Shown here in pieces: positions 1 through 64,000 of a stretch of DNA of 64,000 bases (positions are counted from its first letter, which is position 1; every line of letters starts with the position of its first letter). The stretch covers positions 35,731,947 through 35,795,946 of the forward strand of contig CM039466.1 of the NCBI GenBank assembly GCA_022414725.1, in the 5' to 3' direction. The position numbers and the translations under genes were made by a program. Under the pieces are notes generated by a model that was given only the letters and a program-made list of their open reading frames with translations, was not told the DNA's origin and searched no databases. The DNA is from Microglena sp. YARC (taxonomy: Eukaryota > Chlorophyta > Chlorophyceae > Chlamydomonadales > Chlamydomonadaceae).

Positions 1-630
1 GTCAGTCCATGGCATGCCGGCTTTTGAGAGTTGCATATGCAGCTCGAGGGGGGTACGGGAGCGTAGGCACCTGCCTCCTGCATGGGAACTGGTGGGTTGT
101 TGGGTGTTGGTTGGTTGGGGTTACCGGTTGGTGGTTGATGGTTGGTCGGGAAGGGGAAGGGGAGGGGAGGGAGGGGGGGGGGGGGGGGGGGGGAGGGGTA
201 TTGGTAAGCATTGAAAACCCTTATGATCGATTATCATGAAGGCATCAGCCTCCTGCATGGGATGATGCGGTGGTTGGGTGTTGGGTGTTGGGGTGTAGGG
301 ATGCGTGGCGGTGTAGGGATGGTGGGTGTTGGGATGTTTGGGGTGATGGGGTGTCTGGGAAATTGAGTGTTGGGGGCATTTGTATTGTTGCAATCAGTCT
401 CCTGTATGGGATGGTGAGTGCTGGGGTGTTGGGGTTGGTGGTCGGTGGCTGGGGGATGCTGTGTTGTTTGTTGGAGGGGAGAGGGTGCAGGGAGGGGGGG
501 GGGGGGGGGGGGGGGGATGTGTGGGCATTGAACAGTTAGCGTGCTTTGGAGTGAACTCTCCACAACCTACACTCCTACCCCTAACCATCCCACTCCTACC
601 ACACACGCGGCAGCAGCTCCCAGGTAGGCA
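1..630 (-). repeat. Tandem array with exon-like cores and G-runs
   Basis: Three units share the plus-strand core CCTCCTGCATGGG or a close variant, near 76, 250 and 399, separated by G-rich spacers with runs of more than 15 G. Read on the minus strand each core is a splice-acceptor-like CATGCAG or CATACAG followed by GAG(G/A)C(A/T)G and a short open stretch. The position, just beyond the SPP-like arrays, would suit a further downstream SPP exon, but I cannot align the peptide to SPP, so that assignment is a guess. Confidence 0.5.
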
Positions 631-1200
631 TCGCACGGGATATATGCTTGGGCCAATTCAGCAAGGCGAGATTTGAAATGCGCAGCATGCCCCTTCGATG
701 GTCCACTGCAATGCTTCCTGTCAACATGGCAACGAAGGGTTGTTGGTTGTTGGTTGGTTGGTTGCGTTGGTTGGTTGGTTGGTTGGTTTGTCATTTCCAC
801 GCTAGTTTAGATAGTTTTGCATGCTTTCCTTCTTTCTTTCTATCTTCTATCTATCTACTCTATCTATCTAAGCTAATCTTTTATCTTTCTTTATTTCTTT
901 ATTTCTTCATCTGTACTCCTTATTTTCTCCCCCCCAACACCCAACCAGAACACCGGCCCCCCACACACACACCATCAAACCCGCCATCCACCTATCCCAG
1001 TCCTACCCACTACCCCCCTCATCCCGACCTAGTGGTTGTCCAAATAGCGAGAAGCATCTCCACCGTGAGTCCCTGCCAATTGTCCTCTCATGTCCTGGGT
1101 GTGCCCATTCCTACCAGCATTTTGACTCTCCTCGTGGACTACTTGACGTCCGCCGCAAAGGGAGCGACCTAGCACAGACAGCAAAAGCGTTTCTTTCACG
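631..1200. other. Low-complexity stretch, no gene seen
   Basis: TTGG repeats at about 745-790, a T/C-rich tract at about 815-930 and a C/A-rich tract at about 930-1020. I found no coding exon or RNA gene that I can support. Confidence 0.5.
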
Positions 1201-1202
1201 AT

Positions 1203-1330
1203 CCAGGTCAGGGGTCAGGTCAGGGTCAGGTCAAGTCAGGTTCAGGGAACAGGTCAGGTCAGGTCAGGTCAGGTCAGGGGTCAGGTCAGGTCAGGTCAAG
1301 GTCAGGTCAGGTCAGGTCAGGTCAGGCAGG
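1203..1330. repeat. AGGTC pentanucleotide repeat
   Basis: Imperfect tandem (AGGTC)n with occasional single-base insertions (AGGGTC, AAGTC). Confidence 0.9.
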
Positions 1331-1379
1331 GGCTTTGAGTTAATTTGAGCTATATAATAATGCCTTAATTAAAGTTGAT

Positions 1380-1640
1380 TTTAGTTGTTTGGTTTTGGTT
1401 TGGTTTGGTTTGGTTTGATTTTTTTGTCATGATTGTATTTTATTAGCTTGGCTTTGGTTTTATTTTAATCTTATTTGGTTTGGTTTGGTATAGCTTCGCC
1501 ATTTTTTATTTATTTGTTTGGTTTGGTTTAAAATTGATTTTCCCTGCTGTTTAATTTATTTATTTAATTTTAATTTAATTTTAATTTTGATTTAATTTAA
1601 GGTTAACGTTATTAATTCAAAAATGTATCACAATGTTTTT
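1380..1640. repeat. T-rich TTTGG and TTTAATT repeats
   Basis: Degenerate TTTGG and TTTAATT tracts. No coding signal. Confidence 0.7.
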
Positions 1641-1664
1641 AACTGCTATGAACTGCCATGCTCC

Positions 1665-2440
1665 AAACGACCAGACCAAACACCATTGCACCTGAAACTA
1701 GCAGACAAAACTTGGCGTGGGCTTGACCCTCAATTTGTCTAGCCCCTAACTCATAAAACCCCAAACCCAAACTCGCACTAGAATGCAGCACCAAAACTTG
1801 GCTTGGGTTGTCCCTCATTCTTGTCTAGGCCCCAAACCGAACCACTAACCCCAAACTCGGCACCTGAATGCCAGCATCCAAAACTTGGGCTTGGCCGTTG
1901 TCCCTCATTTGGTCTAGCCCCGAACCCCAAACCCAGACCCTGAAAACAACCACCCCTTGTATGCTGTTCGCACTGAATGCAGAGCTCAAAACTTGGCTTG
2001 GGCTGACCTCATTTTCGTCTAGTCCCCAACCCCCAAAACCCAACCCTGAAACATCGCACCTGAATGCTAGCACCAAAACTTGGCTTGGGCTGACCCCTCA
2101 TTTGTTTCAAGCCCCAACCCACAACCCAACCTAGAAACATCACACCTGAATGCTAGCACCAAAATTTGGCTTGGCTGACGCCTCATTTTGTCTAGTCCAC
2201 AACCCCAAACCCCAACCCTGAAACATCGCACTGAAATGCCACCCCAAAATTGGCTTGGGGTTTGTCCTCATTTTTGTCCAGCCCACCCCAACCAACCGCC
2301 GCCTTCGCACTGAAATGCCAGCACCAAACTTGGCCCTGGGGCTGACCCTCATTCTGTCTAGCCCCAGCCCACCCCACCCCAATCACCGGGAAGCACTTCG
2401 CACTGAAGTCACAGCACCCAAAAACTTGGCTTTGGGTGAT
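1665..2440 (-). repeat. Tandem array, SPP-like helix exon cores
   Basis: About seven units of roughly 90 bp share the plus-strand core CCAAAACTTGGCTTGGGCTG. On the minus strand a unit reads GLDKMRVSPSQVLVLAFRCD and continues VSG, with a possible CAG|GT junction before RCD. In SPP the TM7 segment runs GLGD.VIPG...ALALRFDVS, so the C-terminal half of each unit resembles SPP at the expected place in the exon order. The catalytic GxGD is not readable in any unit; the equivalent bases read GLDK or similar. Either the copies are decayed, the sequence beside the gap has errors, or the likeness is chance. Confidence 0.5.
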
Positions 2441-5400
2441 TCCTCCATGGTGATCAATCTTCAAGCTTGCTCGTTGTAATCTCCACTGTCCAAATAGGNN
2501 NNNNNNNNNNNNNNNNNNNNNNNNNNNNNNNNNNNNNNNNNNNNNNNNNNNNNNNNNNNNNNNNNNNNNNNNNNNNNNNNNNNNNNNNNNNNNNNNNNNN
2601 NNNNNNNNNNNNNNNNNNNNNNNNNNNNNNNNNNNNNNNNNNNNNNNNNNNNNNNNNNNNNNNNNNNNNNNNNNNNNNNNNNNNNNNNNNNNNNNNNNNN
2701 NNNNNNNNNNNNNNNNNNNNNNNNNNNNNNNNNNNNNNNNNNNNNNNNNNNNNNNNNNNNNNNNNNNNNNNNNNNNNNNNNNNNNNNNNNNNNNNNNNNN
2801 NNNNNNNNNNNNNNNNNNNNNNNNNNNNNNNNNNNNNNNNNNNNNNNNNNNNNNNNNNNNNNNNNNNNNNNNNNNNNNNNNNNNNNNNNNNNNNNNNNNN
2901 NNNNNNNNNNNNNNNNNNNNNNNNNNNNNNNNNNNNNNNNNNNNNNNNNNNNNNNNNNNNNNNNNNNNNNNNNNNNNNNNNNNNNNNNNNNNNNNNNNNN
3001 NNNNNNNNNNNNNNNNNNNNNNNNNNNNNNNNNNNNNNNNNNNNNNNNNNNNNNNNNNNNNNNNNNNNNNNNNNNNNNNNNNNNNNNNNNNNNNNNNNNN
3101 NNNNNNNNNNNNNNNNNNNNNNNNNNNNNNNNNNNNNNNNNNNNNNNNNNNNNNNNNNNNNNNNNNNNNNNNNNNNNNNNNNNNNNNNNNNNNNNNNNNN
3201 NNNNNNNNNNNNNNNNNNNNNNNNNNNNNNNNNNNNNNNNNNNNNNNNNNNNNNNNNNNNNNNNNNNNNNNNNNNNNNNNNNNNNNNNNNNNNNNNNNNN
3301 NNNNNNNNNNNNNNNNNNNNNNNNNNNNNNNNNNNNNNNNNNNNNNNNNNNNNNNNNNNNNNNNNNNNNNNNNNNNNNNNNNNNNNNNNNNNNNNNNNNN
3401 NNNNNNNNNNNNNNNNNNNNNNNNNNNNNNNNNNNNNNNNNNNNNNNNNNNNNNNNNNNNNNNNNNNNNNNNNNNNNNNNNNNNNNNNNNNNNNNNNNCA
3501 TGGCCCAGGCCACCAAACCACCACACACACATACACACTTACATCCACCTAAACAGCACAACCACACAACATCCACCCACATGACTACACACAACCACAC
3601 CCACACACCAGCCCATCTACCACTGATCATGTCAATGTTGCGACCAGGGTGATCATCCCATATGCCGTCAAACACAAATGCCAGGCCAATCAACATCCAC
3701 ACAACCCAGCCCACACTTATCACCTTACCCACCCCACACAACATTCCACCATCAAAATCCACCATACACATGACTACACAACTAACCACACACCCAGCCC
3801 ACCTACTGCAGATCCAGCCAGACATTGCGATGCCAAGAACATTGCCATCAAACCACAGCCCCTACCCCACCATGAAAAGCATCATACCAAGCCACCTGCC
3901 AAGCCTCCGAAACTACACAATGTCAGAACACACGCCATCGACCATGTGGCGACCCAAGGATCACATTGCCGCCATCAAACACAGAAACCCACCACCTATG
4001 AATAAACAATCAGCTACCCAAAAGCCCTGTAACGACGGGTAATCCCCACCCTAAAACCTACGCCTTGATATCTCATCACTCACCCAGTGCAAGACATCCA
4101 CCCCAATCACACCCGTACGGCGCGCTCACAATCACCATAATCACAACTAACCTCGCTGATAAGCAACCCAGCCTCTATAGGTCTCCGATCCCCAAAACCC
4201 AAGTCCACAAATACAACTCAGACAACCCGCCACACCAAACAACGCACTAACACACCTCGCTACCGCAAACCAGCCTATCCCTAAGCCCCCAACCACCACT
4301 GCAAGACACCTACCACTAGAGTCGCTTATAAGCTCCGCTACCCCCATACACGCAAACCTGACCGCCACCCATGCAGATAACAATGCGCACACCCAACCCA
4401 CACAACACGTTCTTGAATTCAGACATAGCCACCTGAAGATCACATTGCCGTGATCAACACGATTGCTGATCTAAAGACCCGAAAGAACACCACTACCCAC
4501 CAAAAACCAAACCACTCAACACCACACCACCCAACCCACACAGCCGCCTACCACTGATCATGTCAACGCGTAGGACTTGTGAGCATTCACATGTCGTCAA
4601 ACACATGGCTCATATTCAAAGACCTGGAAGACTCCACCACCCACCAACCACCCAACACCACACCACCCACACACCCAGCCCACCTACCACTGATCACGTC
4701 AGATGTAGCGACCGTGAGCATCACATCGCCATAAAACCAGTGCTCGGATCTGAAGACCCGGAGAATCCAACAAAATCAACCGACACCCCCTACCAGCAGC
4801 CCACACACCTAGCCCACTACCGCCCCGATCACATCAGGTTAGCAACCGTGAGCGATCACATCGCCATAAAAACACTATGTTCGCGGATTCTGACGACCCA
4901 GAGACATCCAACACCAACCACACCACCCACCACACTATACAACATTCCACCACTAAACCAAACCACCAACCACACCCCACCCCACCAGCCACCAAACCCA
5001 CTGATCAGATCACGTAGATGTAGCTACCGTGAGCATCACTTTGGTCACTTCAAACCCATGCTCGATCTGAAGACCCGGAAGAAATCCAACATCAACCACA
5101 CCTTCCCCACCACCCACACACCCACCCACCTACCGCCGATTCACATCAGGTGTAGCGACCAGTGGATACATGACTCATCTAAGCACAAGCTCAATCTAAG
5201 AACCAGAAAGACATCCAACACCAGCCACACCAACCACCAACCCACACATATGACAAACACCCACCCACACACCACACACAGACTTCACTCCCACCCCAAC
5301 CACACACCCAGCCCACCTTACCATATCATGTCAGACGTTGCGACCTGAGCATCACATTGTCGCATCAAACACAAAGCTCAGATCTGAAGACCAGAAGACA

Positions 5401-8400
5401 TCGCAACTGCCAACCACACCAACCACCGCACATGACTACCCAACCACCACACCCACACACGATGACTACACTCAACCCACACCCACACACCGCAGCTCCC
5501 ACCATGATCATGTCAGTACGTAGCGACCGTGAGCATCAACTATGCGTCATCAAACAAAATGCCCAGGCAAAAAAAGCAACACACCACACACACGCCACAT
5601 TACATCCACACCACACCACACCACACCCACCACACAACATCCACTACCAGCCAACAAACCCCACCACCACACCACACCCACCCAGCCACCTACCCTGATC
5701 ATGTCATAGACGTAGCTGACTGTGAGCATCACATTGTCGTCATCAAACAAATTGCTCAGATCTGAGACCAAAGACATCCAACACCACCTACCCCAACACA
5801 CAACGTCCACCACACATCACACCACACATCATCCACCCCACCACACACCCACACATATGACTACACCCACCTACCCAGCCCACCTACCACTGAGGCATGT
5901 CAGAGTACGACCGTTTGGGCGAATTTTAACAAATTGGGTTTTTTTCCCCATCAAACACATGCTCGGATCCAAAGACCCAGAAAACATCCAACACCACCCA
6001 CACCACACAATTACCCACTAAACCACTAAACATCCACCACACCACCACCACACCCACCAACACCCAACACACACCCAGCCCACCTACCGCTGATCATGTC
6101 AAAGACGTAGCGACCGTGAGCATCACATTGCCCAAAACAAATGCCCAGGGCAAAGCAACACACCACACACCCAGCCCACACTTCATCCACCACACACCAC
6201 ACCCACACCGCAGCCACACAACATTCACTACCCACCCACACAACATTTTTACTACACCACCGCACAACATTTACTACCCACCGGCCACAAACATTTATAC
6301 CCACCGCCACCAACATTTTACTACCCACGCACAACATTTACTACCCACCGCACAACATTTACTACCCACCGCACAACATTTACTACCCACCACACACCGC
6401 CCACACACCATCCACCACCCACAAAACCCTCAACATCCACCCACCACACCAATACCACCACAGGACATCCACACACCATGATCACGCACCCAAACCACAC
6501 GCCACCAACCCATGACTACACGGCACCCCAACCACACCCACACCCATGACTACACGGCACCCCAACCACACCCACACCCATGACTACACGGCACCCCAAC
6601 CACACCCACACCCATGACTACACGGCACCCCAACCACACCCACACCCATGACTTACACGGACCCCAAACCACACCACACCCATGACTACCGCACCCCAAC
6701 CACACCCAACCCAGACTACACGGCACCCCAACCACACACTCAGACCACCTACCGCCTTATCATGTTGCAGAGTAGCGACCGTGAGCATCACATTGTCAGT
6801 CATCAAACAAATGCCCAGGGCCAATGCCAACACACCACACACATCAGCCCACATTACATCCACCAACACCACACAACATCCACTTACCCACTACCCCGCC
6901 CACCACTCCACCCACCACTCCATACACCCAACGCCACCTGCCGCTGATCATGTCTAGATGTAGCGACGTGAGCATTGTCTCATCAAAACAAATGCCCAGC
7001 GGCCAAGCCAACACACCACACCACAGCCCACACTACATCCACACACCACACTGCACAACACCACCACACACACACACCCTACACGAGAACCCACACACCC
7101 AGTTCTACCCACCACTTGATCTATGTCAGACGTTCACCGTAAGCATGACATTTCGTGATCAAACACATGCCCAGATCCAAAGGCCGAAGACAACCAACAC
7201 ACCACACACCACACCACACACAAGCCCACACACCACCCATCACACCCTAGCCCGACCTACCATTGATCATGTCAGAAGTAGCGACTGTAAGCATCACCTT
7301 TTATCAAACACATTGCTCAGATCCAAAGGCCCAAGACAACCAACACCACACACACACACCACAACATAACACCACTACCTCCAACACTGCTTGCACCACC
7401 CACCCCACCATACACCCAGCCCACCCCCACCGCTGATCATGTCAGTGGGGGGGGAATCGTAGGACTGTAGCATACACATTGTCGTCAAACACATGCTCAG
7501 ACGAGACCCAAAAAAATCATACGCCAGAAGTCCAAATGCACTATCTGCATCCTGAAGCTCCTCAGTCCAATCAGTGGAGGATGTCGGAATGCAATGAGCA
7601 CTGCTACCAACTGTGGTTGATAAGGGTGGGGTAGGGACACTGTTAGTCTTGTTGGTGGGGTGGGGTGGGTTGTGGTACATAGGTTGGTAGGGACACAATC
7701 AATTAAAAAATGTTTGAGCGATGACACCGCTACCAAGCTGCATTGCGTTGGGAGGTGGGGTATGTGTGTTGTTATGTGGTTGTGGGTTGGCTGTGGTGTC
7801 TGGGTTGGGGTAAGGGTGGGGTTGGGGTCGGGTGGGTGGATGGCGGGGCTTGGTGAGTGAGTACAATCAATTAAAGATTTAGAAGACGTTGATAAGCAAG
7901 AAGTCTAATAGCATACCGTTGCCGCAATCCTGAAGCTACTCAGTCTGAGGTGGTGTGGTGTGGGGCAGACGTCTGAGGCAAGGCACTTACACCAATCTGT
8001 GCATAGGAGGGGGTGGGGGGGCGGGGGGCAGACGACAGAGCAATGGCCACTACCACCAAGCTGGTGGCAAAGGGGGGCAGAGGGGGGTATAGAATGGTGT
8101 GGTGAGCTGTTGTTAGGTGCATGGATGGTGGAATGGAATGGAGTAGCCTTCTCTCCCGCTTGTTATCTTCAGTAACAATGTCTAGCCCTCTACCCGTTTA
8201 CCTCTCCTCCCTACCAACCTCCCCCCCTTACACACACCAACCGCCACCACTGCCCCACACACCACCCCACACCTAACACACCCACACTTACGACCACCAC
8301 CAGACACCCCATACCCCCGCCCCCCCACCACCCCCACCCCCCACCCACCCCCCACACACATACCACACCACTCCCCCTCCCCCCCGACACCACACACACC

Positions 8401-11400
8401 TCCCCCCAACACACACACACCATACCCACACACCCCCCCCCCCCCGCGCCGCGCACACACACACACCTCCCCCCAACACACACACACATACCACCACACT
8501 CCCCCTCCCCCCCGCACACACCACACACCTCCCCCCACCACACACACACACATACCACACACTCCCCTTCCCCGACACACATACACACCCCAGCTACACC
8601 ACCACCACACACACACACCCTACACTCCCCCCCCCCCACCACCACCACACACACACACACACACACATTACCACACACTCCCCCTCCCCCCGCACACACA
8701 CACACCTCCCCCCCGACAACATCCACCCACCCCAGGGCTACTGTTCAAGTTAGTTATTGCTGTGAGTCTGGAAGTTAGTCAGTTCCAGGCAAGTGCCCAA
8801 AGCAATAGCCCATCACATCAGTGGAGCTGAACGTCAGCCTGAAGGGCAAAGAGGAATGTCGAGGCGAGTGAGGGGGGGAGGGGGGGGGAGGTCGTGGAGC
8901 AGTGAGGCGAGGTTGATGAGGCGATGAGGAGCTGGGAGGGGGGAGAGCGGTTGGGACGGTTTAAGGGCGTAAGGGGAAAGGATCTGAGCCGGTATGAGGG
9001 CAGGGGTGTGGGTGGGGCAGGAGGCTAGAGCAGAGTAAGGATATGCACATAATATAATTAGGGGGCAGCCATTCAGCCTGGGGAGAGGAGGTAGGGTAGG
9101 AAGAGAGGGGGGAGGGGGAGAGGGAAGAAGCAGGGAGCAGAGTAAGGGTTATTACATATTTAGTTGGCATGAATCAGCCTGGAGCGGGTTGAGGGGCGAG
9201 AGGGGGTGGCAGGGGGGGGGGGAAGGCAAGTGAGTTAGAGTAGGATATAAATATTTAGTGGGGGCATATAGCCTGGAGGGAGGGGGGAGGGGCGAGAGAG
9301 TGGTGAGGAGGGTGTTCGGGGTGATGCTGTAAGGTGTGGGGTAATGGGTGAGGGGTTTGGGGCTGGCTGGAAGGGGTGGGGGTGGGATGATTTGTAGGGG
9401 TGAGGGGTGGTGGGTGAGGGGAAAGGATGAGAGGGGGGGAGGGGTGAGACTGAGGGTGAGGGGGTGGGGTGAGGGGTAGGGGAAGGGAGGGGAGGGTGGG
9501 AGGGGCGTCTGAGGGGGAGCGGGAGAGCGAGGCAGGAGCAGAGGGGAGGAAAATATAAATGAATCTTGGATAAGAGAGTCTTGAGTGACATGACAGACAC
9601 ATCACACTCATGCATACGCCTCCGATCACCACCCACCCACCCACCCGCACCATTTAATAAGCACACACATGCCCACACACCATCCAATACAACCCATACC
9701 CACACATACCCTCCCACACATCACATAGCCCCCCCCCCCCCCCCCTCCCAACACACACCCCACCCCACACATTTACACCCACAAGGAGCCCCCACCTTAG
9801 GAGGGAGCCTCAGCCTCATCAATGGGCAGCCCTCTTAGACAGGAAGGAGAGGTAACATACACCACCACCACCACACACATCACACTTATGGATACACACA
9901 CACAAGGCCCCACCTTAGAGGAGTCCTCAGCCTCATCAATGAGCCCTCTTGGAAAGGAGGGTGAGGTACACACACACCACACACCATCACCACATACACA
10001 CACCGCCACCACACACGTACACACATGGACATGGTCTCCCAAAACACCAAACAACCACGCACACCACACGATCACCAATGTATACCGCACACACACAAGG
10101 GCCCACCAGTAGTGAGTTCCCCTCACTCATCAATTAGCAGCCCTCTGGGACAGGGAGGAGAGTTGTTTTCCAAGGGGTTCCTCCCAACTTCCTGAGACGG
10201 CATGGAAGACACCAACTGTGGAAACCCAAACAACCTGGGTTGGGGGAGAGGGTGGGGGAAAGGGTGGGAGGAGTTGGGTTGCTCCATCCATCCTGAGGTA
10301 ACGCCATGAGACGCCTACTGGAGATGCACCAACAACCTGCAGGGCCAAGATGGTGGGCGAGATTGGGGAGAGTGTTGGTGGAGGGTGTGGGGTGTGGGGG
10401 CATGAGGTTGGCAGAGGGGATGGGTGGGGAAGGGGGCGGCGGGCCATATGTCAGCGGTTTGGGAGGGGAGGGGTTGGGGATGTGTGTGTGTGTGTGTGGT
10501 GTGTGGTTGTTGGGGGCCGAGGTTGCGGGGGGTGGGGGGGGCTTCCAGCTTCCGAGTAGAGGGCATGGGAGACCACCACTGTGGAGAATGCCGCCAACAA
10601 CCTGTAGGGTGGGGCGGAGAGGGTGGGGGAGGGTTGGGGGGTTGGGGGGGGCGGGGGGCCAGGGACAGGTGGGGGGGGGGGGGGGGGGAATTGGGGTCGT
10701 TCTTCAGCCTACCCTGGCTGCTCACCGTCTGCCAATTACCTTTCTTGGGAGCACGCTAAATGGAATTAGACACTATCAAGTATCAACTACTTGTCCAGGA
10801 GGCTATTGAAGCAGTTGAAAGCCTCAACTATACTATCATAATTTAAATATTTATACACATGCATATATATAACATACACCGGCATTAACAATACCGCTAT
10901 CCTCTACCATGGCGCTATTTGACACATCCTTGAAACAACTTCCCGGGTCATACATCATAAAAAATAGTGCAAGTATTTATATACATTTACATATGCCATC
11001 TAATATTATATAACCCTTATAGCAATTTCAGCAGATTATTGAATTTAGGTCTGCAGTTCCCCAGTTTCAACCTCAACATTTTAGGAAACCCCACTTTCCA
11101 ACAATTCAGAATCCTCAGAAAATCCTCAGAATTCTCTGTTACTCATGCCAATAATGTCAGAATTCTCAGTCCGAAAATTCTTTAGTTGAGTACAAACAAC
11201 GAACTACAAACTACGAATTGTCGACCACCAATCCAAAACATCCCTGAATTGCTTGTAAAGACTTGCCCAGGAGCTATATATATATATATGATTATTAATA
11301 CCCTTAAACCCTACAACTGTTTTGAAACCTTATTTCCTACCTTCCTTTTTTCGTCTGAACCCGTTCCATAATTTCAAATCCAATCTGCACGGACAACTTG

Positions 11401-14400
11401 TTTGATGATCAGACCCCAGATCTGTCTTCCTGCCCCCCCCCCCCTTCCTCCCCTCCCCCTCCGTCGCAATTACCCATACAAGAATTTTTCAGACTTCTGA
11501 TTCAAAAACCAGGATATCTCCGTATATATAGCGATCGCTAGTTTACCCTTGATTTTGGGAAAATTTATCGCTATAAACAGCAACTAATAAAACAAATTTT
11601 TTGTGTGCCCAAATGGCCCCTTTTTTAAAAGGCTAACAAAAAGCTACAAAAAAACACTTATAAAAACGCTTGTCCCTGGAGGAGCCTAGAACCAACAAGC
11701 TAGAAAAAAACCCACTTTCAGATTTGAAAAAACAACAACACTGATCAAAGCTCACTTAATATACATATTACACATTATTATACGTAACCACTTAACCATA
11801 CAAAACTTCTAAGACTTATAATTAAAAATCACCAGAAAATAGCATCCAGGAAGCCGACGTTTTTTAGTAAAAAGACTGGCAATACTTGATCAAGAAGCTG
11901 TGAAGCAGTTGAAGCTCATATGTATAAACAAGTATTTATATACGTAATAAATATGAATATAACCATGAACTATAATATACATATAAACATGAATGTAACC
12001 CCATGCACTATAATATACATATAAACATGAATATAAACCATGAACTATAAAGATATACAATATAAATATGAATATAACTATGAACAATAATATACATATA
12101 AACATTGAATTTTAACCTATGAACTATAATATTACATATAAATATGTACATTGTCATCACTATAAAGGGTATACATTATAAATCAGAATATATAACCATG
12201 GACTATAATATAAATACAAAATATGTACATTGTCATCAACTATAATATACATATAAACATGAAATATAACCATGAACCATATAAAATATAAATATGTACA
12301 TAAACCCAAACTATAATATTGTACATTTAAGCATTAAACATCAAAACTATAATATGTACATATAAGCATTAAACATCAACTATAATACTATACATATAAG
12401 CATTGACCATATGTTACAGTCCAGGGGGGGGGGAGGGGGGGGGGGAGGGGGCCAAAAAGGCAAAGGGGATATGTCCAACCGTGACAGGAAGGGCTGAAAA
12501 GGAAAAGCATCGACAAAACTGAACCCCAAACATTTGTCTAGAACGCGAAGGTGACCATACAAGAATTCTAAAAAACAACTCACCAGAAATAGCAATCCAG
12601 GCAGCCTTGAGATGAGAAGTCTGGTAATACTGTTAAATACAAAATCACTAAGAAAAAAGCAGTCCAGGAAGCCTAGACATGAGAATTATTGTAATGCTGT
12701 TAAATACAAACCAATAGAAATAGCAGTCCAGGCAGCCTTGAGATGAGAAGTCTGGTAATGCTGTTAAATCAAACTGACCAGAAATAGCAGTCCAGGCAGC
12801 CTTGAAATGGAAAGTCTGGTTATACAGTTAAATATAACTCACCAGAAATAGCAGTCCAGGAAGCCTTGAAATGAGAAGTCTGGTAAGTACTTGATGATGA
12901 GGTACAATCCAAAGAGGGATACTGATGCTAGGATAGGAGCAAGGAGACCCTATGAGGAGGGATGGAGGAGGTGTGAAGGTGAGGGTGGGGGTGGGGTGTG
13001 TGTGGGTGGTGCGGTGGGTGTGTGGGTAGGAGAGCAGGTACGGATGGATGCGAGGGATTAAATTTAAAGAGGGATACTGATGCTAGGATAGGAGCGAGGA
13101 GACACTATGAGGGAGGGGAGGGAGGGAGGTGTGAGGGTGTGGGTGTGGGTGTGGGATGTGTGCGTGGGAGGTGTTGGGTTGGGGTAGAGAGCAGGTAACG
13201 AGGGATGAGAGGGGTTACATCTAAACAGGGATGGGAGGCTAGGATAGGAGCAAGGACAGTCCCTATGATGGAGCGAGAGGGAGGTGCGAGGGTTGGAGTG
13301 GAGTGTGTGTGGGGTGGGTGTGTGGTGGTGGGGGAGGTGGTAGTCAGCAGGTAAGGATGGATGAGAGGGGTAACATCTAAAGAGGGAGACGGAGGAAAGG
13401 ATAGGAGCAAGAAGTCCCTATAGGGGAGGGAAGGGAGGGAGGTGCATAGGTGGAGTAGGTGTGTGTGTGTGTGGGTGGGTGGTGGGGTGGGGTGGGATGG
13501 GGTTGGGGGGGGGGGACGTGGTAGAGAGCAGGGAAGGAGGGATGAGAGGGTAACATCCAAAGAGGGGGAAGAAGAAAAGGATAGGGGCAAAGAGTCCATG
13601 CGATGGAGGGGGGAGGGAAGGTTGCGGTAGGTAGAGAGGTGTAGGTTGGGGTTGGAGTTGGGTTGGAGTGGGGGGAAGGGGCAGAGAGCAGGTATGGAGG
13701 GATGATAGATAGGAGCAAGGAGCCCCAGGGGGGCGAGGATGGGAGTGGGGTGGGGGCGGGGTGGAGGTGGAGGTGGGGGGTGTGGCGGGCAGAGAGCAGG
13801 AGGGAGGGATGAGAGGCGTAGAACCAAAAGACTGAGACGGAGGCAAGGATAGAGAGCAAGGCGTCCCTGGTGGGGGGGGGGGGGGTAGAGATGGAAGTGT
13901 GTGGGGAGGGGTGGGGGGGTGGAGGGTGGGAGGGGCAGGTAGGGAGAAATGAGAGTAGAAGAAAGTAGACACTGGGGGGAAGGGGAGGGTGGAGGGTTAG
14001 GGTAGGGATGGAGTGAGGGAGGTGAGTGGGGTGGGGTGTGAGGGTAAGGGAAGGGGCAGAGAGCAGGCAAGGAGGGATGGGATACAGATGCCAGGAGTCC
14101 CTGGGGGGGGGGGGAGGGAGGGTCATGAAGGTTAAGGGTAGGATTCGAGGGCATGTGGGGGTGAAGGTAGGGTGAGGGGTTGGGGTGTGGGGTAGGGGGT
14201 GGGTAGGGGAAAGGGGGCAGAGAGCAGGTGGGTGGGATGGGAGATATAAGGCAGGAGTCCCTTGGGAGGGGAGGAGAGGGACAAAGGCCAGGGTAGGGAT
14301 GGAGATGTGAAGAATGGATGTGTCCCCCCTCCCTTCGACCCCCTCCCCACCCCGCCCCACCCTTCACCCCCACCCCTCCACCTCCCTCCCCCCACCCCCC

Positions 14401-14681
14401 CCACACACACACACATCCTTACCCCCCTCCCCCCCCACACACACCCTCCACCCACCCAGCCTTCACGCCCCATCCCCACCCACCTCGTTGAATGAGATCA
14501 TTTGGCGTTGCTCGGTGGTTAGAGAACGATGTGCTCCGATGTAGATGGTGGTGACGGCGAGCCCAATGAAGTAGGGAAGGTCCGCATCCTGTGGTGCAGA
14601 AAGGAAAAATGAGGCATCTGATTATTATATGAACGCTGTTCCCTGCTACATTTTATAATAATAATAATAATAATAATAATA

Positions 14682-14720
<39 letters not shown>

Positions 14721-15523
14721 ATAATAATAACGGTAATTATTATTATATTGTGTAATAATAATAATAATTAATAATAATAAAAAATAATAATAATAATAAT
14801 AATAATATATAATGGTGATGCTGATGGTGGCAATGTTGATGGTGGTGATGTTGATGGTGGTGATGTTGATGGTTGGTGATGTTGATGTGGTGATGTTGAT
14901 GTGTGATGTTGATGATGAAGTTGATGGTGGTGATGGATGGTAATGTTGATGGTGCGTGATGTTGAATGTTTGATGGTGGTGATGTTGATGGTGGTGATGT
15001 TGATGGTGGTGATGTTGATGGTGGTGATGTTGATGGTGGTGATGTTGATGGTGGTGATGTTGATGGTGGTGATGTTGATGGTGGTGATGCTGATGGTGGT
15101 GATGTTGATGGTGGTGATGTATGTTGATGGTGGTAATGTTGATGGTGGTGATGTTGATGGTGGTGATGTTGATGGTGGTGATGGTGGTGATGTTGATGGT
15201 GGTATGTTGATGGTGGGTGATGTTGATGGTGATGTTGATGGTGGTGATGTTGATGGTGGTGAAGTTGATGGTGGTAATGTTGATGGTGGTGATGTTGATG
15301 GTGGTGATGTTGATGGTGGTGATGTTGATGGTGGTGATGTTGATGGTGGTGATGTTGATGGTGGTTGATGTTTGATGGTGATTTCCCCTAGTTTTGATGG
15401 TGACCATGTAGATGGTGGTGACAACAAGCTCAATGAAGTAGGGCAGGTCCGCATCATGTGGTGCAGAGAAGCAAGTGATTCACAGCATAATATGATAAGT
15501 GGGTCATAATTAAAATACTACTG

Positions 15524-15589
<66 letters not shown>

Positions 15590-17536
15590 ATAATAATAAT
15601 AAAAGTAATAATCATAATCATAATCATAATAAATTAATAATGGTGATGCGGGAAGGCAAGTGCATAATTCATCAAACATGTTCTGCATTTAACAAGGCGT
15701 GATGTTCAGGGGGCGAGCCAGCAAAGTCGGTGATATGATTGGATTATTGCCCTAGCCACTGTTTTGTTCGACGACGCCTCGCCATTCTGTCGCTGCATGG
15801 TGACGCAAGGGTCTGGCTAAACAAGACAGAAATGCCCCCCCACCCACCCCCCAGGCCCACTAGGGACCACTGCTGCCCCCTCACATGAAACAGTGCCCCC
15901 CGCCCACAAAGAACAGCCCCCCCCAGAGCTCTTTTCCCTCCGCTACCAGTAGTGATCGCTACCTGTGACCCCAGTCTGGCCAAACCTTCCACTACCCTGA
16001 GAATTGAATCTCGGCCCCGCCCCAAGACCACCCAGGGCCGCTACCAGTAGCGATCGCTACCTAGGACCCTGTTTTGGCCAAACCTTCCACTACCCTGAGA
16101 CTTGAATCTCGGCCCTGCCCCAAGACCACCCAGGGCCGCTACCAGTAGCGATCGCTACCTAGGACCCTGTTTTGGCCAAACCTTCCGCTACCCTGAGACT
16201 GCCCCGCCCCACCCCGCCTTGCCCCCCAACAAAACCCCCCTGGGCCGTCCCAGCAGGGCAAGCCTTTCTGGCCACCCACCCAAATCACTACCAGGAGCTC
16301 AACCTTGAAAGACACCAAATCCCTGATCACTACTAGAAGACCCCTTTCTGAAACGGAAAAAAAAAAACTCTGCATGTGCCCCACTCTCCAACTGCGACTG
16401 CAGCCCAAGGATGGGCCCAAACAGCGACAGGCCAGCCACCACAGCTACCATCCAACCTCATGGCGAAGATATGATACCTTATTACTACTCCCCATTGTCC
16501 GGCCAAAACTTCACAATCAACCCAGCAGGTATTGACATCACCAGAACCAACAATAGAGTAGAACTATGCGCTATCCACCATATCCACTATATGTCCACTA
16601 CTATTTATTTTTTGTATATTATTACTGCCACACCGGCGGCTCAAAGATTTACTAGGCTGATATCTCGTCCAGATACACCAGCGTGGCGCCAGGCCGCTAC
16701 CATCCAACCTCATGGCGAAGATATAAAATCTTATAACTGCCACGCAGGCCGCTAAAAGATTTTCCAGACTGGCATCAGGTCCAGGTGTACCAGCGTTGCG
16801 CCAGGCCGTTACCATCCAACTTCATGGCGATAAGATTTGCCAGACTGGCATCTAGTCCAGGTTCACCAGCGTGGCGCCAGGCCGTTACCATCCAACTTCA
16901 TGGCTAAAAGATTTACCAGACTGGCATCTGGTCCAGGTTCACCAGCGTGGCGCCAGGCTGTTACCATCCAACTTCATGGCTAAAAGATTTACCAGACTGG
17001 CATCTGGTCCAGGTTCACCAGCGTGGCGCCAGGCCGTTACCATCCAACCTCATGGAGAAGATATAATATGTTATTACTGCCACGCAGGCGGCTCAAAGAT
17101 TTTCTAGGCTGGCATCTCGTCCATATTCACCAGCGCCGCGCAAGGCCGTTACCATCCAATCTACTTCCCACATGGAACAGTGCCCCCCACTCATCGACTG
17201 AGACTGCAGGCCCCCACCCACCTACTCACTCACTCACTCACCGACTGCCCCCCACTCACAGACTGCGACTGCAGGCCCCTACCCACCCACTCACTCACTC
17301 ACTCTCCCACCCACACACTCACCCACTCACTCACAGACCGCCCCCCACTCACCGACTGCGACTGCAGGCCAGGGATGAGTCCAAACAGCAACAGGCCAGC
17401 CACCACACTGTAGGCTAACACGCTGTCCTCGCTCTCCTCCCACTTCCACTCATCTGCCTTGGGGGCTGGCATTGATTTGACGTTGCCATCAGCAACGTTG
17501 TCATCTGCTACAGCCACTGCAACCACCACTGTGGCC
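1665..17536 (-). CDS. Signal peptide peptidase-like gene, fragmented
   Basis: Presenilin-type intramembrane aspartyl protease of the ER, which cleaves signal-peptide remnants and type II membrane segments. On the minus strand, exon-like blocks occur in SPP order: TM1 (17536-17353), a block with VTTIYIGAHRSLTTEQRQ (14588-14484), LFGLYLIIKYLP to FLDCYF (12949-12843), W-LLAAFSTVVVSHAL (from 10601), then degenerate blocks resembling the HWL..N segment (about 9.0-9.6 kb), LG..VIAQ and SFR (about 8.06-7.5 kb), LLAYDFF with the TM6 YD motif (about 7.5 kb), DVMLTVATSD (about 7.4-3.6 kb) and ALxFRxDVS (about 2.4-1.7 kb). Introns between the first four blocks keep phase. The GxGD motif cannot be read and several lower blocks need frameshifts, so this may be a functional gene with poor sequence, or a pseudogene. 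The start codon and terminal exon were not found. Confidence 0.65.
2499..3498. other. Assembly gap, 1000 N
   Basis: Exactly 1000 N, the usual placeholder for a gap of unknown size. Open reading frames running through it are meaningless. Confidence 0.99.
3499..7460 (-). repeat. Tandem array of SPP-like exon, about 16 units
   Basis: Units of about 130-200 bp share plus-strand GATCATGTCAGACGTAGCGA and CCGTGAGCATCACATTGTCG. Spacers are CCACACCA-rich. Minus-strand units read as short exons; one near 4.7 kb gives SEHWFYGDVMLTVATSDVIS and one near 5.7 kb gives LFDDDNVMLTVSYVYDMI, followed by a donor-like GGTAGG. SPP proteins have FWVFG...VMVTVA(K/T)S here, directly after the TM6 YD motif. Units carry many single-base indels relative to one another. 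Long His/Thr/Pro plus-strand frames in this region are products of the spacers. Confidence 0.7.
7461..8170 (-). repeat. SPP-like exon copies (SFR and YD region)
   Basis: Two related minus-strand blocks. Near 7.6-7.46 kb one frame gives TEELQDADSAFGLLAYDFFG and a neighbouring frame of the same bases gives LRSFRM. Near 7.95-7.87 kb the counterpart reads LSSFRIAA before a stop. Shorter copies near 7.73 and 8.07 kb start with an acceptor (CAATGCAG or CACCAG) then CTTGGT; the first reads LGSGVIAQTF. SPP has LG.AF.IQGIELISLGSF(K/R) followed by LL.GLF.YD.FW, so the pieces match in order but need frameshifts to join. The GGTGGGG-rich spacers resemble introns of neighbouring arrays. Confidence 0.6.
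8180..8735. repeat. CACA and C-rich minisatellite
   Basis: Alternating (CA)n and C-runs in units of about 60 bp (ACACACCTCCCCCC pattern). No coding signal; the Gly/Val/Cys-rich minus-strand frames are low-complexity artefacts. From 8736 to 8860 there is ordinary sequence without a recognised feature. Confidence 0.85.
8861..9600 (-). repeat. Tandem array with HWLxxN-like exon cores
   Basis: G-rich spacers (GGGGAGAGGG) separate about four cores near 9.05-9.08, 9.14-9.18, 9.24-9.28 and 9.55-9.59 kb. On the minus strand the first three begin with the acceptor-like CCAG|GCT. The first reads AEWLPPNYIMCISLLC, comparable to KHW(L/I)ANN.LGL.F in SPP. The others are shorter or shifted. The order relative to the neighbouring SPP-like blocks is correct. 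Confidence 0.5.
9601..9780. repeat. CA-rich spacer
   Basis: CACACA and CCCACC repeats with a C-run at about 9729-9744. No feature supported. Confidence 0.7.
9781..10145 (-). repeat. Three exon-like copies with DEAE core
   Basis: Three units of about 135 bp. Minus-strand cores near 9.84-9.80, 9.97-9.91 and 10.16-10.11 kb read SCLRGLPIDEAEAPS, SFPRGLIDEAEDSSK and a decayed third version. The middle copy ends in a good donor, AAG|GTGGGG. The position suits the SPP loop after TM3 (a PFLxKxLPxG... region), but the peptide is too short to assign. Spacers are CA-rich. Confidence 0.5.
10150..10720 (-). repeat. Three copies of SPP-like exon d with G-rich spacers
   Basis: Minus-strand cores start at acceptor CAG|GTTGTT near 10236, 10345 and 10601. 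The copy from 10601 reads LLAAFSTVVVSHALYSEAG in the frame set by the preceding SPP exon. The other two are diverged (LFGFPQLVSSMPSQEVG; and one with a stop). Spacers are G-rich, with a GT microsatellite near 10480-10500. Confidence 0.6.
10541..10601 (-). CDS. SPP-like exon d (partial)
   Basis: Acceptor CCTACAG|G at 10602/10601. The first base completes the TG left by the exon at 12949-12843, giving TGG (Trp), then LLAAFSTVVVSHAL. This matches the YFF-LLG-hydrophobic segment after TM2 in SPP (for example YFFVLGILALSHT in the human enzyme). No consensus donor is visible after the segment, so the 3' limit is approximate and the copy may be truncated. Confidence 0.5.
10740..11920. other. AT-rich stretch with decayed SPP exon copies
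   Basis: No gene found. At about 11835-11905 the minus strand carries a diverged copy of the 3' half of the SPP exon at 12949-12843 (CTTGATCAAGTATTGCCAG, then TTCCTGGATGCTATTTTCTG) with a stop. A shorter scrap lies near 10770-10815. A TATATATA tract lies at 11276-11290 and a C-run at 11432-11444. Confidence 0.5.
11921..12420. repeat. AT-rich tandem repeat
   Basis: About a dozen degenerate units of 35-45 bp with the motif ATAAACATGAATATAACCAT and ACTATAATATACAT. No coding signal. Confidence 0.85.
12421..12842 (-). repeat. Tandem copies of SPP exon c 3' half
   Basis: After G-runs (12425-12450) and a block like one at 60.1 kb, four or five units of about 70 bp carry, on the minus strand, TTACCAG|ACTTCTCAT then GGCTGCCTGGACTGCTATTT and CTGGTGAGT. 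Each unit therefore keeps an acceptor-like and a donor-like end around the F-L-D-C-Y-F coding core. Confidence 0.75.
12843..12949 (-). CDS. SPP exon c (transmembrane segment 2)
   Basis: Acceptor CTCATAG|GGT and donor TTCTG|GTGAGT; 107 nt, phase 0 in, two bases out. It encodes GLLAPILASVSLFGLYLIIK then YLPDFSFQGFLDCYF. It aligns without gaps to the human SPP segment PIIASCTLLGLYLFFK, and its Lys and following Tyr/Phe-rich helix start are conserved. The 5' half is the core of the array at 12950-14330 and the 3' half that of 12421-12842, so the exon sits exactly where two arrays meet. This exon is intact. Confidence 0.8.
12950..14330 (-). repeat. Tandem array of SPP exon c 5' half, about 8 units
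   Basis: Units of about 120-190 bp. The minus-strand core begins AG|GGACTCCTTGCTCCTAT or a variant and continues CCT(C/A)(C/G)CATC(A/C)GTCTCCCTCTTT, the LLAPILASVSLF part of the adjacent exon. Cores drift away from the exon at higher coordinates (variants such as RDFLLLSFPPSPSLDVTPL). Spacers are GGGTGG-rich. The long Pro/Ser/Leu-rich minus-strand frames across this region are read-through of the array. Confidence 0.8.
14484..14588 (-). CDS. SPP exon b (loop and TM region)
   Basis: Acceptor CACCACAG|GAT and donor GAG|GTGGGT; 105 nt, phase 0 at both ends. It encodes DADLPYFIGLAVTTIYIGAH then RSLTTEQRQMISFNE. Plant SPP has N-terminal TACITVYVGCFRSVK followed by a Met-rich lead-in to TM2; the AVTTIYIGAHRSL match and order are good. 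Joined to the exon at 12949 it reads ...SFNE-GLLAPILAS. Intact, with a consensus donor. A second, damaged copy lies at about 15371-15475. Confidence 0.8.
14652..14812. repeat. TAA/TTA trinucleotide repeat
   Basis: (AAT)n followed by (TTA)n, able to fold back on itself. Confidence 0.95.
14815..15370 (-). repeat. 15-bp minisatellite derived from an SPP exon
   Basis: About 35 units. Minus-strand unit ACCACCATCAACATC (peptide T-T-I-N-I). The SPP exon at 14588-14484 contains ACCACCATCTACATC (T-T-I-Y-I), one base different, and the damaged exon copy at the high-coordinate end of the array runs straight into the repeat. The simplest reading is that this satellite grew from that exon. Confidence 0.9.
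15371..15475 (-). pseudogene. Damaged copy of SPP exon b
   Basis: Minus strand reads DADLPYFIELVVTTIYM from an acceptor region CTGCACCACATGAT that has lost its AG, then diverges into the minisatellite. It is a second copy of the exon at 14588-14484, with the RSLTTEQ part missing. Confidence 0.8.
15519..15640. repeat. CTA and TAA trinucleotide repeats
   Basis: (CTA)n of about 70 bp followed by (TAA)n and (TCATAA)n. Confidence 0.95.
15700..16234. repeat. About 100-bp tandem repeat
   Basis: Three units begin GCTACCAGTAG(C/T)GATCGCTA near 15943, 16037 and 16138 and share CCAAACCTTCC(A/G)CTACCCTG. C-runs precede them at 15834-15850. No gene recognised. Confidence 0.8.
16235..16350 (-). repeat. 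Interspersed repeat C, copy 1
   Basis: Matches the sequence at about 25700-25805 in inverse orientation (shared CCACCCACCCAAATC / GATTTGGGTAGGTGG, and AAGACACCAAATCCCTGAT / ATCAGGGATTTGGTGTCTT). Confidence 0.85.
16351..17160. repeat. SPP TM1 exon copy plus about 110-bp tandem array
   Basis: At about 16375-16430 the minus strand reads VVAGLSLFGPILGLQSQL, a copy of the TM1 core at 17353-17536. From about 16435 to 17160 there are six units sharing TTACCATCCAACCTCATGG, AAAGATTT(A/T)CCAGACTGGCA and CACCAGCGTGGCGCCAGGCC. The latter array has no coding core that I recognise. Confidence 0.8.
17161..17352. repeat. CTCAC-rich array of exon ends
   Basis: CACTCACTCACTCAC tracts alternate with short copies of the adjacent exon's 3' end (GACTGCGACTGCAGGCC on the plus strand). 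Confidence 0.8.
17353..17536 (-). CDS. SPP exon a (TM1)
   Basis: Donor TCG|GTGAGT at 17353/17352, phase 0 out. Coding ends VLAYSVVAGLLLFGLIPGLQ-SQS, then the next exon starts DADLPYF. Plant SPP has a TM1 of the same spacing before its VYVG segment. Upstream of the helix lie an acidic stretch (ADEWKWEESEDS) and EATVVVAVAVADDN. The acceptor is uncertain: AG at about 17536 follows an A-run and C-run rather than a good polypyrimidine tract. No initiator exon was identified upstream. Confidence 0.65.
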
Positions 17537-17757
17537 TCTTTTTTTTGGCGGGGGGGGGGGGGGGGGGCAGGGGGGGGGGGGGCAGGGGGGGCAGGGTTTA
17601 GGTGAGTGGGGGGGGGGTGGAGTGGAGGTATGACGGAGATGGTAAGCTGCACTATCCACTTCCACTCATCTGATTTTGGGGTGATGTTGGTTCGACGTTG
17701 CCACCTGCTACAGCCACTGCAACCACCACAGTGGCCTCTTTTGGTGGGGAGGGAGGG

Positions 17758-17795
<38 letters not shown>

Positions 17796-18180
17796 GGTTA
17801 GTGGGTGGGTGGGTGGAGTGGGGGTATGACAGAGATGGTAAGCTGCACTATCCACTTCCACTCATCTGATTTTGGGGTGATGTTGGTTCGACGTTGCCAC
17901 CTGCTACAGCCACTGCAACCACCACAGTGGCCTCTTTAGGGGCAGTGCAGGGGAGAGGGGGGGTCGGGGGGGCAGGGTTTAGGTTAGTGGGTGGGTGGGT
18001 ATGAGGGTGGGGTATGTTGCAGATGGCAAGCAGCACCATCCACTGCCACTCATCTGCTTTGGGGGCTGACGTTGGTTTGATGTTGCCATCTGCAACTGAC
18101 ACTGCAGCTACCACTGTGGCCTCTTTAGGGCAGGGGAGGGTGGGTGGAGGGTGTGTGTGTGGGGGGGGGGGGGGGGGGGG
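17537..18180 (-). repeat. Partial copies of SPP exon a with G-runs
   Basis: Three units of about 180 bp. Minus-strand cores near 17735, 17938 and 18125 read EATVVVAVAVAGGNVEPTS or EATVVAAVSVADGNIKPTS and PKADEW, then leave the exon sequence before the TM helix. G-runs of 15-30 bp sit between units. Confidence 0.8.
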
Positions 18181-18404
18181 GTATGTGGTAGATGACCTCC
18201 ATTACCCCAATCACACCATCAAACCCTCATCACCCTGACCACCCCATCCACCGCCGTACTCCCATACCACACCATCACACACCTATCACCCCGGCCACAC
18301 CATCAAACCCTCATTAACTCAATCAAACGACCCCATCCACCCCTTTACTCCTATGTCACACCATCACACCCACATCACACCGGTCACACCATCACCAGGA
18401 TTTT
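18181..18404. repeat. ACCATCACAC-rich spacer
   Basis: Loose repeats of ACACCATCA(A/C)AC and CACCCC. No feature recognised. Confidence 0.6.
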
Positions 18405-18594
18405 TCTTTTCGGCTTGTCATAGCACCTTCTAGGCAGCTCCCTGAGCCAACCACTTGGCTACACAGAACTATTTCAGCAGTTCTAGAAAGCTTATCACGT
18501 CAGCTTCAAGGTGCTCGAGGTTGCACCAAGTTCTGCTGAATAGCCAGTCAGAGGAGCTGTCTAGAAGCCGCTGCTCGTAGCTGAAAAGAAACAC
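18405..18594. mobile_element. TIR element A1 (about 190 bp)
   Basis: Left end TTTTTCTTTTCGGC...CTTCTAGGCAGCTCCCTGAG and right end (reverse complement) CTTTTCAGCTACGAGCAGCG...CTTCTAGACAGCTCC are inverted copies. Same family as the elements near 23.8, 25.9, 34.3 and 43.3 kb. No internal coding capacity, so it looks like a non-autonomous inverted-repeat element. Confidence 0.75.
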
Positions 18595-19220
18595 AGACCA
18601 TCACAGCACCAGATACACTGTACATGACGTACCATTCTCTCCATCACGAGTTGCCTTCGGCACTACAACAGTCAACCTGAAAAAGTGTAAGCGAGGTACA
18701 AGCCAATTGTCAGTGACTAAGCGTCAGAGGATTGAATTAAAAAATTGCAATGCATGCACGTACACACCCTCACACACGCATCCTCACCCACGCACCTTCA
18801 CCAACCCACACACACCCACACATCCTCACCCACGCACACCCTTACACACCCACAACCTCACCCACACCCACACAATCACCCACACCCACCCTCACCCTCG
18901 ACCACACCCTCACCCAACCACCCACCTACACCCTCCCCCCACATGCACGCACACACACACACACACTCACCCCCCCACACACACACACCCTCGCCCCACC
19001 CTCATCCTCACCCTCACCCACCCACCTACACCCATCCACACCCACCATACCACAAAAATAAAAGGAGAAAAAAACGCCAGGTGAAACGTTTTTTTTGTGT
19101 GCAACAGTCCCTGAGGGTGGGTGGGTGTGGGTGGGTGCGTGGGTGTGGGTGGGTGGAGGGTGGGGGGGGTGATGGGGGGTGGGGGGTGGGGGGGGGGAGT
19201 GTGTGAGTGTGTAAGCTTGG
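18595..19220. repeat. CA-rich then GT-rich low-complexity block
   Basis: (CACCCACAC)n at about 18757-19045 and its near complement (GGGTGGGTG) at about 19108-19215, which could pair as a long hairpin. No gene seen in 18595-18756. Confidence 0.75.
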
Positions 19221-20699
19221 TGCCACCCAAGTCGACCCCACGGTGGGAAGAGCTTTCGCTCGTCACAGCAGATTGGAGACATGCGCGTAGATGCGCGGGA
19301 CGATTCTCCATCGATCGACATGGCCATGCATGCGCCTCGTGCTTAGTTGGCGGGATGCCTGCTTGCAGCCTGGAAGCGTTCATTCTACCCATGCGCAGTC
19401 CTACTGCAGAAGGTGGGCAGTCTGAAGGCTGTTGGACCATGTCGTCGAACAAACCTGGGCCACGCCGGGGCTCCGCAACGGTTGGGCACGATTCCCACCA
19501 CGGATGATGACCGTGTTGTCGACGCCCGCAAGGTAACAGGCTGGTACAGGCATCGACGGAGTAGCATGGTGTTGGAGGTTGACTGAGGGGAAATTGGATG
19601 TGTGGAGGTTGGAGGCAGTTTGGAGGTGTGTGGGGGGTGAGAAGGGGATCGCGGGCGGGTGACGTGCCTAGCTGGCGGGAAGGCCTTGTACGGCGAGGCT
19701 GGGGGATCTTGTACGGTACACGGAAAGCGGTGATCGACCTGAGGTTCGGTTGACCCGGTTTGACCGACAGGTGAAGGAATTCAGGATCAGTTTTTTTTGT
19801 GACAGGAACAAATGACTTCACCAAGCATCATCGGGCTCCAGGCTCTCTTTGGGTGCTACCGGTACTAGCAGGTACTTAGGTACTAGTAGCGTTTGTGGTA
19901 TCAAAAAGCAACCCCCATAGGCTCTAACATAGCACCCCAATTGAGTCAATTGAATTGGCCCAATTGCACTGAGATAAATAATTTAGCACGTGCGCAGGCA
20001 AAGCCTTCAAGAAGGCGAAAAAAAATTAAAAAAACGATACGGGATGTCACCACTTCCCAGATAAACAAATATAATACTTCTTCTTCTTCATCTTCTCATC
20101 GAACCAGAAAAGCTGTTCCACCCACACGCCTAGTCGACTACTTTATGTAGTCCCCCATTAGTGGTATAAACAGTCACCACATCCTAGCCATGGATTCGAA
20201 TACACTTGTTTTGCTGCCTGATTGGAGGTATCGCTCAAGGGTACTTGGACTTCGAAGGCTATGGGCAGCGCAGAGTTGGGCAGTTGGCTGAAAAACCATT
20301 TAACAATTTCAATTCAAAAACATGCTACGGTATGTTCAGGTGTGTGGTGTGATAGTAGTGCTCACACTAAAAATGCTTACTCCTTTGCATGTTGTTATAG
20401 CCCAGGGGTGCCATCGCTGGTGTGTACAGTGAGACCCACCTCCTGGGGTGAAAGTCCTTTCATAACTAAAAAAAGTTTTTTTACTGCTGAATACGGCGAG
20501 CCCTCGAGGAGCCAAATCGCTGGCTGGAGCCATATAATCAAGTTCTAGTTCAAATAGGCTGAAGGAACTTGCCCAACCATGAAAGGAGGGGCTATCACGA
20601 AAAGGCATTTATGAACCGGAACCATAACAATCGTTTTACAGACGGGGGGGCTGAGTTCGTGCTACAATGCTACATATAATTTGAGATCTCATAGGAGTA
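19221..20699. other. Unique-looking stretch, no gene assigned
   Basis: Balanced composition but no exon I can defend. It contains a repeat shared with 21.7 kb (GGAGCCAAATCGCTGGCTGG near 20507; family H) and at about 20555-20690 a block related to 60.08-60.21 kb (ACAATCGTTTTAC, GGCTGAGTTC). Confidence 0.4.
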
Positions 20700-20704
20700 A
20701 GGCC

Positions 20705-20915
20705 GTTTCAGTGATACGATTGGTCAAGTGGAGCACGAAATCGCTTCAACGACGAAGGGTTGGGGGTTCGATTCCCCCTACGATTACCTTTAGCGTTGCA
20801 GATCGTTGTCAACTAGGATGGTAGCTTGTCCAGTCGAGGTGGTAGACCGTTGTCTGCCCGCGTACGACGGGCTCCCTTAACACCACGCCCCACCAGGCGT
20901 TATCATTACCTTTTT
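20705..20915 (+). mobile_element. tRNA-derived SINE, plus-strand copy
   Basis: tRNA-like head with an A box (TTGGTCAAGTGG, 20720-20731) and a perfect B box (GGTTCGATTCC, 20765-20775), followed by a body (GGTAGCTTGTCCAG ... CACCACGCCCCACCAGGCG) ending near CATTACCTTTTTT. The body recurs in inverse orientation at 58.1 and 59.9 kb. The acceptor arms pair poorly, so this is not a working tRNA gene. Confidence 0.8.
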
Positions 20916-22320
20916 TCTTAGGACTTAATACACCGGTAAGTAGTTAGTTAGTTACGGTACCATATTCAGTTATTGATAATAGAAATAAGCTACATGTACT
21001 TCGTAATAACATTCAGCTAACTCTAGTTCCCTACAGGGTAATACATTTTGTCATTTGGGTTGCGCTTTTGACTCAACTGAAAACGGAAATCTGCACGCTC
21101 AGAGGGGATTTAAAAATTTGCACCATATGCGCGGTCGAGCTCCAAAACTTTGCGTGCTAGAGCGCAATAGCGCGCGTCATGTAGTACTCTGACTCCCAAC
21201 AGGGTTGCTCAGGAGGAACCCAGCTCTGCGTCCTGAGACGCAACCAATTCCACAGCCTGCGTCCTGCGACGGAACCAACCCACTGAAGCTGGGTCTGTGA
21301 AGCAGGACGCAGCGTCCTGAACAACCCTGGTTCCCACACCTTATACCTGGACGAGTCCTTCAACTATCTAATCTTCATAGTTGGCTCCCTGGCTTCCGTG
21401 GGTATCGCACAGGGGGGGCTTAGCATTGGAAGACGGTGACCAGCCCAAAGTTGGCTGCAAACCATGTAACAATCCAATCCAATCCTTAGCGCAGACTCTA
21501 GGGGACCAAACACTCGTCACAAGGGGGCTACAGCTTCAGGCTAGGCGATCAGAATCAGCCATAACTTTTTGCAGGTAATGGGTGGTGTGAAGTGTGTGTG
21601 GAGGTGGTGTGTGTAGTTGGTGGGTGGTGGTGGTTGGTAGGTGGTGACAATGGGTGTGAGAGGGTGAGCTGTTCCCCTGGGCAGCAATCAGAATCAGCCA
21701 CAACTTTTCGTCCTATTACTTTTACTGCCGAAGAAGGCGAGCAGCCAAATTGCTGGCTGGAGCCATGTAACCAAGTTCACGTTCAAGCTTAGCTATCAAA
21801 CTCTAGAGATATGACTAGAGATGCATTCTGTACTCAGGAGTGTGATGTATTAGTGTATAAACTACCCATGTTTACTCTGCCTGCAGGTGGCGAGCAGCCT
21901 GGAGGCTGATAGATAGGGAACGGCAATATGATATCATGTCATCATATGATGCCGGCAGTCTGACTAGGCTCAAGTTACCACTCATATACAATATCATATG
22001 ATATCACACTTGCCTTTGGTCAATATCATATGATCTGCAGGTCCCTACTGATAGACCATGTAAACAGTCCAACGCAAGGAGGCTCTAGTTCTACACAGGC
22101 TGTAGGTCTTAGCTAGTGGCACAGGTCAAAGGGAGACTGGAATCCTTAAGTTCTTTACCATGATTGTCATGACAAGAAGACGAAGCTACCTGTACTTCGT
22201 GATAACATTCAGCTAGCTCTAGTTCCCACACCTTAGCGCAGACTGGAGGGGACTAAACACTCGTCACAAGGAGCCTACAGCTCCAAGCTTAGATATCAAG
22301 CCCACGAGATAGGACTGGGG
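20916..22320. other. No gene assigned; short repeats
   Basis: Family H repeat at about 21705-21790 (CAAATTGCTGGCTGGAGCCA). A fold-back region with CAGGACGCAG-type segments at about 21200-21330. ATCATATGAT palindromes at about 21935-22035. A repeat related to 38.26 and 44.47 kb at about 21870-21910. Confidence 0.45.
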
Positions 22321-22322
22321 TA

Positions 22323-22590
22323 GGGGGAAGTCAGCCCTCACTTACCTAAACCCACCTAGACCCTACACCTTGGAATAAAACCTGAACCACTAAACCCTAC
22401 CCCCCCCCCCCCAAACTTAAGTGGGGGCTGACTTCCCCCCACCTATGACTAGAGATAGGACTAGGGTAGGGGGAAGTCAGCCCCCACTTACCTAAACCAC
22501 GTAGACCCTACACCTTGGAATCAAAACCTAAACCACTAAACCCCCCAAACTTAAGTGGGGGCTATCTCAAGTGGGGGCTCACTTCCCCCC
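22323..22590. mobile_element. Two inverted-repeat elements in tandem
   Basis: Copy 1 has 22-bp inverted ends (GGGGGAAGTCAGCCC... at 22323 and ...GGGCTGACTTCCCCC ending at 22439, one mismatch). Copy 2 runs from 22469 to about 22590 with a partly duplicated right end. Inside are CCTAAACC and AAACCCTA motifs. About 115 bp each; they look like short non-autonomous elements or foldback repeats. Confidence 0.7.
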
Positions 22591-22599
22591 ACCTATGAC

Positions 22600-22745
22600 T
22601 AGGGGTCGGCTATGTTATATAATATTATATAATATTAGTCGAACGGGCCGTCTTACCAGAATTTCGAATTTATTTGAAAAACTAATATTATTGTGACACT
22701 GCAATAATATTAGTTACTATTAGTTTTTCAAACACTTATATTAGG
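22600..22745. repeat. AT-rich palindromic block
   Basis: Contains TTGAAAAACTAATATTATTG and its inverse CAATAATATTAG...CTATTAGTTTTTCAA, able to form a hairpin. Confidence 0.7.
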
Positions 22746-22844
22746 TGCTGTTCCCTACCTATGAATAGGGATATGACTAATGCATTCTATACTCAGGATC
22801 CCCCTCAATCTGAGATGAATCGGGGCTTATAATCTCATGTAAGA

Positions 22845-23716
22845 GCAGCAGCTTCTAGACAGCTCCCCTGCCTCCCCAGTGTTTTTATTTTCAGGCACGA
22901 GCAGCAGCTTCTAGTCAGCTCCCCTGGCTCCCCAGTGCTTTTCTTGTCAGGGACGAGCCGCAGCTTCTAGACAGCTCCCCTGCCTCCCCAGTGCTTTTCT
23001 TGTCAGGGACGAGCCGCAGCTTCTAGACAGCTCCCCTGCCTCCCCAGTGTTTTTATTTTCAGGCATGAGCAGCAGCTTCTAGTCAGCTCCCCTGCCTCCC
23101 CAGTGCTTTTCTTGTCAGGGACGAGCCGCAGCTTCTAGACAGCTCCCCTGCCTCCCCAGTGCTTTTCTTGTCAGGGACGAGCCGCAGCTTCTAGACAGCT
23201 CCCCTGCCTCCCCAGTGTTTTTATTTTCAGGCATGAGCAGCAGCTTCTAGTCAGCTCCCCTGCCTCCCCAGTGCTTTTCTTGTCAGGGACGAGCCGCAGC
23301 TTCTAGACAGCTCCCCTGCCTCCCCAGTTTTTTTTTTCAGGCATGAGCAGCAGCTTCTAGTCAGCTCCCCTGCCTCCCCAGTGCTTTTCTTGTCAGGGAC
23401 GAGCCGCAGCTTCTAGTCAGCTCCCCTGCCTCCCCAGTGTTTTTATTTTCAGGCATGAGCAGCAGCTTCTAAGCAGCTCCCCTGCCTCCTCAGTGCTGTT
23501 CTTGTCAGGGACGAGCCGCAGCTTCTAGTCAGCTCCCCTGCCTCCCCAATGCTTTTCTTTTCAGGAACGAGCTGCAGCTTCTATACAGCTCCCCTGCCTC
23601 CCCAGTGCTTTTATTTTCAGGGACAAATCGCAGCTTCTAGTCAGCTCCCCTGCATCCCCAGTGTTTTTATTTTCAGGGACGAGACGCAACTTCTCGGCAG
23701 CTCCCCTGCCTCCCCA
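22845..23716. repeat. 56-bp satellite built from TIR-element end
   Basis: About 16 units of 56 bp. Two subtypes alternate: TTTTTATTTTCAGGCATGAG and CTTTTCTTGTCAGGGACGAG, each followed by C(A/C)GCAGCTTCTAG and CAGCTCCCCTGCCTCCCCAG. The unit is the terminal sequence of the TIR elements and the array runs into element A3. Confidence 0.9.
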
Positions 23717-23915
23717 GTGTTTTTATTTTCAGGCATGAGCAGCAGCTTCTAGGCAGCTCCCCTGCCTCCCTATCCAGCCAAACCTAATGCAGTCTACTGC
23801 ACCTGGACGCTGCCGTCATCAGTAATCTACATCTGTTGGGATGTTGGCACAGAGCCTAGTGGGTTAGACAGGAAGCTGCTTGGAAGCTGCTGCTCGTACC
23901 TGAAAAGAAAAACAC
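23717..23915. mobile_element. TIR element A3
   Basis: Inverted ends TTTTATTTTCAGGCATGAGC and (reverse complement) TTTTTCTTTTCAGGTACGAG, both followed by AGCAGCTTC. About 200 bp, no coding capacity. Its interior is close to element A4 near 25.9 kb (shared CTACTGCACCTGGACGCTGC). Confidence 0.75.
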
Positions 23916-24189
23916 AAAGATAAATGGTTGTGCAACTCGTCTTCTGAAGCACCCATCATTTGGGTGTGTGTGTGCTAAAACCCATTTACTAACCCTAGCT
24001 TTAAAAAAGTTAGGAGCCATACGGCCTGATCCTGATATCAAAAATAAATTAATTCTTAAATTATATTAATAAATTCATTCCTTCTTCTGAGGTCATTTAA
24101 ACACCAAACACTCTCTCAAATATGGTATACAAAAGCATTGGTTGAACACCTTGCCTTTGAAGCATCCCAGCTAAGGTGGTACCTGCCCA
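23916..24189. other. Intergenic or 3' flank, nothing seen
   Basis: Ordinary AT-rich sequence downstream of the cyclophilin-like gene; no recognised feature. Confidence 0.4.
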
Positions 24190-24345
24190 CAAACACACAA
24201 CACAGCACAGTAGCACACTAGTGGAGCTGATGGTGGTAGTCAGGCAAGGACCCATCGTAAGTGCCCTTGCGAAGTTGTCCGACTGCCTTTAACTGCACCA
24301 CCTTGTGGTGCATCTCGTTATTTGGAGCCCCTCAGCTCAGGTGGT
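24190..24345 (-). pseudogene. Copy of the cyclophilin gene's last exon
   Basis: Minus strand reads APNNEMHHKVVQLKAVGQLR then KGTYDGSLPDYHHQLH and a stop. It is clearly paralogous to the exon at 24836-24693, with an open frame but no visible acceptor. It may be an alternative terminal exon or a remnant. Confidence 0.7.
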
Positions 24346-24439
24346 GCGTGCCCACAGACACACAACACAGCACAGCAGTGGGAAGGTATTGGACGATTTG
24401 GAAGATGCGGATATTATTTTAATTGGCCCTTCTAGAACA

Positions 24440-24625
24440 CCAAACACACCTGCACACATACACACAACACAGCATAGCAGGACAATAGTGGTGCTGGGGG
24501 TGGAAGTCAAGCAAGGGAGCATCGTAAATTCGTAAGGACCCTTAAGAAGTTGTCCAACTCCCTTGGACCTGAGCCATCCGATTATGCACCTCGTTCTTTG
24601 GAGCGCCCATGGCTCCGCTGGTACC
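24440..24625 (-). pseudogene. Second, decayed copy of the last exon
   Basis: Minus strand reads GAPKNEVHNRMAQVQGSWTT then a stop; a frameshift separates the two halves relative to 24836-24693. Flanking sequence (ACACAACACAGCA) is shared with the neighbouring copies, showing a tandem duplication of about 240 bp. Confidence 0.7.
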
Positions 24626-24692
24626 TCTGGACATTCAAGCAGCAACTCTGATCGGGTGGTATCTGCCCGCATGCACACATGCACACGGCACG

Positions 24693-27600
24693 CTAGTGGA
24701 GCTGAGGGTGGAAGTCAGGCAAGGGTGCATTGTAAGAACCCTTGCGAAGTTGTCCAACCGCCTTGATCTCTGCCACTTTGTTGTGAACCTCGTTGTTAGG
24801 AGCACCATAGCTCAGGCGGTTGATCCGATCAATCGTCTGCGTGGAAGCAGTGGGGGAAATTTAGCATTGAAAATTGTCACGCCTTGCCACGGGGCGTGAG
24901 ATTGGAGGAGCACCCCAGTTCGCTTGCACTTGGGATGGTTACTGCGGGTTTTGCTGTTGCAGTGGCAGCGAGGGGGGAAATAGCATGGGAAATTGTCACA
25001 TTTTGCCACGGGCGTGAGATTGGAGGAGCACCCCAGTTCGCTTGCACTTGGGATGGTTACTGCGGGTTTTGCTGTTGCAGTGGCAGCGAGGGGGAAAATA
25101 GCATTGGGAATTGTCACATTTTGCCACGGGCGTGAGATTGGAGGAGCACCCCAGTTCGCTTGCACTTGGGATGGTTACTGCGGGTTTTGCTGTTGCAGTG
25201 GCAGCGAGGGGGAAAATAGCATTGGAAATTGTCACATTTTGCCACGGGCGTGAGATTGGAGGAACCTTCCGGTTTACTTGCGCTGGGGAAGTCTACTATT
25301 ATGGGATTTGGTTTCACAGCCCGCTACTGCGCCTGAGTGTAGTGGTGCAATGGTGCAATGGTGTTGATAATTTGTGTCGTGTTGTGGTGCAATGGTGTAG
25401 TGGTGTTTATAATTTGTGTCGTGTTGCGGTGCAGTGGTGTAGTGGTGTTTATAATTTGTGTTGTGTAGTGGTGCTTATAATTTGAGTTTTGTAGTGGTGC
25501 AGTGGTTTAGTGGTGTTTATAATTTGTGTTGTGTAGTGGTGTTTATAATTTGAGTTGTGTAGTGGTGCAGTGGTGTAGTGGTGTTTATAATTTGTCGGCT
25601 TTTATACAGCCTTTATTTTGCTCTGGTGGTGCACCACATCAATGGTCTGTGTGCATTGGTCAATGGTCTGTTGCAATCAGGAGAGAACACATCAGAGTTC
25701 TTCTTCCATTTCAGAAAAGGGGTCTTCTGGTAGCAATCAGGGATTTGGTGTCTTTCAAGGTTGGGCTCCTGGTAGCGATTTGGGTAGGTGGCCGGAAGGG
25801 CTGCTTTATTTTCAACTATGAGCCGCAGCTTCCCTGCCTGTCTCCCTTTCCAGATAAACCCAACACATTCTACTGCACCTGGACGCTGCCATCATCAGTA
25901 AACCACATCTGTTGAAATGTCAGCGCAAAGCCCAGTGGGCCAGTCAGGGAGCTGCCTAGAAGCTTCTGCTCGTGGCTGAAAAGAAAAATACTGCTGCTGA
26001 TGCTGCTACCCTGCTTGTGCTGACCTAAAATCTCACACACAATTGCACGCAAAACATCGGTGCAGAGCCCAGTGGGTGAGTCAGGGAGCTGCCTAGAAGC
26101 TGCCGCTCATAGCTGAAAAGAAAAACACTGCTGCTGCCCTGCTTGTGCTCACCTCAAATCCCACACACAGTTTCACGCAAAACATCGGTGCAGAGCCCAG
26201 TGGGTGAGTCAGGGAGCTGCCTAGAAGCTGCTGCTCGTGGCTAAAAAGAAAAACACTGCTGCTGCCCTGCTTGTGCTGCAGTGTAGTATAATACCTACCA
26301 TACTAGTGCTGTGATCTTTACTAGTGTTGTACGTAATAAGTATGTTTTAGTTTTTTATATTGTACCCTAAACTGCTGCTTCCCTGCTTGTGCTCACCTCA
26401 AATCCCGACACAATTTCACCAAAGATGACGTAGTGTGTATCCAGATGGTGAGTCAGGGAGCTGCCTAGAAGCTGCTGCTCGTAGCTGAAAATAAAAACAC
26501 TACTGCTGCCCAGCTTGTGCGGCAGTGCAGTATAATATCTACCATACTAGTGCTGTGCCTTTTATTAGTGTTGTACATAATAAGTACGTTACAGTTTTTA
26601 TTTTGTACCCTAAACTGCTGCTGCCCTGTTTGTGCTTACCTCAAATCCAGACACAATTTCACCAAAGATGACGTAGTGCGTATCCAGATGGTGAGTTAGG
26701 GAGCTGCCTAGAAGCTGCTGCTCATATCTGAAAAGAAAACACTGCTGCCGCCCTGCTTGTGCTTACCTCAAATCCAGACACAATTTCACCAAAGATGACG
26801 TAGTGCGTATCCAGATGGTAAGTTAGGGAGCTGCCTAGAAGCTGCTGCTCATATCTGAAAAGAAAACACTGCTGCCGCCCTGCTTGTGCTTACCTCAAAT
26901 CCAGACACAATTTCACCAAAGATGACGTAGTGCGTATCCAGATGGTGAGTTAGGGAGCTGCCTAGAAGCTGCTGCTCATATCTGAAAAGAAAACACTGCT
27001 GCCGCCCTGCTTGTGCTCACTTCAAATCCAGACACAACTTCACCAAAGATGACGTAGTGTGTATCCTTATGGTGAGTCAGGGAGCTACCTAGAAGCTGCT
27101 GCTCGTAGCTCAAAGAAAAACACTGCAGCTCGTAGCTCAAAAGAAAAACACTGCAGCTTGTAGCTCAAAAGAAAAACACTGCAGCTCGTAGCTCAATTGA
27201 AAAACACCGCAGCTCGTAGCTAAAAACAAAAAAACTGCTGCTCATAGCTGAGAAGAAAAACACTGCTGCTCATAGCTCATAAGAAAAAGACTGCCCTGCT
27301 TGTGCTCACCTCAAATCCAGACACAATTTCACCAAAGATGACATAGTGCGTATCCAGATGGTGAGCAGGAGCCACGGTGATGGAGAAGTGACCTGTGTTC
27401 GTGTCCGGCCCTCCGTTGGCCGCAGATAGGAGGTACTGCATTGGTGGGTGGGTGGGTGGGTGGTTGAATGGGTTGGCCGCAGATAGGAGGTACTGCATTG
27501 GTGGGTGGGTGGGTGGGTGGGTGGGTGAATGGGTTGGTGGGTGAATGGGTGGGTGGGCAGATAGAAGTTACTGCAGCAACTAGAGGTTGGTAGCTGGAGG

Positions 27601-28237
27601 TTAGCAGCAAAAGAGAGATACTGCAGCAGCAGCAGGAGCCACGGTGATGGAGAAGCGACCCGTGTTCGTGTCCGGCCCTCCGTTGGCCGCAGACAGGAGG
27701 TACTGCATGGGTGGTTGGGTGGGTCAATGGGTTGGTGGGCAGAGGTACTGCAGCAATAAGAAGTTGGTAGTGGGAGGTTAGCAGCAGGAGAAAGATACTG
27801 CAGCAGCAGCAGCAGCAGCATATGCCACGGTGATGGATAAGTGACCCGTGTTGGTTTCCGGCCCTCCCTTGGCGGCAGATAGGAGGTACTGCATGGTTGG
27901 TTGGGTGGTTGGGTGGGTGAATGGGTTGTTGTTGGTGGTGGTGGTGGAGTGTGTGTGTGGGGGTGTGTGTGTGGGGGGGTGAATGGGTTGGTGGGCAGAT
28001 AGGAGGTTCTGCAGCAAGAAGAGGTTGGTAGGGGAAGGTTGGCAGCAGGAGAGAGATACTGCAGCAGCAGTGGATATAGGTCCATTGTGTTGTAGCTTCA
28101 AGCCTCCGGGATCATCCCTCAAGGTTTCACCACAGGTGGGCCCAGTCTAGTCAATAAAGCGGCCGATGATGCGGTAAAAGGAAGAGCATTTAAAGCTGGA
28201 AGGCTTGCGTGTGTGTATGTGTGTAGTGGTGGTGGTA

Positions 28238-28293
<56 letters not shown>

Positions 28294-31200
28294 GGGGGGG
28301 GGGGGGCTTGGATGTAGGGTAGGTGTATAGTTTTAGTTGCGGGTCCACAAGGAGGTTCCCCCACTCACAGGTCGATCGTGTTGTAGCTTCAAGCCTCCGG
28401 GGTCATCCCTGAAGGCACCTCCATAGATGGAGCCACAGGAGGGCCCAGTCTGGTCAATGAAGCGGTCAATGATGCGGTAGAAAGCAGAGCCTCTCAAGGT
28501 AAAAGGCTTTCCGTTAGCCTGCAGCTTCTCCTCAGAGCACAGCACCCTCATGTTCTCAGCAGCAAGGGGTGAGTCCTTTCGGAATAGCACCGCCTCGATG
28601 CGCCCGGCGTCCGTGCCGTTGATGGTGGTGTCGAGGAAGATGAGGGGGAGCTCAGGGTCATCGTGGAGGTCTTTCTTACGCTTCATCTCCGCCTGTTTAC
28701 TCTCATCCAGCTTGGCCTTAGCAGCCTTGGTCTCCTCTGCAGATTGGATAGATCCTGAGGTCCAGGCAATACCTGAGTGGCGTGTTGAGAGGGAAGGAGT
28801 TTTTATATATATATATAACAGAGAAGGGTGCCGAAAACCCCCTACAGTTGCTGTGTAATTGTAATGGGCGAGAGGGATGCCACAGGGGTGCAGACAAGGG
28901 TGCCCAAGACCCCCTCAAGTTGCTGTGTCATTGTGAAGGTGGGACTACCAGCATCCTGCTAGCAAATTCACAATATTCTGCTTCATGCATTGGTGCATCA
29001 TGGGTGAGAGGGATGCCACAGGGGTGCAGACAAGGGTGCCCAAGACCCCCTCAAGTTGCTGTGTCATTGTGAAGGTGGGACTACCAGCATCCTGCTAGCA
29101 AATTCACAATATTCTGCTCCATGCATTGGCACATCATGGGTGAGAGGGATGCCACAGGGATGCAGACAAGGAAGCCGCAGACCCCCTACAGTTGCTATGT
29201 CATAGTGAAGGTGGGACTACCAGCATCCTGCTTGCAAATTCACAATATTCTGCTTCATGCATTGGTGCATCATGGGTGAGAGGGACGCCACAGGGGTGCA
29301 GACAAGGAAGCTGCAGACCCCCTACAGTTGCTATGTCATAGTCAAGGTGGGACTACTAGCAAACCGCTTGCAAATTCACAATATTCTGCTTCATGCATTG
29401 GCACATCATGGGTGAGAGGGATGCCACAGGGCCACTTTTGCACCCAGACCAGGGTGCCAAAGTGGATTGGTAGACCTCATCGAGAGGATCACTATTCACC
29501 CAACTGTGTCCCTTTAATTATATGGGTGAAGCAGATATGGGCCTCTTAGGGGGGGGGGGGGGGGGGGGGGGGAGGAAGGGGTAAGGCAGATTAGAAAAAC
29601 TTCCTATCAGAGCTACTAAACAAACTTCCAGCACCATTTCTTGGTGCCACAAACATCCATGCATTGAATGCAGTTACAAAGACAAGCAGAGGGTTCAGCG
29701 CTCATCTACATGCTCACATCGAAACATATTCTGGTGCAGATCCAGCAGATATATTCTTTGCAGCCAGCACCACCCAAATTTCTGGCTCCCGCACCCCTTC
29801 TCGGTGCGGGAGGCAGAAACACCCAGGCATTACATGTGGTGATTCAGCTCAAAAGGACAACAGAGGGTTCAGTGCTCACCTAAATGCTCACTTCCATATA
29901 TATTCTGGTACAGATCCAGCAGATCTACATCCTTCAGCCAGCACTCCCCAACTTTCTGGCTTCCGCACCCCTTGTTAGAGCCACAAAACACCCATGCATT
30001 GCAAGTGGCTAAAAGACAAGTTGAGGGTTCAGCGCTCACCTAAATGCCCACGTCCATACATATTATAATAACCATCGAGTAGATCAACTCTCTTCACTCC
30101 AGCACTCCTCAACGTTCTGGCTCACGCACCCCTTCTCTGCGTGAAAGGCAGAAACACCCATGCATTGCATATAGCTCAAAAGAAAAACAGAGGGTTCAGC
30201 GCTCACGTAAATACCCAGGCCCATACATATTCTGATACAGATCCAGCAGATCTGCTCTCTCCACTCCAGCAAGTAGCTAAAAATACAAGTTGAGGGTTCA
30301 ACGCTCACCTAAATGTCCACGCCCAAACATATTATGGTTCAGATCCAGCAGATCTACTTTTCAGCCAGCGCTCCCTAAATTCCTGGCTCCCCCACCATTT
30401 CTTGGTCCCACACAACACCCATGCATTGCTTTCTTATTTCATTTATGCGCTTTTTACTTTTGATAAACTCTTCTAAAAGCATAGGATTCATAGAATTCCA
30501 AATTGCAAGTACCTAAAAAGACAACTGGAGGGTTTAGCGCTCACCTAAATGCCCACGTCCATGCATATTCTGATACAGATCCAGCAGATCTACTCTCTTC
30601 AGCCAGCACTACCCAACTTTCTGGCGCACGCACCCCTTCTTGGTGCGGGAGCCAGACAAACCCATGCATTGCATGCAGTTACAAAGAACACGCATAGGGT
30701 GCACTGCTCACCTAAATGCCCAAGCCCAGACACGCCCATAAATGTTATAAAACAGATCCAGCAGATATACTTTCTCCAGCCAGCATGCCTCAGATTTCTG
30801 GCTCCCACCCCCCTTCTCGGTGCGAGGGGTAGAAACACCAATGCATTGCATGTAGCTCAAAAGAATAACAGAGGGTTCGACGCTTACGTAAATGCCAACG
30901 CCCATACATATTCTGGTACATATCCTGAAGATATACTTTCGTCAGCCAGCACCCCCCAAATTTCTGCCTCACACACCCTTTCTCGGTGCCACAAAACACC
31001 CATGCATCGCAAGTAGCTAAAAAGAGAAGCAGCGGGTTTAGTGCTCACCTAAATGCCCACGCCCATACATATTCTGATACAGATCCAGCAGATCTACTTT
31101 CTTCAGCCAGCACTCCCCAACTTTCTGGGTCCCGCACCCCTTGTTCGAGCCACAAAACACCCATGCATTGCACGTGGGCGTTTGCTTGCAGTCATCACAG

Positions 31201-34200
31201 CATGCACCTGCATCCGCCTGCCAATGGTTCAATGGGTTTGGTCAATGGGTCATTGGGTTTGATCAATGGGTGAATGGGTGAATTGGTAAATGGGTCAATG
31301 GGTCAATTGTTCAGTGGGTCAACTGGCCAATTGGTGATTGGGTTTGGACAATGGGTGAACAGGTGAATGGGTGAATGGATTAATTGGTAAATGGCTGAAT
31401 GGGTCAATTGGTCAGTGGGTCAACTGGCCAATTGGTGAATGGGTTTGGACAATGGGTGAACGGGTAAATGGGTGAATGGGTTAATTGGTAAATGGGTGAA
31501 TGGGTCAGTTGGTCAGTGGGTCAACTGGCCAATGGGTGAATGGGTTTGGACAATGGGTGAACGGGTGAATAGGTGAATGGATTAATTGGTAAATGGGTGA
31601 ATGGGTCAATTGGTCAGTGGGTCAACTGGCCAATGAGTGAATGGGTTTGGTCAATGGGTGAACGGGTGAATGGGTGAATGGGTTAATTGGTAAATGGGTG
31701 AATGGGTCAATTGGTCAGTGGGTCAACTGGCCAATGGGTGAATGGGTTTGGACAATGGGTGAACGGGTGAATGGGTGAATGGATTAATTGGTAAATGGGT
31801 GAATGGGTCAATTGGTCAGTGGGTCAACTGGCCAATGAGTGAATGGGTTTGGTCAATGGGTGAACGGGTGAGTGGGTGACTGGGTTAATTGGTAAATGGG
31901 TGAATGGGTCAATTGGTCAGTGGGTCAACTGGCCAATGGGTGAATGGGTTTGGTCAATGGGTGAATGGGTGAATTGGTCAATGGACTTGGTCAATGGGTG
32001 AATGGGTGAATGAGTCAATGGGTCAATGGGTCAATGGATTAGGTGAATGGGTGAATGGGTGAATGGGTAAATGGGTAAATGGGTGAATTGGTCAATGGAT
32101 TTGGTAAATTGGCCAATGGGTGAATGGGTCAATTGATCGATGGGTGAACAGGTGAATGGGTAAATTGGTCAAGGGGTGAATGGGTGAATGGGTGAATGGG
32201 TAAATTGGTCAATGGGTGAATGGGTCAATTGGTCAATGGTTCAACAGGTCAACAGGTCAACGGATCAATGGGTTACTGGGTCGATTGGTCAATAGGTTTG
32301 TTGAGAGGCAAGCAGTTGAGGACAGGGCCAGTGCATGATATATGACAACGAGTATGGCAGCCACAAGTTAGACAGAGAGGCTGCAAAGGTCATGTTCACA
32401 ATAATGTAAGAATGGAAAGCGCATCTTTCGACAGGGCTAGTGCTTGATAGATAACAATGCATACGACAGCCAAAAATTAGACAGAGGGGATGCATAGGAC
32501 CTACAGGACAAGACGGGCTGCAAAGGCCATATTGGCGGAGCCCCCCTTTCTGGGGGGCGGGGCCCCCCAGTGTTACCCATTTGCCCGTCCGACCATCCAT
32601 CCATCCATCCATCTGACCGTGATGAAGCCTGACACGTCAGCCAACGGCCTTGTAACTAACTCGCTTCCGTTGCCACCTGTCGCTCCCTCGCGATCACTCT
32701 CCGCCAATTCTTAGCGTCTCAGGCGACGCTGCATCGAACTTGTCCACAATAATGTGAGATTGAAGATCGCATCTTTCGACAGGGCCAGTGCATGATATAT
32801 GACAATGCGTACGACAGTCAAATGTTAGACAGAGAGGCTGCAAAGGTCATGTTCACAATAACGTGTGAATGGAAAGCGCATCTTTCGACAGGGCCAGTGC
32901 ATGATTTATGACAATGCGTATGACAGTCAAATGTTAGACAGAGAGGCTGCAAAGGACCTTCCGGACAAGACAGGCTGCAAAGGCCATATCCACAATAATG
33001 TGAGATTGAAGATCGCATCTTTCGACAGGGCCAGTGCATGATATATGACAATACGTATGAAAGTCAAATGTTAGACAAAGAGGCTGCAAAGGACCTGCCG
33101 GACAAGAAAGGCTGCATAGGATGTGCCCACAATAACGTGAGAATGGAGAGCTCGGCTTTGGACAGGGCCAGTGCATGATATATGACAATGTGTACGACAG
33201 TCAAAAGTTAGACAGAGAGACTGCAAAGGACATGCAGGACAAGACGGGCTGCATAGGATTTGTCCACAATAACGTGAGAATGGAGAGCTCGGCTTTGGAC
33301 AGGGCCAGTGCATGATATATGACAATGTGTACGACAGTCAAAAGTTAGACAGAGAGACTGCAAAGGACATGCAGGACAAGACGGGCTGCATAGGATTCGT
33401 CCACAATAACGTGAGATGGGAGAGCAAAGCTTCGGACAGGGCCAGTGCATGATAGATGACAATGCGTACGACAGCCAGAAGTTAGACAGAGGGGCTGCAT
33501 ACATGTTTCGTGATGTTCATAAGTCCATCTAGACTCCGTCAAGCCACAAACACATTTGGGGTCTAGTAGGGCACCAGGAAAAATGTAATCATCATCATCA
33601 TAATAGGACCGGTCCACAATTACATGAAAATGAAGAAAATGACAAGCGCAGTTTTGGACAGGGCCTGAAACAGGGCATCTAGTCATACAGTCCAGGGCCA
33701 AGAAAGATCGTTTGTAGCATGTGCACGTGTATAGGACATAAGGTGCCAGGTCAATAAGGAATACATTATGTGACAACCTTCAGATGTTGATGGAAAACAA
33801 ATTGCCCTTTGGTGTGTGCACCCATGTTGGCTCGATGAAAACCGAAATGCCCTTCAGTGTCATACCATGCTGGCTCGACAAAAAGCAAATTGTCCTCTGG
33901 TGCGTTCACCCATGATCTTGCTAAGCGTTTGGTACATAAATAATACTTTTTTTTAAAATGTTCCCTTTGTTACAAGGCATAAGGTTGAAATGCGCCAGCC
34001 CGTTTGCTTGCACTGGGGCCAACCACCAATGTCTGGTACAAACTTGCTTCAGGCAGGTTAATTTTTCAGTCATATGCAGAGATACATTCACTACAATTAT
34101 CCCACACCAAAACATATAGTTGGAAAATGACTAAATGAAGGGTGGAGTATGACTCTGTTTCATAAACAGTGTTTGTTCTTTCGAATGGACCTCTTTGATT

Positions 34201-36117
34201 TTTATTATGGGCAGCGGGTAGCAGTTTCTAGGCAGCTCCCTAAGCCAGCCACCAAACAAAGCCCAAAGATGTCAGCATGGCTAGAACACTGATTATGTTC
34301 GCTTCCAGGTGCACTAGGTTGCTTTAAGATTGGCTGAATATCCAGTCAGGGGAGCTGCCTAGAAGCTACAACACGCAGTCAAAACTGAAAACTGCATTGT
34401 ACTGCCTTGCTCACCTTGATGTTGTCGTGCCCCCACTTCACCACTGGTCCTTGGTACTGCACAGAAGTGAATGGGAAATATACATTAATTAATAAATAAA
34501 TCATAAATAAATAGTGTGCCTTTTTACGAGGCGTGAGGTTGAGGGGTCCAGCCTGCTTTCTTGCACTGGGGCCAGCCACCAAAATATGCATCCACATTTA
34601 CATTGTGTTGTCATAGGCAGGCCATAGTAGACCCAAGACAAGCCCGCTCCATAACATCCGGAGGGGTCTTCCAATCACAAGGGTTATCCCCATGATGAAG
34701 GTTATATTTGCCTGCGTACATTGTGGTTATTTTTTTCAATATGACAATACTCGTGACAATATTATGATATTTTCTTCCTCTTCTCGTCTCCTTACAACTC
34801 CAATCAATAGGTTCTCAAACCATTATATTTGCCTGTGCACATCAAAATCACAGGGTTTTATATATACATCAACAAGAGCATCATTGAGAGGAGCAAGTAT
34901 CAAGAGGGACAGCCATGGGAGGTACATGAGCAGACATCATAGCAGTCTTTTGGCTTGGAGTGTGCAGAACGACGAACGTTCTGTTCAGTGTGCAGAACGT
35001 TTTTTGTTGTGCAAACAACTAACGACTGTCTAGTTGCACACGTTTCTGTGCAGCTAAACAGCACGTTAGTGCTCAGACGCGCACTAACCTTTATATCATG
35101 AGATAATGGTTTGTGCTCCACAATTGAACGGGGGGTAAGGGCATCAAGACTCGCAGACACCTCATTCCCTACTATATTTATAGTTCCTTGAATGAGTAGG
35201 TTTCTGCACTTTACTGCCTCGTATAAGCTACCTAAAGTGTGTTGCAAGTCTTTGTTTCTGACTTTCAAGCTCACACTGGCACATATGCCTCGTATAAGCT
35301 ACCTGAAGTGTGTTGCAAGTCTTTGTTTCTGAACTTCAAGCTCACACTGGCACACATACCTCGTATACGCTACTTCAAGTGTGTTGCACGTGTTTATTTC
35401 TGCATGTCAAGTGAACCCACCTCATTATTTTCTTCTGTGTTGCAAAGGTCAGCTGGGGGGGGAGAAGACACAACTGGCGGAGGAGGAGGAGGAGGAGGGG
35501 CTGGAGGAGGAGACGGCACAACTGCTACTTCCTGAGTAGAGGCCTTTGCAGTCATGCTTCTCTCCTCTCTGGCCTTCATGCTGGAGGCTATGGCACCATG
35601 TAAACGTTGGTGCTGGAGAACTGCATGGCGGGAACATGGCAGCACATCGCATCAGCATGAAAGAAGGTCAGCTTGTTGTTCTAGCTGCACGCACTCCATC
35701 AGCATGGCGTTGGTTGTAGTGATGGTTATTGAGGGGGGGGGGCGTTCGGTGGGTTCGGTGGCGGTAGTGGTGGTAGTGGTGACGGTGGTGGTGGTGGTGG
35801 TGATGGTGGCGGTGGTGGTGGTGGTGGTGGAATACCGATACAGGTTCGAAGCCCATGCTAATGTCATAGGGCACAACTTAGGGCCACTGACTTGGGCAAC
35901 CCAACTAGGGAGTCACTGATTTGACCCTCGTAACTTATTTTATACGCCCATGAAAATCCCTCTTCATATCACCTCCATGCCCAGAGGTTCCAGACAGCAA
36001 GTGCTGCTTACCTGACCAGTAAGCAAACATGGCAACTCCACAGAGCATGAGTAATGTAATCAGAAGCTTAGGGGACCATCCTTTCCGCTTGTCTAAGTGT
36101 TTTGGAAAAGGAGCCAT
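24693..36117 (-). CDS. Membrane-anchored PAN-like/cyclophilin protein
   Basis: Predicted peptidyl-prolyl cis-trans isomerase-like protein of the secretory pathway. Exons (minus): 36117-36012, 35231-35089, 34456-34415, 31217-31049, 28772-28369, 27435-27310, 24836-24693; all junctions GT-AG and in phase, 377 residues. Domains: short cytoplasmic tail; signal anchor at about residues 18-34; cysteine-rich PAN-like region at about 85-160 (CCDDC, CNAWVFC, GECWLK, WTSG); charged helix (EETKAAKAKLDESK); cyclophilin domain at about 195-365 with FYRIIDRF, GGFRDDPGGLKL-type loop and HYVIFGEIVSGFE. Against cyclophilin A, Arg55, Phe60 and Gln63 are kept, but Met61 is Ile, Phe113 is Ser, Trp121 is His and His126 is Tyr, so activity may be reduced. 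A proline-rich exon at 35620-35417 may be an optional exon. Exons 31217, 28772, 27435 and 24836 have tandem partial copies. Confidence 0.82.
24885..25290. repeat. 116-bp tandem array, four units
   Basis: Units share CACGGGCGTGAGATTGGAGG, AGCACCCCAGTTCGCTTGCA and GTGGCAGCGAGGGG. They are nearly identical, except the last diverges. The GTGAG(A/G)TTGGAGG..CAG part relates to interspersed repeat B (34.0, 34.5, 44.6 kb). Lies in the intron before the last exon of the cyclophilin-like gene. Confidence 0.9.
25340..25605. repeat. GTGGTG/TTTATAATTTG tandem repeat
   Basis: Units of 30-55 bp with GTGGTGTTTATAATTTGTGT; intronic. Confidence 0.85.
25700..25803 (+). repeat. Interspersed repeat C, copy 2
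   Basis: Inverse copy of 16235-16350 (GGTCTTCTGGTAGCAATCAG, TTTCAAGGTTGGGCTCCTGG). Confidence 0.85.
25804..25990. mobile_element. TIR element A4, with partial copies to 26390
   Basis: Left end TTATTTTCAACTATGAGCCG and right end AGAAGCTTCTGCTCGTGGCT then GAAAAGAAAAA are inverted. Two or three partial right-end copies follow (26.06-26.13, 26.19-26.26 kb) and a block GTAGTATAATACCTACCATA at about 26.28-26.38 kb that recurs at 26.52-26.63 kb. Intronic. Confidence 0.75.
26390..27110 (-). repeat. Array of hybrid TIR-element/cyclophilin half-exon
   Basis: Five units, mostly 127 bp. Each minus-strand unit is TTTTCTTTTCAG followed by the TIR-element end (GAGCAGCAGCTTCTAGGCAG) and then the 3' part of the cyclophilin exon (THHLDTHYVIFGEIVSGFE) with its donor GAG|GTAAGC or similar. 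The joined frame is open: YEQQLLGSSLTHHLDTHYVI. The acceptor comes from the mobile element and the coding end and donor from the host gene. The hybrid unit lacks the NGGPDTNTGHFSIT half of the domain. Confidence 0.85.
27111..27295. repeat. 30-bp repeat of TIR-element end
   Basis: Six units of CAGCTCGTAGCTCAAAAGAA plus AAACACTG; the end of the TIR element, amplified beside the true exon. Confidence 0.85.
27310..27435 (-). CDS. Cyclophilin exon 6 (core of the active-site half)
   Basis: Acceptor CATTGGTGGG-side ATGCAG|TAC, donor GAG|GTGAGC; 126 nt, phase 0 at both ends. Encodes YLLSAANGGPDTNTGHFSIT then VAPAHHLDTHYVIFGEIVSG and FE. It joins the preceding exon at ...KLQHDRP, as in canonical cyclophilins (HDRPGLLSMAN.GPNTNG). 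The only copy of this exon in the region that is complete. Confidence 0.88.
27436..27900 (-). repeat. Three truncated copies of cyclophilin exon 6
   Basis: Minus-strand acceptors ATGCAG|TACCTCC near 27496, 27705 and 27892. The first copy stops after YLLSAAN; the second reads YLLSAANGGPDTNTGRFSIT-VAPA; the third YLLSAAKGGPETNTGHLSIT-VAYA; the last two then run into (GCA)n. None carries the HHLDTHYV half. Spacers are GGGT repeats. Confidence 0.85.
28050..28205 (-). pseudogene. Decayed copy of the end of cyclophilin exon 5
   Basis: Minus strand reads SSFYRIIGRFID, stop, TGPTCGETLRDDPGGLKLQH then NGP. It copies the 3' part of the exon at 28772-28369, with an in-frame stop, loss of SIYGGAF and no donor. 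Confidence 0.85.
28255..28315. repeat. GT dinucleotide repeat and G-run
   Basis: (GT)n followed by about 16 G; intronic. Confidence 0.95.
28369..28772 (-). CDS. Cyclophilin exon 5 (linker and N-terminal half)
   Basis: Acceptor CACTCAG|GT, donor CCT|GTGAGT; 404 nt, two bases in, phase 0 out. It carries the end of the PAN-like region (IAWTSGS), the charged helix, and the cyclophilin start (LIFLDTTINGTDAGRIEAVL, AENMRVLCS, FTLRGSAFYRIIDRFIDQTG, GGAFRDDPGGLKLQHDRP). The longest and best-conserved exon of the gene. Confidence 0.9.
28864..29440. repeat. 137-bp tandem array, about 4.2 units
   Basis: Units start GTGAGAGGGATGCCACAGGG near 28867, 29004, 29141, 29276 and 29411 and share GTGGGACTACCAGCATCCTG and TTCACAATATTCTGCTTCAT. 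Intronic. Confidence 0.95.
29441..29640. other. Intron segment with G-run
   Basis: Ordinary sequence with a run of about 22 G at 29550-29571. No feature seen. Confidence 0.5.
29640..31048 (-). repeat. Array of PAN-like exon copies, about nine
   Basis: Minus-strand units of about 80-180 bp end in TAT(C/T)AGAATATGTATGGGCG, then CATTTAG|GTGAGC or a variant, as does the exon at 31217-31049. Many are open: TEKGCVRQKFGGCWLTKVYL, QDMYQNMYGRWHL. Others have stops or have lost the Cys-rich 5' part. Copies lack the CCDDC segment, which only the exon at 31217 has. Phase is 0 or 1 in and 1 out, so two copies cannot be spliced together in frame; they could only be used one at a time. Confidence 0.85.
31049..31217 (-). 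CDS. PAN-like exon 4
   Basis: Acceptor TTGGCAG|GCG, donor TTAG|GTGAGC; 169 nt, phase 0 in, one base out. Encodes ADAGACCDDCKQTPTCNAWV, FCGSNKGCGTQKVGECWLKK, VDLLDLYQNMYGRGHL. The CC..C....CN.W..C......C.....CWLK pattern is that of PAN/apple-like modules in plant and algal proteins. Confidence 0.82.
31218..32300. repeat. AATGGGTGA tandem repeat with higher-order unit
   Basis: Basic AATGGGTGA/AATTGGTCA units of 8-9 bp grouped into a higher-order unit of about 119 bp (GGTCAGTGGGTCAACTGGCC recurs about six times between 31.3 and 31.95 kb). Intronic. Confidence 0.95.
32301..33520. repeat. 137-bp tandem array, about nine units
   Basis: Units share GACAGGGCCAGTGCATGATA, GTTAGACAGAGAGGCTGCAA and CCACAATAACGTGAGAATGG. 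The second interval (about 32530-32740) is interrupted by unrelated sequence, part of which (GCCCCCCTTTCTGGGGGGC; ACGGCCTTGTAACTAACTCG) recurs inverted near 42.1-42.3 kb. Intronic. Confidence 0.9.
33521..34196. other. Intron; repeat B copy
   Basis: Mostly ordinary sequence. At about 33965-34035 lies interspersed repeat B (AAGGCATAAGGTTGAAATGC, TTTGCTTGCACTGGGGCCAA), also at 34510-34590 and 44630-44695. GGCTCGA(T/C)(G/A)AAAA blocks repeat near 33.83-33.9 kb. Confidence 0.6.
34197..34391. mobile_element. TIR element A2
   Basis: Inverted ends GTAGCAGTTTCTAGGCAGCT and AGCTGCCTAGAAGCTACAAC; interior similar to A1 at 18.5 kb (TTGGCTGAATATCCAGTCAG vs CTGCTGAATAGCCAGTCAGA). It ends 24 bp before a coding exon of the cyclophilin-like gene. 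Confidence 0.75.
34415..34456 (-). CDS. 42-nt microexon of the PAN-like region
   Basis: Acceptor TGTGCAG|TAC, donor AAG|GTGAGC; phase 0 at both ends. Encodes YQGPVVKWGHDNIK. PAN modules typically have a Y.G strand before the CC..C segment, which is where this falls, directly preceding ADAGACCDDC. Confidence 0.8.
35089..35231 (-). CDS. Exon 3 of PAN-like/cyclophilin gene
   Basis: Acceptor CTTTAG|GT and donor AAG|GTTAGT; 143 nt, two bases in, phase 0 out. Encodes SLYEAVKCRNLLIQGTINIV then GNEVSASLDALTPRSIVEHK and PLSHDIK. It joins exon 1 in frame (G|GT). The acceptor side lies in a three-unit tandem repeat (35180-35400), so alternative 5' ends are possible. Confidence 0.65.
35195..35405. repeat. 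66-bp tandem repeat, three units
   Basis: Units share CCTCGTATAAGCTACCT(A/G)AAG, TGTGTTGCAAGTCTTTGTTT and TTCAAGCTCACACTGGCAC. Each unit repeats a potential splice acceptor for exon 3. Confidence 0.9.
35417..35620 (-). CDS. Possible optional proline-rich exon
   Basis: Open from acceptor CATGCAG|TT. Encodes HGAIASSMKAREERSMTAKA, PSPPPAPPPPPPPPVVSSPP and DLCNTEENNE. Two donors: GAG|GTGGGT at 35421 (stronger, but phase 0, which would not fit exon 3) and G|GTTCAC at 35417 (weaker, in phase). It could be a cassette exon of the gene, or belong to another transcript. Confidence 0.4.
35735..35832. repeat. GGTGGT-rich microsatellite
   Basis: (GGTGGTGAT)n-like tract. Confidence 0.9.
36012..36117 (-). 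CDS. Exon 1 with signal anchor
   Basis: ATG at 36117-36115; donor TCAG|GTAAGC; one base out. Encodes MAPFPKHLDKRKGWSPK then LLITLLMLCGVAMFAYWS. The basic stretch before a single hydrophobic helix predicts a type II signal anchor with a lumenal C-terminus. No upstream in-frame ATG was seen. Confidence 0.8.
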
Positions 36118-37214
36118 TGTTCAGCAGCGTAAGACAGATAGCGCAAGGAGGAAAATGTGTCTTCGCCGCGGCTAAGCGAGTCGTGGGAAGTGGGGTGACG
36201 GTTACCGCCAGCCGTGCAGGTACTATTCCAAGCTGTGAACTCTGGGCCAATAGAAAATAGCTGGAAAGTCCTCTCGTGTTGTGATAGATCAGGAGCCCCA
36301 CGATACTTCGGTCCTGGAAGTGGCTTGGACAGCTTTCGTGTAGATATTCAAATTCGAAGACGGGAAGTTGGAATCTGTCCCGAGAAGTCGTGATCTGCTC
36401 TTACACTGCCAGTGTTTCTAGCTAGCTCAGCTGCATATGTGTATACAGGGGTGAATTGATCATGCATATGATGGATCAGTGCGCCATTTGCGAGATTTAC
36501 GAAGTTCTGTGTATGAGTCCACCTGCGTAGGACCACCTTCGGCCAACCTCACTGGCTTCGTGTCATCGAGCGCGTCTGCTGAACCAGAGACTCTGTGCTG
36601 GACTGTCCGGGCATCATTCAATTGGCCCAAGCCACGAACACCTTCTTGTGCCTCAAGCGGTCAAGCCACCCTTCCTGGCCTTTTTATCCTTCTTTTTCGT
36701 CCTAATGACTGCCTCATATGCATATGCCCGTACCTGACAAATCTAGGCCCCGTGTGCCCATTAAAAAATACGAATATCTGCGTCTGCGTGTGTACGAATA
36801 TCAGCGTGTACCTCGAAGGTACATTTTTATAAAGCCTCTTGGTCAGGAAGGTGGAGCACTTCGAAATTCTTACAGTTTGAACAGATATTTCGTCTTGCCC
36901 CTCAATTAGCTCATCTTGTCTGACAAAAATTGCAGTGCATCGTTCTAAACTTAGCCAAAGCATTGAAAGCGCCAACCCATCCAGGCAGGGAAAGTGATCA
37001 GCAACCTTTCAAGTGAGCTGATGCGGATACTTGCGCAGCTAGTTACTAGGTTCTCCCACTCCCTTTTTGTATCTATCATCAGTGATTCCAACGGTGTTAT
37101 CGGGTAATCCTTTTGCTTCTAGCGATTCGCCCACCCCTTCTAACATGCAGATCAGGAGTACAGAACAAGCGAAGACGACAGGATTCATCATCTTAGCTCA
37201 CGCCGGTTCAGGCC
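36118..37214. promoter_or_regulatory. Divergent intergenic region (shared promoter)
   Basis: About 1.1 kb between the start codons of two divergently oriented genes; it must hold both promoters and 5' leaders. I see no convincing TATA box or named element. ORFs here are short and overlap in several frames. At 36770-36800 there is a small repeat (ACGAATATC(A/T)GCGT). Confidence 0.5.
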
Positions 37215-40200
37215 ATGAATTTTCTGGAGGATGAGGGTAAGCTATTTTTTCGGAAACTCGATCTGTTTGTTTCGGTCTTCAGCTCTTCACCTGCAAGCAT
37301 ACCTCTCTGCTTCAGAGCAAGATGGGCTAGGATTTATGAAGAAGCAGTTCAAAGCAGCATCAGAAAGCAAGGAGGCAACAGCTGCTTCGAAGACAAAGCC
37401 TCAAATGAAGTAAGGAGGTGGTGGAGATGATTATAATGCTGCCTCCACGTTTCGATTATTTGAGCAACTGTAGAATGAAGCTAACTTCTGTTTTCGTGGC
37501 ATGATTCTGTCAATGCTTCAGGTGGAAAACTGGCATGATGGCGAATGGTGGGTTTCCATGTATAAAGTATTTTTCATATGCACTGACACACCGTTCGTCT
37601 CCAAGCTATATTCAATCAAACACTTGGTGTGTTGATTCGGCACTCGCCTCCAGGGCTACAGGCATGACACAATGTTAGTGACAATGTTGAATTGTTGAAT
37701 GTGATGGTGAATGGTCGTGAGTGGTGAACAACTGAACACCCAGATATTGGAAATTCCCAATCAATATTCAGTCTCGTTGAAGTATTCACGCCTATTCCTT
37801 TGTGAACAGCCTCTATGATGGATGACGAAGAGGATATATTCGGAGACTTCATGACAACATTTGACGACGAGGACGTGAAGAAACCGTCAGCCTCTCCAGT
37901 GCGCCCCCATCCAGGTGGGCATTGTCTCATCCTACATGTGCATGTGTGTTTCAGTCCGGGGTTAGCAAAATAGGCTCAAAAGACTTGCCCAACCTCGAAC
38001 AATCAAGATTTTTCTAGAATATCAGGATGGGGTGGTTTATCGAGCATCTTCATGACCTGATCCTCAACAAATATTGTGAAGACGACAGAGGACCTGAGAT
38101 CAAGTGCAAGCAAACTAATTTAAGATAACACATCAATCAGAATGTTTTGAAACAATTTTAGCTTACGTGCTGTAAGCCAAAAAATAGATGACTGGTGAAA
38201 GACTGCAGTATTACCTCCTACTAAGACTGTGGCCTCACAACTTCAGCTGCCCATGTTTACTCCGCCTTCAGACAGTGAACAGCGTAAAGGCTGATAAACC
38301 ATGTATGGCAATCAAACAATAATTCAGAAGTAAAGGCAGTTGGTGATTTGTCAAACAGTTTGTATAGATTGACCTAACGTTGGACTCGAATCATCGCCCA
38401 TTTGTTATGTTATTAAGCATTTACTGAGTCGCTTGCTGCAATTAAGCTCACGTCATGCCTGCATAATATATCGTTTTTTAGGATTATCAAAAAGCTGATC
38501 ACAAATATTCAACATCATGTGTCCTCCTTGCAGACCCTGAGGATCAGGTAGAGGCGCCTGAAAGCGATAAAAACTGCGCAGATGATGACCTCCCACAGGA
38601 AGATGTGGCAGACATCACAGACGAGAAAAATGCAGAAACCTCTGACAAAGGGGACCCACCAAAACCCGTCGAGTCTCCACCCCAAGAAGTGTCAAACAGC
38701 CCTGACAGGTGAATTACTGCCTTGTGTGAACAAGACATCAGCACCCTAACATGGCATGGTCCTCTAAAAGCCCTGTATTAGCAGCAATCATGTCACGGCA
38801 TTTGATAGACAGACAAGGCACTTCCTATTCCTATGTCTGCTAACATAAAAATTAGCAAAATTAGGCACTGAACCCAGCTGAACCGGAAGATTAGTGCTCT
38901 GGCAAAAAACAAATTGATGCCTTTGTCTAGCCACCACCACCCCCTTCTTGCACAGCCCAATTGCAAACTTCGAGTTTCAATATTGTGCAGGCCTATGGAC
39001 AACTCAAGTGAAGATAAGGATCAGAAGAGGACGAACATCAGCCCCAGAGAAAACCCCCAATTCAGCACAGAGCAAGCCAGAACACCTGCCCTTCCGCCGT
39101 TGTTGGAGGACCAGGCTGAAGGCTACCAGGAAGCCGATCCAGGCAGTCCCTTGCAGAATACAGGACCGCAACCATCCCTAAAGATATGTGACATACCTGA
39201 ACAGCTTGTTCAAATTGAAGCGAGCAACCCTGGCAATGCGGCTCAGCCTCTTCCTCCTAGTGGCCCAAGGGCTGCAACAGATTTCTGCAAGGAACCCCCT
39301 CAAAGGAGAGGATTCATGTCCAACACTTTCACACCAGGGCAATTCCCTTATAAGGGGAACGGCTCCTCTGTTGCCCTAGCAAAGCCTCTGACACCACATC
39401 CCCCCACTATGACACTCACCCGGCCAGGAGACACTAACCACGATAAGTCACATTCCAAGCTCCCTACAGCAAAGAGCCCTCTTCCTAGTATTTTTGACAC
39501 TCAGCAACTAAAGAGTACCAGAGCTGTAGAAACGAGTATGAAGCCAGCGTTGGTCAGCAGACTTCCAGCTGTGTCTTCCAAGGGCCTGAGTCAGCTGCTG
39601 GGTAGCAAGCAAGCGCTAGGGAGGTCCGAACACCAACAGATGCCCTCTGTGATGGATACAAGTCATGGAGGGAAGAGTGCCTCTGGTCCTTCTGTAAGGC
39701 TCAAGACCCCTGCTCCAAATTTGAGCGCATTGAAGACCCCATCACTGATTCGCCCACAGCCCCTTCTGCAGCCCCCAAAGCAAGTCCAGCCTGATGCTCT
39801 GCCCGACTCTCACCAAAGCCACTTGACCCTTTCAACTCCACAAGCTCAGACCCCATCCTCAGACAAGCTTTTGCCTCAGTCTGAGGTACCACTTGCAAAC
39901 AACCAGGCTGCTGTAACCACAAATGCTTGTGTTGAAGAAACTCCCAGCATGGAAAAGGACCCAGGAGGGGCACAAGGCTCAATATTGAGGACAGCTTCGG
40001 ACTTAGGCTGTGACAATTCAATCAGCGGGGATGTAAGATTGCAAGTGATTACCCCAACTCACAAGACAGGGACTGAGGGCATGGACGTACCAGGATTCAA
40101 GGGCACCAGACAAGTGCCATCGCCCAGGCAAGAGACGGATCCAGTAATCGAGCAAGGCACTGCAGCCGAGCGTGTTGTCGCTGCTGATGAACCTGCTCAG

Positions 40201-40975
40201 TCAGACCTCCCAGTCCCTGTGGACTTTCGATCAACAATCGAAATGGTAAGTGGGAAAATATCTTGGCAGGATGGGTAGGGGGAAAGATCGGGAGGAAATA
40301 TGCACGGGTAAACACACAAAACACCTGCGTACGGTAACAAGCAAATAGCAAAAGATTTGAAGTCCTAACATACCACTATCAGCCTGCAATACCATAAAGA
40401 TCAACACTTCCACCCCCCACCCTAGATCAACACTTCCGCACCAACAATAGATAAATGGCTATAACAATGACCCAAACCTTTTTCAATCCAATCATCGACT
40501 AAATCCCCATGACATGGACTAACAAAAACTGATTGGATTGGCATGGCACGTGCAGCGGATTTTGGAAGCACGCCAGATGCAAATTGAAGTGATGGAGCTG
40601 CAGGTCAGGTCTGCTATTCTCAGCAACAGAATGGTAAGCAGATGATCCTCACCTTCAAGCCATTCCCAGTCTTTGCATTGCTTGTGCACTATATCTCCAG
40701 AAACCGGCATGCTTGACCCTCAGCTAGCTGGTTGATGGAATGCCGACTGAAAATATCTTGTATAATGCGCCAGTATGTCAGCCTTGAAAACATTAACTAC
40801 TTATGAAATTCTTATACCCCCCCAAATATGATGTGCCTTGGTGTCCACAACAACATCAATGCAACCAATTGACAACTGTTGTATCTCATGCTTTCAGGTG
40901 CGCATAGACAACCCTATCATTCGAGACAGGATTGTCTCCACCAAGCGGAAGGCAAGAGCCCTGTGTGCAGAGTAA
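37215..40975 (+). CDS. Unrecognised acidic, mostly disordered protein
   Basis: Eight exons, all GT-AG and in phase: 37215-37236, 37283-37409, 37522-37547, 37810-37914, 38534-38708, 38991-40245, 40556-40633, 40898-40975; 621 residues. I do not recognise the family. Visible: N-terminal MNFLEDEALHLQAYLSASEQ and a Lys/Ala helix (MKKQFKAASESKEATAASKT); an acidic motif DDEEDIFGDFMTTFDDED at about residues 60-77; a long Pro/Ser/Thr/Gln-rich region from the 1255-nt exon, with few hydrophobic residues; and a C-terminal amphipathic helix (RILEARQMQIEVMELQVRSA) followed by a basic tail (VSTKRKARALCAE). The D-I-F-G-D-F motif resembles clathrin-adaptor ear-binding peptides, which is only suggestive. Start chosen as the first ATG giving a consistent splice chain. 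Its 3' end faces the Sep15 homologue, 460 bp away. Confidence 0.78.
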
Positions 40976-41434
40976 CTAGGACAATGACAGTTTTTTATTT
41001 TTTTACAAGGGCGCATGGATCCGCCTGTGTCAAAATCAAGCGCAGGCCAAGTATCGTCAAATTCCAATTCCAATTCTAGAATATTTTGCGTGTGAACTGG
41101 AGTGTCACAAAGATTCAAGATAAAGCACAATTCATTTCAAGATTACAGAGAAATTTGACAGATTTGCAGTGTCTACAGAAAACAGCCACCGCTTAAATTT
41201 CATATCAGGTGCTACAAGATGTACACTTTTTCAAGAGAATGTAATAATTCCATGTCATACGCTATGAGTCAATTTGACACCTACTTGTGTGTATGAGCAT
41301 ATGCATGTTTGTACACGTGTGCGAGACAGAAGGAATGCCAGCCTGACTATCATTCCTCCTAGTTGGGAGTTGCCTTTTGTACAAGCTTACTGTCAACAGG
41401 CTCTTGGCTGGGAATGATGGGACATCATGGTGGA
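40976..41434. other. Convergent 3' intergenic region
   Basis: Holds the 3' ends of two converging genes. An AATTCC triplet repeat lies at 41062-41078 and TGTATG/TGTACACG tracts near 41290-41325. No clear polyadenylation signal consensus. Confidence 0.5.
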
Positions 41435-44015
41435 TCAGGCCTTCTTCTCCTTCTCTAGATGCTCCTCCACAAAGTCAAGAATTGCTTTAGAGTTCCAGGA
41501 CTCAATTCGGACGATCTCTGATGATCCATCTGCTCTAGTCAGCTTGAGATGAGCCATGTTGTTTTCCTTTACAACAGACTCAAGCGTGGGGAACTTGTCC
41601 GCATGATTGGCAAGGAACTTCTTAATTTCAGGGTATGGCCTGCAGTTTTCAGCGGCCCCACAAGTTAGTGCAGCGGAAGTCTCGATGTTCACGGTAGTGC
41701 TTAGGGACCACAAAAAATAGCCAGCTGAGAATAGCTCAGAAAATTTCAGAATCTGCCTGCTCCCCAAGTATCCATCTGCCTGTTCAGCTGAAATTTCTAG
41801 GCAAGAAGGGGGAGTATTGGATATTGTGTGTTGACACGGGATGACAAGTTGAAAAACCGTCTAGGAATGAGGGCTGGTTGGCTTTCATCCAGTGCAACCT
41901 TCAATCAGTTTAGAAATACAACAGATTTTGCGACCCCAATCTCAAATTATTTCCCAACACCCAGATGAGAGAATGCCCAACCCAGCCCCATGGCAGATTT
42001 ACTATATTTATCCCACAGAACGATTTGTCCAGAACATGATCACAGGAAAATAACAAATCCTAGGCGTCGCAAGTGAAAATTGACGAAGAGAGTTGGCTAT
42101 CGGAGCGACAGGTGGCAACGGAATCGAAGTGCAGCAGACCGAAGCCAGGGTTTACGAGACAGTTAGGGCCATTGGCTTCGTGTCAGGGGAAGCTTCGTGT
42201 GGTCGGAAGGATGGACAAGCAGACAGTAGGGTGATCCTGGGGGCTCCCGCTTTTCAGAAGGGGGGGCTCTGTCAAAAACCTGCTAGAACAGAACATACTC
42301 TGGAATATTGACTTTGGCCTCTAGTGGACAGTGTGAGGTTCATAGCCAGGGATGCCGGCAATTAGCTTAGCGCTTCTACATACCAACTCTGACCTCCCCC
42401 CCCACACACACACATCCACACACATACCCATCCTGACCCTTCTTCCCCCCACACACCACCACACACACACAAACCCTAATCGACAGTGTGAGGTGGATAG
42501 CCAGGGATGCCAGCATTGAGCTTAGCGCTTCTACATACCAACCCTGACTTCTCCCACCACACCCACATCCACTCCCACATACCCACCCTGACCCTCCCCC
42601 CCACACACCACCACACACACTCACAAACCCTAATGGACAGTGTGATGTTGATAGCCAGGGATGCCGGCATTTAGCTTAGCCTTTCTACACACCATCACTG
42701 ACCTCCCCACACAAACACAAATTCACTCCCCCCCCGACTCTGACCCTCCCCCCACACACACACCCCATCCACAAACAAACAAAACCCTAATGGACAGTGT
42801 AAGGTGGATAGCAAGGGATGCCGACATTGAGCTCAGCGCTGCTGCATGCTGGCTCATTCTAAAATCTCAGGCAGAAGTCCCAGAAACAAGTGTAAGGCAA
42901 ACGTAGATATGACAGTTGTCACGCCCAGTGCGGGCTTGGAACACCGTGCTCAAATCATAAACCGGCTTTTTGGATCCTACTACCATACCACATGACTAAA
43001 GCTGACCATGATTTCACAATGTGACTTGAAAATCTGTTTAGACATTGGAGGCCCTGGCAAAATCAGGGATAAGCCCCTAAGTCCCCACACCCACCACCCA
43101 CCCACACCAATGTTGCAAGAAGAATAAAGGCTTCAATGCAGTGAGGAAGGAGTGGATAATTTGCCCCTCTCCCCATTGTGCATAAGGGATACAGATTTTA
43201 AGGCAGGCAGCGTTTTTCATTTCAGCTACAAGCTACAGCTTCTAGCCAGCTCTCCTGGCTGGCTATTCAGCCAAAGCTAACGCAACCTAGTGTGTCTGGA
43301 AGCTGACAGAATCCGCTGTACAGAACTGTCGAAATCTTGGGGCTTAGCCCAGTGGCTGGCTTAGGGGTCTGCTCAGCAATATTTCCAAAAGGAGTTCGCG
43401 GAAGCTGCTGCTTGTAGCTGAAAAGAAAAGGCAGTAGGGAAGAGGGAGAAGCACAGTCCTGAGCCACTGAGGATGTCAGCACTCCGCGCATCCTCCCACC
43501 TACTTCCACAAGCCCTGACTCAGCCCTGACTGAAAGTCTTTATCAGTTTCATGTGTTGTGTACCGGTAGGCTCTTTTAGACACCAAATCTGTATTTTGAT
43601 CTTTCATTGAGTTTGGGCCAGTCCATTACAGCCTTTCTTCCTACCCAAGACTCAGAGCACACCACTATCACCAGATCTGCATGGGACGCTTACCTCTGAC
43701 TGTCAGGGCATCTGATTAGCGTCGCCTCCACAAATTTGTCAGTCTCCACCGCTACGCAGCACTGCTTGCACTCACTGTACAACTCGGCATCTTTCAGGAC
43801 ATCATTCAGAGTCTCGCAATCCGAGCAGCTAGCTCCGCCAGTGAACCTGCATGCATAATAGGCTGGATTTGATGAACGGGTCTCAACCCAATAGGAACAA
43901 TCGGGAAGCGATCAACCCACCCCCATTGTCTGCATTGTTCAGTCTCCGCGGAGAACGCTAGGCCAGCAGAGGCCAGGATAACTGCTATTTGAATTGCGGT
44001 TATAGAGGGAATCAT
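41435..44015 (-). CDS. Sep15/SELENOF-family ER protein without Sec
   Basis: Homologue of the 15-kDa selenoprotein, a thioredoxin-fold ER protein that binds UDP-glucose:glycoprotein glucosyltransferase and serves glycoprotein quality control. Exons (minus): 44015-43921, 43846-43694, 41639-41435, GT-AG, 150 residues (human about 165). Signal peptide at residues 1-23 (IAVILASAGLAFSA). Cys-rich UGGT-binding part: QCRQWGF, CSDCETL, SECKQCC, matching the animal pattern CRELGF, CSSC, CRGCC. Redox position: animals have CGU (U = selenocysteine); here the aligned residues are CPD in IRCPDSQRPYPEIKKF, codons TGC-CCT-GAC. Then YPEIKKFL, IESWNSKAILDFVEEHL. No KDEL-type tail. An upstream in-frame ATG (44282) exists, but 44015 gives the canonical signal peptide. 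The 2-kb second intron holds repeats. Confidence 0.9.
42340..42850. repeat. About 120-150-bp tandem array in Sep15 intron
   Basis: Four units share AGCCAGGGATGCC(G/A)GCATT, AGCTTAGCGCTTCTACATAC and C/A-rich tracts (ACACACACC). Confidence 0.9.
43211..43430. mobile_element. TIR element A5 in Sep15 intron
   Basis: Inverted ends TTTTTCATTTCAGCTACAAG and (reverse complement) CTTTTCAGCTACAAGCAGCA; CTTCTAGCCAGCT inside. About 220 bp, no coding capacity. Confidence 0.7.
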
Positions 44016-45168
44016 GGAGATAACGTAGGAGGGTCGATTAAGCTCGAGTACGGATAGCTGTCGCGTATAAGAACTCGTGAGAAAGTGAAAGTAACGTTGT
44101 TTGAGTACCAAAGACAGCGAGGTCTTGCATTTTCTGTGTGAGAAACGTGTGAGAAAACTCCCAGGAGATGGGGGCAGATTGGGACGTTCATCAGGGTATC
44201 CAGGGGTCCATCGGGGGGTCCATTGCGTTGCAGGACTCAACGTGGGGAGGGTCCGTAGACCAGAAGAAATGGTCTGTTGCATCGCAGAGCATTCGGGGTC
44301 CTCCTGAAGTTCCCTGGTGTGGAGTCCTCACTGAGGACCTGTCATAGAATGAGGAGCTTACAGTCAACACAGACTCTAAGGATGCTGGATGCACTAGCAC
44401 TGGATGCACTGGATGCTGGATGCACTAGCAGTTTGCTGGAATTCGTGCTCATTTTGATTACGTAGTCTACCAGCCTTCAGACTGCTTGCCGCCTGCGGGT
44501 GGAGTAAGCATGGGTAGCATAAACACCGCTTATCCACACTCCTCAGTACAGCATGTAATCACAGGGCTGTAGACAGTTTCAAGACGTGTCCAGGAAATCC
44601 AACAGTTAATAATACATGCACAGTACGCCTTATTACAAAATGTGAGGTTGAGGGGGCCAGCCCATTTGCTTGCACTAGGGCCAACCACCCAGCTGTTAGC
44701 TAGTGCATCCTTGGATTCTCTTTTTTCACTTCTATGACCACACTTGGACTTAAGAGACCTTGTACCCTTACACTAGCGGACAAAGTCCACTCCCACACCA
44801 TCACTAGCTTTCAGAGTATTTTACAGTGTAGACGTTTTATGGAAGCACACCCCGGGACGATACCACACAGACTGTGCCCCCCTCAGTTTTAGTCTTGCCA
44901 GCTGCATTGTGTTGGTGCTTCCTAACCGGGGTGAAAAAACCCTGTATTAAGTTGCAACTGGCATAATGTGGCCACGATGCCTGACGGCGTCAGGCATCGG
45001 TGGTGATTATTTTTGAATGAGGTGCCCCTACGGTGACTATAGGTAGCTCAGGCTTACGCTATGGTGTCCTTAACTTCACGTCCTGAGTAAACGGTATTAC
45101 ACGGATGTAACAATTTCAATTTCAATTTCAACAAATACACATGAGGTCTATTTTTTGGTGATGCGATC
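44016..45168. other. Flank of Sep15 gene, no further gene
   Basis: Presumed promoter upstream of 44015. A GGATGCACTAGCACT minisatellite at 44380-44430; an inverted relative of the 21.88/38.26-kb repeat at about 44470-44515; interspersed repeat B at 44632-44695. Confidence 0.45.
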
Positions 45169-45583
45169 AGGGGGGGGGGGGGGGGGGGGGCAAAAAAAAG
45201 TGAAACACACCATCACACAAAAAAGTGCTGAGGTATCCTTCTGCAGACCCCCCCCCCCCCCCCGGCTCCGGAACCCACTGTACAGCCACTATCTCAGCAA
45301 CCACTTAGTGTTAAGGTGTCTAATTAGGCTCATTTTACAGGTTTTTTAAAGGCCTATCCATTGAGGTTGGTCTAGAGACCATTGGGAATGTTTGAAATAT
45401 AGAAAATCATCATCATCATTGCTACATTGTTTGGGTGGGGCTTGGGGGTCAGTCAGTCAGTCAGTCAATAAAAAAGCCAGTAAAAAAAGGCAGTCATAAA
45501 AGTCAGTAAAAAAAAGCAGTGAACTACCATGAGGTCTCGCTCTGTACGTCGTTGTACACATGTTGGTTAGGGCGTTGTGTGTG

Positions 45584-45643
<60 letters not shown>

Positions 45644-45900
45644 ATGGACCCCCCCCCCCCCCCCTCCCTCCTCTGCCCTGGGCATAATATTTGGTGGATC
45701 TCTACCCCAATAGCATAAACAGACTGGTATTGAGTAGAGGTACACTTGGAGGAACACCCTACTTCCACTCCATGTCATTCTGAGGGGTAGAAAAAGTGCC
45801 TGGAAAGTACCTAATTTTTTGAAAATTCCAGATTTTTCCCATGACCCCCCCCCCCCCCCCCGCGGCCCCAAACTTCGGAGGACCAGCACGTTTTTTTCTA
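45169..45900. repeat. Cluster of homopolymers and (GA)n
   Basis: G-run 45169-45190, C-run 45249-45263, (GA)n 45585-45640 followed by a C-run, and a C-run at 45846-45861. (CAGT)n near 45452-45467. No gene seen. Confidence 0.85.
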
Positions 45901-47575
45901 CTGGGCCAAATTAAGAGATAAAAACGGATTCTTCATCCTCTTAGTGATATCTTCAAAGTTGGGTGATGGTGTCATTTTGGTTCGAAGTTGCCCCCCCCTT
46001 GGATGCGATAGTTTTTTTTTGCTTTCAATTGAGAAGTGTTTTTCAGCCGACAGTGGGCTGCTCACCGTCTTCCGATACCAAGTCCCCCTGTGCGATAGCC
46101 GAGGTACGATAGTGTTGTGTCGAGGCGTACCCCTTCCACGGAACGGAACTTGTCCCCCACAGTATTTCTGCAGAGTCCACCTCAGCATTCCCAAGTAGTC
46201 CACTTCACCCCTGACTTACCGCCCCCCTGGTGTCCACATCAGCATTTCCCCGTCGCCTGCCGCACCTTGGACACTGTCCGACACAGTCTGGCGCAACAGT
46301 CCAACAGTCGGCAGCAGTTGGTAACCAATCCGGGGAAGGCCTACTAAAGGACTAAAGGCTTATGTAAAGCCAAGTTATACTACTATGATTAGGAATCTAG
46401 TGGCTGCGCAGCCATGGCTGGGCACCTTTGAACACAGAAAGCAGGGTATTGTTACCCTGTCCCTAAAGATTCGCCACGTTGGCAGATTCGAAGATTCGCC
46501 CAGGTATAGGTGGCAGGCTTCCGCCACGTGTTAGATTCGCAGATTCGCCCAGGTGGCAAGCCAATGTTGGGAGATATTATCGCGGGGCAGCCTTGTGCGG
46601 TGCGCGTGACCGTGTTTCCGCACTGTCGCAGCTACAAATGCTCAAAATTAATTGTTTCCGATTAGCAGCTCGAGAGACCCTTGCACGCAGAGGAAAATCG
46701 GGATCATCTGGGTCATATCATACTGTCGGTTAGGCTTGGCTGTCAGTTGGGAAAATCGCGCACCCGATATTGTGCAGCGCGATACTTCATGTTTTCATTA
46801 CCTCCCAAAAGTGGAAACCTAAGCATCACGCTTGCCATATACTTGTTTATGCCCCCACAAAGACACATAGGCATCGCGCTGCCAGAGACTTAATGTTTAT
46901 GTCAAAATCCTTGTCAAAGAGGCTGCCCTGCCGCCTGCCGGTAGCTAACTAGAACGCGAAACTATTCATCGGCGTACAGTTCTCCTCAGATTTTCTCCTG
47001 GTTCCTCCTGTTACCTACTACCAACTGCACCACAATAAGGTTTTTCAGCTTTTGCTAGTTATAAAAGCAATCCAGCGAAACCCAGCGGCTAAGACAAGCG
47101 GAAAGGATAGAACGACCGTGCCTGGATGGTTGGACAAAAGCAGGCCAGAAGAAAAAGCCAAGCATCTCCCACATCGACCCACATAATGCACGTCTGCTCA
47201 CGCGCTCGCCCTGTGCAATCAGGTAGGCCACTGAAACCTTGGAGCTATTAACCTTCAGCTTGAGGTGTGTCAAGTGCGAAATCTTTTTCCAGACAGCTTG
47301 TCGGTGGAGACAGCAAGGTTGTTGACAATTTCAGTGTCCGACTCAGAACGGGAAACTCTGAGCAGCAACGATGTGCGATCTGGTGTCGCGTACAGATGCC
47401 TAGTTTCTTCCACAGAGTTGTATAGTTTTTGTAGGTTTTTCCGAGAGCACTCGAACGGTTTCAATTCTCGATGCTCGGATGCTTGCGATGTTACACTTTC
47501 GAGAGCAGTCGTGCTGAATTTTTATGCTGCAACTGCGATAAGGCCCTCTTTTTGTGTCCCTGCCCTCGGTTTTAG
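45901..47575. other. No gene assigned
   Basis: A GATTCGCC repeat lies at about 46469-46550. A plus-strand open stretch at about 47265-47575 and an overlapping minus-strand one (47464-47270) have no ATG and no homology that I recognise. Either could be an exon of the gene to the right, but I cannot show it. Confidence 0.35.
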
Positions 47576-47830
47576 GGCTGGTTGGGGTGGGGGGTGTGTG
47601 TGGGGGGGGTAGACGCCAGATGGGGGGGCAGGGGGGGGGGTGGGGGTGGGGGGTGGGGGGGGGAGGATAATGCAGGTGGATGGTTGTTGGGTAGTGGGAG
47701 TGGGGAGTGGACAAGAACACGATGGAAGGAGTGGGTAGGTGGTGTTATAGGGGATAGGGACCACATGGCCGCGTCATTGCCCCTCATGGTGGTGGCAGTT
47801 GGCTGAGGGGGTGATAGGGCGGTGCAGATG
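47576..47830. repeat. G-rich low-complexity DNA
   Basis: GGGGGTGGGG tracts; no gene. Confidence 0.8.
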
Positions 47831-47919
47831 ATGGGTAAAGGACTTGTTCTGTGCACCTGTGTGTTGTGCTTCTCACATGCATGGATGTGTGTGTGTGGGT
47901 TGGTGTGTGGCTGTGGGTC

Positions 47920-48175
47920 TACCCCCCCCTGTGGGTCTACCCCCTACAAGAAGCACCATCTGCCACGGAGCTGGAGAAATAGAGAGGCTCCCCCAACCAT
48001 GTCCAGATCCATCTCCACCCACCTCCACACGCCTCCACCCACCCCATCTCTAACTCTCTCCCCCCCCACCCCTCTCCCCTCCCTTTCCCTTCACGGCCCA
48101 CCCAGACATCTTCACCTGCCCGCTACCCCGGACAAGAAGTACCATCTGCCAGGCAGCTACAGTGTTCACTGAGCA
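47920..48175 (+). repeat. Two copies of an exon-like KK(H/Y)HLP core
   Basis: Near 47940-47980 and 48125-48170 the plus strand reads STPYKKHHLPRSWR and ATPDKKYHLPGSYS; between them lie C-rich introns. The second copy runs to a stop. Probably an exon of the gene that includes 48267-48365, duplicated in tandem. Exact ends cannot be set. Confidence 0.5.
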
Positions 48176-48266
48176 GCCCCCTACCAGCCCCCCTACAAGC
48201 CCCCCAACCAGCCCCCCAACCAGCCCCCTACAGCCCCCCCTTCCACCCCCCTGCACAAGTGTGCAG

Positions 48267-48365
48267 TACATCGAGGATCAGGAGCTCAATTGCCTGGCAG
48301 ATCAAATTAAGAATGCAGAAGATCACTTCAAGAAGCTTTTCCAGACTGGGCGTAGAATGCCATCA
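48267..48365 (+). CDS. Exon of an unrecognised gene
   Basis: Acceptor GTGTGCAG|TAC preceded by a C/T-rich tract, donor TCA|GTAAGA; 99 nt, phase 0 at both ends. Encodes YIEDQELNCLADQIKNAEDH then FKKLFQTGRRMPS, a charged amphipathic helix. I do not recognise the family. It is not low-complexity and has good splice sites, so a real exon is likely. Confidence 0.6.
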
Positions 48366-48379
48366 GTAAGATACACATG

Positions 48380-49070
48380 CTGGGGTTGAGGGGTGAAGGC
48401 TTGAGGGGTGGAGGGGTGGGTGTGTGGGGGAGGAAGGGTGGACGGGTGGGGGGGAGTAGGGGTGGAGGGGAGGGAGGACGGGTGGAGGGAAGGAGGGGTG
48501 GAGGGAAGTAGGGGAGGGGGGATGAGGGGTGGGAGGGAGGGAAGTAGGGGAGGGGGGATGAGGGGTGGAGGGGTGGGGGGAAGGAGGGGAGGAGGGGTGG
48601 TGGGGGAGGGGAGGAGGAAGGGTGGAGGGGTGGTGGGAGTAGGGGTGGAGGGGAGGGAGGACGGGTGGATGGAAGCAGGGGAATTGGATGAGGGGTGGGG
48701 TGGAGGGAAGTAGGGGAGGGGGATGAGAGGTGGAAGGGAGTAGGGGAGTAGGGTGGAAGGGAGTAGGGGTGGAGGGGAGGAGGGATGGAGGGGTGAAGGG
48801 GTGGAGGGGTGAAGGGGTGGAGGGGAGGAGGGGTGGAGGGGGGAGGGAGGGGGGAGTAGGGGTGGAGGGGAGGGAGGACGGTGGAGGGAGGAGGTGTGGA
48901 GGGTAGGGGGAGGGGGAATGAAGGGTGGGGGGGTGAGGGGCGAGGGAAGGAGGGGTGCAGGGAGAATGGCAGGGAGAGAGAGGGTGGGTGGGTGGGTGGG
49001 TGGAGGGGTGGAGAGAAAAATAAAAGGGCAGGAGAGAGGGGTGGGGTGGGGGTGGGTGGGGTTGGCGAGG
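48380..49070. repeat. GGGGTGGAGGGG minisatellite
   Basis: G-rich units of 10-25 bp (GGAGGGGTGGAGGGGAGG). Long Pro/Ser/Leu minus-strand frames here are artefacts. Confidence 0.9.
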
Positions 49071-49837
49071 GATGTACACAGCCATCAGTGCGACGCACAT
49101 CCATGGTGGGGGTGGAGGGGCTGGAGGGGAGAGGCAGGGGAGGATGGAGGATAGAGGGGTAGAGGGAGAAGGGCAAGGGAGAGAGGGGGGAGGGATGGAG
49201 GGAAACATGTCAGGTGAGGGAAAGTGGGCGAGGTGGACGTGGGGGTGGGGTGGGGTAGGGGTGGGCGAGGGATGTACACAGCCATCGGTGCGACGCACAT
49301 CCTAGTGGGGGTGGGGGGGTGGGGGGGGGATGGGGGAGGGGTGTAGAGAGAAGGGCAAGGGAGAGAGAGGGGGGGGATGGAGGGGTGGAAGGGCAAATAT
49401 AAGTTAGGAAGGGAAGTGGGGTGGGTGGAGTGGGGTGGAAGTGGGGTGGAGGGGGTGGGTGGGGGAAGCGACACTGAGCTCGTTTGAATGCCATATCAGT
49501 GGATAGAGACGAGATGGGAGGGGGGAGGGAGACAGGGCAAGGGGAGAGAGAGGGGGTTGGATGGAGGGGTGGTGGAGGTTGGGGTGGGGGGGACATACCC
49601 AAGCCATGGATCAAGAACTCAGAAACATGGTGGGGGATGGCATGGGATAAGGGCGGTAGAGGAAAGAGGGGTTGGAGGGAGTGGAAGGAAGCCTGTGTGT
49701 CGGTGATGGTGTGTGTGTGTGGAGGTGGGGGGGGGGGCATACCTCAGGCATTGGTATGCGAAACACTGGTGGGGACAGGCTATGGGAGAAGGGCGGGAAG
49801 GAAAGCGGGTTTAGCGGAGGGAGGGCTGTGTGTGTGA

Positions 49838-49872
<35 letters not shown>

Positions 49873-50440
49873 TACAGCACACATTTGTATTAGACAACAC
49901 ACCACCTTTGGTGGGGACGGGGCAGTGGGAGAGGGGCGGGAAGGAGAGGGGTTAGGGAGGGAGGGGCTGCGGGTGGGTGGTGTGGGGGGTGCTACCAGTC
50001 CAGTAGTATCGCGACCAGCACATGGGTGGGCTTGGAGGCAATGGAAGAAGTCAGGGGAGGAAAGCGGCGTTAGGGGAGGGAGGACTGTGTGTGTATGTAG
50101 TGTGTAATTGTGGATGGGCGGGGGGGTACCTACGCATGGTCCAGACTTATTGATACCGGGACACACACCATCGGGTGGGGAGCGGGTTGCATGGGAGAAG
50201 GGACAGACAGGCATGGGAAGTTTTGGGAGCGGAGGTCCCTGGTGTTCCCGTTGTGTCCGTTTTATGTATTTTTGTTGTGATTGGTGTGTCGGGGGGGGGG
50301 GGGGGGGGGCCATAACACCCATCGCCATTAGTTTCGAGAACCAAATTCGTGTGGGACGGGGCATGGGAAGAGAGGGCCGGAGGAAAGGGGTTAAAAGAGT
50401 GGAGGGAAGGGGGCCTGGTGGCTGAAGGGGTTGGGGTTGA
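49071..50440 (+). repeat. Array with conserved spacers and variable short cores
   Basis: Nine cores of 20-35 bp, near 49080, 49280, 49485, 49605, 49745, 49875, 49995, 50145 and 50320. Most are flanked by an AG on the left (TACACAG, CCTCAG, ATACAG, ACCAG) and GTGGGG on the right, like micro-exons in G-rich introns. The first two cores are alike (CCATC(A/G)GTGCGACGCACATC); later cores differ although their spacers (GGGAGAAGGGCGGGAAGG) stay similar. No continuous frame could be confirmed. Confidence 0.6.
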
Positions 50441-50500
50441 GGGTGAGTACTTATTTGTAAGTGGGTGTGTTCTTGATTCAAGGTGTTTGGTGAGGTGGTA

Positions 50501-51500
50501 NNNNNNNNNNNNNNNNNNNNNNNNNNNNNNNNNNNNNNNNNNNNNNNNNNNNNNNNNNNNNNNNNNNNNNNNNNNNNNNNNNNNNNNNNNNNNNNNNNNN
50601 NNNNNNNNNNNNNNNNNNNNNNNNNNNNNNNNNNNNNNNNNNNNNNNNNNNNNNNNNNNNNNNNNNNNNNNNNNNNNNNNNNNNNNNNNNNNNNNNNNNN
50701 NNNNNNNNNNNNNNNNNNNNNNNNNNNNNNNNNNNNNNNNNNNNNNNNNNNNNNNNNNNNNNNNNNNNNNNNNNNNNNNNNNNNNNNNNNNNNNNNNNNN
50801 NNNNNNNNNNNNNNNNNNNNNNNNNNNNNNNNNNNNNNNNNNNNNNNNNNNNNNNNNNNNNNNNNNNNNNNNNNNNNNNNNNNNNNNNNNNNNNNNNNNN
50901 NNNNNNNNNNNNNNNNNNNNNNNNNNNNNNNNNNNNNNNNNNNNNNNNNNNNNNNNNNNNNNNNNNNNNNNNNNNNNNNNNNNNNNNNNNNNNNNNNNNN
51001 NNNNNNNNNNNNNNNNNNNNNNNNNNNNNNNNNNNNNNNNNNNNNNNNNNNNNNNNNNNNNNNNNNNNNNNNNNNNNNNNNNNNNNNNNNNNNNNNNNNN
51101 NNNNNNNNNNNNNNNNNNNNNNNNNNNNNNNNNNNNNNNNNNNNNNNNNNNNNNNNNNNNNNNNNNNNNNNNNNNNNNNNNNNNNNNNNNNNNNNNNNNN
51201 NNNNNNNNNNNNNNNNNNNNNNNNNNNNNNNNNNNNNNNNNNNNNNNNNNNNNNNNNNNNNNNNNNNNNNNNNNNNNNNNNNNNNNNNNNNNNNNNNNNN
51301 NNNNNNNNNNNNNNNNNNNNNNNNNNNNNNNNNNNNNNNNNNNNNNNNNNNNNNNNNNNNNNNNNNNNNNNNNNNNNNNNNNNNNNNNNNNNNNNNNNNN
51401 NNNNNNNNNNNNNNNNNNNNNNNNNNNNNNNNNNNNNNNNNNNNNNNNNNNNNNNNNNNNNNNNNNNNNNNNNNNNNNNNNNNNNNNNNNNNNNNNNNNN
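50501..51500. other. Assembly gap, 1000 N
   Basis: Exactly 1000 N placeholder. Confidence 0.99.
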
Positions 51501-54500
51501 GAGAGGAGATCACCACCACCCCACCCCACCTAAAACAGTTGTCTCTATCCGCGCAGGTATTCACAAAAATCACGCTTGGTCTCACCAATCCCCCTTAACA
51601 AAGCGGTTGGGTACCACATCGCTGTAGTGCAGGTATTCTAAACCAACCACCACAATGCCCCCCCCTACACTGACACGCCACCACCACCACTCACCCACCA
51701 CTACCTAAACATGTGTCCTCGTATCCCCGGCAGGTATTCACAAACACGCTTGGCTCCACCAACCCCTTAATCAAAGCGGTTGGGTAACCCACATGCTGTA
51801 GTGGCAGGTATTCTAACTCCACCACCACCCATGCCCCCCCCCTACCACCCCCACTCCACCCCCCATTACACCCTAAACATGTGTCCTCTATCCGCGCGGT
51901 ATTGCACACAATCACGCTTGGCTCTACCACCCCCTTTAACTAAAGCGGTGGTAAGCCCCACAAGCGTGAGTGCAGGTATTCCTACCACCACCACCCATGC
52001 CACCCCCACCCCACCCCGCACACCCACCACCACCACCCCACCCCAACCACCTAAACATGTGTCCTCCCTATCTGCGCAGTGTATTCACAAAATCACGCGC
52101 TTGGCTCACCAACTACCCTTAACAAGCGGTTGGGTAACCCACTAAGCTGTAGTGCAGGTATGTGCTACGACTCACCACCCAATGCCACCCCCACCCCCAC
52201 TCACCACCACCTACTCACCACCACCACCACCACCGACCTAACAACATGTGTCTCTATCCGTCCGCAGACGTAATTTGCACAAAATCGACGCTTGGGCTCA
52301 CCAACCCCCTAACAAAGCGGTTGTGGTAACCCACATGCTGTAGTGCAGGTATTCTAACCACACAACACCCATGCCCCCACCCCCCCCACCCCCACCCCAC
52401 CCCCATTACCACCTAAACATGTGTCTCTATCCGCGCAGGTATTCACAAAATCACGGCTTGGATCTCACCGACCCCTTCCATTAACAAAGCGGTTGGGTAA
52501 CCCAATGCTGTAGTGCAGGTATTGTTCTACCACCACCACCACATGCCCCCGCACCCACCAGCCCACCCCCCCCCACAGTCCCCACCCCAACCACCGACCA
52601 CCTAAACATTGTCTCTAATCTCGCGCAGGTATTACACAAAATCACGCTTGGCCTCACCAAACACCCTTAACAAAAGCGGTTGGGTAACCCACAAGCTGTA
52701 GTGCAGGTATTCTATCCACCACCCCACCCATGCCCCCCACCCGCACCCCCACCCCACACCCCCCCACCCACACCACTAGTAGTGACAAACCATCCCGTAG
52801 ATTCACTAAAATCACCTAAAACCCACATGCCTGTAAACGTGCAGGTATTCTTAATCGCCCACCGACCACACCACCACCACCACACCCGTAGAACCTGGTG
52901 TCTTATGCTCGGAGGTATTCACAAAATCACGCTTGGCTCACCAACCCCCTTAACAAAGCGGTGGGTAACCCACATGCTGTAGTGCAGGTAATTCTACCAC
53001 CACCACGCATGCCCCCCCCACCCCCACACACCCCACTCCACCTACCACACCAACTACACCACCACCTAAAGCATGTGTCTCTATCCGCGCAGGTATTCAC
53101 AAAATCATCGCTTGGCTCACCAACCCCCTTAACAAAGCGGTTGGGTAACCCACATGCTGTAGTGCAGGCTATTCACCACCTCCCACCCATGCCCCCCCCC
53201 CCACCAATCCTCCCACCCCCCATTACAACTAAAATGTGTCTCTATCCGCGCAGGTATTGCACAAAATCAGCGCTAGCTGGGAGTGTATTATTCTCCCACC
53301 ACCCACCCATGCCCCCCCACCCCCACCCCCACCCACCAACCGCCACCACTCACACCACCACCACCACTAAACATGTGTCTCTATCCGCGCAGAGTATTCA
53401 CAAAATCACGCTTGGCTCACCAACCCCTTAACAAAGCGGTTGGTAACCCACATGCATGTAGTGTGCAGGTATTCTAACCACCACCACCCACCCATTGCCT
53501 CCCCCCCATCCCCACCCGCCCCCACCCCCACGTCGCCCATTCACCACCTACCCAACCACCTAAACATGTGTCTCTATCCGCCGCAGGTATTCACAAAATC
53601 ACGCTTGGCTCACCAACCCTAACAAAGCGGCTTTGGTAACCCACATGCCTGTATGTGCAGGTATTCTACCCCACCACCCATGCCTGTCTCTAGTCCGCTC
53701 GCAGGTTTCACCACGCTATCCAACCACTAACAAAGCGGTTGGGTACCCCATGGCAGGTATTCTAGAACCCACCACCACAATGCCCACCCCCACCACCACA
53801 CCACCAAACACAAAAGACCACCACTAAAACTGTTCTCTACTCGCTGCAAGTATTCACAATAATCGACAGCTGGCTCACCAAACCCCTTAACAAAGCCGGT
53901 TGGTACCCAACATGCTGTAGTGCAGCTAAACAACCACACCACATGCCCCACCCCCACCCCACCCCTTCCAATTACCCTAAACATGTCTCTATCCGCGCAG
54001 GTAATTCACAAAATCACGCTTGCTCACCAACACCCTTAACAAAGCGGTTTGGGTAACCCACAAGCTGTAGTGCATGGTATTCTACCACCACAACCCATGC
54101 CCCCCCCCCCACACCCCACCCCCACCCACGGCTCCGACCACCACCACCACTAAACATGTGTCTGCTATCTGCGCAGGTATTGTCAACAAAATCACGCTTG
54201 GCTCAACCAACAGATGCACCCTTAACAAAGCGGTTGGGTAACGAACACAAGCTGTAGTGGCAGGTATTCTACCACCACCACCCATGCCCCCCCCACCACC
54301 ACCACGCACCACCACCACCACCTACCAACCACCACCTAAACATGTGTCTCTATCCGCGCAGGTATTCACAAAATCACGCGTTGGCTCACCAACCCCCTTA
54401 TACAAAAGCGTTGGGTAACCCCACATGCCTGTAAGTGCAGGTATTCTACTGCACCACCACCATTGCCCCATGGCCCCCCACCAATATATCCCACCAGCCC

Positions 54501-57500
54501 ACCACCCCCTGCCCCCATTGTACCACCTACCACCTAAACATGTGTCTCTATCCGCGCAGGTATTGCACAAAAATAACGCTTGGCTCACCAACACCCTTAA
54601 CAAAGCGGTTGGGTAACCCACAAGCTGTAAGTGCAGGTATCTACCCAACCACACCACCCATGCCCCTCCCCCCCCCCCCCACCTCCCACCCCCGGTTTCT
54701 GGCACCACCCCACCACCCACCTCCCAACCCCACCCCACCAATCCACCACAGCCTAAACATGTGTCTCTATCCGCGCAGGTATTCACAAAATACACGCTTG
54801 GCTCACCAACCCCCGTTGAACAAAGCGTTGGGTAACCCCACATGCTGTAGTGCAGGTATTTCTACCACCAGCACACAGCCCCCCCACCACCCCACCCCCT
54901 CCCCCACCACCACGCACCACTACCATACCACCACCACACAACCACCCCAATTGATGCACAAAAATCAAGCTTGGCTCACCAACCCCCTTAAAAGCGGTTG
55001 GGTAACGCCACAAGCTGTAGTGTAGGTATTGCTACCACCACCACCCATGCCCCCACCCCCACACCACCACCCACCTACCACCACCCCCCACACCTAAAAA
55101 ATGTGTCTCTATCACGCAGCGCAGGTATCACAAAATCACGCTTGGCTCCACCAACCCCCTTAACAAAGCGGTTGGGTAACCCACATGCTGTAGTGCAGGT
55201 ATTCTACCACCCCCACCATGCGTGATCTGCTTGGCTCACCACAACATTGGTAACCACAAGCTGGTGCCTACACCTGCCCACCACAACCACCACCACACCA
55301 CCACCACCACCGATGTGTCTCTATCCGCGCAGGTATTCACAAAATCACGCTTGGCTCACCAACCCCCTTAACAAGCGGTTGGGTAAACCAATGCTGTAGT
55401 GCAGGTATTCTACCACCACCACCCATGCCCCCACCCCCACCCCCACCCCCCACCCCCATTACCACCTAAACATGTGTCTGCTATCCGCACAGGTATTCAC
55501 AAAATCACGCTTGGCTAACCAACCCCCTTAACAAAGCGGTTTGGGTAACCCACATGCTGTAGTGCAGGTATTCTACCACCACCACCCAATGCCCCCCCCC
55601 CCAAAACCACCCCCCCCACCCCCACCACCACCACCTAAACATGTGTCTCTATCCGCGCAGGTATTCACAAAATCACGCTTGGCTCACCAACACCCTTAAC
55701 AAAGCGGTTGGGTAACCCACAAGCTGTAGTGCAGGTATTCTACCACCACCCACCCATGCCCCCCCCCCCTCCCCACCCCCACCCCCACCCCCACCACCAC
55801 CACTACCACCACCTAAACATGTGTCTCTATCCGCGCAGGTATTTCACAAAATCACGCTTGGCTCACCAACCCCCTTAACAAAGCGGTTGGGTAACCCACA
55901 ACCAGCTGTAGTGCAGGTTATTCTACCACCACCCACCCCCATGCCCCCGACCACCCCCACCCACCACCACCCCCACCACCACACCACCACCACCACCTAA
56001 ACATGTGTCTCTATCCGCGCAGGTATTCACAAAAATCACGCTTGGCTCACCAACCCCCTTAACAAAGCGGTTGGGTAACCCACAAGCTGTAGTGCAGGTA
56101 TTCTACCACCACCACCCATGCCCCCCCCCCCCCACCCACCCCCACCACCACCTACCACCACCACCATTACCACCACCTAAACATGTGTCTCTATCCGCGC
56201 AGGTATTCACAAAATCACGCTTGGCTCACCAACCCCCTTAACAAAGCGGTTGGGTAACCCACATGCTGTAGTGCAGGTATTCTACCACCACCACCATGCC
56301 CCCGACCCCCCCCACCCACCCCCACCCCCCACCCACCTAAACATGTGTCTCTATCCGCGCAGGTATTCACAAAATCACGCTTGGCTCACCAACCCCCTTA
56401 ACAAAGCGGTTTGGGTAACCCACAAGCTGTAGTGCAGGTATTCTACCACCACCACCCATGCCCCCCCACCCACCCCCACCCCCCCACCACCCACCACCAC
56501 CACCACCTAAACATGTGTCTCTATCCGCGCGCAGGTATTCACAAAATCACGCTTGGCTCACCAACCCCCTTAACAAAGCGGTTGGGTAACCCACAAGCTG
56601 TAGTGCAGGTATTCTACCACCACCACCCATGCCCCCCCCACCCCCACCCCACCCCACCCCACCCCCCCACCACCACCACCAACCCTGTGTCTCTATCCGC
56701 GCAGGTATTCACAAAATCACGCTTGGCTCACCAACCCCCTTAACAAAGCGGTTGGGTAACCCACATGCTGTAGTGCAGGTATTCTACCACCACCACCCAT
56801 GCCCCCCCACCCCCACCACCACCACCACCCACCACCACCACCTAAAACATGTGTCTCTATCCACGCAGGTATTTCACAAAATCACGCTTGGCTCACCAAC
56901 CCCCTTAACAAAGCGGTTGGGTAACCCACATGCTGTAGTGCAGGTATTCTACCACCCACCCACCCATGCCCCCCCCCCCCCCCACACACACACACACCCC
57001 CATTACCACCTAAACATGTGTCTCTATCCGCGCAGGTATTCACAAAATCACGCTTGGCTCACCAACCCCCTTAACAAAGCGGTTGGGTAACCCACATGCT
57101 GTAGTGCAGGTATTCTACCACCACCACCCATGCCCCCCCCCACCCCCTCCCCCCACCCCCACGCACCTAAACATGTGTCTCTATCCGCGCAGGTATTCAC
57201 AAAATCACGCTTGGCTCACCAACCCCCTTAACAAAGCGGTTGGGTAACCCACATGCTGTAGTGCAGGTATTCTACCACCACCACCCATGCCCCCCACCCC
57301 CCCCCCCCACCACCCCCACCCCCACCCCACCTAAACATGTGTCTCTATCCGCGCAGGTATTCACAAAATCACGCTTGGCTCACCAACCCCCTTAACAAAG
57401 CGGTTGGGTAACCCACATGCTGTAGTGCAGGTATTCTACCACCACCACCCATGCCCCCCCCCCCCCACACACACACACACCTAAACATGTGTCTCTATCC

Positions 57501-57790
57501 GCGCAGGTATTCACAAAAATCACGCTTGGCTCACCAACCCCTTAACAAAGCGGTTGGAACCCACATGCTGTAGTGCAGGTATTCTACCACCACCACCCAT
57601 GCCCCCCCCCCCCCACCCACCACCTAAACATTGTCTCTATCCGCACACAAAATCACCCACCCCCAACCCCCAACACTAACCTACATGTGTGCTCTACCAT
57701 CCGTGTGTCGCAGGTATTCACAAAATCACGCTTGGCTCACCAACCCCCTTAACAAAGCGGTTGGGTAACCCACATGCTGTAGTGCAGCCC
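51501..57790 (+). repeat. About 40-unit array of exon plus mini-intron
   Basis: Units of about 150 bp. Conserved 74-bp core (GTATTCACAAAATCACGCTT ... CACATGCTGTAGTGCAG) preceded by CTAAACATGTGTCTCTATCC-GCGCAG and followed by GTATTCTACCACC and C-rich sequence. The core has one open frame (IHKITLGSPTPLTKRLGNPH, AVVQ), entering with two bases and leaving at phase 0. The spacer has donor GTATTC, branch-like CTAAAC about 20 nt before the AG, and acceptor GCGCAG: a complete mini-intron. Units at 55.3-57.6 kb are almost identical; those nearer the gap carry many indels. The last core (57712-57786) lacks the donor and runs into unique sequence. Confidence 0.9.
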
Positions 57791-58100
57791 CTCCGTGCAG
57801 CGCTGTATTCAAAATTAGGACTTAGCAGCAGTTATTTGGTCGTTGAGGTGTACCCACAGTGGGACGTTGATTTGTCATAAACTGTCTTCATTGAAAAGGT
57901 GGGTAATGATAATTGAACAAGCCCTATGCAGTGTTGCAAGCGACGCGGAAAATTGGCGGAGTGTGTTGTCAACGGAACGCCAGGTGGCAGCGTTGAAGCT
58001 GACCAAAGCCAGTTGGTTTCGGGACAGTTGGCTGCCGTGTCAGGCTTCATTTTTCCAGTCAGTCGGTCGGTCGGTGGGTCGGTCAGTCAGTCGTCAGTCG
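57791..58100. other. Unique-looking intronic or intergenic DNA
   Basis: No exon recognised. A (CAGTCGGT)n tract lies at 58057-58100. Confidence 0.45.
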
Positions 58101-58290
58101 TAATAATGATAACGCCTGGTGGGGCGTGGTATTAAGGGAACCTCGTCTTACGGCGGTAGGGAACGGGTTGCTACTTTACCTGGACAAAGCTACCATGGCG
58201 GTTGACAGCAACCGCGAACACTAAAGCGCACACGTAGGGATCCTAACCCGGCACCTTTGTCATTATCAAAGCTCTGCCACTGAGCCATTC
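58101..58290 (-). mobile_element. tRNA-derived SINE, minus-strand copy
   Basis: Minus-strand A box TGGCTCAGTGG (58287-58277, exact consensus) and B-box-like GGTTAGGATCC (58248-58238, 9 of 11), then a body shared with 20.8 kb (GATAACGCCTGGTGGGGCGT on the plus strand). Confidence 0.85.
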
Positions 58291-58307
58291 GTTGAACGGG
58301 GATGTTC

Positions 58308-58416
58308 AGTCGTAATAATAATAATGATAATAATAATAATGATGATGATGATGATGATAATAATAATAATAATAATAATAATATTAAGAATAAGAATAAG
58401 AATAAGAATAAGAATA

Positions 58417-58456
<40 letters not shown>

Positions 58457-58482
58457 TGATGATGATGATGATGATGATGATC

Positions 58483-58531
<49 letters not shown>

Positions 58532-58535
58532 AAAT
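58308..58535. repeat. TAA/TGA/AAGAAT microsatellite
   Basis: (TAA)n, (TGA)n and (AAGAAT)n blocks. Confidence 0.97.
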
Positions 58536-58689
58536 ATCGCCACTTGAAGCAGGGATGTTCCAGGCCATTTTCATCGCTGGCAAGCTATCAGAATTGTGAA
58601 TTTTTGGCAGGGTATCATTTTTCTATTGTCGGCAAGATGTCGGAATTCCGCTGTCTGCCGTCGCCGGCAAGGTATCATACTATGTCGTC

Positions 58690-59870
58690 AGTCACCCCTC
58701 ACCCCCCCCACCCCCCACCTGCCTCCCACCCACTCACTCAGGTTCCTGGCACCCACCCACCTGCCACCCACCCACTCACTCAGGCTCCTGCCACCCACCC
58801 ACCTGCCTCCCACCCACTCACTCAGGCTCCTGCACCCACCCACCTGCCTCCCACCCACTCACTCAGGCTCCTGCCACCCACCCACCCACTCACTCAGGTT
58901 CCTGCTACCCAACCACCTGCCACCCATCCACTCACTCAGGCTCCTGCCACCCACCCACCTGCCACCCCACCACCTGCCTCCCACCCACTCACTCAGGCTC
59001 CTGCCACCCACCCACCTGCCTCCCACCCACTCACTCAGGCTCCTGCCACCCACCCACCTGCCACCCACCCACCTGCCCTCCACCCACTCACTCAGGCTCC
59101 TGCCACCCACCCACCTGCCTCCCACCCACTCACTCAGGCTCCTGCCACCCACCCACCCACTCACTCAGGTTCCTGCCACCCACCCACCTGCCACCCACCC
59201 ACCTGCCTGCCACCTACCCACTCACTCACTCAAGTTCCTGCCACCCACCCACCTGCCACCCACCCACCTGCCTCCCACCCACTCACTCAGGCTCCTGCCA
59301 CCCACCCACCTGCCTCCCACCCACCTGCCTCCCACCCACTCACTCAGGCTCCTGCCACCCACCTGCCTCCCACCCACTCACTCAGGCTCCTGCCACCCAC
59401 CCACCACCCACCCACTCACTCAGGTTCCTGCCACCCACCCACCTGCCACCCACCCACCTGCCTGCCACCTACCCACTCACTCACTCAGGCTCCTGCCACC
59501 CACCCAACCACCTGCCACCCACCCACTCACTCAGGCTCCTGCCACCCAACCACCTGCCACCTACCCACTCACTCACTCAGGTTCCTGCCACCCACCCACC
59601 TGCCACCCACCCAACCACCTGCCACCCACCCACTCACTCAGGTTCCTGCCACCCAACCACCTGCCACCCACCCACTCACTCAGGCTCCTGTCAACCACCC
59701 ACCTGCCATCCACCCACTCACTCAGGTTCCTGTCAACCACCCACCTGCCATCCACCCACTCACTCAGGTTCCTGCCACCCAACCACCTGCCACCCACCCA
59801 CTCACTCAGGCTCCTGTCAACCACCCACCTGCCATCCACCCACTCACTCAGCTTCCTGTCACCCCCCACC
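58690..59870. repeat. CCACCCACTCACTCAGG minisatellite
   Basis: Units of about 33-65 bp built from CACTCACTCAGG(C/T)TCCTG, CCACCCACCCACCTGCC and variants. Two overlapping plus-strand frames stay open for over 1 kb (Thr/His/Pro-rich); this follows from the repeat and is not evidence of a gene. Confidence 0.95.
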
Positions 59871-59904
59871 CCCGTTTGGCTCCTCAAAGTTAGGCGATAC
59901 CCAA

Positions 59905-60020
59905 GGAATGATAACACCTGGTGTATGGGTGTGGTATTAAGGGAGCCCCGTCTTCCGGCGGTAGGGAACGAGCTGCTACTTTACCTGGACAAAGCTACCA
60001 TGGTGATCGACAGCGACAGC
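59905..60020 (-). mobile_element. SINE body fragment
   Basis: ATGATAACACCTGGTG, GGCGGTAGGGAACGAGCTGC and CTGGACAAAGCTACCAT match the SINE body at 58.1 kb; the tRNA-like head is replaced by a (TA)n tract. Confidence 0.8.
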
Positions 60021-60024
60021 GGAC

Positions 60025-60026
60025 AC

Positions 60027-60063
<37 letters not shown>

Positions 60064-60215
60064 GTATGTATGTTACAGGCCAAGGATAAGCCAACTTGGC
60101 TTAAGGGACTTTCCCAACCGTGGCAGGAAGGGCTAAACATAAAATGCATCGACCAAGTAAACCTCAAACAATCGTTTTACCGGCGGGTCGGCTGAGTTCT
60201 TGCTACGTTGATCAT
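60025..60215. repeat. (TA)n and interspersed repeat F
   Basis: (TA)n/(TATG)n at 60025-60072, then a block (TTCCCAACCGTGGCAGGAAG, ACAATCGTTTTACCGGCGGG) related to 20.56-20.69 kb and 12.46-12.53 kb. Confidence 0.8.
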
Positions 60216-61280
60216 TTAATTACACAATTGTTTACAATTGTAATATAATTTAATTATACTTAATTATAATTAAATCATCATCATTGATTGGTGACTCCGA
60301 ATGTAATTGAATTATACAATTATAATTTAACTATATAATTATAATTTATCTCCGGAGGTGCCTAAGTCTTGGTAAGCATGAATCGCATGGTTTTAGCCTA
60401 TGGCCTCCAGTCCAAAGACAATTATTTGTTGGCATAAAGTTGCCCAACTACATCAGTTTAATATATAAATACTCAAATTTGGGTTTGCTAATTTTGTGGG
60501 AACCAGGTCAAGTGAAACGTGCTAATTTCTTAACCACGGGCTTTCTTAAGGTGAATCACCTTTTTAATAAAGATGATTCAAGGTCTATCGCGCTCAAACA
60601 AATTCCATTAAAGTAAAAAGTAGGTATACCTATAGCTCACACCTTCCTTAACATGTTATGGTGATAACAGGTTGTGGGATGTAGCGTACAGGCGGTACAG
60701 CAGTACACAGAGCCAAAAATCACTGATAATTTACATTGTGTGGGTGTCCTAACTCACGTACGTAGCTGCGTAGACTCAGTGACATCACTCTGAGTTACAG
60801 TTTTTGCTTGATAGCATGTAGAATAACTGGAAGGAAAAAAAAGGTTTTCAAATTCCAAATTTCAAATCACACTTTTCAAAAACAAATAAAAACAAATGTG
60901 TTTTTAACTTTTCTTCAAACGTCCACATCTGAAGTTAGATTTGTAATTGGGAATGGGGGGTGAAATCTCAAGTTGGGAGATGGAATTGGGACTAAGGGAT
61001 GTGCATTTTTGAGTTGTAATGCTATTCCAGTAAATTCTGAGGCCGAGGCTGAAGTGCAGCCTCCGACCTTGTGGTACGGGTTCGATACGCCTTTCATCCC
61101 GCGGAAACTTGCCCTGGATTATAATTAGAATTGAATCGTCATCATTGATTGGTGACTCAAAATCTGGTCGATTTTCTCGCCGATCCAAGAGCCTATAGCA
61201 CCTATAACTAAGAGAGGTGCAGAGTTTACGAAGGAATTATTTCAGAATTTTTGGGGGAGTTCGTTTTGATCGCGAAACTG
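60216..61280. repeat. Long interspersed repeat G, copy 1
   Basis: At least 60425-60965 matches 63435-63970 (TTGGCATAAAGTTGCCCAAC, CAAGGTCTATCGCGCTCAAA, ACAGAGCCAAAAATCACTGA, CATCTGAAGTTAGATTT) in direct orientation. ATCATCATTGATTGGTGACTC occurs on both sides (60.28 and 61.14 kb), possibly marking a terminal repeat. No coding capacity seen. Confidence 0.8.
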
Positions 61281-61287
61281 CATACTT

Positions 61288-61775
61288 GGGGTGGAACTAG
61301 GTTACACCCCACTTGGGGTGTAACCATTAGGTTACACCTCAGAGCCAATTACTCCCTACTTGGGGTGTAACCATTAGGTTACACCTCAGAGCCAATTACT
61401 CCCTACTTGGGGTGTAACCATTAGGTTACACCTCAGAGCCAATTACTCCCTACTTGGGGTGTAACCATTAGGTTACACCTCAGAGCCAATTACTCCCTAC
61501 TTGGGGTGTAACCATTAGGTTACACCTCAGAGCCAATTACTCCCTACTTGGGGTGTAACCATTAGGTTACACCTCAGAGCCAATTACTCCCTTCTTGGGG
61601 TGTAACCATTAGGTTACACCTCAGAGCCAATTACTCCCTACTTGGGGTGTAACCATTAGGTTACACCTCAGAGCCAATTACTCCCTTCTTGGGGTGTAAC
61701 CATTAGGTTACACCTCAGAGCCAATTACTCCCTACTTGGGGTGTAACCATTAGGTTACACCTCAGAGCCAATAAT
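61288..61775. repeat. 47-bp palindromic satellite, about ten units
   Basis: Each unit contains GGTGTAACC-ATTA-GGTTACACC, a perfect hairpin, then TCAGAGCCAATTACTCCCT. Units are nearly identical (T/A variation at one site). Confidence 0.97.
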
Positions 61776-61902
61776 ACCCTACCGAGCCAAGCATCCTTGA
61801 GTGTTATCTAATCGGACCGACGTCGAACATCCCTTATATAACTACAGCAACTCAAGTCCTATTATTATAACCCAACAATAACTCGCATCACATTCTTCCT
61901 GC

Positions 61903-62024
61903 ACAGAACGTTCATGTTCCCGATCAGGGGCAGACTCAGGGGCCGAAGGAGTGGAGCCGGGCATAGGCTGGTATTCAGGGTGGGGGAACATGAACGTTCT
62001 GTCCACAACACAGATGTGTTGTGG
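61903..62024. repeat. 19-bp inverted repeat and adjacent hairpin
   Basis: ACAGAACGTTCATGTTCCC (61903-61921) and its exact reverse complement (61984-62002), 62 bp apart, followed by CCACAACAC-AGAT-GTGTTGTGG. May be a short inverted-repeat element. Confidence 0.8.
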
Positions 62025-62290
62025 TCCCTGAGCCTGATCCTTATTACCTAGATCTGTTGCTGGGCGATCCCTACAGTATTTTTTCACATTCATGCCAGAC
62101 TCATGCTATGAAGTTTTGTATTTGTCCCTAACTCCCCCCCCATCCCCCCCCCCATCCCCCCCTCCACCCCCCCATGTTTGCCTTTACCCCCCTCATCCCA
62201 CATCGGTTATTTCTTCCCAGGACGTCCAGCCTGATCCCGCGAACCTAGATATGCTGCTGGGTGATCCCAACAGTATTTTTTGACTCTCAT
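62025..62290 (+). repeat. Partial copies of the exon at 62424
   Basis: Copy near 62035-62080 reads PDPYYLDLLLGDPYSIF; copy from 62221 (acceptor TTCCCAG|GAC) reads DVQPDPANLDMLLGDPNSIF then a stop. Both share TCATGCCAGACT and C-rich intron with the region before 62424: a tandem duplication of exon start plus intron. Confidence 0.85.
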
Positions 62291-62423
62291 GCCAGACTAA
62301 TGCTATGAAGTTTATTTGTTTGCCCCTACCCCCCCCCCCCCACCCCACCCCCCACCCCATCCCACCTCCACACCCCATGTTTTCCTTCACCCCCCTCATC
62401 CCACATGTGTTATTCCTTCCCAG

Positions 62424-62622
62424 GACGTCCAGCCTGATCCCGAGTACCTAGATATGCTGCTGGGTGATCCCTACAAGGCGTTGGCACACTTCTTTCTGTA
62501 CGAGGCCGTGAATAACTCCCCTCCCCCTCACGTAGCCCCGGTGTGTGATGACGTCAAGTGGGCCAACCACGTGTGCGCCCTGCATGCAGTCGTGTTTGAA
62601 CTCCACATCATGGCTCAGACAG
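62424..62622 (+). CDS. Exon of an unrecognised gene
   Basis: Acceptor TTCCCAG|GAC with a pyrimidine-rich tract, donor ACAG|GTGCGA; 199 nt, phase 0 in, one base out; the other two frames have stops. Encodes DVQPDPEYLDMLLGDPYKAL, AHFFLYEAVNNSPPPHVAPV, CDDVKWANHVCALHAVVFEL, HIMAQT. I do not recognise the family. The phase fits the open frame of the array at 51.5-57.8 kb, so both may belong to one gene. Confidence 0.65.
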
Positions 62623-62634
62623 GTGCGACACTAT

Positions 62635-62735
62635 TCCTGGGGGGCACTTTCTTTTCTTACGCGTCGCGTGTTTGGGGGGCACTTGGGTTTGGGGGGCACG
62701 AGGGGGATTTTTTTTACGCATCGTGGAACGAGTGT

Positions 62736-62766
<31 letters not shown>

Positions 62767-62950
62767 GCTTGGGTTTGAGTTTGGGGGGGGGGCACTTTTC
62801 ATGGGGGGGGGGGCTTTTGTTTTTTACGCATCGCGGAGCGAGTGTTGTGGGGGGCACTTGGGTTTGGGGGGGGACAGTTTTCGTGGGGGGGCACTAAGAT
62901 GTTTTTTCTTTTTACGCATCGTGGAACGAGTGTGTGAGGATCAGTTCACC
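62635..62950. repeat. G-rich array with TTACGCATCG motif
   Basis: Four units share TTTTTTACGCATCG(T/C)GGA(A/G)CGAGTGT or a variant and GGGGGGCACTTGGGTTTGGG. Intronic. Confidence 0.9.
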
Positions 62951-63039
62951 AATGCTTTTTATTTTTAGCCATTCCTGTCACTGGGCAATTAATTACCAAA
63001 TGAATCGAAAATAACCATAAGGAATGAGTTTATTCCTCA

Positions 63040-63147
63040 TTTCCAATCCTATGTATTTATGTATGTACATATGATTATATGTATGTGACGTCGCATAGCG
63101 TAGATGTAATCCTATGTATGCATGTATGTATACTATGTATATATACT
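63040..63147. repeat. TATGTATG-rich tract
   Basis: Loose (TATG)n repeats with CATAGCGTAGATGTA(A/T) blocks that recur at 63170-63215. Confidence 0.8.
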
Positions 63148-63259
63148 GGTGATTCAATTTAGGGAAGCCCATAGTGTAGATGTATTTCCTGTGATGCATA
63201 GCGTAGATGTATCTCCTGTGTATGTATGTATACTATTGGCTTCCCTAAATTGAATCACC
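63148..63259. mobile_element. 112-bp element with 22-bp inverted ends
   Basis: GGTGATTCAATTTAGGGAAG-CC at 63148-63169 and its perfect reverse complement at 63238-63259. A solo end occurs at about 63541-63562 and a diverged one near 60540. Looks like a MITE. Confidence 0.8.
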
Positions 63260-63282
63260 ATTTTTGTGAGGAATGAATCATC

Positions 63283-63390
63283 TGATAGTCAATCGCAGTC
63301 AAAACAATCGCAGTCGCAAAACAAACGCAGTCAAAAAATCGCAGTCAAAAAAAAACGCAGTCAAAAACAAATCGCAGTCATAACAATTTC
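63283..63390. repeat. AATCGCAGTCAAAA tandem repeat
   Basis: Six or seven units of CGCAGTCAAAAA(C/A)AAT, 12-18 bp. Confidence 0.9.
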
Positions 63391-63419
63391 CTTAATATAA
63401 CAAGTAGGTAGAAGTATAG

Positions 63420-64000
63420 ACCGATATATTTTTTGGCATAAAGTTGCCCAACCACATCAGTTCAATATACAATACTCAAATTTGGATTTGCTCAATTGGT
63501 GGGAACCAGGTCAAGTGAAACATGCTAATTTCTGAACTATTGGCTTCCCTAAGTTGAATCACCTTTTTCATAAAGATGATTCAAGGTCTATCGCGCTCAA
63601 AACAAATTCCATTAAAGTAACAAGTAGGTAGACCTATAGCTCACATTTTCCTTAACAAGTCATGGTGATGGCAGCTTATGGGAGGTAGCGTACAGGCGGT
63701 GCGATAGTACACAGAGCCAAAAATCACTGATAATTTACATTTGCTGGGTGTCCTAAGTCATGTACGTTGCTGCATAGACCCAGTTGCATTATTTTGAGTT
63801 CCACTTTTTGCTTGATAGCACGTAGAACAACTATAAAAACACGTTTTCAAATTTCAAATTCCAAATCACACTTTCAAGAACAAATAAAAACATTTTGTTT
63901 TCTTCCTTTATTTAAACATCCACATCTGAAGTTAGATTTACATGTGGGAATGGGGGGTGAATTCTCAAGTTGGGAGGTGGAGGTGGGACAAAGGGAGGTG
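63420..64000. repeat. Long interspersed repeat G, copy 2 (runs off window)
   Basis: Direct-orientation match to 60420-60970. The copies differ by scattered substitutions and small indels. Confidence 0.88.

Follow-up and report, generated by a model that had tools for sequence, protein, structure and literature searches.

The minus strand of the window, the whole stretch of 64,000 nucleotides of Microglena sp. YARC analysed here at C5:35731947-35795946, most likely carries a working gene of the A22B family whose introns have grown by repeated short, local and direct tandem duplication. We give this reading a probability of roughly 0.8; the gene is presumably expressed. Judged from sequence, its coding blocks are exons of an A22B gene from a clade distinct from canonical signal peptide peptidase (SPP). 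The copies found in the introns follow a rule. Those upstream of an exon carry the acceptor and the 5′ edge, and those downstream carry the 3′ edge and the donor.

The exons of the gene in the window, the two scaffold gaps and an array past the first gap are given below, with exon edges set by hand or taken from profile hits.

17355-17530, minus strand: exon C, KADEWKWEESEDSVLAYSVVAGLLLFGLIPGLQSQS; donor GTGAGT; 5′ end set by hand
14484-14588, minus strand: exon D, DADLPYFIGLAVTTIYIGAHRSLTTEQRQMISFNE; AG/GT at both sides; absent from the EukProt gene model P0001, present in relatives
12843-12949, minus strand: exon EF, GLLAPILASVSLFGLYLIIKYLPDFSFQGFLDCYFW; AG/GT at both sides; meeting point of two different arrays
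10112-10236, minus strand: exon G, the LRKLGG..PVPEG region; frame-broken as assembled; donor not fixed
8710-8845, minus strand: tentative exon ahead of the YD exon, read by hand only; frame-broken
7447-7610, minus strand: exon I with the YD motif, GLLAYD as assembled and GLLAYDVFWVFGSEHVFDDNVMLTVATSDMISG in P0001; 3′ end set by hand
2499-3498: scaffold gap of 1000 N, where the exon I array ends
1706-2372: 86-bp array past this gap
50501-51500: second gap of 1000 N, adjoining the array of a plus-strand exon

Exons C, D and EF read open, as does the last exon of the gene on another contig, C583. All splice edges that were checked are canonical, namely the exon C donor, both sides of exons D and EF and the acceptor of the last exon. 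A preliminary description had followed minus-strand blocks in the order of SPP from 17.5 kb down to 1.7 kb. From 17.5 to 3.5 kb, this order was confirmed: the blocks follow the A22B order and match relatives. It does not extend to 1.7 kb. An SPP identity for the array at 1706-2372 was rejected, as no SPP relative matched it among the 25 best matches listed.

The joined exons match the A22B profile PF04258 with an E value of 2.7e-17 (63.8 bits against a cut-off of 23.3), with exons G and I entered in the letters of P0001. In the PF04258 family search of the whole genome (568 Mb, 2390 contigs), none of the window exons reached E <= 0.001 by itself; the last exon on C583 was found by a PF04258 genome search with 33.6 bits. 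A search with the joined hand-read minus-strand peptides gave 53 proteins at E <= 0.001, and PF04258 was precomputed for 39 of these. P0001 was the best match (E 1.4e-76); further named matches belong to Nannochloris, Parachlorella, Monoraphidium, Haematococcus, conifers and a fern. The YD catalytic motif is present as GLLAYD at exon I as assembled and as YDVFWVF in P0001, and the PAL motif is present on C583 (QPALLYIVPATLGAV). The GxGD site on C583 reads LPFSLLGWRDIVVPGLL (GWRD) where relatives have LLGLGD; the D is kept and the second G is absent. With the A22B family, the gene shares the profile match, the YD and QPALLYIVP motifs and the exon order of relatives. It differs by the GWRD in the assembly and by its position outside canonical SPP, in a clade of chlorophytes and land plants. 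This clade comprised 18 green-algal and land-plant proteins in a tree of 23 proteins and had a support of 100/99. Human SPP, Arabidopsis SPP and the two other A22B genes of the genome were placed outside it; one of these two, at C5:4.62 Mb, is a canonical SPP gene, and the other, on C1, is SPPL2-like and has a long, unsure branch. The earlier identification as SPP is correct at the level of the family and has to be given up for the canonical SPP subfamily.

The gene is split in the assembly and extends beyond what had been described before. N-terminal exons are located in the window, the exon of the GxGD region and the last (PAL) exon on the unplaced contig C583 (32 kb). This contig contains the GxGD-region exon, an RYDASRSVDM array, a DAALLAFDRV array, AFAYCGGLLVAFIANSITHIGQ and the last exon, QPALLYIVPATLGAV...EKK-stop. 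The last DAA copy (C583:5149) seems to be the true exon, a hand judgement by likeness to relatives. Bases 326-373 of C583 read VFGSEHLFDNNVMLTV, a copy of exon I. The contig thus starts within the exon I array, the array that reaches the 1000-N gap of the window. Among the 25 best matches listed for the window's initial 4 kb and the 20 kb beyond the window, there was no C-terminal exon.

P0001 is identical to the window across several exons and across copy-derived parts, and is therefore regarded as a model of the window gene itself. Around exons G and I, P0001 is in frame and has other letters than the window; hence, it seems to originate from another assembly, apparently of the same species. 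Exon D and the GxGD half are missing from P0001. Its first 15 residues come from 24634-24590, an exon that overlaps a last-exon copy of the neighbouring cyclophilin gene. It also strings copies together, with exon C present twice and the 3′ part of exon I three times. A first exon overlapping a cyclophilin copy and the missing exon D and GxGD half characterise P0001 as a prediction misled by copies.

Copies were searched for 13 exons: five of the window, three of C583 and five of the canonical SPP gene. Each exon with 12-bp flanks was compared with its adjacent introns and with non-adjacent introns at a score threshold of 38. The reverse-complemented exon was run as a control in the exon's own flanks; the threshold of an earlier run had been set above 25 shuffles. 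The own flanks, 64,041 bp in total, contained 60 copies with a score of 38 or more, all direct and distributed over 11 of the 13 exons; two exons had none. Reverse-complemented exons revealed no inverted copies in the own flanks of the 13 exons. The non-adjacent flanks (675,141 bp) yielded one match only, the exon I copy on C583. This supports the earlier proposal of a local duplication of exon plus intron flank. Upstream copies comprised 27 with the 5′ edge, one internal and none with the 3′ edge; downstream copies comprised 20 with the 3′ edge, 12 internal and none with the 5′ edge (Fisher test on edge classes, p 1e-13). Thus, 13 of the 60 copies reach no exon edge as set, and eight of the 12 downstream internal ones derive from exon I, the 3′ end of which is uncertain.

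The array units had been described as copies of the neighbouring block with splice-like ends. Copies and splice ends are real, and the units are for the most part fragments of exon edges instead of whole exons. Whole-exon duplication was rejected as the rule: none of 85 copies of nine curated exons has both edges. The RYD and DAA exons of C583 were omitted from the counts; with wrong or provisional edges, they scored 17 both-edge copies (RYD 10, DAA 7). Summed over the nine curated exons, the splice dinucleotides are retained in 49 of 56 (AG) and 16 of 19 (GT) covering copies; selection against decoys is thus not clearly apparent. Some copies contain stops. The copies of the window gene are located as follows.

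17656-18126, minus strand: three 5′-edge copies of exon C, upstream, in an array with a 196-bp unit
16379-17277, minus strand: three 3′-edge copies of exon C, downstream (17277-17250, 17212-17185, 16443-16379), with 76- and 112-bp arrays between them
15396-15467, minus strand: 5′-edge copy of exon D, upstream, from the copy screen
13038-13879, minus strand: six 5′-edge copies of exon EF, upstream, 155-bp unit
11823-12825, minus strand: five 3′-edge copies of exon EF, downstream, 64-bp unit plus one copy at 11890-11823
10276-10614, minus strand: two 5′-edge copies of exon G, upstream, from the copy screen
9791-9960, minus strand: two 3′-edge copies of exon G, downstream, 114-bp unit
3499-7348, minus strand: array of copies of the exon I 3′ part, nine scored in the earlier run and eight in the 13-exon screen, ending at the N gap

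The rule is seen most clearly at exon EF. The 155-bp array upstream repeats the first half of this exon and the 64-bp array downstream the second half, and the exon itself is intact where the two arrays meet. In the exon I array, a pattern search found additional, more degraded copies. A dispersed motif (GCAGCTTCTAGNCAGCTCCC; complement with AAAAGAAAAACA) was observed by eye in and between several arrays, at 18401-18600 and 22843-27294.

Other exons in the window are also accompanied by copies.

28369-28772, minus strand: cyclophilin exon A (PF00160), one downstream 3′-edge copy at 28206-28078
27310-27435, minus strand: cyclophilin exon B, three upstream 5′-edge copies (27472-27900) and seven downstream 3′-edge copies (26013-27088)
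24691-24837, minus strand: cyclophilin last exon, two copies past the stop (24615-24486, 24345-24205), the first overlapping the first exon of P0001
51562-57578, plus strand: upstream 5′-edge copies of the exon starting at 57714, adjoining the N gap at 50501-51500

The cyclophilin gene (24205-28772, minus strand) has open exons and 13 copies, three upstream and ten downstream, none of them inverted. The plus-strand exon has 34 copies with its start placed 17 bases inside and 35 with the start at 57714; none is downstream and none is inverted. Gap columns in this array increase toward the N gap. The peptide tried for the plus-strand gene (51562-57890) had no Pfam match. No copies were detected for a Sep15/SelM exon (PF08806, E 1.2e-7; 41437-41860, minus strand).

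Six other genes were examined outside the window, an intronless one for tandem repeats only. A search with PF00118 gave 72 matches, of which four compact CCT chaperonin genes on the contigs C1, C2, C3 and C5 were taken. They were chosen by family and for fitting the length limit, not for arrays. With a score threshold of 40, copies were present in all four genes and at 18 of 24 exon hits, with 72 copies in 55,650 bp and none inverted; six exon hits had no copies. The non-adjacent flanks (1,183,170 bp) gave eight distal matches, four of them distinct, each being listed twice because one intron counts for both its exons. Measured along the exon, the centres fall on the left, at 0.04-0.35, for all 23 upstream copies and on the right, at 0.57-0.94, for all 49 downstream ones. 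TRF arrays with a period of 30 or more cover 28-38% of the four CCT loci. The canonical SPP gene has copies at four of its five exons. Taken together, the five family-picked genes have copies at 22 of 29 exon hits; the four large contigs that bear them are 46-195 Mb in size. The inflation, which the preliminary description had inferred for the window gene, is therefore not special to it. The intronless SPPL2-like gene (567 aa, C1:179.87 Mb) contains tandem repeats in 1% of its 3.9-kb locus, and intronless gene copies may escape the process. In the canonical SPP gene (C5:4612001-4631000; L009, L010), the C-terminal FDFTGEFTTEQ lies within a 37-bp tandem array. The minus strand of L013:7558-10000 has a long open frame and pieces that we take to resemble a copia-type retroelement.

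The whole nuclear genome is probably under a regime of short local tandem duplication, with most multi-exon genes bearing trains of exon edges and intact decoy sites on the expected side. If this is true, splicing must rely on exon definition to ignore the decoys. Exon stuttering, the term used for such copies in chicken (Hron et al. 2026, PMC12954441), would then not be confined to vertebrates and would depend on neither high GC nor microchromosomes.

Introns probably lengthen through repeated short, local and direct tandem duplications with units of about 45-315 bp, perhaps by replication slippage, template switching or unequal exchange. A duplicated segment that lies across one splice junction would yield one whole exon and an extra edge on the intron side: a 5′ edge with acceptor upstream, a 3′ edge with donor downstream. 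The observed polarity needs no further assumption, because a junction-spanning duplication keeps the exon whole and places the extra edge intronward. The copies would be tolerated because each has one splice site and is not a complete exon. The spliceosome would pass over these decoys by exon definition, the partner site being missing, and the arrays would afterwards elongate and drift. The simplest view of the copies is that they arise as by-products when a tandem duplication spans a junction. Units are in many cases shorter than their exons, which may by itself be enough to explain the absence of both-edge copies.

Evidence against a working gene with introns grown by tandem duplication includes the broken frames of exons G and I, the LLGWRD of the GxGD exon, the one-sided copies of the plus-strand exon, the exons without copies (two of 13, six of 24 CCT exon hits and the Sep15 exon), the 13 of 60 copies that reach no edge and the 17 both-edge copies of the RYD and DAA exons. 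A decaying pseudogene with arrays as debris would agree with the frame breaks and with the presence of a canonical SPP and an SPPL2-like gene elsewhere in the genome. It is improbable in view of P0001, which is in frame at exons G and I and apparently represents another assembly of the same species, of the open exons C, D, EF and last exon with canonical edges where checked, and of the like arrays borne by open-reading cyclophilin and canonical SPP exons. A complete SPP gene elsewhere, with the window locus untranscribed, had been proposed as an indication of a pseudogene. A canonical SPP gene was found at C5:4.62 Mb. It does not settle the question, because the other A22B genes are outside the clade of the window gene, the SPPL2-like one on its unsure branch, and the window gene has its own C-terminal exons on C583. 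Arrays produced by faulty assembly or sequencing deserve very little credence. N gaps at the ends of two arrays and the break onto C583 are in line with such an artefact, as are the alignments of nine exon I copies to the exon (41 mismatches, 68 gap columns) and of 19 far copies of the 57.7-kb exon at 51.5-55 kb (24 mismatches, 91 gap columns). Mismatches exceed gap columns elsewhere, with 103:7 in the canonical SPP gene, 117:60 in the cyclophilin gene and 600:189 in the CCT genes. The same copies are present in P0001 from a seemingly separate assembly, and random misassembly would not yield the direct, local and polar placement seen in the genes screened. The excess of gap columns makes the exon I copies (3.5-7.4 kb) and the copies at 51.5-55 kb look like poor consensus. 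Since gap columns dominate there and mismatches elsewhere, the frame breaks of the window gene are likely to be consensus errors.

A use of the copies as functional tandem exons, alternative or serial, for protein diversity is very improbable. P0001 does join several copies of exon C and of the exon I 3′ part, most decoy splice dinucleotides are intact, and two short C583 exons scored as both-edge copies. This is countered by the lack of both edges in all 85 copies of the nine curated exons, the stops in some copies, the misled prediction behind P0001 and the wrong or provisional edges of the two C583 exons. A mobile or intron-generating element that spreads exon copies could account for the splice-like ends of many units and has next to no probability: the copies keep to the introns of their own exon, with one distal match in 675,141 bp and eight (four distinct) in 1,183,170 bp, and inverted copies are absent. 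The arrays of natural decoy splice sites provide material for exon-recognition tests. They are also a warning that, in genomes of this kind, gene models and assemblies can contain predictable errors. P0001 absorbs a copy from a neighbouring gene and treats copies as exons, and the gene was split over two contigs.

Tandem exon duplication of the Dscam type concerns whole exons with both splice sites. The alga resembles it by exon sequence in tandem within one gene and differs by copies that are mostly edge fragments with one splice site. The preliminary description had considered the phenomenon as undescribed. A report of February 2026 (Hron et al. 2026, PMC12954441) describes exon stuttering on the dot chromosomes of chicken, with edge fragments plus the splice site repeated in the neighbouring intron. 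It affects 236 introns in 115 genes, including 190 among 5,572 dot-chromosome introns, and is associated with high GC. A wide variation of intron length between individuals of the species is a further feature of stuttering. GC-rich genes of gerbil are named as a further case, with data not shown there. Among the papers listed in literature searches, none names stuttering in algae in its title or in the abstract shown.

The chicken introns share with the alga the local imperfect tandem repeats, the copies of the adjacent exon's lateral part with its splice site next to a preserved coding exon, and regions that are difficult to assemble. The algal copies are local, direct and in tandem in introns beside their source exon, and they consist of lateral parts of that exon together with the splice site next to them, except for the 13 of 60 copies without an edge and the RYD and DAA exons. 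In contrast to the chicken case, the alga is not GC-rich, with 0.509 in the window and 0.487-0.530 in the CCT loci, and the copies are located on each of the four large contigs sampled (C1, C2, C3, C5) and not on a microchromosome. The density of 18 in 24 CCT exon hits against 190 in 5,572 chicken introns is a rough comparison only, as units and screens differ. With dense stuttering in a green alga of ordinary GC, two conditions proposed for it, GC richness and the dot chromosome, fall away. The algal case points to a general duplication process, for example a repair or replication trait, that is open to study outside vertebrates. Compared with the chicken, the alga looks like a denser case of exon stuttering at about 50% GC.
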